NCBI GenBank assembly: GCA_024349725.1
Contig: AP026064.1
Coordinates: 642,592-706,591 of the forward strand
DNA length: 64,000 nt
Origin: Arsenophonus endosymbiont of Ceratovacuna japonica
Lineage (GTDB): Bacteria > Pseudomonadota > Gammaproteobacteria > Enterobacterales > Enterobacteriaceae
Direction: 5' to 3'
Below the pieces are notes generated by a model. The model was given only the letters and a program-made list of their open reading frames with translations. It did not search any database and had not been told where the DNA came from. Shown here piece after piece: positions 1 through 64,000 of this stretch. Position 1 is the stretch's first letter. The number at the start of each line of letters is the position of its first letter. Made by a program: the position numbers and the translations under genes.

Positions 1-2118
1 CTTATATTGATTAATTACATAGTTATTAGCTTCATGTTGATTATCACTAAAAGCTAAATAAAATAAACATATATTTCGTAATGAACGCTTAGCAATATCA
101 CTATAATCAATACTATACTTAATTAATTTATTTTCGTGATAAGTAGTAATGAATTCATTTGTTATTTTATTAGCGAATTGTTTTGTAATAAAATTAATTA
201 CATTACAAATTGATATTGGATCAATTATTTCAAACCATTCAGATATTTCACTATATGATGGCAAAGTAAATATTTGAGCTTTTAAATATTGATTATAATT
301 TTTACTAATTAAAATAGTTCTAAATATATCAATAACATGTGATGGTAATATTAAATCTTTATTTTGTTGTAAACGCACTACATTCTGTTTAATATAAATT
401 GATAATAATGATTGTGATGCATCCCAACAAGAAATCTTATTATTAGTATATTGCATTAATAATATTAATTGTTCATCAGTATATGAATACTTCAATTTTA
501 CTGGTGCAGAGAAATTACATAATAATGAAGGTATTGGATGTGCACTAATGTGATCAAAAATAAACGTCTGTTGCTCTTTAACTAAATTTAGAACTGAATT
601 TATAGTATAACCATTATACTGTAATGGAATTATATTTCCCATTATATCATATAATTCAATATCTATCGGTATATGTAATGGTAGCTTTTCTTTTTGATCT
701 ACTGTTGGCATTGTAATTTGACTAATATGTAACAAATATTGTTTTTTTTCTAATAAATACTCATCTTTAACTGTTACTAAAGGTGTGCCAGATTGGCTAT
801 ACCAACGACAAAATAACGTTAAATCAATATTAGAGGCATCTTGCATAGATTTCACAAAATCCTCACATGTTGCAGCATTACCATCATAACGAACAGTATA
901 TAATTTCATTCCAGCTTGAAATTGTTTTTCACCCAATAAAGTATGTAACATTCTAATAATTTCTGCACCTTTTTCATAAATAGTTAAAGTGTAGAAATTA
1001 TTTATTTCAATCATTGTTTCTGGTCGAATAGGATGTGATATAGGACTATTATCTTCAATAAATTGTTGTGCACGTATTAACTTAATATTTTTAATACGAT
1101 TTCCTAATCTATATCCTAAATCAGAAGTAAATTCATTATCACGAAAAACAGTTAATCCTTCCTTAAGACTTAATTGAAACCAATCACGGCAAGTAATACG
1201 ATTTCCTGTCCAATTATGAAAATATTCATGAGCAACTATAGATTTAATATTCATATAATCATCATCTGTTGTTGTTTCTTTTTTTGCTAAAATATATTTA
1301 GAGTTAAAAATATTAAGACCTTTATTTTCCATTGCACCCATATTAAAAAAATTAACAGCAACTATCATATAAATATCTAAATCATATTCATAATTAAAAC
1401 GTACCTCATCCCACCTCATAGCATTTTTTAAACATGTCATTGCCCAATTAGTATAATTAATTTTATCTTTATCAACAAAAAGTACTAATTTTATATTTCG
1501 ACCACTTTGAGTCATATAATTATCATATAAAATACTAAAATCACCAGCTACTAAAGCAAAAAGATAACTTGGTTTAGGAAATGGATCTTTCCACATTACC
1601 CAATGAAGATTATTTTCTATATCTCCTTTATCAATTTGATTACCATTCGAAAGCAAATAAGGATAACGACTTTTATCAGCAGTAATACGAGTTGTAAAAT
1701 TAGCTAATACATCTGGTCTATCTAGATAATATGTAATATGACGAAAACCTTCTGGTTCACACTGAGTGCAAAGAATGTTATCTGACACATAAAGCCCTTC
1801 TAAAATAGTATTTTCCAATGGTTTTATCTCATTAACTATCTTAAGAATAAAAGTTTTAGGTACTGACTCAATAATTAATTTTCCAGGTTCTTCTCTATAA
1901 TTTAACCATGGTTTGTTATTAATATGAATAGTACGAAATATTAAGTTTTCACCATTAAGTATCAATGTATTATCATTAGAATTTAATTGTTTTACTCGAC
2001 TAATTGCAGTAACAATAGTTATTATTGGATCAAGTATAAAATCTAATTCAATATCAGTAATAATATAATTAGGTTCTTTATAATCTTTACGATATTTAAT
2101 TTGTCTTTGATGTATCAT
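1..2118 (-). CDS. pepN: Aminopeptidase N, N-terminal 706 residues (cut by window edge)
   Basis: M1-family zinc aminopeptidase that trims amino acids from the N-termini of cytoplasmic peptides. The frame is open from an ATG at 2118 to the window edge. The visible 706 residues compare with about 870 in E. coli, so the last part of the C-terminal domain lies outside the window. The substrate-binding GAMEN motif falls at residues 261-265 and the zinc motif HEYFH at 297-301, the same numbering as in E. coli. The visible end reads LAFSDNQHEANN, matching the E. coli helical domain. The gene is divergent from pncB across a 305-bp gap, as in E. coli. It appears intact as far as it can be seen. Confidence 0.93.
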   Translation of the reverse strand, partial: MIHQRQIKYRKDYKEPNYIITDIELDFILDPIITIVTAISRVKQLNSNDNTLILNGENLIFRTIHINNKPWLNYREEPGKLIIESVPKTFILKIVNEIKPLENTILEGLYVSDNILCTQCEPEGFRHITYYLDRPDVLANFTTRITADKSRYPYLLSNGNQIDKGDIENNLHWVMWKDPFPKPSYLFALVAGDFSILYDNYMTQSGRNIKLVLFVDKDKINYTNWAMTCLKNAMRWDEVRFNYEYDLDIYMIVAVNFFNMGAMENKGLNIFNSKYILAKKETTTDDDYMNIKSIVAHEYFHNWTGNRITCRDWFQLSLKEGLTVFRDNEFTSDLGYRLGNRIKNIKLIRAQQFIEDNSPISHPIRPETMIEINNFYTLTIYEKGAEIIRMLHTLLGEKQFQAGMKLYTVRYDGNAATCEDFVKSMQDASNIDLTLFCRWYSQSGTPLVTVKDEYLLEKKQYLLHISQITMPTVDQKEKLPLHIPIDIELYDIMGNIIPLQYNGYTINSVLNLVKEQQTFIFDHISAHPIPSLLCNFSAPVKLKYSYTDEQLILLMQYTNNKISCWDASQSLLSIYIKQNVVRLQQNKDLILPSHVIDIFRTILISKNYNQYLKAQIFTLPSYSEISEWFEIIDPISICNVINFITKQFANKITNEFITTYHENKLIKYSIDYSDIAKRSLRNICLFYLAFSDNQHEANNYVINQYK

Positions 2119-2423
2119 GATAAATTTTACCTATATAAATTATTATTATGTTACAAAATAATTATTTTTTTAATTATCATAAATATCTTAAAATATATTT
2201 TTTAAATATAATTAATATATAATTAATATATAATTAATTATTTAATTTTTTAATTTATATTAAAAAATTATTTTTATAATAAAATATATCAATATAAAAA
2301 TAATTTGGTAATATATAAAAATATATATGTAATAATATTTATTACTAACATTATTTACTATATTTTAAAATGTTTTATTTTTTAAGTTAAAAATAATACT
2401 TCCGAGAGAATAATTAAAGCATT
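2119..2423. promoter_or_regulatory. Divergent pepN/pncB intergenic region
   Basis: This 305-bp A/T-rich gap separates two divergently transcribed genes, so it must hold both promoters. Composition is too biased to pick -10/-35 boxes with confidence. A GAGAG stretch near 2404-2408 is the only purine-rich candidate ribosome binding site for pncB; it sits rather far (about 15 nt) from the ATG. No RNA gene or repeat is recognisable. Confidence 0.4.
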
Positions 2424-3638
2424 ATGAATTTAGATTCACCACCTATTATTACATCAATATTAGATACTGATGCTTATAAATTATATATGCAACAAGCTGT
2501 TTTTCATCACTATAATAAAGTATCAGTGGTAGCAGAATTTCTTTGTCGTAGTAATGAGAAATTAGGTGATTATGCACAAGCTATACGGAAACAAATAGAT
2601 TTAATGTCATATATCGTATTAACCCCAACTGAATATCATTATCTTCATAGTTTACCATTTTTTACCACTGATTATCTAGATTGGTTAAAAAAATTTAGAT
2701 TTAATCCTAAACATGTTAATGTTTATACTACTAAAAAAAATCAATTATCACTAAAAATTAGTGGTCCATGGCGAGAGGTTATTCTTTGGGAAGTTTCATT
2801 ATTAGCCTTAATTAGCGAATTAGTACACAGTTATAGATATCCCCATGTAACAATAGAGGACGCTATTAAACAATTGCATAAATTTATTAAATATTTTTAC
2901 CAAAATGCTAAAATACAAAATATTGGTTTAACAAATTTTAAGTTAATAGATTTTGGTACTCGTCGTCGATTTTCCCGTGCTATACAGTACGCTATTGTTA
3001 ATGAACTTAAAGAACATTTTACTTATTTTATTGGAACAAGTAATTATAAATTGGCTCAACAATTACAACTTAAACCTATTGGTACACAAGCTCACGAATG
3101 GTTTCAAGCTCATCAACAAATTAGCCCTAGCCTTGCTAGTAGTCAGCGAGTTGCATTACAAAGTTGGCTTAATGAATATCCTGATAAATTAGGAATTGCA
3201 TTAACAGATTGTATTACAATGGATGCTTTTCTACGTGATTTTAGTATTACATTTGCTAATCGTTATCAAGGATTACGTCATGATTCTGGCGATCCATTAG
3301 AATGGGGTGAAAAAGCAATTTATCATTATAGAAAATTAGAAATTAATCCTATGAGTAAAACATTAGTTTTTTCAGATAATCTAGATCTACAAAAAGCATT
3401 AATTCTTTATAAACATTTTTATAAACGAATTAATATTATTTTTGGCATTGGAACATATTTAACTTGTAATATACCTAAAGTAAAACCACTTAATATTGTA
3501 ATTAAATTAACTAAATGTAACGGTAAACCAGTTGCTAAATTATCTGATAGTCCAGGAAAAACTATATGTTATGATAATAAATTTATCAATCGTTTAAAAA
3601 AAGCCTTTGAGATTCCACCTTATAATAGAGTATCTTAA
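2424..3638 (+). CDS. pncB: Nicotinate phosphoribosyltransferase
   Basis: Joins nicotinate to PRPP to form nicotinate mononucleotide, the entry step of NAD salvage (Preiss-Handler route). The protein has 404 residues, close to the E. coli 400. The phosphoribosyl-binding segment FGTRRRFS lies at residues 177-184. The GTQAHEW segment, with H224 at the position of the histidine phosphorylated in this family, is present, as is the RHDSGDP segment further on. It sits between divergent pepN and co-oriented asnS, the E. coli arrangement. Its retention suggests NAD is made from imported nicotinate; whether de novo genes exist elsewhere cannot be seen. Confidence 0.95.
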
Positions 3639-3843
3639 AAAAATAAATTTAATTAATTATTATGATAATATATTTTAATAATTTATAAGATCTTAATAAA
3701 TTTAATTTTTATTAAAAATATTTTAATATAAACTTTAATATTTAAAAAATATTATTTAATTATTTACTATATATAAATAAATAATAAAGTTTTTAAATAA
3801 ATTAAATAAATTTAAACCTTTAATAATATAAAGGGAATTTTTT

Positions 3844-5244
3844 ATGAATATAAATACTATAGTTAAAATACTACAAAACAATACATTACTGGGAAAAACA
3901 ATAAGTGTTAATGGATGGGTGCGAACAAGAAGAGATTCAAAGTTAGGATTTTCTTTCCTTACATTATATGATGGATCTTGTTTCCATCCATTACAAGTTA
4001 TTATAAATAATGAATTATATAATTATAAGAATGAAGTTTTACGATTAACTGCTGGTTGTTCAATAAAAGTAACTGGAATTATAAAGAAATCTAAAGGTAA
4101 AGAACAAAAAATTGAATTATTAGCAACTAAAGTAATTGTTATTGGTATGATAGAAAAACCTGAAAATTATCCAATATCTGCAAAAAAACATAGTATTGAA
4201 TATTTACGTGAAGTAGCACATTTACGTCCACGAACTAATCTTATAGGTGCCATTGCTCGTGTTCGTAATACACTAGTACAAGGTATTCATCGTTTCTTTT
4301 CTGAAGAAGGATATCTTTGGGTATCAACTCCAATTATTACTGCATCTAATACAGAGGGTGCCGGTGAAATGTTTCATGTATCAACATTAGATATACAAAA
4401 TATTCCTCATACAAAAAATGGAGATATTAATTTTAATAAAGATTTTTTTGGATGTAAAACATTTTTAACAGTATCAGGTCAATTACATGGAGAAGCTTAT
4501 GCTTGTGCATTAAGCAAAATTTATACTTTTGGGCCAACTTTTCGTGCAGAAAAATCTAATACTAATCGTCATTTAGCTGAATTTTGGATGGTTGAACCAG
4601 AAGTTGCTTTTGCTGATTTAAGTGATATTATTAATATAGCTGAGAAAATGTTAAAATATATTTTTAAATTAGTTTTACAAGAATGCCATGATGATTTAAC
4701 ATTTTTTGTTGATCAAATTAATAAAGAGATAATTAATAAATTAGAAAAATTTATTATATCAGGTTTTACTCATATTGAATATACTGATGCCTTAAATATT
4801 ATAGAACGATCTGGTAAATCTTTTAAAAATATATTATCTTGGGGTATAGATTTTTCTTCTGAGCACGAGCGTTATTTAACTGAACAATATTTTAAAAATA
4901 TAGTAGTAGTAAAAAATTATCCAAAAGATATTAAAGCTTTTTATATGCGCTTAAATGACAATAATAAAACTGTAGCTTCTATGGATATATTAGTTCCAGG
5001 TATAGGTGAAATTATTGGAGGCTCTCAACGTGAAGAGAGATTAAATAAATTAGATCTTCGAATTAAAGAACTAGGACTTAATAAGCAAAATTATAATTGG
5101 TATCGTGATTTACGCCGTTATGGTACTGTACCTCATTCTGGATTTGGTTTAGGATTTGAACGTTTAGTCACATATATTACTGGTATGCTAAATATTCGTG
5201 AAACTATTCCATTCCCACGAACTACAAATAATGTAAGTTTTTGA
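3844..5244 (+). CDS. asnS: Asparaginyl-tRNA synthetase
   Basis: Class IIb aminoacyl-tRNA synthetase charging tRNA-Asn. It is 466 residues, identical in length to the E. coli enzyme. An N-terminal OB-fold anticodon-binding domain ([15 protein letters not shown] near residues 21-35) is followed by the catalytic domain. Class II motif 2 is seen around residues 225-245 ([15 protein letters not shown]) and motif 3 ([10 protein letters not shown]) near 433-442. The start is supported by AAGGGA about 7 nt upstream of the ATG. The porin gene follows, as in E. coli. The gene looks fully functional. Confidence 0.96.
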
Positions 5245-5535
5245 TTATTTATATTATTAAATAAATAAATATAACTAACTATATACCAAAAATTTTTTAT
5301 TTTATATTATAATAAATAGTAAAATCTAACTTTTATTTACATTTGAAAATATATTATTTTTTTTTGTTACAAAAATTATATTTTAATATCATTTTCATAC
5401 TAGATAAAAATATTTAGCATGGAAGACTGAAAAATAAAAAATCAAGTATTATTTAACTGTAAAAATAATTCTTAAATAATTAGGATTTTTTTACAGTTAT
5501 AAAAATTATAACAACATAAATGAGGGTAAATAGTA
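5245..5535 (+). promoter_or_regulatory. Porin upstream region with an 11-bp inverted repeat
   Basis: This 291-bp gap leads into the porin gene. It contains a perfect inverted repeat: AACTGTAAAAA at 5455-5465 and its complement at 5488-5498, separated by 22 nt, ending about 37 nt before the ATG. That position suits a 5'-UTR structure. Enteric porin genes are commonly controlled by OmpR upstream and by small RNAs at the leader; neither can be identified here. GAGGG about 9 nt before the ATG is the ribosome binding site. Confidence 0.4.
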
Positions 5536-6666
5536 ATGATAAAACTTAATATTTTTGCAATAGTTATTTCAGTATTATTAGCTGGCATAGCAAACGCAGC
5601 TGAAATTTATAATAAAGATGGCAATAAATTAGATTTATATGGTGAAGTTAATGTTAATCATTTTTTTGGTAAAAATGATAATAATAATAAAATAGATGAC
5701 TCTAATGTGCATATTGGTATAAAAAGTAATACTAAAATTTCTGATCAATTAATTGGTTTTAGTAATTTTGAATTAGAAAATAAAACTAATAAAAGTAAAT
5801 TAGAACATCAAAATATAAATAGTTTATCTTATATTGGTGTAAAAATTGCTGATTTTGGTTCATTAGATTATGGTCATAACTATAATATTCTTTATGATAT
5901 TAATTCATGGGTTAATATAACGCCTATTTATGCAATAAAATCTATATCAAATGTTAATAATTACTTAATTAATCGTAATTATAATTTATTAACTTACCGT
6001 AATACTGATTTCTTTGGTATGATAGATGGTTTAAATTTTGCCATACAATATCAAATCAAAAATATAGAAATAGATAAAATAAGTAATAAAACTATTTTTA
6101 ATAATAAAAATAGTTTTGGTTTATCCGCTAACTATAATATTGGTTGGGGTATTACATTAGGTGCTGGTTATTCTAAATTTAATAGTATTTTTGATAATCA
6201 ACAAAAAGATATTAACAATCATATTAGTAATAATAATGATGAAGGTTGGAATGTTGGTATTAAATATGATGCTAATAATCTTTATTTGGCTGCAATATAT
6301 AGCAAATTTAATAATGTAATTAAATCTGATAATGTTGAAGATTTAATGAATAATGATTCAGCATATATAGTTAATAAAACTAAAGATTTTAAGTTAGTTG
6401 GTCAATATCTATTTAATGAAATAGGTTTAAAACCATCAATTATTTATGTGCAATCTAAAGGTAAAGATTTAACTGCCACTTCTTATTTACATAAACAAAA
6501 TTTAATAAAATATATTTCTTTAGGAGCTTCTTATTATTTTAATAAAAATATAATTGCAGTTGTTGATTATAAAATTAACTTAATTAATAATAATGATAAC
6601 TTTAATAATAAATATGATATTATTAAAGATAATTTAATTAATTTAGGTTTAGTTTATAAGTTTTAA
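5536..6666 (+). CDS. ompF: General diffusion outer-membrane porin, OmpF/OmpC family
   Basis: Trimeric beta-barrel porin that lets small solutes cross the outer membrane. The 376-residue precursor begins with a 21-residue signal peptide, predicted to be cleaved before AEIYNKDGNKLDLYG, the classic enteric porin N-terminus. The internal segment YRNTDFFGMIDGLNFAIQYQ matches the family, and the chain ends in phenylalanine, as expected for recognition by BamA. Extracellular loops are rich in Asn and Lys, reflecting AT drift. Position next to asnS matches E. coli ompF; assignment to OmpF rather than OmpC rests only on synteny. aspC, which normally follows, is missing. Its persistence matters because lipid A genes in this window are broken. 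Confidence 0.9.
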   Translation: MIKLNIFAIVISVLLAGIANAAEIYNKDGNKLDLYGEVNVNHFFGKNDNNNKIDDSNVHIGIKSNTKISDQLIGFSNFELENKTNKSKLEHQNINSLSYIGVKIADFGSLDYGHNYNILYDINSWVNITPIYAIKSISNVNNYLINRNYNLLTYRNTDFFGMIDGLNFAIQYQIKNIEIDKISNKTIFNNKNSFGLSANYNIGWGITLGAGYSKFNSIFDNQQKDINNHISNNNDEGWNVGIKYDANNLYLAAIYSKFNNVIKSDNVEDLMNNDSAYIVNKTKDFKLVGQYLFNEIGLKPSIIYVQSKGKDLTATSYLHKQNLIKYISLGASYYFNKNIIAVVDYKINLINNNDNFNNKYDIIKDNLINLGLVYKF

Positions 6667-6716
6667 TTATCATTTAATAGCAGTTTAATATTAAAAGAAA
6701 TAAATTAAATAATTTA

Positions 6717-6742
6717 AAAAGCAACATTAAAATGTTGCTTTT
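6717..6742 (+). terminator. Rho-independent terminator of the porin gene
   Basis: AAAAGCAACATT and its complement AATGTTGCTTTT (6717-6728 and 6731-6742) form a hairpin that ends in a T run, about 50 nt after the porin stop codon. The G/C base pairs (GCAAC/GTTGC) stand out in an otherwise A/T intergenic region, which argues for selection. It also reads as A-tract-hairpin-T-tract on both strands. Confidence 0.85.
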
Positions 6743-7186
6743 AATTAATTAATATTAATTTATAATTTTTAATTATTATTAAAATTAATATTAACTTAAA
6801 CTAATAACACAAATTTATTTAAAAACATAAAATTAAAATTTAATACATTAAAAATAAATAAATATTTTATATAAATAATAATAAATTATTATTATAATAA
6901 TAAATTAAATTTAATTTATTATTATAAATAGTATATAATTATTTAAAAATAATATAATATAATATAAAATATTATATTATATTATTATCAATATTATATA
7001 ATTATATAATATTAATTAATTTTATAAATAAATTTTTATTTTAAAAAATTATTTTATTATAGTTTTTTATTAAAAAATAAATATTTTTATATATACTAAA
7101 AGATTGAAAAAAATAATTTAAAAATATTATTTATATAATAAATTTATCTTAAATCATTAGTTATTTAATAAAGGAAAGTAATTTTT
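6743..7186. other. Non-coding A/T-rich gap between porin and htpX
   Basis: About 440 bp of nearly pure A/T with no reading frame that resembles a protein. In E. coli aspC follows ompF; nothing of it is recognisable here. The promoter of htpX must lie near the right end, and AAAGGAAAG shortly before the htpX ATG is its ribosome binding site. Confidence 0.5.
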
Positions 7187-8068
7187 ATGATGAGAATAGT
7201 CTTATTTTTACTTACAAACTTAGCAGTTATGTTTGTATTTGGGATTATTTTAAGTTTAACTGGCATTCAGGGACAAAGTGTTTCTGGATTAATAATTATG
7301 GCTGGTCTTTTTGGTTTTGGGGGTTCATTTATTTCATTATTAATGTCAAAATGGATGGCATTACGTTCCGTTGGAGGACGTGTAATAAAAAATAAAATAA
7401 CAGAAACAGAACATTGGTTATTAAACATTATTAAATATCAATCTGATAAAGCTGGTATTAAAATGCCAGAAGTTGCTATTTATAATGCATTAGATATTAA
7501 TGCTTTTGCTACTGGAGCTAATCGTAATTCATCATTGGTTGCTGTTAGTACAGGATTATTAGAAAATATGGAACGAGACGAAGCTGAAGCAGTTCTTGCT
7601 CATGAAATTAGTCATATTGCTAATGGTGATATGGTAACAATGACTTTATTGCAAGGGATAGTTAATACTTTTGTTATTTTTATTTCACGTATAATAGCTC
7701 AACTAGCATCAGGATTATTATCTAATAATGATTATAATGAAACTAATCAAAATAATTCAACTATTTATTTTATAGTATCCATGGTATTAGAGGTTGTATT
7801 TGGTATATTAGCTAATATTATTACTATGTGGTTTTCTCGTTATCGTGAATTTCATGCAGATGCTGGCTCTGCTAATTTAGTTGGAAAAGAAAAAATGATT
7901 GCTGCATTACAACGATTAAAAACAAGTCATGAACCACAAGAAATAAGTAGTATAATGGCTTTTTGTATTAATGGTATATCTTCTAATTCTTTTAGTGATT
8001 TATTTTTATCACATCCTTCTTTAGATAAACGAATTGAAGCTTTACGTATAGGTACTTATCTTAGTTAA
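7187..8068 (+). CDS. htpX: Membrane zinc protease HtpX
   Basis: Inner-membrane metalloprotease (M48B) that works with FtsH in degrading damaged membrane proteins. At 293 residues it equals E. coli HtpX in length. Two N-terminal membrane segments (about residues 4-25 and 33-52) precede the cytosolic catalytic part. The zinc motif HEISH is at 139-143, and EFHADAG provides the third-ligand region. Two further hydrophobic stretches lie after the motif (about 155-175 and 190-215). The start has AAAGGAAAG upstream and two adjacent ATGs, as in E. coli. The last codons and stop are embedded in a long perfect palindrome. Confidence 0.95.
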
Positions 8069-8096
8069 TAATTAATTTAATTATTAACTAAGATAA
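8056..8096. terminator. Perfect 41-bp palindrome, bidirectional terminator of htpX and gloC
   Basis: Two 20-nt arms at 8056-8075 and 8077-8096 are exact reverse complements around a single central base. The htpX stop codon (8066-8068) lies inside the left arm. htpX and gloC converge here, so a symmetrical hairpin could stop both transcripts. The arm contains the G/C-bearing core ATCTTAG/CTAAGAT, so it is not simply an A/T repeat. No strong T run follows on either side, so the terminator role is inferred from position. Confidence 0.65.
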
Positions 8097-8142
8097 TTTA
8101 ATAAATTTAATTATTATATATTTATTATATAAATAAATATTA

Positions 8143-8769
8143 TTATAAAAATGGATTAAATTTACGTTCAAAACCTAAATTAGACATTGGTCCATGACCT
8201 GGAATAAATATATAATCATCACCAATAGGTAAAATTTTTGTTTTAATTGAATTAATTAATGTTATATAATTACTTTTAGGAAAATCAGTACGACCAATAC
8301 TATTATTAAAAAGTACATCTCCCATAGAAATTAATTTATTAGTATGATTAACAAAAATAATATGTCCAGGTGTATGTCCTGGACAATGTATTACAGATAA
8401 TTTAATATCAGCAAAAATAACTTCATCACCTTCTTGTAAATAATAATCTGGAATAAAATTCATACATTTTTTTATACTAAACATTTTACTTTGAATATCT
8501 AATCCATTAATTAAAAAATTATCTTCTTTTTGAGGTCCATAAATTGGAACAAAAAAATATTTAGATAACTTAGCACAACCACATATATGATCACAATGAC
8601 CATGAGTTAACAAAATTAATTTTAAATTTAATGAAAGTTTTTCAATTATAAAAATTATTTTTTCTACTTCACCACCGGGGTCAATAATAACTGCATCTAA
8701 GCACTTTTCATCCCAAATTAAAGTACAATTTTGTATAAAATCAGTTACATGAATAATTTTATATTTCAT
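8143..8769 (-). CDS. gloC: Type II glyoxalase / MBL-fold hydrolase GloC (YcbL)
   Basis: Small metallo-beta-lactamase-fold thioesterase that hydrolyses S-lactoylglutathione, the second step of methylglyoxal detoxification. It has 208 residues against 215 in E. coli. The metal-binding motif THGHCDH is at residues 55-61, followed by HCPGHTPGH, the GDVLFNNSIGRTDFP segment and a final GHGP. In E. coli ycbL lies close to ompF and aspC, so position and sequence agree. It is convergent with htpX. The family is promiscuous; the glyoxalase role is taken from the E. coli protein. Confidence 0.88.
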   Translation of the reverse strand: MKYKIIHVTDFIQNCTLIWDEKCLDAVIIDPGGEVEKIIFIIEKLSLNLKLILLTHGHCDHICGCAKLSKYFFVPIYGPQKEDNFLINGLDIQSKMFSIKKCMNFIPDYYLQEGDEVIFADIKLSVIHCPGHTPGHIIFVNHTNKLISMGDVLFNNSIGRTDFPKSNYITLINSIKTKILPIGDDYIFIPGHGPMSNLGFERKFNPFL

Positions 8770-9130
8770 ATAATAAATCCATTATATTAATTATTTTTTA
8801 AAATAAATATTTAAACAAAAATTATTTCACAGCTAATAATAATATATATATCTTAAAATATACTATATAATATATAATTATCTTTAGATAGATAATTAAA
8901 TATTTTTTTAATAAAAATAACTAAAAACTAATAATTAAAAAATTATTATATTATTAGTAATTTATTATTTAATAATATATAAAAACAAAATTATACAAAT
9001 ATATATGATATATAATTATAATAAAAATATATTGATTAATAATTTTATAATATAATTATATATTAATATTTAAAATAAATACAAAATATATAATATATAA
9101 TTTATATAAATTTAGAAATATTTTGCTTAA
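8770..9130. other. Non-coding A/T-rich gap between gloC and purC
   Basis: About 360 bp made almost only of A and T, with no coding or RNA gene signal. It must hold the gloC promoter region (minus strand, right of 8769) and the 3' end of the purC transcript. No hairpin with G/C pairs is evident. Confidence 0.5.
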
Positions 9131-9841
9131 TTAAATAAAAACACCTATACGATTAGCGACCTCTTCATAGGATTTAATTAAATTATTTAAACCATAACGA
9201 AAACGATCTTTATCTAATTTATACTTAGTTTTTTTATCCCATAAACGACTACTATCTGGTGAAAATTCATCACCTAAAATAACTTGTCCATTAAATAAAC
9301 CAAATTCTAGTTTAAAATCAACTAAAATTAATCCAGCATTATCAAAAATATTATTCAATATTTTATTTGCTTTATAAGTTAATTGTTTCATATTGCTTAA
9401 ATTTTCTTTACTAACCCAACCAAAAGTTTCACAATAAGATTCATTAATCATTGGATCATGTTGCAGATCATTTTTTAAAAATATATCAAAAATAGGAGGA
9501 TTAAGTAATACGCCTTCGATAATACCAAGCCTATTAATTAAAGAACCTGCTGCTCTATTACGAATAATGCATTCAATTGGAATCATAGTTAATTTTTTTA
9601 CTAATGATTGATTATCTGATAATAATTGTTCCATGTGAGTTGGAATACCAGATTTCATTAATTTTTTCATAATTAAATAATTAAAATTGTTGTTTATTAA
9701 TCCTTTTCGTTCAAATGTCTCTATATGCTTTCCATCTAATGCTGATATTTCATTACGAAATTCTAATATTAATAAATTAGGATTATCAGTAAAATAAACA
9801 GTTTTAGTTTTCCCTCTATACATTTCAGATGTTTTTTTCAT
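9131..9841 (-). CDS. purC: SAICAR synthetase (phosphoribosylaminoimidazole-succinocarboxamide synthase)
   Basis: ATP-dependent enzyme that couples aspartate to CAIR in de novo purine synthesis. It is 236 residues against 237 in E. coli. Family segments are clear: [17 protein letters not shown] at the N-terminus, [18 protein letters not shown] in the middle, and [13 protein letters not shown] with [14 protein letters not shown] near residue 195. In E. coli the order is dapA-bamC-purC; here bamC is gone but dapA still lies upstream on the same strand. The ATG has GGAA upstream. Confidence 0.95.
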
Positions 9842-10535
9842 TTTAATTATTCCAAAAATTAATTAATTTAATAAAATTATTACATAAAATATTAAAATAA
9901 AATTAAATTTTTATTTAATTATATAATAGTAAATAATTGTATATTATTTAATGAATTTATCATTTAATTAAATAATATTAATAAAAATTTTAATTAATAT
10001 AAAATTTAACTAATAAAATAAAATATGTATTTTATAATAATTTAATTATTATAAAATACATATTATTTTTATAAATATCTTTAATTATTAATATAGTTTA
10101 AAATATTAAGTATTTTAATTGTTAAATTAATTATAAAATTATATTTTTAGTAAAAATTATTTTTATCTTATTTTTATGTTTTTATAAAAATTAAAATTTA
10201 ATGATTTTTAATTTACTAAATTTTATGTATTTTTTTAAATAATTAATATTTTTATTTTATATAATTAAATAATTTAATTTATTATAAATTATTTTACTTT
10301 TAATTATTTTAATATAAATATTATTATAATTAATAAAAGTATTTAAATAAATAGTTTAATATTTAATACTTTACTTATATTATTATGATAATTAATTATA
10401 AAAATATTATTATTATTTTGTAATAAAAGTAAATATTATTTAAACAAAATACTAAAAATATTATAATTAAAAATCTTACTAATATAATAAAATTTATTTT
10501 ATATAAAAATATTATTATTAAATTTTACTTAATTT
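9842..10535. other. Gap where bamC (nlpB) would lie
   Basis: 694 bp of A/T-rich DNA between purC and dapA, without a frame resembling the BamC lipoprotein or any other protein. In E. coli bamC sits exactly here. BamC is a non-essential accessory of the BAM complex, so its loss is compatible with the intact bamA in this window. Confidence 0.5.
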
Positions 10536-11444
10536 TTATAATTTAGCAATATTTAACGCTTTTAGAACTGATTTTTTACTAGGTTCTGTTAATGATGTCA
10601 TTGGTAATCGTAAGGTATTATATTTAATAAGTCCTAATTTATAACATGCCCACTTAACCGGAATAGGATTGGTTTCAATACATAATTGATGATGTAATGC
10701 ACTTAATCTATAATTTAATTTATGTGCTTTTGTATATTGTTTTTTTAATGCTAATTTACATATTTCAGACATTAATTTAGCAGCGATATTAGCTGTTACT
10801 GAAATTACCCCTTGTCCACCTAATTGCATAAAATCTAATGCAGTTATATCATCACCACTAAGTAAAATAAATTTTTTATTTTTAATTAATTTACGAATAA
10901 TATTAACACGACTTAAATCACCACTAGCTTCTTTAATTCCTACAATATTACTTAATTTTGATAATTTAGCAATTGTTTTAGGTAACAAATCACATCCAGT
11001 ACGCACTGGAACATTATATAAAATTTGTGGCAAATATGTATGTTCAGAAATAGTCTTGAAGTGTTGATAAAGTCCCTCTTCTGAAGGTCTATTATAATAA
11101 GGAGTTACTGTTAAACAAGCAATAACACCAGTTTTTTCTAATGATTTAGCAATTACGACTGCTTGCTTAGTTATATTAGATCCACTTCCTGCAATAATTG
11201 GAATTCTATTATCAGCATACTCTAAAGTCGTTAATATAACGTCCAAATATTCGCGATAATTAAGTGTTGATGATTCTCCAGTTGTACTAACAGAAAGAAT
11301 TGCTGTTGTACCATTATTAATGTGATAATTAATCAATTTTTTTAAACTAAATTTATCTATTTTACCTTTTTCATCCATTGGAGTAATCATTGCAACAATA
11401 CTTCCACATAAAAAATTTTGATATTCAATAAAATTATTTGTCAT
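10536..11444 (-). CDS. dapA: 4-hydroxy-tetrahydrodipicolinate synthase
   Basis: Condenses pyruvate with aspartate semialdehyde, the first committed step to diaminopimelate for peptidoglycan and lysine. Catalytic residues are all visible: T54/T55, Y117, Y143 and the Schiff-base lysine K171 in GIKEASGD. The protein has 302 residues, ten more than E. coli, because of an N-terminal extension [10 protein letters not shown] before the usual start. The upstream ATG is chosen because AGGAAC precedes it at good spacing, while no ribosome binding site fits an internal start. Retention of dapA suggests the cell still makes its own wall precursor. Confidence 0.95.
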
Positions 11445-12038
11445 AATTGTTCCTAAAAAATATTAAAATTTTAATATTGTATAATATAAAATATTTATAA
11501 TATAAAATTTATTAAATAAACTAATTTTATTTTTTAATAATTTAATATATAATTATCAATACAATTATAAATAAAATATATTTAAATATAATTAAATATT
11601 TTAAATATACAAATAATTAAATTAATAACTTATTATTTTTTATTAAAAATATAAATTATAATTTTAATATCTAATATAGATAAAATAATAATAAACTATT
11701 TTATTGATTTATTTTTATTGCTACATTATAATAAATAATGTTATATTAAAATTAATTAATATAAATTAATTTATTTTATTATAAAAATATTTTATAATTA
11801 TTTATATTATGAATGATATATAAATTATAATAAAATAAACATAATAGAATATAATTCTTTTAAATTAAAATATAATATAATTATAATTTATTACTATTAA
11901 ATTATTTTAATAGTTTAATTTTAAAATAAAATTTTAAAAAAATAAATTATATTTTATTTGTAAAATATTTTAATAATTATTAATTTAGTACAAATAAAAT
12001 AAAAATTTAAATTAAATAACGATTTATTTACTAAATAA
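11445..12038. other. Non-coding A/T-rich gap between dapA and adk
   Basis: 594 bp of almost pure A/T. No protein-like frame, tRNA or G/C-containing hairpin was seen. The dapA promoter (minus strand) should lie next to 11445. The two flanking genes come from different E. coli neighbourhoods, so this gap is a join between rearranged or deleted blocks. Confidence 0.45.
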
Positions 12039-12683
12039 TTAACCTAAAATTTTAGTTAATTCTTTATTAATTTCAGTTATCTGACGAGTACCATCTAACT
12101 TGAAATATTTAGTATAAGTATTAGAAATTTTTTGATTATAATAAATAATTAAAAGCTTAGTTAATTTATGATATTCAATTAACCTTTGACGAATAATTTT
12201 CTCTTTATCATCATTACGAATAATTAATTCTTCACCAGTAATATCATCTTTATTTTCTATTTTAGGTGGATTAAATTTAATATGATAAACTCGACCAGAA
12301 GACATATGCACTCTACGACCTATAATACGATCAATAATAATTTCATCAGGTACATTAAATTCTAATATATAATCTATCATAATATCTGAATTTTTTATTG
12401 CATCTGCTTGTAAAATATTACGAGGAAATCCATCTAATAAAAAACCATTTCTATAGCTCGAATGTGATATACTATTCTTAACTAAATTAATAACTAATTC
12501 ATCTGAAACAAATTTGCCTTTATTCATTAATTCTTTTACTTTTAAACCTAACTTTGTACATTCTTTTGCAGTAGCACGTAACATATTACCAATAGAAATT
12601 TGTGGAATATTATATTTATTCATAATAAATTGCGCTTGAGTACCCTTACCTGAGCCTGGAGCACCAAGTAGAATAATACGCAT
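12039..12683 (-). CDS. adk: Adenylate kinase
   Basis: Interconverts AMP, ADP and ATP. At 214 residues it equals the E. coli enzyme. The P-loop [10 protein letters not shown] is at residues 7-16. The AMP-binding DGFPRN segment is near 84-89, and the LID domain follows [16 protein letters not shown] at about 119-160. It lies downstream of htpG on the same strand with a 187-bp gap, the E. coli order dnaX-ybaB-recR-htpG-adk. Confidence 0.96.
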
Positions 12684-12870
12684 TATTTAAACCTCTTAAT
12701 ATTTTGTTTATAATTTTAAAAAAAAATCCTTATTTTATAAATTTATATAAATAAAATATATAATAATAAAATTATTAAATTATTCAATTTAATTAATTTT
12801 AATTAACAATTAATTATATCTATAAATAATTAAATAAATTATTTTAAATAATTTATTTAATTAAATATAT

Positions 12871-14739
12871 TTAAATTAAAAATAATTTATTAATGCGACG
12901 AATAAATTTATTAGGATCTTCTAAACTACCTTGCTCAACAAGTAATGCTTGATCTAATAACATCTCTATCCATTCAGAAAATAAATCTTTATCAATTAAT
13001 TTAATTGCTTTTTTAACTAAAATATGTTCAGGATTAATTTCAAAATTATATTTAATTTCTGGTGTTAATTGACCTGCCGTAGCAAAAATTTTTGCCATTT
13101 GAGTACTCATACCATTAGAATCAGTTGTTACAATAGCAGGTGTATCTGTTAAACGATATGTCAATTTAACTTCTTTTACACGATCACCTAATATTTTTTT
13201 TATTTCTTTAATAAAAATATTTAATTCTTCATTTGTTTCTTTTTGTTCTTTTTTATATTCATTAGCTAATTTTTCTAATGATTCATCACTTTTACTAATA
13301 GATTGAAAAGATTTACCTGAAAATTCTAATAAATAACTCATCATCCATTCATCAATACGATCATATAATAATAAAACTTCAATACCCTTTTTATTAAATA
13401 ATTCTAAATGAGGACTATTTTTAGCTGCAGAATAACTATCTGATGTAATATAATAAATTTTTTCCTGACCCTCAACCATTCGATTAATATAATCTTCTAA
13501 AGAAATATTTTGTAAATTAGAATTATTATAAGTTGATGAAAAACGTAATAATTTAGCAATTACTTCTTTATTAATTATATCTTCTGCTAATCCTTCTTTT
13601 AATACAAGTCCAAATTCTTTCCAAAATTTATAATATTCTTCTAATGTATTTTTAGTTAATTTTTCTAACATTTGTAATACACGCTTTGTTAGTGCATTAC
13701 GTAAATTGTGAGTAATAGTATTATCTTGTAAAATTTCACGTGAAACATTTAATGGTAAATCATTAGAATCAATTAACCCACGAATAAAACGTAAATAATT
13801 TGGCATAAATAAATCAGCTTCATCCATAATAAAAACACGATTAACATAAAGTTTTAAACCATGTTTATTATCACGTTTCCATAAATCAAAAGGAGCTTTT
13901 TTAGGTATATATAATAAACTTATATATTCTTGTTTACCTTCTACTCGATTATGACTCCATATTAAAGGATCTTCATGATCATGAAAAACATGTTTATAAA
14001 ATTCTTTATATTCCTCATTTGTAATATCATTTTTATTACGTGTCCATAATGCATGAGCTTTATTAATTTTTTCCCAAATAACAGTATTATCTTTTTCGTT
14101 TTTAATTTCAATTTCAATTGGTAGAGAAATATGATCTGAATATTTATTAATCACAGAACGTAATCTATGATTATCTAAAAATTCCATTTGATTTTCACGT
14201 AAATATAAAGTAATTTCAGTTCCACGATCTACTTTTTCAATACTGGCTATAGTATAATCACCTTCACCATTAGACTGCCAAAAAACACCTTTATTAATTT
14301 CAATGCCAGCTGCTCTAGTACGCACAATAACTTTAGATGCTACAATAAAAGCAGAATAAAAACCAACACCAAATTGACCGATTAATGAATGATTTTTTGC
14401 ATCTTTTTCATTTAAAGACTGCAAAAAAACTTTTGTACCAGATTTAGCAATAGTGCCTAAATTATCAATAACCTCTTCACGTGTCATTCCAATGCCATTA
14501 TCACTAATTATTATAATTTTTTTCTCTTTATTAATAGAAATTCTAACTTTTAAATCACTATCATTCTCATAAAAATCAGGATGTGAAAGTGTTTTGAAAC
14601 GTAATTTATCTGTAGCATCAGATGCATTTGAAATAAGCTCACGTAAAAATATTTCTTTATTTGAATAAAGAGAATGAATCATTAATTGAAGTAATTGTTT
14701 AGCTTCTGATTGAAATGCACGAGTTTCTTGTTCTTTCAT
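12871..14739 (-). CDS. htpG: Chaperone HtpG (bacterial Hsp90)
   Basis: ATP-dependent dimeric chaperone of the cytoplasm. The 622 residues compare with 624 in E. coli. The N-terminal GHKL ATPase domain shows [21 protein letters not shown] and [12 protein letters not shown] middle domain contains [20 protein letters not shown], and the C-terminal dimerisation domain ends the chain. It lies between dnaX and adk; recR and ybaB, which separate dnaX from htpG in E. coli, are absent. Confidence 0.96.
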
Positions 14740-15249
14740 ACTAATTTAATAACCTTGATTTATATTAATTTAAATTTAAATAATTATTAAATTAAAATGG
14801 GGATATAAATTTAAAATTTCAAGTTTACTTTTATAAAAATAAATATTATTTATTAAAATAAATATAAAATAATAATTATTTATATAAAATAAAATAATTA
14901 ATTATTATTAATTTGAATTATATATTATTAATTTATTTTTAATTAATTTATAATATATATTTATTAAATATAATATATTAATATTTAATTTTTTTAAAAA
15001 AGTTAAAAAAATTCAATTTTTCAAAATATTATTATAACATTATCTAATAATTATAAAATTTTTATATTTTTATTTAACTATATATTATATAATATTTATA
15101 AAATATTAATAAATTTATATATTATAATAAATTAATAAATATTAAAGTAATTTATAATAAAAAAATTACTTTAATAATATTTTAATTAATATTAAATAAT
15201 TTTTTTATAAAATAAAAAATTAATTTTTTATTTTAAAATTTAAACATAA
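14740..15249. other. Gap where recR and ybaB would lie; also downstream of the short dnaX
   Basis: 510 bp of A/T-rich sequence. E. coli carries ybaB and recR here, and neither is recognisable. The region also follows the dnaX stop codon, so any remnant of the tau-specific part of dnaX would be found here; no such similarity was seen. A short G-containing stretch (ATGGGGATAT near 14796-14805) lies about 55 nt upstream of htpG. Confidence 0.45.
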
Positions 15250-16365
15250 TTATAAAATAGTTTCAATATTATTTTCTAATTTAGGATGAAATGCTAATGC
15301 ACGCAATAAAGTCATCTCAACTCCCATTCGTTTTTCTGGTGCATAGGATAATTCTTTTCGACCAATTAATAAAATTTGATAATAAAATTGTAAATCTGTA
15401 GGCATAATTAAACGTGAAAGTAAATATAAACGCTTATATATATAAGATGAAGTATTTTTTTCATCTATAGAAATAAGCTGAATCATTGCAATACGATGTA
15501 ATAATGATAGCATTTCAATTAATACATATTCCCAATTAATATCACGCAAAGCAATATCTTCTACTAAACTCATCATTTTTTGACCATCAGAATAAACTAT
15601 AGCTTCAATAATAGATATTGATTGTTCTTTATCTAAAATACCTAACATTTTACTAACTAAATCTTTCGATATTGTTCCTTGACCCATAACAATTGCTTGA
15701 TCTGTCAAACTTAATGCATCTCGTATACTACCTTCAGAAGCTTTAGCAATTAATTTACAAGCATATTTATCACTAGATATTTGTTCTTCTGCTAAAATAT
15801 ATTCCAATTGATGGCTAATTTGATTAATATTTAATGCTCTCAAATTAAACTGTAAACAACGTGATAAAATAGTTACTGGTAACTTATTTGGTTCTGTTGT
15901 TGCCAATAAAAATTTTACATGCTTTGGTGGTTCTTCTAAAATTTTAAGTAAAGCATTAAAACTATGTTTAGAAAGCATATGAACTTCATCAATTAAATAA
16001 ATTTTAAAACGACCTCGAGAAGGTGCATATTGAACATTATCTAATAATTCACGAATATCCTCAACTTTTGATCTCGATGCAGCATCAATTTCAATTAAAT
16101 CAATAAATAACCCATTAGTTACTTCAAAGCAATTAATACAATTATTACAATAATTTGAACTAATTCCTAATTCACAATTAAGTCCTTTAGCAAACAAACG
16201 TGCAATAGTTGTTTTTCCAACTCCACGCATTCCAGAAAATAGATATGCATGATGAATTCTTTGTTGTTGTAAACTATTAGATAATATAGTTAAAACATGT
16301 TGCTGTCCAACAACATCATTAAATATTTGTGGGCGCCATTTTCGAGCAAGTACTTGATAGCTCAT
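15250..16365 (-). CDS. dnaX: DNA polymerase III clamp-loader subunit, gamma-type only
   Basis: AAA+ motor of the clamp loader that opens the beta clamp. Walker A GMRGVGKT is at 45-52, zinc cysteines at 64, 73, 76 and 79, Walker B DEVH at 126-129 and the arginine-finger SRC motif at 168-170. The chain ends at residue 371, just after the collar region RMGVEMTLLRALAFHPK. E. coli tau has 643 residues and gamma 431. The DnaB-binding and polymerase-binding domains are therefore missing by normal termination, and the family's frameshift site is not needed. Other reduced symbionts are known to carry short DnaX proteins. Confidence 0.94.
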   Translation of the reverse strand: MSYQVLARKWRPQIFNDVVGQQHVLTILSNSLQQQRIHHAYLFSGMRGVGKTTIARLFAKGLNCELGISSNYCNNCINCFEVTNGLFIDLIEIDAASRSKVEDIRELLDNVQYAPSRGRFKIYLIDEVHMLSKHSFNALLKILEEPPKHVKFLLATTEPNKLPVTILSRCLQFNLRALNINQISHQLEYILAEEQISSDKYACKLIAKASEGSIRDALSLTDQAIVMGQGTISKDLVSKMLGILDKEQSISIIEAIVYSDGQKMMSLVEDIALRDINWEYVLIEMLSLLHRIAMIQLISIDEKNTSSYIYKRLYLLSRLIMPTDLQFYYQILLIGRKELSYAPEKRMGVEMTLLRALAFHPKLENNIETIL

Positions 16366-16892
16366 AATTTTATTTAAATTTATTATATATTATATATTAT
16401 AATAACATAATTTTATATATTTAACTAGTAAATTTTAATAATAAATTTTCATATATATAATAATATTACATTAAATAAAATAATTAATTATTTATTTTAA
16501 TTTGATATATATAAATTTAATAAATAAATAATATTAAATAAATTTATTATTAATTTATATTAATTTTAATAAAATATTTTAAAATTATAATTTGAAAATA
16601 AAATTAATAAAATAATTTCATAGTTAATATAATAATATTATTTAATAATCATTAATTTTTATTTATAAAAAATTACAATTAAAATAATTTAATAAATAAA
16701 AAAATAATATTTTATAAAATTAATTTTATATTAAAATAAAAATAATTAAATGTAATATGATTAAGTTTTATTATTAAAATCATATAAAATATGATAATTT
16801 TAATAATTAATAATAAATTTAATTTTTTTGTAATTAAATTTAAATATTATAAATATAAATTATAATCAATATATTAATTACAAATTATTAAA
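16366..16892. other. Non-coding A/T-rich gap between dnaX and ppiD
   Basis: 527 bp, nearly only A and T, without coding or RNA gene signals. In E. coli ppiD and dnaX are separated by about 30 kb of other genes, so this gap marks the deletion or rearrangement that brought them together. Confidence 0.45.
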
Positions 16893-18755
16893 TTATTTAT
16901 AAATTTCTATATTAGCATTATCACGTAAATTTAATATTAGTGATTCTATAATCATATTGCTAAACATAGTTTTAAAACGTTTTGAAAAAACTTTTAATTC
17001 TTTTTGCGTTGGTTTTACTGAAATAACTTCAATTAATTTAATAATAATTAAATTATTTTTAGAGTCTTTAATGCTAAAATATGTAGGTATATTTTTTTTA
17101 GGAATAGGCATTTGAAAAATAGCTTCAGATAAAGAATCATTTTTTCCAAAACGATTAATAATTTTAATATTACTAAAATTAATACCTAATTTTTTTAAAG
17201 CATCTTCACTTGTTTTATATTTCAATAAAGTTAGTAATTTATTATTATCTTCTTCCATATTTTTTATTGCTTTATTCATTTTAACTAATTTAAAAACCAT
17301 TTTTATTACTTGATTAAATGGTTTTATTGACTCTGTTTTATATTTTTCAATTCTAATAATAAACGAATTATTATCATCTATATTAATAACATCTGAATTA
17401 ACACCTATTAATCTATTTTTATCTAATAATTTTTTATTAAAAATAAAATTAATAATCTTATCAAATTTTATTTCTTTAGGAATATTATTACGATTGAACC
17501 AATCAGTAGTTACTGCTTTAATATTGATAGCATTTTCTACAGCTTTTAAAGATTCATTTTCATTCAGTGCTATACGACTTGCAGTTTTTTGTAATAAATA
17601 AAACTCATTAATTGTTTTTTTATTTTTTATATCATAAATAATCTCATTTTTTACAGATTGTAAAGATTTTACTATTTTAGGTTTTATATCATCAAGTCGA
17701 AATATAATATATCCATTATTTGATTTTATTATATTAGAAAACTCTCCTTTTTTAGTCAAATTAGCAATAAGAATTTCATTTGGCGTAAAATTATCTTCCA
17801 TCCAACCAAGAGAGCTACAATTTACTATATTAAATTTATATATAGATTTTTCCTTAATTAATTGCTTACAATCAACTCCATTACTTAAAGATTTAAAAAT
17901 ATAATCTATATCTTTTTTTGTTGCTAATTTAATCATGCTATAATGTTTTTTTTCATTCTGCGTATAACGAGAAATATTTTTATTATAATATCTTTTAATT
18001 TCTTCTTCTTGAATTACTTGATTCTTATACTTATTAGATGAATTTAATTTAATATAACTAACTTTTACCTGCTCTGGGGAAACAAAATTATTTTTATGAA
18101 TATTATAATAATCTTGTAATTCTTTATTTGTTACTATTTGTTTAGATTGATATTTTATAAATGATAAATTTGCTATTTTTACTTTGCGTTTTTGTAAAAA
18201 AAATTTAGCATAATAATTAACTTCTTCAGGTAAAACAAATTCATCAGTAATATAAATTTTACTAAGTTTACTATTAATTAAGTTTTGCTTTATTTCTTGC
18301 ACTAAATCATTAATATTAATATTATATGTGGATAAAATAGATAAATATTTTTTATTATTAAAATGACCATTTGTTTGAAATATGGACATATTATAAATAT
18401 GTTGTTTAATTTTATCATCAGTAATTATTAAACCTAATTTATTTGAGTATTGATTAAATAATATTACATTAATTAATCGTTCTAAAGCTTGATGATTCAA
18501 CATATTAATAACTTGATTACTACTTATAATTTTAGTAAATTGATCACCAAGTAGTTCCTGTAATTCTTGTTTCTCTTGTTGAAAAGCTTGATTTAATTGA
18601 TCATGACTAATTGTTATATTATTTACTTTTGCAATATAATTATTTGAATTATTAACTAAATAACCGCTAATACCAGTAAGTAAAAAAGATAAAATAATAA
18701 TTATAAATACTATTTTTAGTACAGTACTGTTCGCTGCTGCACGTAACTTATCCAT
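16893..18755 (-). CDS. ppiD: Periplasmic folding chaperone PpiD
   Basis: Inner-membrane-anchored chaperone that helps newly exported proteins leave the Sec translocon. One N-terminal membrane segment (about residues 13-33) precedes a SurA-like helical region. A parvulin-type domain follows around 258-363 (GWMEDNFTPNEI to NGYIIFRLDD), then a C-terminal domain. The start is set at the ATG reading MDKLRAAANS, which matches E. coli MDSLRTAANS, giving 620 residues. A TTG two codons earlier has a better spacing from GGAGAG and cannot be excluded; a GTG further upstream at 18776 lacks a ribosome binding site. It is well conserved in length, so probably functional. Confidence 0.92.
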   Translation of the reverse strand: MDKLRAAANSTVLKIVFIIIILSFLLTGISGYLVNNSNNYIAKVNNITISHDQLNQAFQQEKQELQELLGDQFTKIISSNQVINMLNHQALERLINVILFNQYSNKLGLIITDDKIKQHIYNMSIFQTNGHFNNKKYLSILSTYNININDLVQEIKQNLINSKLSKIYITDEFVLPEEVNYYAKFFLQKRKVKIANLSFIKYQSKQIVTNKELQDYYNIHKNNFVSPEQVKVSYIKLNSSNKYKNQVIQEEEIKRYYNKNISRYTQNEKKHYSMIKLATKKDIDYIFKSLSNGVDCKQLIKEKSIYKFNIVNCSSLGWMEDNFTPNEILIANLTKKGEFSNIIKSNNGYIIFRLDDIKPKIVKSLQSVKNEIIYDIKNKKTINEFYLLQKTASRIALNENESLKAVENAINIKAVTTDWFNRNNIPKEIKFDKIINFIFNKKLLDKNRLIGVNSDVINIDDNNSFIIRIEKYKTESIKPFNQVIKMVFKLVKMNKAIKNMEEDNNKLLTLLKYKTSEDALKKLGINFSNIKIINRFGKNDSLSEAIFQMPIPKKNIPTYFSIKDSKNNLIIIKLIEVISVKPTQKELKVFSKRFKTMFSNMIIESLILNLRDNANIEIYK

Positions 18756-19911
18756 AATCAAAATATTACTCTCCACTTAAATTAAAAATATATAATTATT
18801 ATAAATTATTTTTAATTTTAAAATATATCATTTCTTATATATATTAATATAAATAATATTATTTATATAAATTATTTTTATTATTATAAAATAATATTTA
18901 AAAATTATTATATTTAATATATTATTTTAATAATATTTATAATTTTATATTATTAATTTTTTATTTTTATTTTATATATAAATTTTATTAAATTAATAAA
19001 ATTTTATTTTTAATTTATTAAAATATTTAATATTAATAATTATAATGATATTAAAAATTTATTTAAATACTAATTATTTTATATATATCACAATTAGATA
19101 AATTTAAAAAATATTATATAAAAATAAAATTTTTATATTAAAATATTATTAATTAAAATTAAATATTTGTATAAATTTTTAAATGTAAATATAATTATAT
19201 TAATAATAAAAATATATTTTTTTAATAAATTAACAATTTATCATAAAATAGATTATTATTTATTTATTTATATATTAATTTATATATAAATTAATAATTA
19301 TAAAATAAAATATAATTATTTATTATAAAAAATATTATAATATAAAATATAATTTATATTAATTAATTTTATTATTTTAATAAAATTAATTAATATATAA
19401 TTAACATAAAAATAAAAAAATTTAATAAATAAATTATTATATTTATTATATAATTTTATAAAATTTATATTATAAAATTCAATTATATAAATAATATTAA
19501 AATATTATTTATATATAATAATATATTATAATTAATTAATTTATATAAATAAAATATAAATATTTTATTTGATTTTTTAAATTTACTATTGACTTTTATT
19601 ATTATAAATGTTTATATAAAATTTATAATAAAAAATTATTCAAAAAATAATAAATATATTTAAATCTTAAATAAAATATAAAATAATATTTTATTTAAAA
19701 TATTATTTTATATTTTTTAAAACTATATATTATAAAATAATATTTATATTATTTTTATTAATTAGTATTTCTATTTTTACTAATATTTATAAGAATAATT
19801 AAATATTTTTACTTTATTAAAAATTTAAGTATAAAAATATCAATAAAATAAAAAATAATTAATTTATAATTTAATTTAAATTAAATTATAAATTATAATA
19901 ATATAATAATT
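18756..19911. other. Non-coding gap between ppiD and brnQ
   Basis: About 1.15 kb of A/T-rich DNA between two divergently transcribed genes. I see no frame resembling a protein and no tRNA. Promoters for both ppiD and brnQ must lie here. The length would fit one or two erased genes (in E. coli lon and hupB are upstream of ppiD), but no trace is recognisable. Confidence 0.45.
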
Positions 19912-21219
19912 ATGACATATAATTTAACATATAGAGATATTATAGCGTTAGGGTTTATGACTTTTGCATTATTTATAGGAGCAGGAAATATTATTTTTCC
20001 TCCTATAGTAGGATTACAATCTGGTGAAAAAATATGGACAGCAGCAGCAGGATTTTTATTAACAGGTGTAGGTTTACCTGTTATTACTATAATTGCATTG
20101 GCAAAAGTTGGTGGCAGTATTGATCAACTTAGTGCTCCCATTGGTAAGTATGCAGGATTATTATTAGCTATAATTATTTATTTATTTATTGGTATATTAT
20201 TTGCTACTCCTCGTACAGCATCTGTTTCTTATGAAGTTGGAATTACTCCTTTAGTATATAAAGATTCATCAATTTCATTATTTATATATAATATAATTTA
20301 TTTTTTAATTGTAATAATTATATCTTTATATCCAGGTAAATTACTTAATAATATAGGATATATTTTAGCCCCAATAAAAATGATTGCATTAGCTATTTTA
20401 GGTATTACTGCAATAATTTGGCCTATTGGTAAACCTATTATTGCGACACCATCATATGCCAAGATGGCATTTTCTAATGGTTTTATTCATGGATATTTAA
20501 CTATGGATACTTTAGGTGCAATGATATTTAGTATTATTATTGTTAATACTATTCGTTCACGTGGAATTGAAAATTCATATCTTTTAACACGTTATACTAT
20601 ATGGGCTGGATTAATTGCAGGTTTATTATTAACATTAGTTTATATTTCATTATTTAAATTAGGTAACAATATTGGTACAATATTACCCAATACTAATAAT
20701 GGTATTGATATTTTATATACTTATGTACAACATATATTTGGCAAATATGGTAATTTCTTTTTAGGAATATTAATTTTTATTGCTTGTATTGTTACTGCAA
20801 TTGGATTAATTTGTGCTTGTGCTGAATTTTTTACACTTTATATACCAATTTCTTATAGTACATTTGTTTGGATACTTGGTATATGTTCAATGATATTATC
20901 AAATTTAGGATTAAATAATATAATTAATTATTCTATTCCAATATTAATTACAATTTATCCACCATGTATTATATTAATAATAATGAGTTTTACTTTAAAA
21001 TGGTGGAAATATAAATTTAAAATAGCTATTATATCAACTATGTTAATTAGTTTATTATTTAGTTTATTTAGTGCAATAAAATATTTTAAAATTTTAGAAT
21101 CATTTATTCCTATTTTTATTAAAAAATTACCATTTTATGATTATAATTTAACTTGGTTAATACCTTCATTAATAATATTAGCTTTATTTGCAATATATGA
21201 TTATATTATAATTAAATAA
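19912..21219 (+). CDS. brnQ: Branched-chain amino acid transporter BrnQ
   Basis: Sodium- or proton-coupled importer of leucine, isoleucine and valine in the inner membrane (LIVCS family). It has 435 residues against 439 in E. coli and about 12 hydrophobic segments throughout. The opening DIIALGFMTFALFIGAGNII and internal YLTMDTLGAMIF match the family closely. No clear Shine-Dalgarno motif precedes the ATG. It converges on trmB. Retention suggests dependence on imported branched-chain amino acids, although biosynthetic genes elsewhere cannot be judged. Confidence 0.94.
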   Translation: MTYNLTYRDIIALGFMTFALFIGAGNIIFPPIVGLQSGEKIWTAAAGFLLTGVGLPVITIIALAKVGGSIDQLSAPIGKYAGLLLAIIIYLFIGILFATPRTASVSYEVGITPLVYKDSSISLFIYNIIYFLIVIIISLYPGKLLNNIGYILAPIKMIALAILGITAIIWPIGKPIIATPSYAKMAFSNGFIHGYLTMDTLGAMIFSIIIVNTIRSRGIENSYLLTRYTIWAGLIAGLLLTLVYISLFKLGNNIGTILPNTNNGIDILYTYVQHIFGKYGNFFLGILIFIACIVTAIGLICACAEFFTLYIPISYSTFVWILGICSMILSNLGLNNIINYSIPILITIYPPCIILIIMSFTLKWWKYKFKIAIISTMLISLLFSLFSAIKYFKILESFIPIFIKKLPFYDYNLTWLIPSLIILALFAIYDYIIIK

Positions 21220-21430
21220 ATTAATTTCATTGTTATTATTACATATATTTTATTTTAATAAATTAAATATATTATAATAATAAATAGTAATTTATATATT
21301 AATTTTTAATTATTATTATTTAATTAAACTATAATAATTGCAAATATATATAAATTTTTATTTTTAATAATTTAAATAATTAATAAATTATATTTTTAAA
21401 TAATAATCATAAATTTATAATATTTAAATA

Positions 21431-22147
21431 TTATTTTATTCGTTTAAACATAAAATCAAATATACAATTACCTAACTTTTGACCACGTTGCTCAAATTTA
21501 GTAATAGGTCGAGTTACTGGTCTATTAATGAAATCTCCTGTCTCTGATAAATTTTTATAATCACTAATGTTGTTCATTATATTTAATATATGTTTAGCAT
21601 AAGACTTGCAATCAGTTGCTATATGAAATATACCATTTAATTCTAGTTTAGATAAAATAAGCATAACAAAAGAATATTGTACAATTCTACGTTTATTATG
21701 TTTTACTTTATGCCAAGGATCAGGAAAAAAAAGCTGCACCATATTTAATGAATTATTTGGCAACATTTTCTCTAATACTTCAATTATATCATAATATATA
21801 ATTCGTAAATTATTTAAATTAGCCTCTTTTGCTAATGCTAAACAATTACAAATCCCAGGCATATAAACTTCAATACCTAAAAAATTTTTTTCTGGATTTT
21901 GTTTTGCCATAAAAACTAAAGATGAACCAATACCAAAACCAATTTCTAAAATCACCGGGAAATCATTGCCAAATAATGACTTAAATAATAATGGTTGATC
22001 AGTAAAATCTACTCCCATATTAGGCCATAATATTTGTAATATATTTTTCTGATTAAAAGTTAATTTTCTATAACGACGAACAAAACTGTAAATACGATGA
22101 GTTATTTTGTTCTCTTTATTAATTTTTGTAGTAATAATATTTTTCAT
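21431..22147 (-). CDS. trmB: tRNA (guanine-N7)-methyltransferase
   Basis: SAM-dependent enzyme that makes m7G46 in the variable loop of many tRNAs. The SAM-binding LEIGFGIGSSL is near residue 68. The signature VQLFFPDPWHKVKHNKRR lies near 136-153, and TKFEQRGQKLG near the C-terminus is also conserved. The start chosen is the ATG at 22147, which aligns with E. coli MKN; an in-frame TTG four codons upstream has no better support. The protein is 238 residues, E. coli 239. It is divergent from yggX across a 1-kb gap where mutY would lie. Confidence 0.94.
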   Translation of the reverse strand: MKNIITTKINKENKITHRIYSFVRRYRKLTFNQKNILQILWPNMGVDFTDQPLLFKSLFGNDFPVILEIGFGIGSSLVFMAKQNPEKNFLGIEVYMPGICNCLALAKEANLNNLRIIYYDIIEVLEKMLPNNSLNMVQLFFPDPWHKVKHNKRRIVQYSFVMLILSKLELNGIFHIATDCKSYAKHILNIMNNISDYKNLSETGDFINRPVTRPITKFEQRGQKLGNCIFDFMFKRIK

Positions 22148-23163
22148 TATATATAACAAAAATTATATTTATTTATTAATATAATTCACAATAAAATTAT
22201 TCAATTATTATATATAAATATAATATATAATAATTATTAAAATATTATTATATTAACATAATTTAAATTTTTATTAATAATTTTATTTAATTAAATTTAA
22301 TAATACATATATTTTATTAATATATAAATAGTAATGTTATTTATAATAAAAATATTTTAAGACAAAATCTTACATTAAAACACTATAATTTCATATGTTA
22401 TATTTAACTAATATTATAAATAATAACTAAAAAATTATATTAATTTTATAAAATGATATATAAGATTATTAATAAACAAAAATTATTATTTAATATTTTA
22501 TTTATATAAAACTTATTTATTTTTTGAAAAATTATTTTATATAATATAATAATTTATATTATGATATTATTTAAAAATATATAGAAAATATTATAAATTA
22601 TTATATTTTATAATATTGAAATAATTTTATCATTACAATAAAATTACTATTTATTTATTATAAATAGTAATATTAAAAATATATATTTATTTATTTAGTT
22701 AATATTGAAAATTCATTTTATAAATATATATTTTATATATATTTATAAAATTATAAAATAAATTAAAATAATACATAACTAATAAATAAATTTAAATATA
22801 TAAATTTATTTAAATTATAATTATTTATTTTAAATTTTAAAATATTTTTATTATTTATATATTAAAATTAGTAATATTTAAAAAATAAATTTTTTATTAA
22901 TATAAAATTAGTATAAATTTGCAATAAATTATTATTTATTATTATTTAATTAATTTTTATTACTTATAATGCTTAATATTTTACTTATGTTATAATAAAT
23001 TTATATTAAAAAATATTTATAATTTATTATTATTTATAATTAAAGTAAATAATAATAAAAAATAATATAATATATAATAAGATATAAATTTAATTTTTAA
23101 CATATCAACTAGTAATTTACTAAAATAATTTCAAATTAACTTTATTATTCTTAGGATTATTTA
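22148..23163. other. Gap where mutY would lie between trmB and yggX
   Basis: 1016 bp of A/T-rich sequence. In E. coli mutY starts next to divergent trmB and is followed by yggX; this gap is almost exactly the size of mutY (about 1.05 kb) plus nothing else. No MutY motif (helix-hairpin-helix or iron-sulphur cysteines) can be read, so the gene has been eroded beyond recognition. The yggX ribosome binding site TTAGGA sits at the right end. Confidence 0.5.
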
Positions 23164-23397
23164 ATGAGTCGAATTATTTTTTGTACTTTTCTACAACGAA
23201 AAGCTAAAGGTATGGATTTTCAGTGTTATCCAGGAGAGTTAGGTAAACAAATTTTTAATCAAATATCTAAAGAAGCATGGAATATATGGATAACAAAGCA
23301 AACAATATTAATTAATGAAAAAAAACTTAACACTATAAATCCAAAAGATATAAAATTACTTAAACGAGAAATGATTAAATTTCTATTTAAAATATAA
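23164..23397 (+). CDS. yggX: Iron-trafficking / oxidative-protection protein YggX, short form
   Basis: Small protein linked in enteric bacteria to protecting iron-sulphur proteins from oxidation and to iron handling. The 77 residues match E. coli YggX ([41 protein letters not shown]), including the conserved cysteine C7. The protein ends 14 residues earlier than E. coli YggX (91), right after the NFLF-like helix, so the C-terminal tail is lost. AGGA 7 nt before the ATG supports the start. It normally follows mutY, which is missing here. Confidence 0.92.
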
Positions 23398-24162
23398 ATA
23401 TTTATATTAAATACAATTAATATTAAGTAATTTAAGAAATTTTATACTAAAATTTTAAAAAAAAAAAATAAAAATAGTAATATAAATTATTAATATTATT
23501 TTAATAAATTATATTTATTAATTATTAATAACTAAATATTTAATATTTAAAATAATAATTATTTTATTAAAATTAATAATATTTAAGATTTATTTAATAA
23601 TTTTATATAGTATTTAATAAATTAGTAATAACTAATAATTATAATTTTAAAATAATAATAAAATATTAATAATTATTTATAATTATTAATATTTTATTAT
23701 TATTTTATTTAAAATTATAATAAATTATTTTATATTTTATAATATACTAAAAAATATTTTAATTTGTAACATTAATATAAATAGTATTAAATTCATTAAT
23801 ATTTAATTAATTTAATTTAATACTATTATTAAAATATTATTATTTAAATAATAATATTTCACAAAAAATATTTATTTTATAAAATTATTATTAATTAATA
23901 TATAATTTATATTATAATTAAATAAAAAATATTTAAAAATAATATACTATAATGAATTATTAATATTTTATTTTTAAAATATAAACATATAAACAATATA
24001 TTACATAATATTTATAATTATTAATTAATAAATTATTATATAATTATTATATTATTTATTTTGACAAAATATTCAATTATATTATTGTTTTCTATTAAAG
24101 AAAAAATAAAAATATAATTATATATTTATTTTCTTACAAACTATAATTAAAATATTAAATAA
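23398..24162. other. Non-coding gap between convergent yggX and manZ
   Basis: 765 bp of A/T-rich sequence at the end of two convergent transcripts. It contains a 14-bp perfect inverted repeat (AATAGTATTAAATT at 23780-23793, complement at 23814-23827) and an A13-type run near 23459-23470. No coding frame or RNA gene is seen. Confidence 0.45.
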
Positions 24163-25020
24163 TTATCCTAAAAATCCAGCCCAATAACCAATAATACTTA
24201 AAACAAAAAAACCAAAAATTATCCATAATGGATTAACTTTATTCTGCAATAACCACATACAACCAAAAGTTAATAATAAAGGTACTAAACCAGGCATTAA
24301 TTGATTTAAAATAGTTTGTATAGTAGTAATTGTTACTTTTCCAGTTTCTATATTTTTTATCTTAGATATGACTAAAGGAATGTTAACATGAGTCCACTTA
24401 TTAACTAATGCACCCATAACAAACAATCCTAAAATAGAGGCGCCTTCAGTCATTTTTTGCAATAATCCACTACCCATATCATGAACAATATCTAATCCTT
24501 TTTTATAACCATAAATAAGACCATAATAACGTGTTAATAGACGAACTAAGTTAAATAAAATAAAAAATAGTATTGGACCAAGTAAACTACCTGTAATTGC
24601 AATACCTGCACCCAAAGCAGAAAATACTGGACGCACAGTTCCCCAAAATATAGGATCACCAACACCAGCTAAAGGACCCATTAATCCAACTTTAACACTA
24701 TTAATAGTGCTATTATCAATATTTGCACCATTAGCTCTTTGTTCCTCCATTGCCATAGTAACTCCTAATACCGGAGCTGCAACATATGGATGGGTATTAA
24801 AAAACTCAAGATGGCTTTTAATAACTTTTTTTCTTTCTTCACTATTTTCAGGATATAAACGACGAATCACAGGTATCATTGAAAAACAAAAACCAAGTGC
24901 TTGCATGCGTTCAAAATTCCATGATCCTTGAAAGAGATTAGAACGTAAAAAAACCCAACGAATATCACTAGTAGTAAGTTTTTTTTGATTTTTTTGATTT
25001 GATAAAATTATATCTGACAT
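24163..25020 (-). CDS. manZ: Mannose PTS membrane component IID
   Basis: One of two membrane subunits of the mannose/glucose/glucosamine phosphotransferase permease. The 285 residues match E. coli ManZ (about 283), with the cytoplasmic N-terminal segment RSNLFQGSWNFERMQALGF and the GLMGPLAGVGDPIFWGT segment, followed by hydrophobic C-terminal stretches. It is the last gene of manXYZ, 19 bp after manY. Its ribosome binding site is an 8-base G run (minus strand) 7 nt before the ATG, which is unusual in so A/T-rich a genome. Confidence 0.95.
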   Translation of the reverse strand: MSDIILSNQKNQKKLTTSDIRWVFLRSNLFQGSWNFERMQALGFCFSMIPVIRRLYPENSEERKKVIKSHLEFFNTHPYVAAPVLGVTMAMEEQRANGANIDNSTINSVKVGLMGPLAGVGDPIFWGTVRPVFSALGAGIAITGSLLGPILFFILFNLVRLLTRYYGLIYGYKKGLDIVHDMGSGLLQKMTEGASILGLFVMGALVNKWTHVNIPLVISKIKNIETGKVTITTIQTILNQLMPGLVPLLLTFGCMWLLQNKVNPLWIIFGFFVLSIIGYWAGFLG

Positions 25021-25027
25021 TATTATA

Positions 25028-25035
25028 CCCCCCCC
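25028..25035 (-). promoter_or_regulatory. Homopolymeric G8 ribosome binding site of manZ
   Basis: On the minus strand the manY-manZ spacer reads GAGGGGGGGG followed by TATAATA and the manZ ATG. The G8 run (C8 on the plus strand at 25028-25035) is placed exactly where the Shine-Dalgarno sequence belongs. It is the longest G/C homopolymer I noticed in the window. Length changes here would alter spacing and strength of translation initiation. Confidence 0.75.
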
Positions 25036-25039
25036 TCAA

Positions 25040-25840
25040 TTAATCTAATTCATTATCTAATTCACTATTAGCATTGCTTCTTAAATTAGCAACTTCTGAT
25101 TGATTATATTTTGGACTAAGTTGAATATATAAGATTGCCATTATAATACCAATAATACCTAAAGCAACTAAGTTAAAGTTAGTAAATGCAGCAGTTACAA
25201 AACCTAAATAAAAAAAAGGCATTAAATAACCTGTACGCATCATATTAATAACCATTGCATAACCAACAACAACAATCATACCGCCAGCAATATTTAACCC
25301 TTTGGTCACAATTTCAGGAATTGAATTTAATAAATGATGAACTTCTGAAGTACCAACTGAAATAGTAACAATTAAAGAAGGAATAGCAATACGCATTGCT
25401 TGTAATAACAAAGCTGAAATATGAATTATTGTTAATGCACGTAAATTATCAGATTGAGCAGCACGATCAGCAGCATGCTGAAATACAACAGCAATTGTTC
25501 TAACAATAATAGTCAATACTTGACCTGTAGCAGCCAATGGAATAGCTAAAGCAATACCAGTACCAATATCTTGTCCACCTGCAATAACAAGAATAGTAGA
25601 AATAATTGAAGCTAATGCCGCATCTGGAGCTACGGCTGCTCCAATATTCATCCATCCAAGTGCAATCATTTCCAATGTACCACCAATAATTATACCTGTC
25701 TTTAGATCACCCAGAACAAGACTGATTAAACTACAAGCAATTAAAGGACGATGAAATTGGAACTCATCTAAAATAGAACCCATACCTGAAATACAGGCAA
25801 TAAAAAAAACAAGTATAACTTGAACAATAGTAAGTTCCAT
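25040..25840 (-). CDS. manY: Mannose PTS membrane component IIC
   Basis: Sugar-binding membrane subunit of the mannose-family PTS; with ManZ it forms the translocation channel. The 266 residues equal the E. coli length. It is hydrophobic throughout and shows family segments such as GMGSILDEFQFHRPLIACSL near residues 20-39 and AIPLAATGQVL near 100. AGGAGATAAAT precedes the ATG. It lies between manX (66 bp upstream) and manZ (19 bp downstream), one transcription unit. Confidence 0.95.
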   Translation of the reverse strand: MELTIVQVILVFFIACISGMGSILDEFQFHRPLIACSLISLVLGDLKTGIIIGGTLEMIALGWMNIGAAVAPDAALASIISTILVIAGGQDIGTGIALAIPLAATGQVLTIIVRTIAVVFQHAADRAAQSDNLRALTIIHISALLLQAMRIAIPSLIVTISVGTSEVHHLLNSIPEIVTKGLNIAGGMIVVVGYAMVINMMRTGYLMPFFYLGFVTAAFTNFNLVALGIIGIIMAILYIQLSPKYNQSEVANLRSNANSELDNELD

Positions 25841-25906
25841 ATTTATCTCCTATAATCACATAATATTAATAAATATATTTGAATTATTAAACATATAATT
25901 AAAAAA

Positions 25907-26881
25907 TTAGTTTTTTGCTTTTTTAATAAGAGTTAACATATCTAATTTATTATCATTAGATACTTTTCGTGCCTCTAGTTCAATTCCTAATTTTGATAAT
26001 TTATTAAAAGCATTAATATCATCATCATCAATTGAAATTGCATTATTAACTTGAATTTTTCCATCACGATATGCCATACCACCTATATTAACATATTTTA
26101 TTTTAACTCCACCTTCTACAATACGTAAAACATCTGTTGGATTAGTAAATAATAACATTACACGTTCACCAGAATATTTAGGATTATTATATACACGAAT
26201 ACATTTTGCTATATCAATTACATGCGCAGTAACACCTGGTGGCGCAACTTGCTTTAATAAAGTTGAACGAACATGATCTTTAGCTACCTCATCACTTACT
26301 ACAATAATACGTTTAACTTTTGTCTCTTTAGTCCAACAAGTAGCTACTTGACCATGAATTAAACGATCATCAATTCTAGTTAGTGCAATAAACATATGAC
26401 CATGTTTTGATGTTTTGTTAACTAATGGTGTTATAGGAGTTGGTGATATAGATAAATTTTGTGATTTATTTATAATTTGCAAATTATTTAATACTTTAAT
26501 TTCACTTCGTCCAGTTTCAATAGCTGTGTTTACTAATTCGCTAAAAGTAGGATTATCATCTCGTAGTAATAATGTAGCAACTAACATAGGAATATTAACA
26601 CCAGTAACGATATTATATTTCTTTTTATCTTTGCTTTCAATAATTCTACTAGCAGCATTAAATGGACTACCTCCCCATATATCTACTAAAAATAACACAC
26701 CTTGAAATATATCAAGCTCATTAAGCTTTTTATTATATTTTTCAATTAATGTGTCAACATTTTCACCTGGAACAAAATCAATATAGGCAATATTTTTTTG
26801 TTCTCCAATTAACATTTCAGCGGTCATTAATAACTGTTTAGCAGCAACACTATGAGTGCTAATTATAATAGCTACACTCAC
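25907..26881 (-). CDS. manX: Mannose PTS cytoplasmic component IIAB
   Basis: Phosphoryl-transfer subunit that takes phosphate from HPr and passes it to the incoming sugar. It has 324 residues, E. coli 323. The IIA domain carries the phosphorylated H10 (IIISTHS) and the IIB domain carries H176 in RIDDRLIHGQVAT; an interdomain linker rich in Ser, Thr and Pro lies around 140-160. The start is a GTG preceded by AAGGGGAAG; it aligns with the E. coli N-terminus. EI and HPr must be encoded outside the window. Both active-site histidines are intact, so the system is probably working. Confidence 0.95.
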   Translation of the reverse strand: MSVAIIISTHSVAAKQLLMTAEMLIGEQKNIAYIDFVPGENVDTLIEKYNKKLNELDIFQGVLFLVDIWGGSPFNAASRIIESKDKKKYNIVTGVNIPMLVATLLLRDDNPTFSELVNTAIETGRSEIKVLNNLQIINKSQNLSISPTPITPLVNKTSKHGHMFIALTRIDDRLIHGQVATCWTKETKVKRIIVVSDEVAKDHVRSTLLKQVAPPGVTAHVIDIAKCIRVYNNPKYSGERVMLLFTNPTDVLRIVEGGVKIKYVNIGGMAYRDGKIQVNNAISIDDDDINAFNKLSKLGIELEARKVSNDNKLDMLTLIKKAKN

Positions 26882-26982
26882 TTTCTTCCCCTTAGAAGTA
26901 AATTAAATAATAAAATAATTATTAAAATGTACTCTCCGTAAGAGATGGATACAATTAAATAATTAACAATATAAACATTTTT

Positions 26983-27030
26983 TATATTATAAATGATTAC
27001 CTATAATTACAATTAATCATTTATAATATA
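26983..27030. promoter_or_regulatory. 17-bp perfect inverted repeat upstream of manXYZ
   Basis: Arms at 26983-26999 and 27014-27030 are exact complements around a 14-nt spacer that includes ACCTATAATTAC. The structure lies about 100 nt upstream of the manX GTG. It could be an operator, an mRNA leader fold, or a plus-strand terminator (TTTTATCATTT follows on that strand). It does not resemble the Mlc/NagC consensus known to control man genes in E. coli. Confidence 0.4.
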
Positions 27031-27510
27031 TTTTATCATTTAAATACAATAAAATATATCTTAGTTATAAGGAAATTTAAATATTAGTAAATATATTTAT
27101 AAAAATATAAATTTTAAATTAATTTAATTATATTATAATTAATTGATATATTTTATATAAATTCTATCTTATATATAAATAATATTTAATTTATTAAATA
27201 TAATAATATATTAAAAAAATAAATAAATTATTATTAATTAATAAAAATGTAATTTAAAAATCTATGTAAATTAATTATTTTATACATTAACTATTTAAGT
27301 AATGTAAAAATTTTATTAATATTTATAGTAAGTATTATTTAGAATTACATAATAATAATATAAAAATATTATATTATTAAAATAAAAGTTTTATAAAATA
27401 ATTTTTATAATTATACTTTTATATATTATATTTTTACTAATTCTATAAAATTAAATAATAATTTACTAATTAATTAAAATTATTAATAAATATTTTATTA
27501 AATTAAATTT

Positions 27511-27706
27511 TAATATTTTTATTATTATTAATATATAAATATTACATATTATTGAATTTATATATTTTATTTTATAATTTATTATAATATTTAATATGAA
27601 TAATTTAAAAACATTTAATTATAATTTACTATATAATTTAAAATAATTAAATATATTAAAATTTAATAATATTTAAAATTAAAACAATTTATTTTTTAAT
27701 AAAAAA
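27511..27706. repeat. Direct repeat, left copy, block 1
   Basis: This 196-bp block aligns over its whole length with 29401-29596 on the same strand. Within it, 51 nt at 27623-27673 match 29512-29562 with one mismatch; outside the core the two copies have diverged but keep the same order of short matches. Confidence 0.6.
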
Positions 27707-27717
27707 TAAATTGTTTT
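27681..27717. terminator. Perfect 17-bp-stem hairpin in the gene desert
   Basis: AAAACAATTTATTTTTT at 27681-27697 is followed after three bases by its exact reverse complement at 27701-27717. The A-rich start and T-rich end give a terminator-like shape on either strand. No gene ends nearby, so it may be the leftover terminator of an erased gene. It overlaps the edge of the left repeat copy. Confidence 0.45.
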
Positions 27718-28154
27718 ATAAATATTCTATAATAAAAAATATTTTATCTTATAATGAATATTATTTATTAATTATATTTTATACTTCATTATAATTATTT
27801 ACTAAAAATTATACAATTAAATATAAAAATATTAATATAAAAAATAATTTTGTTATTAATTAAAAATTATTAATAATACATTATAAATAATAATTTAAAT
27901 TTATATGCTAAATTAATAAATTTCATTAAAAAATAATACAATATTTATTTAAATATTAACTATTTATTTTATTATATAAAATTTTATAAAATAAATATAA
28001 ATTAATACTTTTAATAAAATATATAATATTAATTATAATACAATATTATTAATATAATATATCATCAAAATAATAATATAAATATTATATTAATAAAAAG
28101 TAACTTTTATCTATACTGTAAAATAACTAGATATTTATTTTAATTAAAAATATG

Positions 28155-28392
28155 ATTATTTAATTTAAAATAAATAATAATAAAATAATAATACTAATTA
28201 TTAATCAATACTTAAAAAATTAAAATATAACTATGATAATAAAAAATATATAATAATTAATTAAATTTTTCTAAATATATAATTATAAAATACTATTATA
28301 AATATTTAAATACATAACACATTTAATATTAGTAATATACTAAATATAAATTTACTTAAATTTTTAATAAAAAACTAATTAATAGAATAATT
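28155..28392. repeat. Direct repeat, left copy, block 2
   Basis: This block aligns with 29603-29834, for example both carry AAAATATAACTATGATAATA followed by AAAAATATATAA/G and TTAATTAAATTT. It is separated from block 1 by about 450 bp that have no counterpart in the right copy. Confidence 0.6.
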
Positions 28393-29104
28393 GTAAATTT
28401 TTACTAAAATAATTGAATATATATTATAAAATTATTTTTAATAATACATTTAATTACTATATGATAAAGTTAATTTTTATATAATAAAAATTTATATTGT
28501 ATAAAATTTATAATAATAATTATAAATTTTATTCACTTAATAATATTACATAATATAATAAAAAAATAATTATAATAATCAGTTAATATATATAATAAAT
28601 AAAAAATTATATAAAAAAATAAATATTAACAAATTGATAATATATTTAATATTTTTATAATTAAAATTTATCTTTATATATTAAAATTATAAATATAAAA
28701 ATAATAATATTATATTTAATAATCTATGATTAAAATAAATTATATATTAATAATTATAAACTAAAATTATTCATAAACTTTATAATATTTATAAAAATTA
28801 TAATTATACTAATTTATTAATATTAATAAAGATTAAAATAAAAAATATTTATATTATATTATTAATTTAAAATTTAAATTATATAAAAAATTAAATAAAT
28901 ATTTTTATTTGAAATACTTATAACTAATGAGTATAATAAATAAAAAATATATTTATAATGTAAAATATAAAATAAAATAATTATTTTAAAAATAAATTAA
29001 TATATATTCACTTTTTGTTTAAAAAAAATATAAAACTTTTTAATAATACAAATATTTTAAATACTATAATAAAATATCAATTTTAATAAAAAAATGGAAA
29101 ATTA

Positions 29105-29254
29105 ATGTTTTTAAAAACTCCTATATTGAATTATCAGCAACAAAAAGAAGCTGTTAATCGTATACATAAATTAATAGCTAATGGAATGAGCAGTAAAGAA
29201 GCAATTACTTTAGTTGCAAAAGAAATACGTATAAAATACACTACTAAAAAATAA
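29105..29254 (+). CDS. yoaH: UPF0181 family protein YoaH
   Basis: Small conserved enterobacterial protein of unknown function. The 49-residue frame contains the family core EAVNRIHKLIANGMSSKEAI and TLVAKEIR, close to E. coli YoaH (59 residues), which has [20 protein letters not shown]. It ends about ten residues early, losing the acidic tail. A weak TGGAA precedes the ATG at about 7 nt. In E. coli yoaH lies next to pabB, not far from manXYZ; pabB is absent here. It is the only gene in a 5.6-kb desert, flanked by a pair of direct repeats. Survival of the core without stops implies it is still selected. Confidence 0.85.
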   Translation: MFLKTPILNYQQQKEAVNRIHKLIANGMSSKEAITLVAKEIRIKYTTKK

Positions 29255-29400
29255 TTATATATATTATATTTTTATATCATTTAACATAAAATTAATATTA
29301 TTATTGTTAATAATAATTTTATATTAAAAATTAAAAATATAATTATTATAAAATAATTATATTTTAAAAAAATAATATTATTTTTTTTAAAATTATATAA

Positions 29401-29596
29401 TAATATTTTATTATTATTAATATATAAGTAACATGTATTATAAAATTTATATATATTATTTTTTAGCTTATCATAATGTTTAATATAAATGCTTTAAAAT
29501 TATTAAATTTTAATTTACTATATAATTTAAAACAATTAAATATATTAAAATTTAATAATATTATAAATCAAAGTAATTTGTTATTTTTTATTAAAA
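29401..29596. repeat. Direct repeat, right copy, block 1
   Basis: Counterpart of 27511-27706, lying 1.89 kb downstream on the same strand. The best-conserved part is 29512-29562. The palindrome seen in the left copy is not preserved here, though the segment TTATTTTTTATTAAAA remains. Confidence 0.6.
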
Positions 29597-29602
29597 CTAT
29601 TT

Positions 29603-29834
29603 TTAAATTTAAATTAAAAACAATAAAAATAATAATATTAATTATTGATTAACATTTAAATAGTTAAAATATAACTATGATAATAAAAAATATATAAGAA
29701 TTAATTAAATTTTCTAAATGCATAATTATAAAGTATTATTATAAATATTTAAATAAATAATATATTTAATATTAATGATATAATAAATATAAATTAACTT
29801 AAATTCTGAATAAAAATTGATTAATAAAATAATA
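29603..29834. repeat. Direct repeat, right copy, block 2
   Basis: Counterpart of 28155-28392. Here block 2 follows block 1 directly, so the right copy spans about 434 bp while the left copy spans about 882 bp. Confidence 0.6.
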
Positions 29835-31507
29835 ATTACATTAATTTTTATAAATATTACTAAATATTAAAATAAACTTATTATCTTTATTAAGATAATA
29901 ATTTAAATATAATATACTTTTAAAATATTTATTATTATATATTAAATTATGTATTAATAAATTATATTTTTATAATATAATTTATTTAAAATTAAAATAT
30001 GTATATAAATATAAATTAAAAACATATTTTAATTTAATAGTAAAAAAAAATATTAATAAATTTTATTAAGTTTAAATATTATTCATTTAAACAAAATAAT
30101 TTTTAAATTAAAATAATAAAATATTTTAAAATAATTATCATTTATTTATTATTAACTTTACTAAAATAATTATAATTTATTCATTTAAACTTTTCATATT
30201 TAATAAATAATTAAAATTTAAATTAATATTATTAAATATTAAATATTTTATTTAAATATCTTAAAAATAAGATATATAATTATTTTAATATACATAAAAA
30301 TATTTATATAAATATTACATTTATAAAATACAATATTCAATATGTATATATTTAAATATTATATTAATTATATTAATTACAAGCAATATTAATTATTAAT
30401 AAATAATTTTATTATTAATATTTTATAAATATTAATAATAAAATATTTTAATTATTATTTTATTTAAATTTATCATTTATCTTCTAAATATTAATATTTT
30501 ATAAAAATATAATTAAATAAAATAAAATAATATTAATAAAACTAATTTATACATATATTAAATTAATTATAATTATTTTCATCAAATTAAATAAATTTAT
30601 CTATTTAAATAACAATAATTATATAATTTTAAATTAAAATTTAGTAAATTTATTTAATAATAAATAATAAAATAAATATTAAAATTCATACTTAATAAAT
30701 ATATTAAAACTAAAAATAAAAATTTTAATAAAAATAAATTAAAAATTATAAAATATAAAAAATATTTATATTAAACATTAATATATTATTTAAAAAATAA
30801 TAATTAATTAAAAAATTAAACATATTAGTATTTAAGATAGTTAATATTGATATACAAATATAACACTAATAACATTTAGTAATTATCATACATTAAAAAT
30901 TTAAAATTTTAATATTATAAAAGATAATCAAATAATAACATAAACAATTATATTAAAATTATTTTATATTTATTATAATTATAATAAATATTATATTTAT
31001 AGATATTTCATTATTTATAATAATATTAAAAACTATAATATTCACTAAACTTAAATAAGAACATCAACATACTATTGTGAATAAAAGAATTATTTTAATA
31101 TTTACTAAATATTATTATAAAGCATTTAATTTAGATAAAATTTCTCTATTAATATTTTTAATAAACATTTAAATTTACTTTATTATAATCATAATATTTT
31201 TTAGAAATTATATCAATAAATTTATTAATATTAAAAATAAAAAAGAAAGTAAGATATATCTAAAAAATTATTTTTATTTATAAAAATACAAAATTTTATA
31301 TTATAATATTAATTCGTGACAATATTAAATTAAAATATAGATCTGTAAAATTCATAATTAAAAATACTAGTAAGAAAAAATTAGTTAACTTAATGTTTAA
31401 TTTTTTATATTGGTTTAATTAATAATGTTAAAATACAGTTATAAAACTAATTAAAAATTATATAATAGTTCCTTATTATTAATTTACGTAATAATATAAG
31501 TAATTAC

Positions 31508-32220
31508 TTAAGTAAAGCTATACTATTATTAAGTTTATTTATTTAAATAGTCTAATCGTTCAAATATATGATAAAAATAAAAAAATCAATCAAAATATAT
31601 ATAATGATAATATAATTTATTATAAAAAACCATTTATGATATTAATTAATCAATTAATCACTATAGTATAAGAAATTTTTACATATTCAATTCAAAATTA
31701 TTGTTATTCATTAATTATTAGAGAATCATATTTTAGTAAAGGACTGTTTAATAATACTATCCTTCAAGTCATATTTATAATTATATGTTGCATCCAGAAT
31801 AGATTGATTTAGGTTATGTCTAATATATTATTCAAAAATTTTATCGTATTAACGGTAGCAATATACAATGTAAAGATTTAACACTTGATATTATTATGAT
31901 AACTAATATAAATTTAAATAAAAATAGAAAAAGATATTGAAGATAATATTTTATCTTGAAATGATATTAAATTAATTAAATATGATATTTTTAATAAAAA
32001 TAATTAATATATTTTTAATTTAAAAATTAATTATAAATAATATATATCAAGAAATATTGAATTTAAATATATTAAAAAACATTATATATTATAATAAAAT
32101 TAAATTAAATAAAAAATATAATTTCATTTAATTTCCTAAAAAAAGAAAAAAGAAAATAAAAAATATAATATTCTTAAACTACATCTTATTAATTAACATT
32201 TAATTCAAAAAGGAAATACA
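31508..32220 (+). pseudogene. rpoC: Decayed rpoC-like 3' segment (RNA polymerase beta' C-terminal part)
   Basis: No open frame exists, but translating the plus strand with frame changes gives pieces that follow the C-terminal part of beta' in order. YYKKPFMILINQLITIV (31618 on) resembles EARRPKEPAILAEISGIV. LIIRESYFSKG resembles the VREGDYVKKG barrel. YIIQKFYRINGSNIQCKDL (from 31824) resembles [34 protein letters not shown] (from 32170) resembles GLKENVIVGRLIPAG. The distance from the PHDIL-like to the LKEN-like piece is 412 nt, against about 390 in E. coli rpoC. In-frame stops and shifts show it is dead. The alignment is by eye only. A functional rpoC must exist elsewhere, so this would be an extra or acquired copy. 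Confidence 0.45.
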
Positions 32221-32533
32221 CTATTAAACAATAAATAATTTACCTAAAAATTATAAATTGCCAGACCAATACTATGACAAAGAAATTAAAATTATCATTA
32301 ATTTTATATATTTATAAAAAACAATAAATTATAAGTAAAAATAATTAAAATATAAGTATTATTATATATATAATTATATATAAATATATATATTAAATAA
32401 TTAAGTTAAATTAATATATATTATAATATTTATTATAAATTATTTAATATTACAATATCAAATATAATGAATTTAATATATATAATATAATTATTTTAAT
32501 TAAATTATCTTAAGTAAATAATTAAATAATCAT
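32221..32533. other. Non-coding stretch after the rpoC-like remnant, downstream of tilS
   Basis: 313 bp between the decayed segment and the 3' end of tilS. The first 80 bp still look less random than typical spacer (for example AATTGCCAGACCAATACTATGACAAAG region near 32255-32283) and could be the last part of the same remnant. The rest is almost pure A/T. Confidence 0.4.
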
Positions 32534-33880
32534 TTATTTATTAATTTTAGGTTTATAACAATAAGGATTTTTTACTTGTACTATTAATTTAGATTTTCCT
32601 TGAATATATTGTCCTTCTTTTGTAATAAATATACCAACAGCTGTAATAAGTTTGTCATTATAATAAATTAAAGGAATTCTTTTTCTTAACCAAGGTGCAA
32701 TACCTAATTCCTGCCAAAGTTTTTTGCTATGTCTAGTATGTTCACGACCAATAATTTTAATTCTACCTGTCAATCCAAATCTAATAGTAACATTTTCATA
32801 TGAAAATGGCGCCCTAAAACTATTACCATAATCTGTAATTACTAAAGTACCTAAATTATCTGGTAATTTAAGTTCATTAGGTATAATCCAAGTTAAAAAA
32901 ATTTTTGTAAGATCACTAAATTTAGGTAGTAACCAAAGTTGGTTTTTAAAACGACGAATAATATTATTAGATAATATAAATTTAGGTTCTGCATCTGGCT
33001 TAGCACATATCACATCTTGCCAAATTTGTTTTAATTGAACTCTAGAAGGCATTAAAATTTTATATAAACCTAACCAACGACGTAATATTGCATTACGTTT
33101 TATTACAGAATAATCTTTTAAAGTATTAATTAATAATGTTCCATCTAATGTTATTAATTTAGATAAATCATCTTTCAGTAACTCATTTAATAATGATTCT
33201 TGTTCTGCACATAAACTAGCACTTCTAGCTACTGTTTGTAAAAAATATGGCCATCGTTTATTAAAATATGGCATAATAGTTAAACGTAAAAAATTACGAT
33301 CGTAACGTTGATTATAATTACTATCATCTTCTATCCAAATAAGTGAATGTTTTCGTGCATAAATAATTAATTGTTTAATACTAATTGATAGTAATGGTCT
33401 AATTAAATAACTACTAGCAAATGGAATAGAAACAGGCATAGAAGATAAACCAGATGGTCCACTACCGCGTTTTAATGCTAATAAAAAAGTTTCTGCTTGA
33501 TCATATAAATGATGACCAGTAACAATAATTTCTTCTGGTAATAATATTTTACTAAATTCTTTATATCTAGCATTACGAGCTGCTGATTCTATACCTTGTT
33601 TTTTTTTATTAATATTAATATGTTTAGAATAAAACTTTACTTGAAAATCAGAACAAATATTTTTACAATGAATAGACCAATTATTGGATTTATTATTAAG
33701 CCCATGATTAATATGAATCGCCCTAAGAATAAGATTTGGCATTATCGTTTTACGTAATGTTACTAAACTATGCAACAAAACTGTCGAATCTAATCCACCA
33801 CTAAAACATACTAATATACGTCTATTAAATCCGATAATTTGTATAATTTTATTTATTAATGTATTATTATTATCATTCAT
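32534..33880 (-). CDS. tilS: tRNA(Ile)-lysidine synthase
   Basis: ATP-dependent enzyme that converts C34 of the CAU-anticodon tRNA-Ile to lysidine, which lets it read AUA; essential, and especially important in an A/T-rich genome that uses AUA heavily. It has 448 residues, E. coli 432. The PP-loop SGGLDS is at 27-32, followed by INHGLNNKS and VTGHHLYDQAETFLLALKRGSG. The C-terminal tRNA-binding part (GREHTRHSKKLWQELGIAPWLR) is present. It is the last gene of the conserved cluster here; ldcC and yaeR between accA and tilS are missing. Confidence 0.95.
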   Translation of the reverse strand: MNDNNNTLINKIIQIIGFNRRILVCFSGGLDSTVLLHSLVTLRKTIMPNLILRAIHINHGLNNKSNNWSIHCKNICSDFQVKFYSKHININKKKQGIESAARNARYKEFSKILLPEEIIVTGHHLYDQAETFLLALKRGSGPSGLSSMPVSIPFASSYLIRPLLSISIKQLIIYARKHSLIWIEDDSNYNQRYDRNFLRLTIMPYFNKRWPYFLQTVARSASLCAEQESLLNELLKDDLSKLITLDGTLLINTLKDYSVIKRNAILRRWLGLYKILMPSRVQLKQIWQDVICAKPDAEPKFILSNNIIRRFKNQLWLLPKFSDLTKIFLTWIIPNELKLPDNLGTLVITDYGNSFRAPFSYENVTIRFGLTGRIKIIGREHTRHSKKLWQELGIAPWLRKRIPLIYYNDKLITAVGIFITKEGQYIQGKSKLIVQVKNPYCYKPKINK

Positions 33881-34082
33881 AAAATTAATTATTAATATAA
33901 TGTTATATTTATTAAACTAATTATATATTTTTAATTATGTTAATTAATTTTAAAATATATAATTATAAAATAATTAAATATTATATATATAGATATAAAA
34001 AATAATTTATTTATCTAATATAAATATTATAACATATTTTAATTAATTTATAATTATTGTAAATTAATTAAATTATAATGAA

Positions 34083-35042
34083 TTAACAATAACCAAATCC
34101 CATTAAACGTTGATAACGACGATCTTTTAATTCTTCTAAGCTAAATAAATCAATATCATTTAAATCATTTAAAATACGGTCTTTAAGATTACATGCAATT
34201 TGATTATAATTACGATGTGCGCCTCCTAATGGCTCTTTAACAATATTATCAATTAAATTAAGCAATTTTAAACGAGAGGCAGTAATTCCCATTGCTTCAG
34301 CAGCTAATGGTGCTTTATCTGCATTTTTCCAAAGAATAGAAGCACAACCCTCTGGTGAAATAACAGAATAAGTACTATATTCTAACATATTAACTTTATC
34401 ACCAACACCAATCGCTAATGCACCACCAGAACCTCCTTCACCTATTACTGTACATATAATAGGAACATAAAGTTTAGACATTTCTTGTAAATTACGTGCA
34501 ATAGCTTCAGATTGACCATGTTCTTCCGCCATTATTCCAGGATATGCTCCAGGTGTATCAATAAAAGTAATAACTGGCAATTTAAAACGCTCAGCAATTT
34601 TCATCAATCTTAAAGCTTTACGATATCCTTGTGGTGATGGCATACCAAAATTACGTCTAATTTTTTCTTTAATTTCACGTCCTTTTTGATGTCCAATAAT
34701 CATTACTGGACGATTATTTAATCTAGCTAATCCACCAATAATGGCTTTATCATCAGAATAAGAACGATCACCTGCTAATTCATTAAAATTAGTGAATATA
34801 CGTTTAGTATAATCTAATGTATAAGGCCTCATTGGATGACGGGCAAGTTGAGCTATTTGCCAAGAACTTAAGTTAGAAAAAATCTTCTTAGTTAATTCTA
34901 AACTCTTTTTTCTAAGTCTATTGACTTCTTCATTTATATCAATATCTAACTTTTTATCTTTAAGATTTAATGACATTAATGAATCTATTTTTTCTTCTAA
35001 CTCTGTAATAGACTGCTCAAAATCTAGAAAATCAATGCTCAT
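34083..35042 (-). CDS. accA: Acetyl-CoA carboxylase carboxyltransferase subunit alpha
   Basis: Part of the carboxyltransferase that makes malonyl-CoA, the first step of fatty acid synthesis, together with AccD. It has 319 residues, the same as E. coli. Typical segments are [41 protein letters not shown] and [15 protein letters not shown]. It begins 11 bp after dnaE on the same strand, as in E. coli, so the two are probably co-transcribed. The gene looks intact, in keeping with intact fabZ nearby. Confidence 0.96.
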
Positions 35043-35053
35043 AATATTCCTAT

Positions 35054-38000
35054 TTAATTAAATTCTAATTCTATCTGCTGATTACCTAATATAGTTCTCA
35101 AGTCAATTAGAAGATTATCTGTTAAGGTAACTTTCCAATTAATATCTAATTTTAATTTAATACGAGAATTTTTATTTTGATAATAAAAATTAACTGGTAT
35201 TTTTCCTAAACAATAAGGTTTCAATATACTGTAAATACAATTTAATAATTGATTATTTATTTGCTCTGATAATAATAAAATAGATATACTATGAACATAT
35301 TTTTCACGAGCTTCACTAAGATCCATTAATTTATAAACAGACATTTTATTAGAATTACTAAAATTATCAAATTTAACTTTACCTGTAGCAATTAATATTT
35401 TATCTTTCTTTAATAAATGTTTATATTTTTTTAAATAATCAGAAAACAATATAATATCCAAGTATCCAGAACTATCATCTAAAGTATATATACCTATTTT
35501 ATTACCATGTTTAGTTATTATAATTTTTTCTGTCAACACTAAACCAACTATCGTTAATATTTGTCCTATTGGAAGCTGATTAACGTCCTTTAATTTTAAC
35601 CCATTAGTATAATATTTAATTTCTGATAAATAAGAAGTAATAGGATGACCAGTTAAATAAAAACCTAATGTTTCACGTTCACCTTCTAATACAATACGTT
35701 CAGGCCATTTTGCTACATTTATATAAGATTTTTTAATTTGTTCAGTAGTTTTATTTAAAATACCAAACATATCATTTTGTCCAATTATTTCTGACTTGGA
35801 ATATTGATTTGCAGTTTTTAAAGCATCTTCTAATAAAGACATAAGTGCAGCACGATGTGGACCTAAATTATCAAAAGCGCCAGATATAATTAATTTTTCT
35901 ATAATACGACGATTTATTTTTTTAATATCTACACGCGTACAAAAATCATAAATTTCTTTAAAATAACCACCTTTTTTACGAGATTCAATAATAGATTTTA
36001 TTGGTGATTCACCAATACCTTTAATTGCTCCAATACCATAAATAATTTCACCAACATCATTAATATGAAAATGATATAATCCACTATTTATATCTGGTGG
36101 TAATACTTTTAAACCTATACGCTTACATTCATCAATTAAACTGACTATTTTTTTTGTATTATCCATATCAACTGTCATAACTGATGCCATAAATTCAGCC
36201 GGATAATGAGTTTTTAACCAAAGTGTTTGATAAGAAATTAATGCATAAGCAGCAGAATGTGATTTATTGAATCCATAACCCGCAAATTTTTCTAATAAAT
36301 CAAAAATTTTTATACTTAATTTAGCATTAATACCATTTTTAACTGCCCCATATTCAAAAATTAATCTCTGTTTTGACATTTCTTCAGGATTTTTTTTACA
36401 CATTGCTCTACGAAGAATATCTGCATTACCTAATGTATAACCAGAAAGTACTTGAGCGATTTGCATGACTTGTTCTTGATAAAGAATAATACCATAAGTG
36501 GATTCTAAAATTGGTTGTAATAATTTATGTTGCCATTTAATATCAGGATAAGAAATAGATTCTCGGCCATGCTTACGATTAATAAAATTATCCACCATGC
36601 CTGATTGCAAAGGACCAGGACGAAAAAGTGCAACTAAAGCTATTATATCTTCAAAACAATCTGGTCGCAACCGTTTAATTAAATCCTTTATACCACGAGA
36701 TTCTAATTGAAATACTGCTGTAGTTTCTGCCTGTTGCAATATATTAAAACATTTTTTATCATTCATATTAATCATAGATATATTAATAGGAATTAAATTT
36801 TGTTTTATTCTACGTTTATTAATCATATTCATAGCACAATTAATAATTGTTAATGTCTTAAGTCCAAGAAAATCAAATTTTACTAATCCAACATCTTCAA
36901 TAGCACTTTTATCAAATTGAGTCAGTGGATTCTTTCCTTCAGAGTCAAAATAAAGTGGAGAAAAATCTGTTATTTTAGTAGGTGAAATAACTACTCCGCC
37001 AGCATGTTTACCTATATTACGCACTATTCCTTCAAGTTTCTGAGCCATATCTATTAATACTTTAACTTCCTCATCAGCATTATAAATCTCTTGTAATTGT
37101 GTTTCAATAATAAATGCCTTTTCAATAGTCATACTAAAATCTAAAGGAATTAACTTTGCAATACGATCAACAAATGTATATGGATAACCTAATGCCCTAC
37201 CAACATCACGAATAACTGCTTTTGTAGTCATGGTACCAAAAGTGATAATCTGTGAAACAGATTCGCGACCATATATTTGTGTTACATGCTCTATAACTTG
37301 ATCTCGTTTTTCCATACAAAAATCTATATCAAGATCAGGCATAGAAATGCGTTCAGGATTAAGAAAACGTTCAAATAATAAATTAAATTCTAATGGATCC
37401 AAATCAGTAATTTTTAGTACATAAGAAACTAATGAACCTGCACCTGATCCTCTTCCTGGTCCAACTGGTATATTATTATCTTTTGACCATTGAATAAACT
37501 CCATTACAATTAAAAAATAACTAGGAAAACCCATTTTATTAATTATGTCTAATTCCATATATAAACGCTTATCATATTTAATTCTTTTTTTAATTCTATC
37601 GTTTTTATCTGGATAAAGTAATTGTAATCGTTCTTCTAAACCATCTTTAGCGCACTTAATAAAAAAATCTTTAATTGATATATTATTAGTAGGAAATTGA
37701 GGTAAAAAATATTTTCCTAAATTAATTGTAACATTACAACGTTTAGAAATTTCAATGCTATTTTCAAGTGCTTCAGGAATATCTATAAATAATTCAATCA
37801 TTTCCTGTTCACTACGTAAATATTGTTGAGGACTATAATTTTTAGGTCTTTTTTTATCAGAAATATTAAAACCATTATGAATAGCTACACGTATTTCATG
37901 AGCAATAAAATCATCTTTATTAACAAAACGAACATTATTGGTAGCAACAACTGGTATATTTTTAATGGATGCTAATTTAATAATTGAATGCAAATAACTT

Positions 38001-38536
38001 TCTTCATTAGGATGTCCAGTTCTAGTAAGTTCGAAATAATAATTATCTTTAAAATGTACTTGATAAAAATTTAAACATTGATCAATTAATTTTTTATTTC
38101 CAGATAATATAAATTTACCTATATCACCCATATACCCACCAGAAAGTAATAATAAACCATCTTTATATTTTATAAGCCATTCTTGTTTAATTGTTGGTCC
38201 TATTATATTATAACCTTTTTGATAAGCATTTGAAATAAGTAATATTAAATTATGATAACCTATATTATTTTTAGCTAAAATGGTCAAATGAGCAACTTCA
38301 TCACCAAGTAATTCACTTTCTATATAAAAATCAACACCAATAATAGGTTTAATACCAGAGGCATGGGCAATACAGTAAAATTTTATTAAACCATAAAAAT
38401 TAGTAAAATCAGTAATCGCTATAGCAGGCATACCTAATTTCGCTACTAAATTAATAAGCGAATTAATTTTTACTAATCCATCAATAATAGAATAATCAGT
38501 ATGTACATGTAAATGTATAAATCGTGATTTAATCAT
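35054..38536 (-). CDS. dnaE: DNA polymerase III alpha subunit
   Basis: Replicative DNA polymerase of the C family. At 1160 residues it has the same length as E. coli DnaE. The N-terminal PHP domain starts with [11 protein letters not shown]. The palm carries the catalytic aspartates in [16 protein letters not shown] near residue 400, with [14 protein letters not shown] just before. The thumb, beta-binding, OB-fold and C-terminal domains follow. The C-terminal domain that binds tau in E. coli is still there, although tau is missing from this dnaX. rnhB, normally upstream, is lost. Confidence 0.96.
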
Positions 38537-39077
38537 TTTAAAAATATTTAAAATTAAACTAATTAATAAACAAAAAAATTTTATATAATAAAATATATTT
38601 AACTATAATAAATTAGCTTTCAAAAATATTATTAATATTATTATTTTTATTAAAAATATTGTATATAAAAATATATAATAATTATTTTTATATATAATTA
38701 CTTTATAATATCAATTATATAATCAAGATTGTTTTTATAAAAAAATAAAATACAATTAAAATTTAATTATTAATTATTATTTAATAAATGATTTATAAAT
38801 AAATAATAATAATTTATCATTATAGTTATAGTTAAAATTTATTAAAATATATAAATATTATTAATTTTTTAATATCTATATATTAAAAAATTATAATGTA
38901 ATATTTATTTTAAGTATCATAATTAATTATATTACTTAAATTTAAATTATTTTAAAATTTTCTTATTATAAAATTGTTTATTTCGATATTATAATTGTAA
39001 TCAATTTTATTATTATAATTAAAAAATTATAAAATAATTTTATTAAAATATTAAAAAATTATCTTTAAATAAATAAA
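38537..39077. other. Gap where rnhB would lie between lpxB remnant and dnaE
   Basis: 541 bp of A/T-rich sequence. In E. coli rnhB (ribonuclease HII, about 0.6 kb) lies between lpxB and dnaE. No RNase HII motif is readable, so rnhB is fully eroded, unlike the lpx genes next to it. The promoter of dnaE-accA probably lies close to 38540. Confidence 0.5.
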
Positions 39078-40203
39078 TTATTTATTTTTACATGATTTTA
39101 ATACAGATTTTTCTGCTTGTCTATTATCATTACAACGTATATTTTTATATAATTTTAAAAAACTATACTTTAATTGTTTAGTTTTATTTTTATCAAAAAG
39201 TAGTAATTTAAGAGAATCAGATAATTTATTAGGTTTGCAATTATGTTAAATAAATTCTTTAACTAAATTTTTTCCTGATAATAAATTTAGCAATGAAATA
39301 AAAGTAATTTTAATAATTCTTTGAATCAACCAATAAGTTATTGGTTTTATTCTATAAGATACTACTATTAGACACTTAGCTAACATATATTCTAAAGAAG
39401 CTACACCAGAAACTAACAAAGTTACATCAGCAGCAATCATAACTATTTGAGCTTGTTTATTTATTATTTTATAAGTTGTTTGTTAATAATAGGAATATAA
39501 ATTTTTATATAAGGAAAATTTTTTATTAAAATTTGAGAAGCTTATAAAAATTTTGCACTTAACATTTTTATTTCAGTAAAATAACTACCAGATAAAATAG
39601 CTAAACATTTAGAATTAGGACTTTATATTAAGTTTTTTCTAGCATATTATTTATTTAATTGTAATGATATATTATTAGTCATAGTATAATCAATAAAATT
39701 ACATGAAATACCATAATAATAATAATTTTTTTTAAATTTAAATAAAGCAAGAACTAAATCAGTACCTCTTTTATTTTAAAAGCTCTATATTTTCTCTATT
39801 CCCAAATAGAAAAACTAACATAATGAATAGTTTTGATTCTTATTTATTTTAATTTTTTTTTCAAAATAAATATTAAAATCAGGTGAATCTATGCCAATAA
39901 ATACATCAAATTGTAATTTAATAAATCGTCTTATTAAGTTAATTCTAATTTTTAATAATCGTAGTAATCGAGTTAATACTTCATTAATATTAATTAAAAA
40001 AAAAGATCTTTTATTTTACACCATGATTTACAACCTTCTATTTGCATTACTGGTCTAAACACACCAACAAAAAATACATTAGGAACTTGTTATTTTAAAG
40101 AACTAATAAGACCAGCTCCTAATATATTATCTAATGTTTCTTCAGAAACTATACAAATAGTTAAAGGTTTTTGTTGGGTGATTAATTGATTATTATTAAC
40201 CAC
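39078..40203 (-). pseudogene. lpxB: Lipid-A-disaccharide synthase pseudogene
   Basis: LpxB joins UDP-diacylglucosamine and lipid X to make the lipid A disaccharide. The remnant keeps the whole extent of the gene, from a GTG at 40203 preceded by GGAG to a TAA at 39078. The start reads QKPLTICIVSEETLDNILGA, like E. coli [20 protein letters not shown], but a TAA interrupts codon 38. A later piece (39246-39440) reads VTLLVSGVASLEYMLAKC, like E. coli AALLASGTAALECMLAKC. Several frame changes and stops lie between. The active-site glycine/serine region is altered (ETSGDI to ETLDNI). The gene is clearly dead but recent enough to be aligned. Confidence 0.93.
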
Positions 40204-40228
40204 AAATTTCTCCTATTTAATTTATTTA

Positions 40229-41029
40229 TTAACTAATAATTCCACAATTAGATTATGCTGAATTTTCTAAAAAATTACTCAATATTTTTACTTGTAGATT
40301 ATTCTTACTAAAAATTATCAATTCTTATCTAACCTTATCTAACATTTTATCACAACGATAAAGAATATTATAAGTATTTTTAATAATATATAATGATTCT
40401 TTATTAAAACCTTCTATCATTTTAAACCTTCAATGTTAACATTATAAGGAGTAGTATGATTACCTTGTGCAATAATATAAGATGGAATATTTTTTACTAC
40501 TTCTGAACAACCCCACTAATCATAACATAAGCACCAATTTGACAAAATTGATGTATTGCACTCATACCACCAACAATAACATAATCATCTAATTTTACAT
40601 ATCTACTAAGAATATTATTATTAGAAATAATACAATAATTACTTAATAAACAATCATGAGCAACATGGTTATTTACCATGAATTGATTATCATTACCTAC
40701 TTTAGTCAAGCTACCTCCTTGTATAGAACCGCGATGAATAGTACAACTTTCTCTAATTTGATTATAATCACCAATCTCAATTCTAGTTAACTCTCCTTTA
40801 TATTTTAAATCCTGATTGATCTACCCTATTGTAACAAACTGAAATATCTGATTATTACAACCAATTTTACTATTACAATTAATCATTATATGAGATTTAA
40901 GTAATGCATTAGTATCAATTTCAACTTTAGAACTAATAAAATAAAAATGTCCTATTTTACATTAGCGACAATAATAGCTACTTCTTCAATAATAGAATAA
41001 TAGTAAATAACTGCTGTATTATTAATCAT
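40229..41029 (-). pseudogene. lpxA: UDP-GlcNAc acyltransferase pseudogene
   Basis: LpxA performs the first step of lipid A synthesis. The reading starts at 41029 with MINNTAVIYYYSIIEE, like E. coli MIDKSAFVHPTAIVEE, and meets a TAG at codon 26. A further piece (40497-40709) reads [18 protein letters not shown] and [16 protein letters not shown], matching the hexapeptide-repeat core, including the catalytic histidine region (INAHIAHDC in E. coli). Frame changes follow before the ancestral stop near 40229. It is in the ancestral position between fabZ and lpxB. Confidence 0.93.
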
Positions 41030-41043
41030 ATTAATCCTAAAAT

Positions 41044-41496
41044 TTATGTTTCTTGGCTACGAGCACACATAATCGTTGCTTCACAAACAATTTTTTTATC
41101 TACTGTTGCAATACCTTTAAATCGCGTTAAACCACGTTTAGTTTTAATAAATGTTATCTCAAAAATCATCTGATCACCAGGTTGAACTGGATGTTTAAAT
41201 CTTGCTTCATCAATACCTGCAAAATAATAAAGCTCACCTGGTTCTAATTTACCAATACTTTTAAAAGCTAAAACACCAGCAGCTTGAGCCATAGTCTCTA
41301 AAATTAATACACCAGGAAATATTGGTTTTCCAGGAAAATGACCTTGAAAAAATGGTTCATTAAAAGAGACATTTTTTATAGCACGTATAAATTTATTTTC
41401 TTTAAAATCCAATACACGATCAATTAATAAAAAAGGATAACGATGTGGTAATAAACCTAAAATTTCTTCTATATCCAGAGTATGTTTATCACTCAT
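41044..41496 (-). CDS. fabZ: 3-hydroxyacyl-[acyl-carrier-protein] dehydratase FabZ
   Basis: Dehydrates beta-hydroxyacyl-ACP in the fatty acid elongation cycle. The 150 residues compare with 151 in E. coli. Catalytic H53 ([11 protein letters not shown]) and E67 ([10 protein letters not shown]) are present. It is the only intact gene in the lpxD-fabZ-lpxA-lpxB stretch, with both neighbours broken. Selection has therefore kept fatty acid synthesis while releasing lipid A synthesis. A G/C-rich hairpin lies just upstream. The gene has no internal irregularity. Confidence 0.96.
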
Positions 41497-41541
41497 AGAA
41501 AAGGCTCTTCTTATTTAAATTTAAATTATATATGAATAACA

Positions 41542-41579
41542 CGGCCTGTTTTAACATTAAATTAGGTTAAAACAGGCCG
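41542..41579. repeat. Perfect 14-bp G/C-containing hairpin between lpxD remnant and fabZ
   Basis: CGGCCTGTTTTAAC at 41542-41555 and its exact reverse complement at 41566-41579 enclose a 10-nt loop. It lies 45 bp before the fabZ ATG. No T run follows on either strand, so it is not a standard terminator. A block of GGCC at the stem base is rare in spacers of this genome. It may be an mRNA processing or stability element, or a leftover of an enteric repeat. Confidence 0.75.
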
Positions 41580-41604
41580 AAATTAATAATTGAAGTGGAT
41601 ATAT

Positions 41605-42631
41605 TTAGTTATCCTTACCAAATATTTTAAATTCTAGTATCTTTAGACGCTTAGCTATTTCATTAATACTTAATATTAAAGCAGCTGTTTTTCGCCAAAT
41701 TTTATTTGGCTGTAAAGGAATGCCTGAAGAGTATATACCAGACTCATTAATTAAACACATTACCATTCCCATTCCAGTTATAGTAACTTTATCACAAATT
41801 TCCATATGTCCATTAATTACACTAGCACCATCAATCATACAATATTTACCTACTTTTAAACTACCAGCCATAACAACTCCACCAGCAATAGCAGTATGAT
41901 CACTGATATTTACATTATGATCAATATGACATTAATTATCAATAATGACACCATTATTGATAATAGTATCATCTAATGCACCACGATCAATTGAAATACA
42001 AGCTCCAATTTCAACATAATTACCAAGAATAACTGTACCTAATTGAGGTATTTTTATCCATTTACCTTTTTCATTAGCATAACCCAAACCATCATAACCA
42101 ATAACTGTTCCAGATTGAATTAAATAATGTTCACATATTTCAACATTATGATAAATTGAAACATTAGCCCATAAACGAGTAAATTGACCAATCTTAACAT
42201 TTTTACCAATAAAATAACCAGTACTAATAATAACCCTGATTTTCTAATACAACACCTGACTTAATAATAGAATTAGCACCATAAAACATCTTTACTTAAT
42301 TTAATATCTTCAGCAATAACTGCAGAATAGTGAATATTTTCAGCATGTTTAAGTGTAGTATCCCAAATTTTAGCTAATCCAACATAAGCAAAATAAAAAT
42401 TTTTAACAATTAAAGTAATTTATTTTATTAACTATTAGATTATTATGTTTTAATACTACAGTAATAGATTTACATTTTTCTAATTACATTAAATAGCGTT
42501 TATATGATAAAAAAGTAATTTGTCCTTTTTTCTAAATGTATAAGTGAGATAACATTAATAATAGCATTACCATTACCATATAGCTGTGCATTAAATTACT
42601 GTGCTAAATCAGCTAATCGAATAAAAAATAT
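41605..42631 (-). pseudogene. lpxD: UDP-3-O-acylglucosamine N-acyltransferase pseudogene
   Basis: LpxD performs the third step of lipid A synthesis. The 3' part (41605-41871) is an open piece reading [20 protein letters not shown] to [18 protein letters not shown], very close to E. coli LpxD. The 5' end reads [19 protein letters not shown], like E. coli [20 protein letters not shown], with a TAA where the glutamine codon was. The ancestral start codon position (42629-42631) now reads ATA. Further stops and frame changes lie between. It keeps its place between skp and fabZ. The gene is dead. Confidence 0.93.
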
Positions 42632-42634
42632 CTA

Positions 42635-43126
42635 TTATTTAACCTTCTTAATAACCATATCTGTAATATTTTTTATATTATAATTATTTTCCGGATAAAG
42701 AATTGCATTTAAATTAATTACAAAATCATAATGATCTTTCTTAGCAACTTCTTTAGTTAAAATTTTTATAATTTGCAAAATTTTATTACGTTCTTCTTGT
42801 TGACGACGTTGATTATCTTGTTCAAATTGTTGTGCTTTTTTAAGAAAATCTGTTCGTTTAGACTCAAATATTTGAAAATCTTTTTCATTAAGTTTAACAT
42901 TGTTTTTTTGTAATATTTGTGCTTGAGACTGCAAATCTTTTTCCATATTTTGTAACTCATTAGCTCTTCCTTGAAATTCTTTTTCAAGTTTTTTTGATAT
43001 TGATTTTTTATTCGCTATATCCTGAAAAATTTCACTAACATTAACGATAGCAATTTTTTCTGCATAAGAATGTGTAAATATAAATAAAATTAAACTTAAA
43101 ATTACTTTACATAATATTTTTTTCAC
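42635..43126 (-). CDS. skp: Periplasmic chaperone Skp (OmpH)
   Basis: Trimeric holdase that keeps outer-membrane proteins soluble in the periplasm until they reach the BAM complex. The 163-residue precursor (E. coli 161) has a signal peptide ending in THSYA, predicted cleavage after residue 22, then EKIAIVNVSEIFQ. A long charged Lys/Glu/Gln-rich coiled-coil region forms the tentacles (about 45-125). It lies 58 bp after bamA and immediately before the lpxD pseudogene. Its C-terminus ends two bases before the lost lpxD start. Confidence 0.93.
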   Translation of the reverse strand: MKKILCKVILSLILFIFTHSYAEKIAIVNVSEIFQDIANKKSISKKLEKEFQGRANELQNMEKDLQSQAQILQKNNVKLNEKDFQIFESKRTDFLKKAQQFEQDNQRRQQEERNKILQIIKILTKEVAKKDHYDFVINLNAILYPENNYNIKNITDMVIKKVK

Positions 43127-43184
43127 ACAGCCTCCTTATTATTTCTTATTTATTTATATACTAATTAATTAATTTAATTAACTT

Positions 43185-45590
43185 TTACCACATACTGCCA
43201 ATATTAAATTGAAACTCTTCAAATTTATCACCTTCATAATACTTTATTGGCTTAGCATAAGAAAAAATTAACGGTCCAAGAGGTGATATCCACTGTAATG
43301 AAATTCCTGTAGAAATTCTAATATTAGTTGATTTTCCATAATCAGGCATACCTACTTTCCAATCTATTGGGGTATTATTCCAATTTGAATCCCAAACAGT
43401 ACCAGCATCAACAAAAAAAGAAATTCTAATTAAATTAACATATTTATCATCAATAAATGGAGTTGGCATAATTAATTCTAATGAAGCAGTTGCTGTTGCA
43501 TTACCTCCAATTGCATCCATTGATGGATTATTAATTTTTGGTTTTATTAGATCATTTTTATCTTCAAGATAAATTGCTTTAGGGCCAATATTATTAGAAT
43601 TAAAACTACGAACTGTACCAATACCACCTGCATAAAAATTTTCATAAAATGGTAACTCTTTACCACCAATACCATCTCCATAACCTAACCGTGCCCGACC
43701 AAATAATATCCATGTTTTATCTTCATTAATTGGGTAATATTTTGACATATTAAACCAAATTTTATAATATTGATTGTTAGAATCTAAAATAGTAATTTTA
43801 CTATTTAATGAAGTTTTGTTTCCAGATATTGGCAAAATACTACGATCTAAATTATTATAAGTCCATCCTAAATTAATAGTTATATCATCAGTATTATAAT
43901 ATATATTTTTATTAAAATTAAGTTTTTCACCCATACTTTTTAAGTAACGCCACATACCAACTTGAGCTTTCATATCAAATAAAGAATTATGAATAAATCC
44001 TACTCCAATTCTAAACGAATTATTTTCATTAAAAGGAAAAGTTAATATACTATCAAAACCATATATTTTGTTATTATAATGTGAAAAATCAATGCTTTTA
44101 GTACTAAAATTATTATAAAATAATTGCCCACTTAAACTCACTTCATTAGTAATAAAATAAGGATTAATAAATGATAATTTTGCATAAGTTGAGTAATCAT
44201 TTTTACTAGCACTAATATCAACAGAATTACCTGTACCTAACCAATTTTTTTGTTGAATACCAACTTGAAATCTAATACCATTTTCAGTACTAAAACCAAC
44301 ACCAAAATTCATAAAACCAGTATTATATTCTTTAACTTTATAAATAACATGAACTTGATTAATTGTACCTGGTATACGTTGTATTTGAACATTTACTGAT
44401 TCAAAAAAACCAGTGCGTTTTAATCTCTCTTTTCCTAAATAAACTAAATTATTATTAAACCAAGAACTCTCCATTTGTCGCATCTCACGACGTAAAATAA
44501 AATCCTTACTAAAATAATTTCCAATAAAAATAATTTTACGAACATAAAAACGTACACCAGTATTAATATTTATATATAATTTAACAGTATTATTTTTATC
44601 ATTAATTTCATATTTAGTAGAAATACTAGAATATATATAACCATAATTACTAAGTAAATCTTTAATTTTATTCTCCATATTAATAATTTTAGTGCCATTA
44701 AAAAATGAAAAAAGTTTAATGTTTGCAATTAATTTTTTAATTTCATTAAAATAATTTATAATTTTACCATTTAATTTAATATCTGATATAATATATTTAT
44801 TTCCTTCATTTATATTAATAATAATATAAATATTTTTTTTATCAGGGGTTAAATTAATATGGATTGAATTAATATTAAATTTTATATAACCTCTATCTAA
44901 ATAAAATTTACGTAATACTTCTAAATCACTTATAAATTTTTGTTTTTGATATTTTTTATCAATAATGAAATTCCACCATTGTATATTATCATGCAATTGA
45001 AAATGTTTTACTAATTCAGTTGTACTAAACATTTTATTACCAATAATATTAATTTGATTAATTTTAGCAGAAATACCTTCAATAATGATTAATTTTAAAG
45101 AAACATAATTATATAATAACGGTGTTATAATAATTTTAACTTTAGCATTATATTTACCAATACTATAATAAAAATCTTCAATAACTTTTTTAATATTATA
45201 TATTTTTACTATATCAAATACTTGACCGGCTTTAATATTCAAAATTTCAAAATTTTTCTTTAATAAATTGTCTTTAATTAATTTATTTCCATAAAATGTA
45301 ATATTTTTAATAATTGGTCGCTCTTTTACTTGAATTATTAAAGTTCTTTTATCACGTAAAATTTTAACATACTCAAAATTACCAATTGATAATAAAGATT
45401 TAATAGTATTACTTATATCATTATTATTAATTTTATCTCCTACATGAATTGGCATACTTAATAACATTTTACCAATCGTCACTCTCTGAAGACCTTTAAA
45501 ATTAATATCTTGTAATACAAAATTATCTAAACCATTTACATTAATGCTAATAAATAAAAAAAATACTACAAATAACTTTTTTATTACCAT
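43185..45590 (-). CDS. bamA: Outer-membrane protein assembly factor BamA
   Basis: Omp85-family barrel that inserts beta-barrel proteins into the outer membrane. The 801-residue precursor (E. coli 810) has a signal peptide ending near NVNG, five POTRA domains (LQDINFKGLQRVTIG to about residue 420), and a C-terminal barrel ending in FNIGSMW with the expected terminal aromatic. The loop-6 motif is VRSF instead of VRGF. The extracellular loop after it (IYLEDKNDLIKP) is much shorter than in E. coli. It lies between rseP and skp. The gene is intact although LPS genes nearby are not. Confidence 0.95.
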   Translation of the reverse strand: MVIKKLFVVFFLFISINVNGLDNFVLQDINFKGLQRVTIGKMLLSMPIHVGDKINNNDISNTIKSLLSIGNFEYVKILRDKRTLIIQVKERPIIKNITFYGNKLIKDNLLKKNFEILNIKAGQVFDIVKIYNIKKVIEDFYYSIGKYNAKVKIIITPLLYNYVSLKLIIIEGISAKINQINIIGNKMFSTTELVKHFQLHDNIQWWNFIIDKKYQKQKFISDLEVLRKFYLDRGYIKFNINSIHINLTPDKKNIYIIININEGNKYIISDIKLNGKIINYFNEIKKLIANIKLFSFFNGTKIINMENKIKDLLSNYGYIYSSISTKYEINDKNNTVKLYININTGVRFYVRKIIFIGNYFSKDFILRREMRQMESSWFNNNLVYLGKERLKRTGFFESVNVQIQRIPGTINQVHVIYKVKEYNTGFMNFGVGFSTENGIRFQVGIQQKNWLGTGNSVDISASKNDYSTYAKLSFINPYFITNEVSLSGQLFYNNFSTKSIDFSHYNNKIYGFDSILTFPFNENNSFRIGVGFIHNSLFDMKAQVGMWRYLKSMGEKLNFNKNIYYNTDDITINLGWTYNNLDRSILPISGNKTSLNSKITILDSNNQYYKIWFNMSKYYPINEDKTWILFGRARLGYGDGIGGKELPFYENFYAGGIGTVRSFNSNNIGPKAIYLEDKNDLIKPKINNPSMDAIGGNATATASLELIMPTPFIDDKYVNLIRISFFVDAGTVWDSNWNNTPIDWKVGMPDYGKSTNIRISTGISLQWISPLGPLIFSYAKPIKYYEGDKFEEFQFNIGSMW

Positions 45591-45620
45591 TATTATTAGT
45601 ATTCCTAATTAGTAATTCTA

Positions 45621-46973
45621 TTAAATATGAGAAAAATCATTAAAAAGTGCAAATCCCATTAATAATGTTAATATAATAACACCAATATGATAACTACAGT
45701 CTTGTACAAAATCAGATACTGGACTTCCTTTGATTTTTTCAATTAATAAAAAAAGTAAATGTCCACCATCTAATGCAGGTAAAGGAAACAAATTAATAAC
45801 CCCTAAATTAACACTAACTAATGCAATAAACATTAAATAATATACTAATCCAGATGCAGCTGAAATACCAGCTCCTTTTGCAATAGAAACTGGACCGCTA
45901 AGATTATTAATTGAAATATCTCCAATAATTAATTTACCTATAATACTTATTGTTAATATTATTAATTTATAAATTTTATCTATTGACTTATATATAGAAT
46001 AAAATAAACCATATTGTTTAGTAGTTTTATATTTATCTGAAATTGGTTTTATTAATAATTCAAATCCAACAAATCCAATTTGTTGTCCTTTAGATGTTAA
46101 TTTTACTTTAGGAGTTAATGTTAATTGTTTCTGTTTACCATCTCTTTCAATAGTTAATAGCAACATGTTATTAGGACTTTTTTTAACAAAAAAATCAAAT
46201 GGATGCCAAATATCTATTATTTGTTCGTTTACTTTTATAATCTTATCTCCTTTTTGCAAACCTGATAATGCTGCATCTGTACCAGGTTTAATATTACTTA
46301 CAATAGAGTCGTATTTAATACCAACAGGTATTATACCTAAAGATAATAATGGATCTTTATTTTTTAAATCAAAATGACATTTGTGTAAATTAATAATTTT
46401 TTTTATTGTTCTAATATTTCCAATAGGTAAAACTTCTATATTTAACTCTTTATAACCTATTTTGCTCATTAAAGCTAATTTCACTTCATTCCAATCATGT
46501 GTTTTTACGTTATCTATTGATTTTATTTCCATGCCAGGTAAAATATTTGCATAAGCAGCAATTGAATTTGATTGAATATCTTGTATAATAGGTCGCACAG
46601 AAGGTACACCAATTATGAAAACTAACCAATAAGCAAATATTGATAATAAAAAATTAGCTATTGGCCCAGCACTAATAACTGCAGCTCGATGATTTATTTT
46701 TTGATTATTAAAGGTATAATTTCGTTTTTCTGGAGAAATAAAAGATGATTTATGATCTAACATTTTAACATAACCACCTAAAGGAATCATAGAAATAACA
46801 AATTCTGTACCATAACGATCAACTTTACGCCATAACGTTTTACCAAAACCAATAGAAAATCGTTCAACATAAATACCATAATGTCTAGCTACCCAAAAAT
46901 GACCAAATTCATGTACTATAATTAAAATACATAATGTAATAAAAAACGCAGATATATTCCAAAAAAATATCAT
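45621..46973 (-). CDS. rseP: Site-2 zinc metalloprotease RseP
   Basis: Inner-membrane M50 protease that cuts anti-sigma factor RseA and cleans up signal peptides. The start is set at the ATG at 46973, preceded by AAAGGTG at 7 nt and aligning with E. coli MLSFLWDL; an upstream in-frame ATG at 47018 would overlap cdsA and lacks this support. The protein is then 450 residues, the E. coli length. HEFGH lies at residues 21-25 in the first membrane segment. Two PDZ domains occupy the periplasmic centre, and NLFPLPALDGGHLLF provides the third zinc ligand. Confidence 0.94.
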   Translation of the reverse strand: MIFFWNISAFFITLCILIIVHEFGHFWVARHYGIYVERFSIGFGKTLWRKVDRYGTEFVISMIPLGGYVKMLDHKSSFISPEKRNYTFNNQKINHRAAVISAGPIANFLLSIFAYWLVFIIGVPSVRPIIQDIQSNSIAAYANILPGMEIKSIDNVKTHDWNEVKLALMSKIGYKELNIEVLPIGNIRTIKKIINLHKCHFDLKNKDPLLSLGIIPVGIKYDSIVSNIKPGTDAALSGLQKGDKIIKVNEQIIDIWHPFDFFVKKSPNNMLLLTIERDGKQKQLTLTPKVKLTSKGQQIGFVGFELLIKPISDKYKTTKQYGLFYSIYKSIDKIYKLIILTISIIGKLIIGDISINNLSGPVSIAKGAGISAASGLVYYLMFIALVSVNLGVINLFPLPALDGGHLLFLLIEKIKGSPVSDFVQDCSYHIGVIILTLLMGFALFNDFSHI

Positions 46974-46989
46974 AAATACACCTTTAAAA

Positions 46990-47844
46990 CTAAAAAAATA
47001 ATAAATTAAATTCTGCAAAAATAGGTATAGCAGCTGTTAAACTATCTATTCTATCTAATACACCACCATGTCCTGGAATTAATTGACTACTATCTTTAAT
47101 CCCAGATTGACGTTTAAACATACTTTCCGTTAAATCACCAAATATAGAAATAATTACTACAATAATAGAACAAAATATTAAATTTTTAGATATTAACAAA
47201 TTATTAATAAATAAACTAAATAACAAAGAAACAATTACTGATGTTAACATACCACAAATCATTCCTTCTAAAGTTTTACCAGGAGAAACTTTAGATGCCA
47301 ACTGATGTTTACCAAACAAATAACCAAAAAAGTAAGCGCTAGTATCTGAACTCCATACTAATAACATAACATAAAATATCCACCAAGATCCGGTAAAATT
47401 ATTAATATTATAGTTAATAGCTTTTAATACCATCATTCCACAATAAAAAGGTAAAATAGTTAAAATACCAAATAATATTTTTAATATTATTGATCTAGAC
47501 CAAAATCTAGTAGAAGCAGGAAAAGAAATAACTAATATTATTGCAACTAACCACCAAATTAGTCCAGCATATAAAATATAAATAATTAAAGGTTCTATTA
47601 TTAATAAACTTAAATCTTGAAATAATAATTGTAATCCTAACAAAAAAATACCAAATAAAATAGCACATATAATTCGTTTGCTTTGTGTTATCCAACCAAT
47701 AAATTGACTCCATTCCCAAGCTGCTAATGAACAAAGTATAATAATGGTATAACCAAATAAATTAATCGGTAAAAAAAAAAGTATAGCAATAACTAATGGA
47801 ATAAGTACAAGAGATGTAATAATACGATAATTTAAATCTAACAA
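46990..47844 (-). CDS. cdsA: Phosphatidate cytidylyltransferase
   Basis: Integral membrane enzyme that makes CDP-diacylglycerol, the precursor of all phospholipids. The C-terminal signature SMFKRQSGIKDSSQLIPGHG followed by GVLDRIDSL is intact. The start is probably the TTG at 47844: AGGTG lies 7 nt before it, and the resulting MLDLNYRIITSLVLIPLV aligns with E. coli MLKYRLISAFVLIPVV. A GTG three codons upstream (47853) is part of the ribosome binding site itself. The protein is about 284 residues with roughly eight membrane segments. It sits 12 bp after uppS and 16 bp before rseP. Confidence 0.93.
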   Translation of the reverse strand: MLDLNYRIITSLVLIPLVIAILFFLPINLFGYTIIILCSLAAWEWSQFIGWITQSKRIICAILFGIFLLGLQLLFQDLSLLIIEPLIIYILYAGLIWWLVAIILVISFPASTRFWSRSIILKILFGILTILPFYCGMMVLKAINYNINNFTGSWWIFYVMLLVWSSDTSAYFFGYLFGKHQLASKVSPGKTLEGMICGMLTSVIVSLLFSLFINNLLISKNLIFCSIIVVIISIFGDLTESMFKRQSGIKDSSQLIPGHGGVLDRIDSLTAAIPIFAEFNLLFF

Positions 47845-47856
47845 AAAAGTCACCTA

Positions 47857-48609
47857 TTATTTATTAATATCATTAAAATCAATATTACCATATCGTCGTT
47901 TGCGTTTATTAAAAGATATAATTGCACTCTTAAAAACATCATCATTAAAATCCGGCCAAAAAACATCAGTAAAATAAAATTCAGAATAAGCAATCTGCCA
48001 TAAAAGAAAATTACTAATACGGCATTCTTTTCCAGTTCTAATTACTAAATCAACACTTGGCTGATCATATAAGCTAATAAATTTATTTACTATATATTCA
48101 TTAATATTTTCTACTAATAATAAACCTAATTTAATTTTTTTAGCTATAATCTTCATCGCATTAGTAATATCCCAACGACCACCATAATTAAGAGCAATAT
48201 TAAGATTTAAACCAGTATTATGTGCAGTTAATCTAATTGCATATTTAATATAATTTTGTAATTTAAATTTAAATTTACTCATATCACCAATAATAATTAA
48301 TTTAATATTATTATTATTTAAATTTTTAATTTCATTAAATAAAAAATAAGTAAAAATTTCCATTAAAGCACTAACTTCAATTTCTGGTCTATTCCAATTT
48401 TCACTACTAAAAGCATAAAGAGTTAAAGATTGAATTTTATTTTTAATAGCAAATTTAACAGCTTTTTGTACAGCAACAATACCAGCTTGATGTCCTTTAA
48501 TTCTTAATTGTCCATTTTGTTTTGCCCAACGACCATTGCCATCCATAATAATCGCTACATGTTTTAGAATTTGCTGATGTAAATTATCATTTTTATATAT
48601 TAGTTTCAT
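47857..48609 (-). CDS. uppS: Undecaprenyl diphosphate synthase
   Basis: Cis-prenyltransferase that elongates farnesyl diphosphate to the C55 carrier used for peptidoglycan assembly. The protein has 250 residues, E. coli 253. The signature HVAIIMDGNGRWAKQ near residue 18-32, YAFSSENWNRP near 77, and VDLVIRTGKECRISNFLLWQ near 193 are clear. It starts the uppS-cdsA-rseP-bamA-skp run, which is tightly spaced. Retention with dxr and dapA suggests a peptidoglycan wall is still made. Confidence 0.96.
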   Translation of the reverse strand: MKLIYKNDNLHQQILKHVAIIMDGNGRWAKQNGQLRIKGHQAGIVAVQKAVKFAIKNKIQSLTLYAFSSENWNRPEIEVSALMEIFTYFLFNEIKNLNNNNIKLIIIGDMSKFKFKLQNYIKYAIRLTAHNTGLNLNIALNYGGRWDITNAMKIIAKKIKLGLLLVENINEYIVNKFISLYDQPSVDLVIRTGKECRISNFLLWQIAYSEFYFTDVFWPDFNDDVFKSAIISFNKRKRRYGNIDFNDINK

Positions 48610-48779
48610 TCTAAAAATTCCTTTATGGAATATTAAAATAACTATTATTCTTAATTTTTCATATAAAAAATTATATAAAATAAAAGCATAAATTTCATAT
48701 TTATTAATAATTATTTATTTATTTTAAATCACTTGTAATTAATAAATAAAATATTACTAAAATATATTAAAATTATTTA

Positions 48780-49982
48780 TTAAAAAGATACACTAATTTT
48801 TTTAATATAATTAATTGCCATTTGTCTTGCTTCATTATTAATTTCCAAAATTTCATCAATACTATTAGGTTCTGTAAAATGTAATTTTTCAACAATGTTT
48901 AAATTAACTTGTGCAATATCAGTAAATCGAATTTTTTTATTTAAAAATGCATCAACAGACACTTCATTTGCAGCATTTAAAATTATAGTTGCAGCTTGTC
49001 CATCATGACAAGCGTCAATAGCTAATTTTAAACATGGATACCGTTGATAATCAGGAGAAAAAAATGTTAATGAAGATAATTGTTTAAAATTAAGCATTGA
49101 CGCTCCTGAAATAATACGATTTGGATAAGACATACTATAAGAAATAAATATTCTCATATCAGGAGAACCTAATTGAGTTATTACACTACCATCTTTATAT
49201 TTTACCATTGAATGAATAATAGATTGAGGATGAATAATAATTTCCAATTGCTTATCTGAAGCGTTAAAAAAATACCGCGCTTCAATATATTCAAAACCTT
49301 TATTTATCATAGTTGCTGAATCAACTGAAATCTTATTTCCCATTAACCAATTAGGATGATTGCAAACTTCATTAGGTATAATATTTTTAAGATTAATTAA
49401 TGGAATTTTGCGTAAAGGCCCACCAGATCCAGTTAAAACAATACTAGTTATTCCATAATGTTCAAGAGTAGCAAAACCTAAATTACGTTGAATTTCAATA
49501 GGTAAACTTTGAAATATTGAATTATGTTCACTATCAACAGGTAATACTTGAGCATTATATTTTTTAATTTCATTAAAAAATAATCGTCCACTTACAATTA
49601 ATGATTCTTTATTAGCTAATAAAATACGTTTACCTTTACGAATAGCAGCAAATGTTGGTATTAAACCAGAAATTCCAGTAATTGATGACATTACTTGATC
49701 AATGTTGTCAAGCTCTGCTAGTTCACAAACTCTATTTTTACCTAACAAAACTTCAGTACTACATCCTTGTTTATTTAAGATACTTCGTAAATTATTTGCT
49801 GATTTTTCGTCTGACATAGTAGCATATTGTGGTTGAAATTCTAAACATTGTTGAACCATAATATCTACATTTTTATGTGCCAATAATGCAATAATTTTAA
49901 ATTTATCTAAATTTTTTTTAACTATTGATAATGTCATTTTACCGATTGAACCAGTTGAACCTAAAATTGTTATATTTATCAT
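48780..49982 (-). CDS. dxr: 1-deoxy-D-xylulose 5-phosphate reductoisomerase
   Basis: NADPH-dependent enzyme of the MEP pathway that makes 2-C-methylerythritol 4-phosphate for isoprenoids. It has 400 residues, E. coli 398. The nucleotide-binding GSTGSIGKMTL lies at residues 8-18. The metal-binding VDSEHNSIFQSL is near 150, and the conserved GSGGPLR and HPNWLMGNKISVDSATMINKG follow. It lies 118 bp after frr and 170 bp before uppS on the same strand. Confidence 0.96.
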   Translation of the reverse strand: MINITILGSTGSIGKMTLSIVKKNLDKFKIIALLAHKNVDIMVQQCLEFQPQYATMSDEKSANNLRSILNKQGCSTEVLLGKNRVCELAELDNIDQVMSSITGISGLIPTFAAIRKGKRILLANKESLIVSGRLFFNEIKKYNAQVLPVDSEHNSIFQSLPIEIQRNLGFATLEHYGITSIVLTGSGGPLRKIPLINLKNIIPNEVCNHPNWLMGNKISVDSATMINKGFEYIEARYFFNASDKQLEIIIHPQSIIHSMVKYKDGSVITQLGSPDMRIFISYSMSYPNRIISGASMLNFKQLSSLTFFSPDYQRYPCLKLAIDACHDGQAATIILNAANEVSVDAFLNKKIRFTDIAQVNLNIVEKLHFTEPNSIDEILEINNEARQMAINYIKKISVSF

Positions 49983-50100
49983 TTTAATATATATACTTTA
50001 ATGTTGAATTTTAAATGTAATAATATATAATAGAATAATAAATTATTTATATAATAAATTATAATTATTTATATTTAAATTATATTTTATTATAAAATAT

Positions 50101-50658
50101 TTAAAATTCCATTAATTCTTTTGATTTTTGTTCCAAATAATAATTAATTTTTTCAATAAAATTATTAGTTAATTTTTGAATTTCATTCTGTGCTCTACGT
50201 TCATCATTATCACTAATTAATTTATCTTTAAGTAAAGTTTTAATTTTTTCATTAGCATCACGTCGTACATTACGAATAGACACTCGTCCATGTTCAGCAT
50301 TATTACGAATAATTTTAATTAAATTTTTACGTCGTTCTTCCGTTAATGGTGGTAAAGGTACATGTATTATAGTTCCTGTTGAATAAGGATTAAGACCTAA
50401 ATCAGATGTCATAATAGCTTTTTCTACTGCAAGTAATAATGTATGATCAAAAACAGTAATTGAAAGTGTACGTGTATCTTCTACTGTAATATTAGCTAAT
50501 TTATATAATGGAGTTATAGAACCATAATATTTAATCATAATATTATCTAATAAATTTGGTGATGCCCGACCAGTACGAATTTTATTAATTTGATTAATTA
50601 ATGCTTCAAAACTTTTTTCCATACGTTCTTGAGTATTTTTTTTTATTTTATTAATCAT
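50101..50658 (-). CDS. frr: Ribosome recycling factor
   Basis: Splits post-termination ribosomes together with EF-G. The 185 residues equal E. coli RRF. Typical segments are [13 protein letters not shown] near residue 28 and [16 protein letters not shown] near 106, followed by the long helices of domain I. The C-terminal half is rich in Lys, Asp and Asn. It lies between pyrH and dxr on the same strand, the universal enteric order. Confidence 0.96.
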
Positions 50659-50743
50659 ATTTAAACCTTTTAATAATTATAAATTTAATTATTTAATTAT
50701 ACAATAATATATACTCTTAAAATTATTTATGTATCTTAATAAA

Positions 50744-51472
50744 TTAATAATATGAAATTAATGTGCCTTCATTTGCACCCATTATAATTTTACGTAATAT
50801 ACCTGGTTTACTTATGTTAAAAATACGAATAGGTAAATTATAATCACGAGCTAAAGTAAATGCCGTTAAATCCATTACTTTTAATTCTTTTTTTATTACA
50901 TCATAATAAGTTAATTTATCATAAAAAATTGCATTTGAACATTTTGATGGATCATCAGAATAAATACCATTAACTTTTGTTGCTTTTAAAATAATATCAG
51001 CTTTAATTTCTATTCCTCTTAAACAAGCAGCTGAATCAGTTGTAAAAAAAGGATTACCAGTTCCTGCTGAAAAAATAACAACTTTACCATTACAAAGAAA
51101 ATTAATTGCTTTAATCCAATTATAATTATCACATATACCATTTATTGGTATTGCAGACATTAACTTGCAATTAATACATGAACGATGTAAAATATCACGT
51201 ATAGCTAATCCATTTATTATTGTAGCTAACATTCCCATATGATCAGAAATTACACGATTCATCCCATAAGACGATAAATTTGAACCACGAAATAAATTAC
51301 CGCCACCAATAACGATTCCAATCTGTATTGATAATTCTACTAATTCTTTAATTTCTTGTGCTATATATTTTAAAGCATTGATATTAATACCAAAACCTTC
51401 TGAACCTTGTAAAAATTCCCCACTAAGTTTAAGTAAGATACGTTTATATATAGGTTTTATATTAATTGACAT
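50744..51472 (-). CDS. pyrH: UMP kinase
   Basis: Hexameric kinase that makes UDP from UMP for pyrimidine nucleotide synthesis. It has 242 residues, E. coli 241. Recognisable are [18 protein letters not shown] at the N-terminus, [15 protein letters not shown] near 53-67, [14 protein letters not shown] near 77, and [20 protein letters not shown] near 134. It lies between tsf and frr. Confidence 0.96.
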
Positions 51473-51658
51473 AATAATTTCCTAAAAATAAATTATAAAA
51501 TATTTAATAATTAATAATTTAAAATATATGATTATAAATAATTTATTAATTAATTTATATTTTTTAATAAAATATAAATTTAAATTAAATCAATAAATTA
51601 TATATTAAATTAAATAATTCATTAATATATTCATATATAAATATATTAATAAATATAA

Positions 51659-52510
51659 TTATTTACTAATTAATGCAACTTCAGTAGCAAAATCAGTTTC
51701 TATTTTTTTAATTCCCTCACCAACTTCAAAACGAACAAAATTTATTATTATCATATTTTTTTCTTTTAATAACATACCAACTGTTTTATCTTGATCCATA
51801 ATAAATTTCTGACTAGTTAAAGAAATTTCATTAATAAATTTATTCATTCGGCCAATTACAATTTTTTCTATAATTTCACTTGACTTACCATATTTTTTTG
51901 CTATATCCAATTGAATTTGATATTCACGAGTAATAACGTCAGATGGGACATCTGATGGTGTAATATATTCTGGTTTACTTGCAGCTATATGCATAGCAAT
52001 ATGTTTAATAAATTCATCATCTGCACCTTTATATGAAACAAGAACTCCAATTCGAGTACCATGTAAATAATAACCTATTTTTTCACCTTTTAAGATCTTT
52101 AATCGTCGGATATTAATATTTTCACCAAACTTAGTAATCATAATCTTACGTTGATCTTCAAATTTAGAATTCAATTCATTAATATTTGATAATTTATTTA
52201 AAACAATTGATTGTAATATTTTTTTACAAAATGTAATAAAATTAATATCTTTAGATACAAAATCAGTTTCACAATTTAATTCAATTAATGCACCATATTT
52301 TCCATCATCAGAAACTTTTTCCATTATTATACCTTCAGCGGTTATAAAATTTGCTCTTTTAATTGCTTTTGCTTTACCTAATTTGCGTATATTATCAATA
52401 GCTAACTCAATATCACCATTAGATGCAACTAATATTTTTTTACATTCCATTATACCTATGCCAGTACGCTGACGTAATTCTTTTACTAAAGAAGAAGTAA
52501 TTTTAGTCAT
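51659..52510 (-). CDS. tsf: Elongation factor Ts
   Basis: Nucleotide exchange factor for EF-Tu. It has 283 residues, the E. coli length. The N-terminal UBA-like domain carries [15 protein letters not shown], where E. coli has TGAGMMDCKKAL. The core reads [14 protein letters not shown] and [10 protein letters not shown], and [19 protein letters not shown] lies in the second half. It follows rpsB with a 162-bp spacer that contains a hairpin. Confidence 0.96.
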
Positions 52511-52582
52511 ATATTTTATTCCTCAATCTATTTAATAACAAATAATTATACTTAAGTAATTTTTTTATTTTAACAATTTAAA

Positions 52583-52600
52583 AGGAGCCAATAGGCTCCT
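52583..52600 (-). terminator. rpsB-tsf intercistronic hairpin (attenuator)
   Basis: AGGAGCC at 52583-52589 and GGCTCCT at 52594-52600 pair perfectly around a four-base loop; on the minus strand the stem is followed by TTTT and an A/T-rich stretch. It lies about 72 bp before the tsf start. Six of seven pairs include G/C bases in an otherwise A/T spacer, so it is under selection. An attenuator between rpsB and tsf, setting the S2 to EF-Ts ratio, is known from E. coli. Confidence 0.82.
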
Positions 52601-52672
52601 ATATTTAATATATTATTATATCTTAGTTTATTAATATGTTTAATATAAATTTAACTAAAATTTATTGTATAT

Positions 52673-53392
52673 TTAGTTTTTACTAATTTTTTTTTTAATA
52701 ATATTATTATTTTGAGAATTACCTTCATGTACAGCTTTGGTAATATAATTTAGATATAATTTAACTGAACGAATTGCATCATCATTACCAGGTATAATAT
52801 AATTAATCCCATTTGGGTCAGCATTAGTATCAACTATTGCAAATACAGGAATACCTAAATGATTTGCTTCTTTTATAGCAATATGCTCATGTTTAGCATC
52901 AACAACAAATAAAGCATCAGGTAAACCACACATATCTTTAATACCACCTAAACTATTTTCTAATTTATTAAGCTCATGAGTACGTATTGACGCTTCTTTT
53001 TTAGTTAATTTATCAAAAGTACCATCCTTAGATTGCACTTCTAAATCTTTTAGATGCTTAATAGATAGACGCACTGTCTTCCAATTTGTCAACATTCCAC
53101 CTAACCAACGATGATTAACAAAATACTGATTACAATCATTGGCGGCTTCTTTTATTATTTCAATTGCTGCGCGTTTAGTACCTACAAATAAAATTTTACC
53201 TTTTCGTGAAGCAATTTTAGTTAATTCAGATAATGCTTTATTAAACATTGGAACAGTTTTTTCCAAATTTATAATATGTATTTTATTACGAATTCCAAAA
53301 ATATAAATTTTCATCTTTGGATTCCAGTAACGAGTTTGGTGTCCAAAATGAACACCTGCCTGAAGCATATCGCGCATTGAAACAATTACCAT
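52673..53392 (-). CDS. rpsB: 30S ribosomal protein S2
   Basis: Small-subunit ribosomal protein that binds late and is needed for S1 binding. It has 239 residues, E. coli 241. Conserved segments are [20 protein letters not shown] at the start, [27 protein letters not shown], and [13 protein letters not shown]. The C-terminal tail is lysine- and asparagine-rich rather than acidic as in E. coli. It starts the rpsB-tsf unit and is divergent from map. Confidence 0.96.
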
Positions 53393-53781
53393 TTAAACCT
53401 CTATAATTTAATGATTTAATGAGATTATATTTATATAAATTACATTTATAAATTAACTAATTCTAAGTTTCCTTATATTAAGATAGAATATCAATCAAAA
53501 TATTCTAATCTGTGAATATATTAAACACAGTTAATTTTATATTATAATAATATAAATAAAATTTATATTATACATTAATAAAAATATTAATATTATATTT
53601 AATTTTATATAAAATTAAATATATATTTAATATAAAAAAATAAAATTAATTTATTAAATAATATAATAATATTTCAATATTAATAAAATTAATAATATAA
53701 TAATATTTATATTATTTAAATATAATTAAATTTAAATATATTATTTAAAAATCTACATTAAATATAATATAGGTGTAATTT
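53393..53781. promoter_or_regulatory. Divergent rpsB/map region with tandem hairpins in the rpsB leader
   Basis: The 389-bp gap holds promoters for both genes. On the rpsB side two small hairpins lie in tandem: TAGAATA/TATTCTA (53484-53490 with 53501-53507) and CTGTG/CACAG (53510-53514 with 53526-53530). They lie about 95-140 nt upstream of the rpsB ATG, where a leader RNA for S2 autoregulation is known in gammaproteobacteria. Identity with that leader family is not shown. The remaining part toward map is pure A/T. Confidence 0.45.
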
Positions 53782-54579
53782 ATGACTATTTTAATTAAAA
53801 CAGAAGAAGATATTTATAAAATCCGCATTGCTAGTCATTTAGCAGCAGAAGTATTAGAAGTTATTGAAGATTATATAAAAATAGGGATTTCTACTAATGA
53901 ACTTAATAATATATGTCATACTTATATAGTTGAAAAACAAAAAGCTATACCAGCTTGTTTAAATTATCAAGGATTTCCTAAATCCATTTGTACCTCTGTT
54001 AATGATGTTATTTGTCACGGAATACCAAATAATAAAAAAATTTTAAAAGAAGGTGATATTATTAATATTGATGTTACTATTATTAAAGATGGTTTTTATG
54101 GTGATACTTCTAAAATGTTTATTGTTGGAAAATCAACTACCCAAAATGAATTATTATGTAAAATAACTCAAGAAAGTCTTTATTTAGCCTTAAAAATAAT
54201 TAAACCTGGTATTCGTTTACGAATGATAGGAAAAACAATTCAGAAATTTATTAAACAATATAATTTCTCTATAGTACGTGAATATTGTGGTCATGGTATT
54301 GGTAAATTTTTTCATGAAGAACCTCAAATATTACATTATGATTCTAATGATGAAGAAATTATACTACAAAAAGGTATGACATTTACTATTGAGCCAATGA
54401 TAAATGCAGGTAATAGACATATTAGAATAATGAAAGATGGTTGGACAGTAAAAACAAAAGATAAAAGTTTATCAGCACAATATGAACATACTTTAGCTGT
54501 TACTAATAATGGTTGTGAAATTCTATCTTTACGAAAAGAAGAAAAACCATTTATTTCAACTATATTAATTAATAAATAA
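53782..54579 (+). CDS. map: Methionine aminopeptidase type I
   Basis: Removes the initiator methionine from nascent proteins. It has 265 residues, E. coli 264. The dinuclear-metal ligands are present: two aspartates in INIDVTIIKDGFYGDTSKMF, the histidine in GHGIGKFFHEEP, and the glutamates in FTIEPM and QYEHTL. The start has AGGTG 8 nt upstream. It is divergent from rpsB, the E. coli arrangement. The gene appears intact. Confidence 0.96.
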   Translation: MTILIKTEEDIYKIRIASHLAAEVLEVIEDYIKIGISTNELNNICHTYIVEKQKAIPACLNYQGFPKSICTSVNDVICHGIPNNKKILKEGDIINIDVTIIKDGFYGDTSKMFIVGKSTTQNELLCKITQESLYLALKIIKPGIRLRMIGKTIQKFIKQYNFSIVREYCGHGIGKFFHEEPQILHYDSNDEEIILQKGMTFTIEPMINAGNRHIRIMKDGWTVKTKDKSLSAQYEHTLAVTNNGCEILSLRKEEKPFISTILINK

Positions 54580-55839
54580 TTTTTATAATATTTAAAATTG
54601 AATAAAAAATATATATAATTTTATTATAATATTAAATAAATAAAAATATAATTATAAAAATTAAATAATTATAATCTTATTTATTTATATATTTATTAAG
54701 ATAATATATATTAAATAATTATAAATTATATTATATATAAATAATTAAATATTTATATATAATATAAAAATATTTTATACTAAAATTAATGTTAATTAAT
54801 TTTAATAATAATAATATTTTAATTAAATTATTTACTAATATATTTATAATATTATTCATTATTATATTATAATTAAATTATAAATAAAATTAAATATAAA
54901 TTTAAATATATATATTAAGATATAAAAATTAATTTATATTAATAAATATATATTATTTTATATAATATATTTTAATAAAAATATTTTAATAATTGATAGT
55001 AAATTAAATTTAATTTTAAATATTATAAAAAATTAAATAATAATTAATATATTTTTTAATATATAAAAATATTTTATTTAATTTTTTAAATTTTTATATT
55101 ATTTATTATAATAAATTAAAAATATAAAAATTTAATAATATTTATTTTATAATTTATTAATATTTGTAATTATTAATTTATTAAAAATAATAATTTAAAT
55201 TATCAAATTATTTAAATTATTTTTTATTATAATTTTATAAATATAATTATTAATAATATTTTTATTTTTTAAAAAATATATTAATACAAAATTTACTTTT
55301 ATTATAATTAAATAAACAAGAAAATAAAATTTTATATCTAAAATAATTTTACATTTATTTTATTTTAAAATAAATTAATTTTATTATTATATTATTATAA
55401 AGAATAATATATAAATATTAATTTTAATTAAATTATTTATTTTTTTATTATAAAATATTTAATTTAAATTTAATTTTATCATTATTAATTAATATTTATA
55501 AATATAAATATAAAATAAAAAAATTTTATAATAAAATAAATTAAATATGTATATTAATTTTATTAAGATATTTAACTTAATAATAATGAATTCTTATAAT
55601 AAATAATATTAATATATAATAATTTTATTATTAATAATAAAATAAAAATATAATTTTATATTATATTTTTATTTAAAATAAAAATATTTCACTAAATTAT
55701 AAAATAATTTGTTTTTAATATTAATTTTAAATTTTTATTTTGCAATAAAACTTATTTTCAAATTCATATATATAAATTGATATAATTATATTAATATTAT
55801 AAAAAATATTAAATAATTCTTTCTAATATAGAGATTTTT
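54580..55839. other. Non-coding gap between map and the smvA-like gene
   Basis: 1.26 kb of nearly pure A/T between two co-oriented genes. In E. coli glnD follows map on the other strand of rpsB; no part of glnD or any other protein can be recognised. No tRNA, no G/C-bearing hairpin. Confidence 0.45.
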
Positions 55840-57333
55840 ATGATTAAAATGCATTATTATCAAAGATGGATAGCATTTTTTTTTATTTCTAGTGCACTTT
55901 TCTTAATTGTTATTGATATGACAGTTCTTTATACAGTATTGCCTACTTTAACACATGAATTACATACTAATGCATCTGAAAAATTATGGATTATCAACAT
56001 TTATCCATTAATAGTTGCTGGTTTATTACCAGCTACTGGAATGATAAGTGATAGAATAGGCCATAAAAAAATGCTTATTAGTGGTTTACCATTATTTGCA
56101 TTAGCTTCATTATGTGCTGCATTTTCTCCTAATTCCAAGAGTTTAATTATTGCTAGAATTTTTTTAGCTGCTAGTTCTGCAATAATGATACCAGCAACTT
56201 TATCTATCGTTAGATATATTTTTATAAAACCTAAAGAACGATCATTAGCTATTGGAATTTGGTCAGCAATTACTGCTGGTGGTGCTGCAGTAGGACCTTT
56301 AGTAGGTGGATTATTATTAGAATATTTTTGGTGGGGGTCAGTATTTTTAATTAATGTACCAGTAGTTATATTAGTTTTACCATTTTTAATAAATTTAATA
56401 CCTACCTGCGGCGGGACTAACAAACGTACAATTGATTTTTTAGGGTCATTATTAATATTAATAGGTTTATTTAGTTTAATTTATGCATTAAAAATATTAA
56501 GTAAGCCAATTTTTTCTTTTATTGAATTTTTTGAAGCTACTTTAGTTGGTTTTACTTTTATATTATTTTTTGTATTACATCAACGAAAGCAATCACAACC
56601 AATAATTGATTTTTCTTTATTTAATAATAGATTATTTTCTTCTGGTGTAATTATTGCTATTATTACAATGAGTATTATTGTTAGTATCGAATTAGTTTTA
56701 ACTCAAAGATTACAATTGATTCTAAAATTAACTCCTTTACAATCAGCTCTTTGTATTCTTCCAATACCAATTGGTTCTATATTGGCATCACCATTAACCG
56801 GTTTATTATTACCACGTTTTGGAGAAAGATTAATAACTATAATTGGTTTTATGTTAACACTAATTGGAGTAATAGGAATACTATTATTTTATAAAATTCA
56901 TATTTTATTATTATTAGTAAACTTATTCATAATCGGTATTAGTATGGGGATAGTATTTACATCTGCATCTACCACTATTATGCTTAATGTACCTGATGAA
57001 AAATCTGGAATGGCTGCTTCAATTGAAGACGTTGCTTATGAATTAGGTAGTGTATTAGGTATTACTATATTAGGTGGAATTATGACAATGGTTTATAGTT
57101 CGACTCTTTTTTTTCCAAAATCTATTATACTTGATGCTAGAATTTATGATAATATTGATGAAGCATTAAGCATAGTATCAACTATGGATAAAAAAATATC
57201 TCAAATATTAATAATAAAAATACATGAAGCTTTTGATACTTCTTTTACTGTAGTTTTTATTATAATTATTTTCATATTATTAATTAGTATTATATTTTTA
57301 CAATTTATGTTACAACCTTTAAATAAAAAATAA
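55840..57333 (+). CDS. smvA: MFS multidrug exporter, SmvA-like (DHA2 family)
   Basis: Proton-driven exporter of the 14-helix DHA2 group; Salmonella SmvA exports methyl viologen and cationic biocides. The 497 residues align along their length with SmvA (about 495). Motif A appears as GMISDRIGHKKML near residue 65-77, IDMTVLYTVLPTL carries the motif D region, and motif C is GAAVGPLVGGLLLEYFWWGS near 149-168. About 14 hydrophobic segments are visible. The start is an ATG (MIKMHYY); a second Met three codons on is equally possible. It stands alone between long spacers. Why a reduced symbiont keeps such an exporter is unclear; substrates may be host-derived. Confidence 0.85.
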   Translation: MIKMHYYQRWIAFFFISSALFLIVIDMTVLYTVLPTLTHELHTNASEKLWIINIYPLIVAGLLPATGMISDRIGHKKMLISGLPLFALASLCAAFSPNSKSLIIARIFLAASSAIMIPATLSIVRYIFIKPKERSLAIGIWSAITAGGAAVGPLVGGLLLEYFWWGSVFLINVPVVILVLPFLINLIPTCGGTNKRTIDFLGSLLILIGLFSLIYALKILSKPIFSFIEFFEATLVGFTFILFFVLHQRKQSQPIIDFSLFNNRLFSSGVIIAIITMSIIVSIELVLTQRLQLILKLTPLQSALCILPIPIGSILASPLTGLLLPRFGERLITIIGFMLTLIGVIGILLFYKIHILLLLVNLFIIGISMGIVFTSASTTIMLNVPDEKSGMAASIEDVAYELGSVLGITILGGIMTMVYSSTLFFPKSIILDARIYDNIDEALSIVSTMDKKISQILIIKIHEAFDTSFTVVFIIIIFILLISIIFLQFMLQPLNKK

Positions 57334-58296
57334 TTATAATTATTATATATTTCATAATATTAAAATATCATTATATATTATTATTTTATAATAAAAATTG
57401 TTATTTTATTTAAAAAATAATTAATACTATTATAATTATAATAGTATTTATATTTAATTTATAATACATAAATTAATTTATAATTTTATTATTTAAAATA
57501 ATTTAATAATAAAATTATAAATCAATATATATAAATAAAATATAATTTAATGTAATAATTAAATACATTAAATATTTATTTATAATTAATATTTAATATA
57601 TTTTCTAATATAAAAATTATAATTAAAATTAATAATAATATTAATTTAATAATAAAGATATTTAATATAAAAAATTAAAATTTATTTTATTAAATTATAT
57701 TAACTATTATAGTTTTGCTAAAATAATATTTATATTATAAATATTATCAATATTATTAAAAATAAATAATTAATTACATTTTTATTATTATATTTAATAA
57801 TATTAAATTAAAAACATTAATAAATTTATACTAAATTTTATTATTTATATATATAAATAATATAAATATATTTTAATAACTTTTATGTAAAAATATTATT
57901 AAAATTAAATAAATAAATAAAATATTAATATAATTTTAATAAATGATATTAAATTTTTAAAATATAAAATTATAAATAATAATATTTATTATTATAATAA
58001 TAAAAGAAAATAAATAATTAATATACATTAAATTAAATTTAATATATAATAAAAATTTATTAAAATATAATTAAGTGTAATAATTATAATAATATAAAAA
58101 TTTAATATATTAAATATAATAATATATTAATATAAAATTAAAAATTATAAATTAATATTTTTTTTATAAAAAATTTTATATTTAAAGTTAACTATACTTT
58201 TATTAAAAAAATGAAATTTAAATATTTATAATGATATTTATTTATATGAATTAAATTCATATTTAAAATAATATAATTAATCATAGGATATTTATT
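57334..58296. other. Non-coding gap between smvA-like gene and prlC
   Basis: 963 bp of A/T-rich sequence. The left part holds two perfect inverted repeats: a 26-bp palindrome at 57423-57448 and a 17-bp-stem repeat at 57477-57521. The rest has no feature apart from the prlC start region, where CATAGGA precedes the ATG. Confidence 0.5.
57423..57448. terminator. 26-bp perfect palindrome downstream of the smvA-like gene
   Basis: The sequence at 57423-57448 reads identically on both strands (halves AATACTATTATAA and TTATAATAGTATT) and lies 90 bp after the stop codon. It is A/T-rich with one C/G pair per arm and is preceded by an A run and followed by TATATTT. Position suggests a terminator, perhaps together with the second repeat at 57477-57521. 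Confidence 0.45.
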
Positions 58297-60339
58297 ATGA
58301 CAAATCCCTTACTAACAAAATCTACATTACCTAATTTTTTAAAAATTACACCACAAGATATAAAATCAGCAATACAAACTGTATTATATGATTATCGAAA
58401 AATAATTGAAACAATTTTAAAAGAAAACAATACTTTTAATTGGAATAATTTATGTCAACCATTAGAAGAAGAAAATAATAAACTGTTACGGGTATGGTCA
58501 CCTATTAGTCATCTTAATATGGTAAAAAATAGTACTGAATTACGAGAAGTATATGATCATTGTTTACCTATATTATTAAAATTTAATACTTGGTTAGGAC
58601 AACACACTGGTCTTTATCAAGCATATAAATCAATACAAAATAGTCATAAATTTAATGAACTTAGTAAAGCAAAACGTAAATCTATTCAAAATACATTACG
58701 TGATTTTGAATTATCTGGTATTAATTTATCAATAGAAAAAAAACAACGTTATACAGAAATTACAATACAAATTGCTAAATTAAAAACTAAGTTTAATAAT
58801 AATATATTAGATTCTACAATGAGTTGGGCTAAATTTGTTAAAAATAAAGACCAAATAACTGGTATACCAGAAAATACTTTATTAACTGCAAAAGAATTAG
58901 CTAAATCTAAAGGAAAAAATGGTTGGTTATTTACATTAGATATGCCAAGCTATATTTCAATTATGAAATATGCTGATAATAGTAAATTACGTAAAGAAAT
59001 ATACTATGCTTATAATACTCGTGCTTCTGATAAAGGTTTAAATGTAAGTAAATGGGATAATAGTAAAATTATGGATCATATTTTAACATTACGTTATGAG
59101 TTAGCGCAATTACTAGGTTTTAATAATTTTGCTGAAAAATCTTTAACTACTAAAATGGCAGAATCACCAAAACATGTATTAGACTTTTTAACTAATCTTG
59201 CTAAACGAACTTATAATCAAGGAAAAAATGAATTAATTGAATTAACTAAATTTGTTGAATATAAGTATAAAATTAATAAAATTGAACCATGGGATTTAAG
59301 TTATTATAGTGAAAAACAAAAACAATATAAATTCTCAATTGATAATGAACAATTACGTGCATATTTTCCGGAAGAAAGAGTTATTAATGGTTTATTTAAA
59401 ATTATTAATAAAATTTATGGTTTAACTATTAAAGAATGTTATAATGTAGAAATATGGCATCCTGATGTACGCTTCTTTGAGATATATAATGAATATGGTG
59501 ATTTATATGGTAGTTTTTATTTAGATCTTTATGTTAGAAATAATAAACATGGAGGAGCTTGGATGAATTATTATACAAGTAGATTAAAATATTCTGATGG
59601 TAATGAGCAAAAACCAGTAGTTTATCTAATATGTAATTTTAATAAACCTATTGGTGATAAACCATCATTACTTACTCATGATGAAGTTATTACTTTATTT
59701 CATGAATTTGGTCATGGTTTACATCATTTATTAACACAAATTAATATATCTGATGTTTCTGGAATTAATGGTGTACCATTAGATGCTATAGAATTACCAA
59801 GTCAATTTATGGAAAATTGGTGTTGGGAGCCTGAAGCACTTAATCTTATATCATGTCATTATAAAACTGGTGAATCATTACCTAAATCAATATTAAATAA
59901 TATGTTATCTTCTAAGAATTATCAGTCTGCAATTTTTATTCTTCGACAATTAGAGTTCAGTTTATTTGATTTTCGTTTACATACAGAATATTTACCAAAA
60001 AATAATAAACAAATATTATCAATTTTAAAATCAGTTAAACGACAAATTTCTGTGATACCATCACCTAAATGGAGTCGTTTTCCTAATACATTTAGTCATA
60101 TTTTTTCTGGTGGTTATGCTGCTGGTTATTATAGTTATTTATGGTCTGAAGTTTTAGCATCAGATGCATTTTCACTTTTTAAAGATAAAGGTATTTTAAA
60201 TCGTACTATTGGATTATCATTTCTTAAAAATATTTTAAGCCGTGGTGGTTCAGAAGAACCTATGGTACTTTTTGAGCGTTTTCGAGGTAGAAAACCAAAA
60301 CTAGATGCAATGTTAAAAAGTTATGGAATTAATGAATAA
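58297..60339 (+). CDS. prlC: Oligopeptidase A
   Basis: M3-family zinc metallopeptidase of the cytoplasm that degrades short peptides, including cleaved signal peptides. It has 680 residues, exactly the E. coli length. The zinc motif HEFGH is at residues 469-473, with the third ligand in ELPSQFMENW about 30 residues later. The C-terminal FSHIFSGGYAAGYYSYLWSE segment is also typical. The ATG is preceded by TAGGATA. In E. coli rsmJ follows; nothing follows here for 1.6 kb. Together with pepN it forms the peptide-recycling route seen in the window. Confidence 0.95.
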   Translation: MTNPLLTKSTLPNFLKITPQDIKSAIQTVLYDYRKIIETILKENNTFNWNNLCQPLEEENNKLLRVWSPISHLNMVKNSTELREVYDHCLPILLKFNTWLGQHTGLYQAYKSIQNSHKFNELSKAKRKSIQNTLRDFELSGINLSIEKKQRYTEITIQIAKLKTKFNNNILDSTMSWAKFVKNKDQITGIPENTLLTAKELAKSKGKNGWLFTLDMPSYISIMKYADNSKLRKEIYYAYNTRASDKGLNVSKWDNSKIMDHILTLRYELAQLLGFNNFAEKSLTTKMAESPKHVLDFLTNLAKRTYNQGKNELIELTKFVEYKYKINKIEPWDLSYYSEKQKQYKFSIDNEQLRAYFPEERVINGLFKIINKIYGLTIKECYNVEIWHPDVRFFEIYNEYGDLYGSFYLDLYVRNNKHGGAWMNYYTSRLKYSDGNEQKPVVYLICNFNKPIGDKPSLLTHDEVITLFHEFGHGLHHLLTQINISDVSGINGVPLDAIELPSQFMENWCWEPEALNLISCHYKTGESLPKSILNNMLSSKNYQSAIFILRQLEFSLFDFRLHTEYLPKNNKQILSILKSVKRQISVIPSPKWSRFPNTFSHIFSGGYAAGYYSYLWSEVLASDAFSLFKDKGILNRTIGLSFLKNILSRGGSEEPMVLFERFRGRKPKLDAMLKSYGINE

Positions 60340-61967
60340 ATATTATTCAATTATATTAAATAATATTAGTAAATTTTTATAATTATAAAAATTATATGAT
60401 TATATACACTAAAATTAATAATCAAAATATATAATAATATATAAATTAATATTATATATTTAATTTAATATTAATTTATATACTTAAAAATATACACACT
60501 AAAATAAATTAAATATTTTAATTAATAAATTAAAAATTTAATTATTAAAATTAAAATATCATGAAATTTGTCAATAAAATAATTAAATTATTTAAAATAA
60601 TACAATATCTATAGTTTAATAAATTAAATATTAAAATTATTAATATTAAATTATTAATAATTTTATTATATTATTATATAAACTAATATATGATAATATA
60701 ATAAAAAATTATTTTATTTATATTATTAAAATATTTATTATTTATAATAAAATATTATATCAATAAAATATAAATTTTTAACTATAAATAAAGTTTTAAA
60801 TAATTTTTATTTTAATTATATTATTTTATAATTTATTATAAAAATGTAAAAAAATTTTATTTTATAAAAATAGTAAAAAAATAAATTAAAAAAATCTTGT
60901 TTATTTATTTAATTTAAGTTAATAAAATTTATTATTATAATAATTTAACACTAAATATTAATATTATTTTATTTATTAATTATTTAAGTATTATTATATA
61001 TTCTTAATTATATTAATTTTATTTAATAATATTATTATTTTATTATTTTATTTTAATTTAAAATAAATAATATTATTTTAAAATAAATATTTAATAATAA
61101 ATATTATATATATTATTTTTATTACTTAATAATAATTTATATTTATATTAATTATTGAATTTATTTAAATTATATTTGATAATTACTTTAACTTATAATT
61201 ATTATTAATATTAATGATTTAATTATAATATTTTATATAAAATTATATATTTATAAATATATAATTTAATCTTTTATTTTAATTAGATAATTACTTATTA
61301 AAATATATTATTATTGATCTTTAAACATCAATAAATATAAATATAAATATAAACATAAATATATAAGATTTTTTTATATTTTATATTAATTTCAATTACT
61401 TATGATTTTATACATTTTTATTATACTACAATTTACTAGATAATAAAAATTATTAATTATGTATTAAATATTATATATTAATATAACATATAAAATAATA
61501 AATATTATAATTTTAATATAAATATATTATTATTTTATATATTAAAAATTTATTCATATAAAATATATATTATATAATAATTTATATTTATATTTTTAAA
61601 ATTAATTAATATTTTAATAATATTAAAATATTTATATATATTATCTAATTTATTAATTATATATTTAATTTATTATTTTTACTAATAATATTATTATAAA
61701 TTAAATTTTATTAAAAATTTTTTATATATTAATATTTATTCTTTATTATTATAATATAAAGAACTAATTAAAATATTAAACAATAATATTATGTATATAT
61801 AAAATAATGAATTTTTATTTAGATATAAAAATAAATAATTAAATTTAATTCATTACTTATAATTATAATGATATTTAAAATATAATAAATAAAAAATAAT
61901 AAAATTATATTATTAATGATTTTAAATTTTCTGTAAATATATTGATATAATTAAATATATAAATAAT
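60340..61967. other. Non-coding gap between prlC and ychF
   Basis: 1.63 kb at the convergence of prlC and ychF. It is almost pure A/T with short perfect palindromes such as 28 bp around 61242-61269, all of A/T pairs. I see no reading frame, tRNA or G/C-bearing hairpin. Confidence 0.45.
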
Positions 61968-63059
61968 TTAAATATTAAATAAAAAATTTATTATATCACC
62001 ATCTTGTACAATATAATTTTTACCTTCAATACGCATTTTACCAGCTTCTTTAGATCCTTGTTCTCCATTATATTTAATAAAATCAGAAAATGAAATAACT
62101 TGAGCTCGGATAAAACCTTTTTCAAAGTTAGTATGAATTTTACTCGCTGCTCTTGGTGCTTTAGTTCCCACTTTAATAGTCCAAGCACGAACCTCTTTAA
62201 TTCCAGTTGTAAAATAAGTTTGTAAATTCAGTAATTTATAACATGCTCGAATTATACGATGTAATCCAGGCTCTTTAATGCCTAATTCAATCATAAATTC
62301 TTCAGATTCATATTTATCTAATTTCGCTATATCTGATTCAATAGAAGCACATATTGGTAAAACAATAGAACCATCTTTTAAAGCAAAATCTCTAACTATA
62401 TCTAAATAATGATTATTAATGAATCCGTTCTCACTAACATTAGCAATGTACATAGTTGGCTTCATAGTTAAAAAATTAAAATAATGTATAATATCTTTTT
62501 CCTCTTTGCTAAATAATAAAGTACGTAACATAACTTCATTTGTAAGATGAAACAAACATTTTTCTAAAATATCTAATTTAATTTTTAATTCTTTATCATT
62601 TATTTTATATTTTTTATGAAGATTAAAAATAAATCGCTCACAAGTGCATATATCAGATAATATTAACTCAGTATTAATGATATTAATGTCTGATATTGGA
62701 TCAACCTTTCCAATAACATGAATAATATCCTTATTATCAAAACATCTAACAACATGACTAATTGCTTTTGTTTCGCGAATAATATTTAAAAATTTATTAC
62801 CTAAACCTTCACCTTTAGATGCATTTTTTATTAATCCAGCAATATCAATGAATTCCATTATAGTAGGCAATATTCTCTGTGGTTTAACAATTTTATCTAA
62901 TTGATATAAACGTAAATCTGGTATTAATACCATACCAATATTAGGTTTAATTGTACAAAATGGAAAATTTTCTACCTCTACACAAGATTTAGTTAAAGCA
63001 TTAAAAAGTGTTGATTTTCCTACATTTGGTAAACCAATAATACCACATTTAAATCCCAT
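61968..63059 (-). CDS. ychF: Ribosome-binding ATPase YchF (Obg/OLA1 family)
   Basis: P-loop NTPase of the Obg family that prefers ATP and acts on ribosomes in stress responses. It has 363 residues, the E. coli length. The G1 motif GLPNVGKST is at 8-16, with [21 protein letters not shown] as the G3 and switch region near 68-88. A coiled-coil insertion and the C-terminal TGS domain ([14 protein letters not shown] to [15 protein letters not shown]) follow. It lies 113 bp after pth on the same strand, the E. coli order. Confidence 0.95.
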
Positions 63060-63172
63060 ACATATATTACCTTAATTTTTATTACTTAATATTATATATA
63101 TTTATTATAAAATATTAATTTATTAATTAATATAATGTAAAATTATTTATTAAAAATAAATAATATATTACT

Positions 63173-63796
63173 TTATTTATTAAAAGTGTGCAATAAATTT
63201 ATAGCTTTATTAATATTTTCATTAAGTATAATAGGTGTGTAATATATTGCTTTATTAATTGAATTAATAATTAATTTTTGTTCTAAAACAGTAGGTTTAT
63301 TTAATAAAAAATCAATAACTTTATTTTTATCTCCTGGATGACCAATGCCAATACGTAAACGATAGAAATTAGAATGATTACCTAATTTACTTTGAATATC
63401 TTTAATACCATTATGCCCACTATTATTTCCACCTAATTTTATTTTAACTATTCCTGGCATTAAATCTAATTCATCATGTGCAACTAAAATTTCATCTATT
63501 TTTATACGATAAAAACTAGATAATGCTAAAACTGATTTACCACTTAAATTAATATAAGTTGTTGGTATAAGTAAATAAATATTATTATTTTCTAAATTAA
63601 TTGTAGTAGTATAACCAAAGAATTTACTTTCTTCTTTTAATAATTTTTTATATTTCTTAGCTAATAATTTAACATACCAAGAACCTATATTATGTCTGGT
63701 TAATGAATATTTAAAACCAGGGTTAGCTAAACCAACAATTAATTTTATATTACTAATTATATTTTTAATATTTGGTATTTTTTTATTAAACTGCAT
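63173..63796 (-). CDS. pth: Peptidyl-tRNA hydrolase
   Basis: Essential enzyme that frees tRNA from dropped-off peptidyl-tRNA. The catalytic histidine is H35 in TRHNIGSW, and the HDELD motif carries the catalytic aspartate. [13 protein letters not shown] and [15 protein letters not shown] are also present. The protein has 207 residues against 194 in E. coli; 13 of the extra residues form an N-terminal extension before the usual [11 protein letters not shown]. The upstream ATG is supported by AAGGTAAG just before it. In E. coli it precedes ychF, as here. Confidence 0.95.
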
Positions 63797-64000
63797 AACT
63801 TACCTTTTTATAATTAATTATAAAAAGTAAAATTTTATAGTAGAAAATATATTACTATTTTTTAAAATAAATATTTACTTAATCTATATTAAAAAATATA
63901 ATTATTATATAATAATAAATTATATTTTTATTATTTTTTATATAATATAATTATTAATATAATATCTTATTGAATAATTAATATTTTTTATTAATTAAAT
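63797..64000. other. Window end, upstream of pth
   Basis: 204 bp of A/T-rich DNA that should hold the pth-ychF promoter. Nothing else can be recognised. Confidence 0.4.

Follow-up and report, generated by a model that had tools for sequence, protein, structure and literature searches.

The dnaX locus and the replicase genes of the window

The window, by which we mean the whole stretch of 64,000 nucleotides that was analysed, carries both dnaX and dnaE on its minus strand. The features needed in the following account are these:

12871..14739, minus strand: open reading frame of 622 aa from the ORF list, the next gene behind dnaX, which bounds the space for tau
14740..15249, no strand: AT-rich gap from the dnaX stop to the next gene, 510 bp, 4.1% G+C, no tau remnant
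15250..16365, minus strand: dnaX, 371 aa, AAA+ ATPase domains I–II and the collar domain III (the gamma part) only
35054..38536, minus strand: dnaE, 1160 aa, DNA polymerase III alpha, full length
35057..35302, minus strand: tau-binding C-terminal domain of DnaE, residues 1079–1160 (bounds of the rate test), retained but diverged
35765..35779, minus strand: internal beta-clamp-binding motif QNDMF of DnaE, residues 920–924, from an alignment of 98 DnaE

The dnaX frame is open from the ATG start to the TAA stop over 371 residues, and the architecture of its product is that of domains I–III. Pfam places in it the ATPase, the lid and domain III (PF12169, residues 233–358) and nothing behind, PF12168 and PF12170 both being without a match in the 371-residue protein. 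Among the NCBIfam models TIGR02397 (dnaX_nterm) scores 436.9 bits (cut-off 250), only positions 1–363 of the 655 in the gamma/tau model are matched, and PRK14961, a model of 363 positions, is matched at 1–361 under its cut-off (531 versus 562 bits), so that the short form of DnaX is already represented in NCBIfam. The gamma chain 1jr3 (373 residues), matched at 1–363, is among the best-scoring solved chains. By Pfam, NCBIfam and the solved chains alike, domains I–III are complete in the DnaX of the window, and the initial annotation was right to let the protein end at residue 371 behind the collar.

The same annotation had described DnaE as being of full length with its tau-binding domain, which is borne out by the 1160 residues of the frame, by the position of the DnaE C-terminal domain model PF20914 at residues 1103–1151 and by a co-linear alignment of residues 3–1160 to 3–1160 of the solved alpha 5fku, which we take to be E. 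coli alpha. The function of QNDMF as a clamp-binding motif is assumed from E. coli alpha. In the alignment of 98 DnaE the C-terminal end of the window protein (14 letters) is still well conserved, which suggests that some constraint may remain on it. The genes holC (chi) and holD (psi) are open frames with scores over their cut-offs, and holB (delta'), whose inspection had been proposed, is a frame of 332 aa with both delta' Pfam domains. The bearer is probably host-restricted, judging by the size of its genome, the 19.4% G+C of the whole window and a kinship code common with the Arsenophonus genome G003.

Two further stretches of the window may be recorded here. A mannose/sorbose-family PTS (IIA-IIB, IIC, IID) is kept at 24163–26881 in this very small genome, and the 4-kb stretch at 28001–32000 has 8.2% G+C and no ORF of at least 120 aa.

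Search for a tau arm in the window genome

The window belongs to a genome (G000) of 853,149 bp in one contig that is 99.54% complete. In the whole of this genome the model of tau domain V, PF12170, gave no candidate at E ≤ 10 and the model of tau domain IV, PF12168, gave no match, so the search for a separate tau C-terminal gene that had been suggested in the initial annotation found none with either model, and this candidate was rejected. E. coli is the one control that scores over the PF12170 cut-off, and the same model detects decayed or fragmentary tau in other symbionts (5e-18 in G037 and 1.7e-5 in G373). It can miss a distant tau, being silent in two genomes of other families (G076 and G092) whose DnaX frames have 774 and 520 residues. 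The PF12168 model is insensitive: it matches 26 of 59 genomes and misses G021, in which tau V is intact.

The 510-bp gap behind dnaX, which is closed by the 622-residue frame (presumably htpG), has room for 170 codons as against the 289 positions of a tau-tail profile built from 29 long DnaX proteins. The reading frame of dnaX meets stops within the gap, no ORF of at least 40 aa lies in it, and the profile yielded only noise there (best i-E 6); in other genomes the profile recovered tau in three frames (G037) or in a shifted frame (G016 and G045). Eight tau tails compared with the gap by tblastn reached 14.2 bits, the median of 40 shuffles, which preserve single-base content only, being 15.4 and their maximum 19.2. 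Runs of six or more A occur in dnaX only at codons ~262 and ~302, and between codon 302 and the stop there is no run of at least six. The slippery A run of E. coli type, at about codon 430 in a long zero frame, has no counterpart in a frame that ends at 371, nor does the window show the reversed layout, in which a run of A directly precedes the stop and tau can be read in an open frame beyond it. In the reversed dnaX described in the excerpted text of PMC5009743, gamma is encoded in the zero frame and tau is obtained by frameshift.

Such layouts do occur among the other genomes. In G065 (L100) and G089 (L101), of 2.3–2.4 Mb, the dnaX zero frame ends directly behind ten A and the frame of tau domain V goes on in the −1 frame; this is the reversed layout, whose tau can be made only through a frameshift or slippage. 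In G060 (L096) and G085 (L098) there are nine or ten A in a row and the −1 frame is open; PF12170 has no match there.

A full tau might nevertheless be concealed by a sequencing or assembly error, or by a frameshift that is corrected by slippage, and an error with the tau domain readable downstream had been allowed for from the start. Frameshifts of this kind are published for Blochmannia dnaX (excerpts of PMC3017870) and are seen in G016 and G045. In G003 dnaX lies at a contig edge, which makes its end less sure, and for the 663,125-bp genome of the Arsenophonus of Aleurodicus dispersus the available text of PMC6167482 reports an unclosed gap with a dnaX duplication. The window dnaX itself has seven A at codon ~302, but slippage there would shorten the protein. 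The profile, the tblastn search, the stops in frame and the positions of the A runs were all negative for a rescue of tau by frameshift or slippage, which we reject; the room for 170 codons against 289 profile positions points the same way, and the DnaX of the related G008, with 364 aa, ends at nearly the same place. We consider a concealed tau extremely unlikely. The loss of tau in the window genome is a clean loss and not a frameshift, since the gap is too short for the tau arm of the relatives, has 4.1% G+C and holds no remnant.

Tau loss among the relatives

A DnaX match was obtained in all 98 genomes compared (that of the window and 97 relatives), although the match in G071 and G075 is weak and may represent another clamp-loader gene, and tau V was found in 78 of the 98. 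Among 392 sampled genomes of the window's family, 97 are without tau V by PF12170. Fifteen DnaX proteins without tau V were aligned (14 from the window's family, and the DnaX of G081), and 13 of them, from 11 genus codes, have 358–374 aa, about the length of the solved gamma chain 1jr3 (373 residues), the exceptions being the longer proteins of G015 (498) and G041 (567). In the window's genus code six genomes of 1.9–3.9 Mb carry DnaX frames of 660–677 residues with tau V, and three genomes of 0.66–0.85 Mb (G000, G003 and G008) have a short DnaX without it. The stages of decay range from intact tau (G044 and G046) through a shifted frame (G016 and G045) and six stops (G037) to tau that is gone.

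On the side of dnaX where the window has its 510-bp gap, G004 and G008 have ybaB. The long dnaX of G004 is followed directly by a ybaB-type ORF, and in G008 ybaB (identified by Pfam) lies 803 bp behind the short dnaX, this gap having 15.3% G+C. Its position and size hinted at a tau decayed in place, which was rejected because tblastn gave 19.6 bits against a shuffle maximum of 23.9.

Intermediate forms were also encountered. DnaX frames of 522–577 residues without a domain V match are present in G015, G041, G136 and G223, where the arm is partly kept and the polymerase-binding end is gone; of these only G015 has a full DnaE, that of the other three being cut.

The tau-less DnaX is not peculiar to the window genome and represents a recurrent and published form of reduction. 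Our case is a further instance of this known reduction, real and ordinary in kind. What gives it value is the comparison across genomes, whose pattern raises the likelihood of uncoupling above what could be drawn from the window by itself.

Loss of the DnaE C-terminal domain in tau-less genomes

Of the 75 family genomes without tau V that were examined, 21 encode a DnaE from which the C-terminal domain is cut off; of the 64 with tau V, none does. The count comprises 59 genomes of the first draw and 80 later ones; 22 of 83 newly drawn tau-V-less genomes (including G439) lie outside it, the membership of these 83 being deduced from numbering gaps and tallies, a count on which G439 rests. Seven genomes with a disrupted or fragmentary tau V (G016, G037, G045, G130, G373, G319 and, only at E 0.0035, G208) are counted as tau-V-bearing among the 64 and were kept separate in the rate and pair tests. 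The 64 also include G036 (49% complete, with pseudogenes) and G002 (split frame), both of which reach the end of DnaE in pieces.

Fisher's test on all these genomes, which are not independent, gives 9e-7. Uncorrected for relatedness, p is 6.7e-4 against the 29 tau-V-bearing genomes of at most 2.4 Mb and 0.0043 by genus code, the 21 cuts falling in 11 of 38 tau-V-less codes versus 0 of 24. With both sides limited to genomes of at most 0.9 Mb the result is borderline (21/73 versus 0/11, two-sided p = 0.058), and because the genomes without tau are smaller as well, much of the contrast could be due to general erosion. A quick DnaE tree with long branches was built from residues 285–880 in 96 rows, with cut DnaE taken preferentially and not as a random sample; G060 and G085, of another family, were left out, and six genomes of the family of G081 were used both here and in the rate test described below. 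Loss of the domain needs nine changes on this tree, at least five of them forced by well supported branches. The independent-pairs sign test is underpowered: it has about two informative pairs, no pair runs the other way, and the median p is 0.5. On the tree the row of the window falls outside its genus, so that its placing is unsure.

Twelve of the 18 aligned cut DnaE terminate close behind the OB fold. Ten end at the equivalent of window residues 1071–1093; in G136 and G244 the last residues are spread further by the aligner, the blastp matches stopping at 1079 and 1081, and the DnaE of the tau-less G270 (Candidatus Providencia siddallii officinalis) ends at ~1075. Another six (G013, G207, G294; G128, G248, G322; two genus codes) end 1–6 residues behind the clamp motif, as in QIDMF-E-stop, so the motif survives the loss of everything behind it. 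A 2005 study by Dohrmann and McHenry, cited in PMC13220808 and PMC10850973, reportedly found, to judge by its title, that alpha needs no clamp site other than the internal one to replicate processively. In G136, G182, G223 and G262 the DnaE match extends past a stop, so that remains of the domain can still be read beyond the cut.

Two groups of genomes call for separate mention. In genus code g163, which we take to be Blochmannia, G281, G349 and G408 (0.8 Mb) have tau V and a full DnaE, and G182 (0.75 Mb) has no tau V and a cut DnaE; differing in tau V and in the DnaE domain, they would form a good pair for comparative biochemistry. In G153, G262 and G335 (g134, ~0.3 Mb) the DnaE matches contain two to six in-frame TGA, and that of G262 also four TAA, which suggests either that TGA is read as tryptophan or that the gene is decaying. 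On account of the in-frame TGA, G335 and G153 are out of the DnaE alignment and tree, from which the G262 sequence is absent too; all three are counted as cut within the 21 of 75.

A DnaE frame of normal length is kept in 54 of the 75 tau-less genomes, although in four of them (G103, G210, G232 and G311) the last 34–54 residues no longer align. This retention, together with the conserved last residues of the window DnaE, may indicate that the domain has a second job, such as a contact with the loader core, SSB, epsilon or DNA, and that the loss of tau merely lowers the constraint on it. Such a job is compatible with a loader of the gamma type alone, but the cuts in 11 tau-less genus codes, and the faster divergence of the domain where tau is missing, count against it, and we find the proposal rather unlikely. 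The retained frames, and the fact that Pfam still recognises the domain in the window, could also be taken as signs that the function of tau has passed to another protein, be it a separate tau-C gene that has diverged or an unrelated linker in contact with both the DnaE C-terminal domain and DnaB. PF12170 could overlook a diverged domain V, as happens with the long DnaX of G076 and G092; the model sees tau in G037 and G373, however, and offers no candidate in the window genome, while the cuts in 11 genus codes speak against a general replacement, and we give a transfer to another protein very little credence.

In the excerpts of the open-licence papers searched, with DnaE truncation alone not among the queries, we found nothing on the loss of the DnaE C-terminal domain after the loss of tau, which is weak evidence of novelty.

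Divergence of the retained DnaE domain

The rate test used distances to 26 reference genomes of at least 1.9 Mb, mostly free-living, and expressed the divergence of the C-terminal domain as a ratio to that of the DnaE body. This ratio is 1.2 among the references and 2.43 in the window. Its medians are 1.80 in 18 tau-bearing reduced genomes, 2.30 in the seven genomes with disrupted tau and 2.70 in 21 tau-less genomes (tau-less versus tau-bearing reduced, p = 1.1e-4, relatedness uncorrected), and when the genomes are matched for body divergence 13 tau-less ones have 2.64 versus 2.35 in 10 tau-bearing ones (p = 0.024). Taken relative to the OB fold, the matched values of 0.88 (tau-bearing) and 1.24 (tau-less) are not significantly different (p = 0.13; unmatched, p = 0.0017), and the OB/body ratio does not differ when matched (p = 0.69; unmatched, 0.069). 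G225, which bears tau, has a C-terminal domain/body ratio of 2.86. These distances give moderate support to the view that the domain may have become relaxed after the loss of tau.

A comparison of DnaE C-terminal conservation between genomes with short and long DnaX had been suggested in the initial annotation, and its outcome is faster divergence, and cuts, where tau is missing. The retained domain in the window DnaE is no evidence for a hidden tau, because it diverges faster in tau-less genomes and is cut off in other tau-less lineages.

Chi, psi and a possible order of losses

Chi is missing in 9 of the 59 first-draw family genomes, and all nine are without tau V. Chi and psi are both kept in G000, G008 and G023, which lack tau V; in G003 chi is broken and psi was not found. 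These data fit an order of events in which tau would have been lost first, followed by chi–psi and, separately, by the DnaE domain. The order is not universal, since G062, outside the family, has tau V and neither chi nor psi.

Coupling may be kept by other contacts, namely those of chi–psi with SSB and of primase with the helicase and the loader. In favour of this, holC and holD are present in the window genome, whereas chi is lacking in 9 of the 14 genomes without tau V in the first family draw. Chi is missing only where tau V is missing (9/9, among 59 genomes), however, so chi–psi is no general compensation, and we regard coupling by such contacts as unlikely.

A proposed replicase with gamma only

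In DnaX, domain III binds delta, delta', chi and psi, domain IV binds DnaB and domain V binds alpha. The window genome has no detectable tau V, it carries the genes of chi, psi and delta' along with a complete DnaE, and across the genomes examined the pattern is one-sided. We propose that the gene makes gamma only. Truncation just behind the collar would have removed the helicase-binding domain IV and the polymerase-binding domain V, and the DNA behind would then have eroded. A clamp loader of the gamma type, composed of DnaX with delta', chi and psi, would still load the sliding clamp; the DNA polymerase III core would be recruited and kept on DNA via the intact clamp-binding motif of DnaE instead of tau, and the leading and lagging polymerases and the DnaB helicase would not be joined by DnaX. 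We put the probability of this reading, in which the clamp rather than tau holds the polymerases, at about 0.7. With no tau to hold, the DnaE C-terminal domain would drift, and in other tau-less lineages it is cut off. The initial annotation is borne out in part. Tau is absent by every test made, as it stated; that the polymerases are uncoupled we infer, as the most economical consequence of that absence.

Tau is the indispensable form in E. coli, so its loss should be costly, and this counts against a loader of gamma alone. Forks without the tau–DnaB contact advance by tens of nucleotides per second. Simple arithmetic with a rate of this order, 35 nt per second, gives ~3.4 hours for the copying of 853 kb by two forks, which a slow symbiont could probably tolerate; slow forks would be tolerable owing to the small genome and the slow division of such symbionts.

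The comparative data may further be read as an ordered dismantling, in which the tau arm of DnaX goes first, the DnaE C-terminal domain next and, in the smallest genomes, everything behind the clamp motif last, leaving this motif as the C-terminus of independent, clamp-tethered polymerases without a tie to the helicase. Taken with all its parts together this reading is tentative, and we would put it at slightly worse than even odds. If it is true, these lineages possess a natural minimal replicase. Textbook models of the coupled fork place tau at the centre of its organisation, and lineages that repeatedly lose tau are natural experiments on which ties are dispensable: biochemists can draw from them loaders with gamma only and trimmed polymerases, and the need for polymerase–polymerase–helicase coupling becomes directly testable. 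That the handle is cut, in the genomes examined, only where the arm is gone supports from the side of evolution the view that tau binding is a main job of the DnaE domain.

Comparison with known systems

A tau-less DnaX has already been published for Serratia symbiotica in PMC5013485, the excerpts of which state that PF12168 and PF12170 are lost and point to experiments in vitro in which gamma suffices. Like the window, this is a shortened DnaX in a reduced gammaproteobacterial symbiont; it differs in belonging to another lineage, and the partner domain of DnaE is not dealt with in the excerpted text of PMC5013485. Portiera of Bemisia tabaci resembles the window as a symbiont with a reduced replicase, but according to the excerpts of PMC5322561 it has lost the loader genes outright (dnaX and holA, holB, together with dnaN), whereas the window has lost the tau arm only. 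The dnaX of Blochmannia is likewise a symbiont dnaX with a compromised tau, having a poly(A) frameshift in the tau part; there the frame of tau can still be read, and slippage may restore it (PMC3017870, in the part available), while the tau of the window is gone.

A further parallel is E. coli gamma. In the available text of PMC13220808 and PMC5872134 gamma is a truncated form of tau, tau links the helicase and alpha, and both are made from one gene; in the window no tau was found and there is no A run near the stop. Gamma is dispensable in the reconstituted replisome according to the excerpts of PMC13220808. The E. coli protein (1jr3, 373 residues), the product of a programmed −1 frameshift, has the same domain content and nearly the same end as the DnaX of the window, and the likeness extends to the genes for delta', chi and psi, which are present in the window genome.

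What the first reader, a model, noticed from the sequence alone, without database searches (positions are those of the whole stretch)
42635..45590. Outer-membrane protein assembly kept without lipid A synthesis
Skp, BamA, RseP, PpiD and a porin with intact signal peptide and terminal Phe are all complete although LPS genes are dead. In E. coli, LPS supports porin trimerisation and BamA function. This cell would then run BAM in an outer leaflet of phospholipid or host-derived lipid. BamA shows a matching oddity: its loop-6 motif is VRSF rather than VRGF, and the following surface loop is much shortened.
Basis: partly seen in the sequence, partly recalled or inferred. Interest (0 to 1): 0.6.

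Follow-up and report, generated by a model that had tools for sequence, protein, structure and literature searches.

The report
Outer-membrane protein insertion machine without BamD
An aphid symbiont that can no longer make lipopolysaccharide still inserts at least one porin into its outer membrane, apparently with only two parts of the usual five-part insertion machine, because it has also lost BamD, a part long thought indispensable.

Summary
The genes are as described. BamA, Skp, RseP, PpiD and one OmpC-like porin are intact. lpxA, B, C, D, lpxK, waaA and lptD are relics. By exact length the genome is Arsenophonus of the aphid Ceratovacuna japonica, whose lipid A loss and visible outer membrane are already published. 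The shorter loop 6 (31 residues) is normal for Arsenophonus (31-33). VRSF is real and rare: it is the only one of 27 sites invariant in 44 BamD-positive BamAs that has changed. The main new result is the state of the BAM complex. BamB, SurA, Skp and LolA-E are intact, BamC and BamE are gone, and the bamD slot between rluD and ffh is an ORF-free, 4.8% G+C stretch. RcsF was not found in the 86% of the genome read. This BamA+BamB set is what recent E. coli genetics predicts for survival without BamD. BamA also carries E470K, the published BamD-bypass substitution, plus changes at the other two published bypass sites; all three could be drift. The bamC and bamD slots look older than the lipid A relics, so BAM was stripped first. 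That BAM works in this form is inferred.

The parts
43185..45590 (-). bamA, intact, 801 aa, the only Omp85 protein in the genome
   Evidence: TIGR03303 780.9 bits; single PF01103 match in the whole genome; 54% identical to E. coli BamA over its length
44178..44180 (-). BamA Lys471 (AAA), aligned with E. coli Glu470; E470K is the published BamD-bypass substitution
   Evidence: gap-free local alignment; GAA in five other Arsenophonus; E470K in PMC12421809 and PMC12772190
44100..44102 (-). BamA Thr, aligned with E. coli A496 (a published BamD-bypass site, A496P)
   Evidence: Ala in five other Arsenophonus
44091..44093 (-). BamA Ile, aligned with E. coli A499 (a published BamD-bypass site, A499S)
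   Evidence: Ala in five other Arsenophonus
43605..43607 (-). BamA Ser662 (AGT), the VRSF motif of loop 6, aligned with G662 of VRGF
   Evidence: only change among 27 sites invariant in 44 BamD-positive BamAs; GGT in five other Arsenophonus
42635..43126 (-). skp, periplasmic chaperone, intact, 163 aa
   Evidence: NF008047 full-length match 3.6e-44 (below its curated cut-off) and synteny with E. coli
45621..47018 (-). rseP, intramembrane protease, intact
   Evidence: NF008046 652.7 bits over cut-off 477
41611..42622 (-). lpxD relic, recently broken (26.8% G+C)
   Evidence: 70% identical to A. lipoptenae LpxD with 3 stops and 4 frameshifts
41044..41496 (-). fabZ, intact
   Evidence: TIGR01750 197.7 bits
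40259..41030 (-). lpxA relic
   Evidence: 65% identical with 3 stops and 3 frameshifts
39096..40182 (-). lpxB relic
   Evidence: 55% identical with 6 stops and 4 frameshifts
5536..6666 (+). OmpC-like porin, intact, signal peptide and terminal Phe; the only BAM client found besides BamA
   Evidence: Porin_1 284.5 bits; OmpC model 305.9 bits, below its curated cut-off; OMP screen
16893..18776 (-). ppiD, periplasmic foldase, intact
   Evidence: NF008054 653 bits over cut-off 493
9842..10535 (-). empty bamC slot between dapA and purC (4.8% G+C, no similarity to BamC)
   Evidence: E. coli order dapA-bamC-purC; dapA and purC hit, bamC no hit; G+C

Best explanation
This is a pared-down but working BAM. 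BamA and BamB, fed by SurA, Skp and PpiD and supplied with lipoprotein by an intact LolABCDE route, insert BamA itself and a single OmpC-like porin into an outer membrane that lacks lipopolysaccharide. BamC, BamD and BamE are gone, along with LptD. BamD became dispensable because the substrate that jams BamA in its absence, RcsF, was lost and/or because BamA acquired non-jamming, bypass-like changes (E470K, possibly A496T, A499I and G662S). BamB was kept because either BamB or BamD is needed. Lipid A synthesis decayed afterwards. Shown: gene presence, absence and relics, the residues, and relative relic decay. Inferred: that the machine is active, that RcsF loss or BamA changes permitted BamD loss, and the order of events.
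For: BamD: the TIGR03302 search of the whole genome finds only a sub-cut-off match lying in cpoB, while same-genus A. lipoptenae gives 5.5e-73. The A. lipoptenae BamD protein finds nothing. rluD and ffh are intact on either side of an ORF-free slot of 4.8% G+C. A trace of BamD in the right orientation scores 66 against 43.5 +/- 5.7 in shuffles, reached by 2 of 400, and one of 53 decoy proteins scores as high. BamC: empty slot. BamE: no match. BamB: intact with lipobox, above both NCBIfam cut-offs. SurA intact; LolA-E intact. RcsF: no match in 732 kb including the stretch upstream of proS. E. coli: without RcsF jamming BamD is dispensable, BamB then becomes essential, and BamC and BamE are not needed (PMC12421809). 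E470K is the known bypass allele. All three bypass sites differ here and none differs in five other Arsenophonus. Selection: bamA 22.2% and bamB 25.4% G+C against 3-5% in neutral gaps.
Against: No functional data. E470K could be drift: 4 of 24 conserved Glu became Lys in this BamA, all three sites changing by chance has p of about 0.006-0.016, and some BamD-positive genomes also have changes at all three. RcsF was sought with the E. coli sequence only, without a positive control in Arsenophonus, and 14% of the genome was not read for it. In vitro, BamA E470K alone was inactive (PMC12772190). The bamD trace is barely above chance. BAM genes could be on the way out.
Confidence: 0.68

Rival explanations
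1. One reading: a normal BAM kept while LPS was lost, with BamA loop 6 (VRSF, short loop) adapted to a phospholipid or host-lipid outer leaflet.
For: LPS genes dead; glycine lost in 4 of 15 LpxC-less genomes and 0 of 41 with LpxC.
Against: BAM is not normal: BamC, D and E are gone. Loop length ordinary for the genus. LPS-less genomes with BamD all keep the glycine, 6 of 6. BamC and BamD slots look older than the lipid A relics.
Confidence: 0.1
2. Drift only: VRSF, E470K and the loss of Bam lipoproteins are unselected erosion under strong A+T mutation pressure; BAM is a decaying remnant.
For: Both E470K (GAA to AAA) and G662S (GGT to AGT) are single G-to-A changes; 17% of conserved Glu became Lys and 12% of conserved Gly changed; genome coding density 59.9% (PMC9672956).
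Against: bamA, bamB, skp, surA and porin are intact at 17-25% G+C in a genome whose neutral gaps sit at 3-5%; BamA is as conserved as that of A. lipoptenae, which keeps BamD.
Confidence: 0.17
3. BamD function is carried by another protein, for example the tetratricopeptide proteins CpoB or YfgM, or by a host-supplied protein.
For: CpoB and YfgM are intact and CpoB is the only sub-cut-off hit to the BamD profile.
Against: Both are ordinary orthologues in their usual gene order; no sign of a change of role.
Confidence: 0.05

Closest known systems
Escherichia coli BamABCDE complex
   Same: BamA and BamB orthologues, SurA, Skp, PpiD and Lol route, porin client with C-terminal Phe
   Different: No BamC, BamD or BamE; BamA has K at E470 and S at G662; no LptD, no LPS; only two beta-barrel proteins found
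E. coli laboratory BamD-bypass strains (bamA E470K; rcsF G117R), PMC12421809 and Hart et al. 2020 as cited there
   Same: Growth without BamD; [quoted passage not shown] same E470K residue
   Different: Natural and long-standing loss here, together with LptD and later lipid A loss; RcsF apparently absent rather than mutated
Buchnera aphidicola BAM (PMC3246468)
   Same: Aphid symbiont without LptD/LptE that keeps BamA and porins
   Different: Buchnera from pea aphid, Schizaphis and Cinara cedri is reported to keep BamD and BamE and to have lost BamB, BamC and Skp, nearly the opposite subset
Candidatus Arsenophonus lipoptenae (836,724 bp, same GTDB genus)
   Same: Same gene neighbourhood, similar BamA conservation and loop-6 length
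   Different: Keeps lpxA, B, C, D, lptD, BamB, BamD and BamE, and has IRGF and E470
Fusobacterium nucleatum BAM (named in PMC12772190)
   Same: Outer-membrane protein biogenesis attributed to BamA without the usual lipoproteins
   Different: Different phylum; known here only from that paper's mention, not tested

Membership tests
BamA (Omp85) orthologue | Full-length match to the BamA equivalog profile with POTRA domains and barrel | tested here: met
   TIGR03303 780.9 bits, positions 1-741 of 741
BamA (Omp85) orthologue | VRGF/Y motif in loop 6 | tested here: not met
   VRSF; the other conserved residues R661, F663, F738 and D740 are kept
BAM complex of the proteobacterial type | BamD present with BamA | tested here: not met
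   Whole-genome profile and protein searches and inspection of the rluD-ffh slot
BAM complex of the proteobacterial type | BamB lipoprotein | tested here: met
   NF008351 472.7 bits over cut-off 423, lipobox LLIGC
BAM complex of the proteobacterial type | BamC and BamE | tested here: not met
   Empty dapA-purC slot; no BamE profile match
BamD-bypass state as in E. coli | No RcsF jamming: RcsF absent or BamA variant that resists it | tested here: inconclusive
   No RcsF match in 86% of the genome and an ORF-free stretch upstream of proS; E470K present
BamD-bypass state as in E. coli | Active porin assembly without BamD | not testable with these tools
   Needs protein or genetic experiments
LPS-less Gram-negative outer membrane | No working lipid A pathway | tested here: met
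   LpxC and LptD searched in the whole genome; relics of lpxA, B, D, K and waaA; also published (PMC9672956)

The most novel reading that the evidence does not exclude
A natural replay of laboratory BamD-bypass genetics: in a symbiont lineage BamA fixed E470K (with A496T, A499I and the loop-6 G662S change) and RcsF was lost, so that BamA with BamB alone became the permanent outer-membrane insertion machine for one porin, before the cell gave up LptD and lipid A.
Probability: 0.3. Interest if true: 0.72.

Novelty: new variant of a known kind. Interest (0 to 1): 0.55.

Why it matters
[quoted passage not shown] coli genetics. A natural cell that has apparently run BamA with BamB and without BamC, BamD and BamE, with one porin as the only other beta-barrel protein found, is a clean independent case, and its BamA carries the same residue change that rescues E. 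coli. It also gives a testable order of loss (BamC/BamD and LptD before lipid A) for how an outer membrane is dismantled.

Tried and rejected
Short loop 6 as an oddity: rejected, normal in the genus. VRSF as an LPS-linked change: weakened, since LPS-less genomes with BamD keep the glycine and the only well-conserved BamA that lost it also lacks BamD; but the other three losers (two genera) have very divergent BamAs, so neither association is independent of divergence. E470K as proof of adaptation: rejected, because 17% of conserved Glu sites became Lys and K or R occurs there in three BamD-positive genomes. Broad claim that BamD loss follows LPS loss across symbionts: not made, because in very divergent genomes the BamD profile may miss real BamD (Buchnera is reported to have it). 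MlaA as a marker: uninformative, absent in all 20 genomes compared. Rfam and tRNA scans of the window: nothing. The search for related loci gave only four Arsenophonus relatives. No structure prediction was run: it would not be informative about single-residue changes.

Full report
What the window is. The window lies in a single-contig 853,149-bp genome. That exact length and 18.5% G+C are listed for the Arsenophonus symbiont of the aphid Ceratovacuna japonica (PMC10654098; PMC9672956), and a same-genus genome in the search set has 836,724 bp, the length of Ca. Arsenophonus lipoptenae. The identification rests on these lengths. The symbiont paper already reports that of nine lipid A genes five are lost and four are pseudogenes, and its electron micrographs show an inner membrane, an outer membrane and a symbiosomal membrane. 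It does not mention BamA.

The observation. BamA, Skp, RseP, PpiD, FabZ and an OmpC-like porin are intact. Skp and the NF008287 BamA model fall below their curated cut-offs but match over full length. lpxD, lpxA and lpxB are relics with 3-6 stops and 3-4 frameshifts each. lpxC is broken and lptD is a heavily decayed relic directly upstream of an intact surA. lpxK, waaA, lptF and lptG are fragments; lptA, lptC, lptE, kdsA, kdsC and kdsD gave no match in the 732 kb read. A. lipoptenae and four named Arsenophonus keep the lpx genes.

Loop 6. VRSF is real and differs from the relatives by a single G-to-A change, GGT to AGT. Among 27 BamA sites invariant in 44 BamD-positive genomes it is the only one changed in this protein. 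The loop itself is 31 residues, against 31-33 in the other Arsenophonus and 43 in E. coli, so its length is ordinary. The glycine is lost in 4 of 15 genomes without lpxC and 0 of 41 with it; it is also lost in 4 of 12 genomes without BamD above cut-off and 0 of 44 with it (Fisher p = 0.0013, not corrected for kinship). Among LPS-less genomes, 0 of 6 with BamD and 4 of 9 without have lost it. In E. coli, substitutions near VRGF in loop 6 rescue a strain lacking BamB and BamE (PMC4890855). The change is therefore at least as well linked to lipoprotein loss as to LPS loss; drift is not excluded.

The BAM complex is incomplete. BamB is intact, with a lipobox and above both curated cut-offs. BamE gives no match. 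The bamC slot between dapA and purC holds 694 bp of 4.8% G+C with no similarity to BamC. For BamD the whole-genome profile search finds only a fragment below cut-off inside cpoB, whereas A. lipoptenae gives 5.5e-73, and the A. lipoptenae protein finds nothing. rluD, the divergent neighbour of bamD in E. coli and A. lipoptenae, is intact, and the 938 bp between it and ffh has no ORF and 4.8% G+C. A frameshift-tolerant alignment finds a faint trace of BamD there in the expected orientation (66 against 43.5 +/- 5.7; 2 of 400 shuffles and 1 of 53 decoys reach it). The loss of bamD does not depend on that trace. Among the 21 genomes tested for BamB, this is the only one with BamB but without BamD.

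Why BamD may be dispensable. Kumar and Konovalova (PMC12421809) showed that E. coli survives without BamD if RcsF cannot jam BamA, that BamB then becomes essential, and that BamC and BamE do not matter; BamA E470K also prevents jamming and bypasses BamD. The composition here, BamA plus BamB only, is that predicted set. RcsF was not found in 732 kb (86%) of the genome, including the stretch upstream of proS where it lies in E. coli; the query was the E. coli protein and no positive control in Arsenophonus was available. This BamA has Lys (AAA) at the position of E470 in a gap-free alignment, where five other Arsenophonus have Glu (GAA). The other two published bypass sites, A496 and A499 (PMC13067283), are Thr and Ile here and Ala in all five relatives. 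With 18.5-25% of such sites changed, all three changing by chance has a probability of about 0.006-0.016; the Lys by itself has about 0.17. This is suggestive only, and BamA E470K alone was inactive in vitro (PMC12772190).

Clients and supply. A screen of 405 ORFs in 732 kb for a signal peptide and a terminal aromatic residue with a beta-signal leaves two convincing outer-membrane proteins: BamA and the porin. OmpA, TolC, DegP, RpoE, RseA and RseB gave no orthologous match; LolA, B, C, D and E are intact; no second Omp85 protein such as TamA exists in the genome.

Order of loss. Neutral gaps in this genome have 3-5% G+C. The bamC and bamD slots are at 4.8%, the lptD relic at 8.6-10% with 35 stops, the lpxC and lpxB relics at about 20%, lpxA at 24% and lpxD at 26-27%, the last two still at the level of intact genes. 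Inference: BamC and BamD went first, LptD next, lipid A synthesis last. Intact bamA, bamB, skp, surA and porin, at 17-25% G+C against that background, show continuing selection.

Verdict. Lipid A loss with a retained outer membrane and porin is already published or known from Buchnera (which also reports Buchnera keeping BamD and BamE but not BamB and BamC). The naturally BamD-less BamA+BamB machine is a new variant of a known kind. Its activity, and the role of E470K and of RcsF loss, remain to be tested.

Noticed in passing
window 45621-47018: RseP is intact although rpoE, rseA and rseB gave no match in 86% of the genome, so it is presumably kept for another task such as clearing signal peptides.
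   Followed up: partly
window 26882-32533: A 5.6-kb stretch of 7.9% G+C without a substantial ORF between the manXYZ PTS genes and tilS.
   Followed up: partly
window 24163-26881: Intact mannose/sorbose-type PTS genes (EIIAB, EIIC, EIID) in a highly reduced aphid symbiont.
   Followed up: no
L063 (G121:C6:130001-148000): Another symbiont has no lpxC, lptD, lpxD or lpxB match but keeps an intact lpxA (in L063) and, elsewhere in its genome, BamB, BamD and BamE.
   Followed up: partly
G015 genome (1.0 Mb): Keeps an intact lpxC but shows no LptD profile match, perhaps a genome in which LPS export is lost before synthesis.
   Followed up: no
genomes G005 and G156: Two related 0.5-Mb genomes with lpxC and BamE but only a sub-cut-off BamD match.
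   Followed up: no
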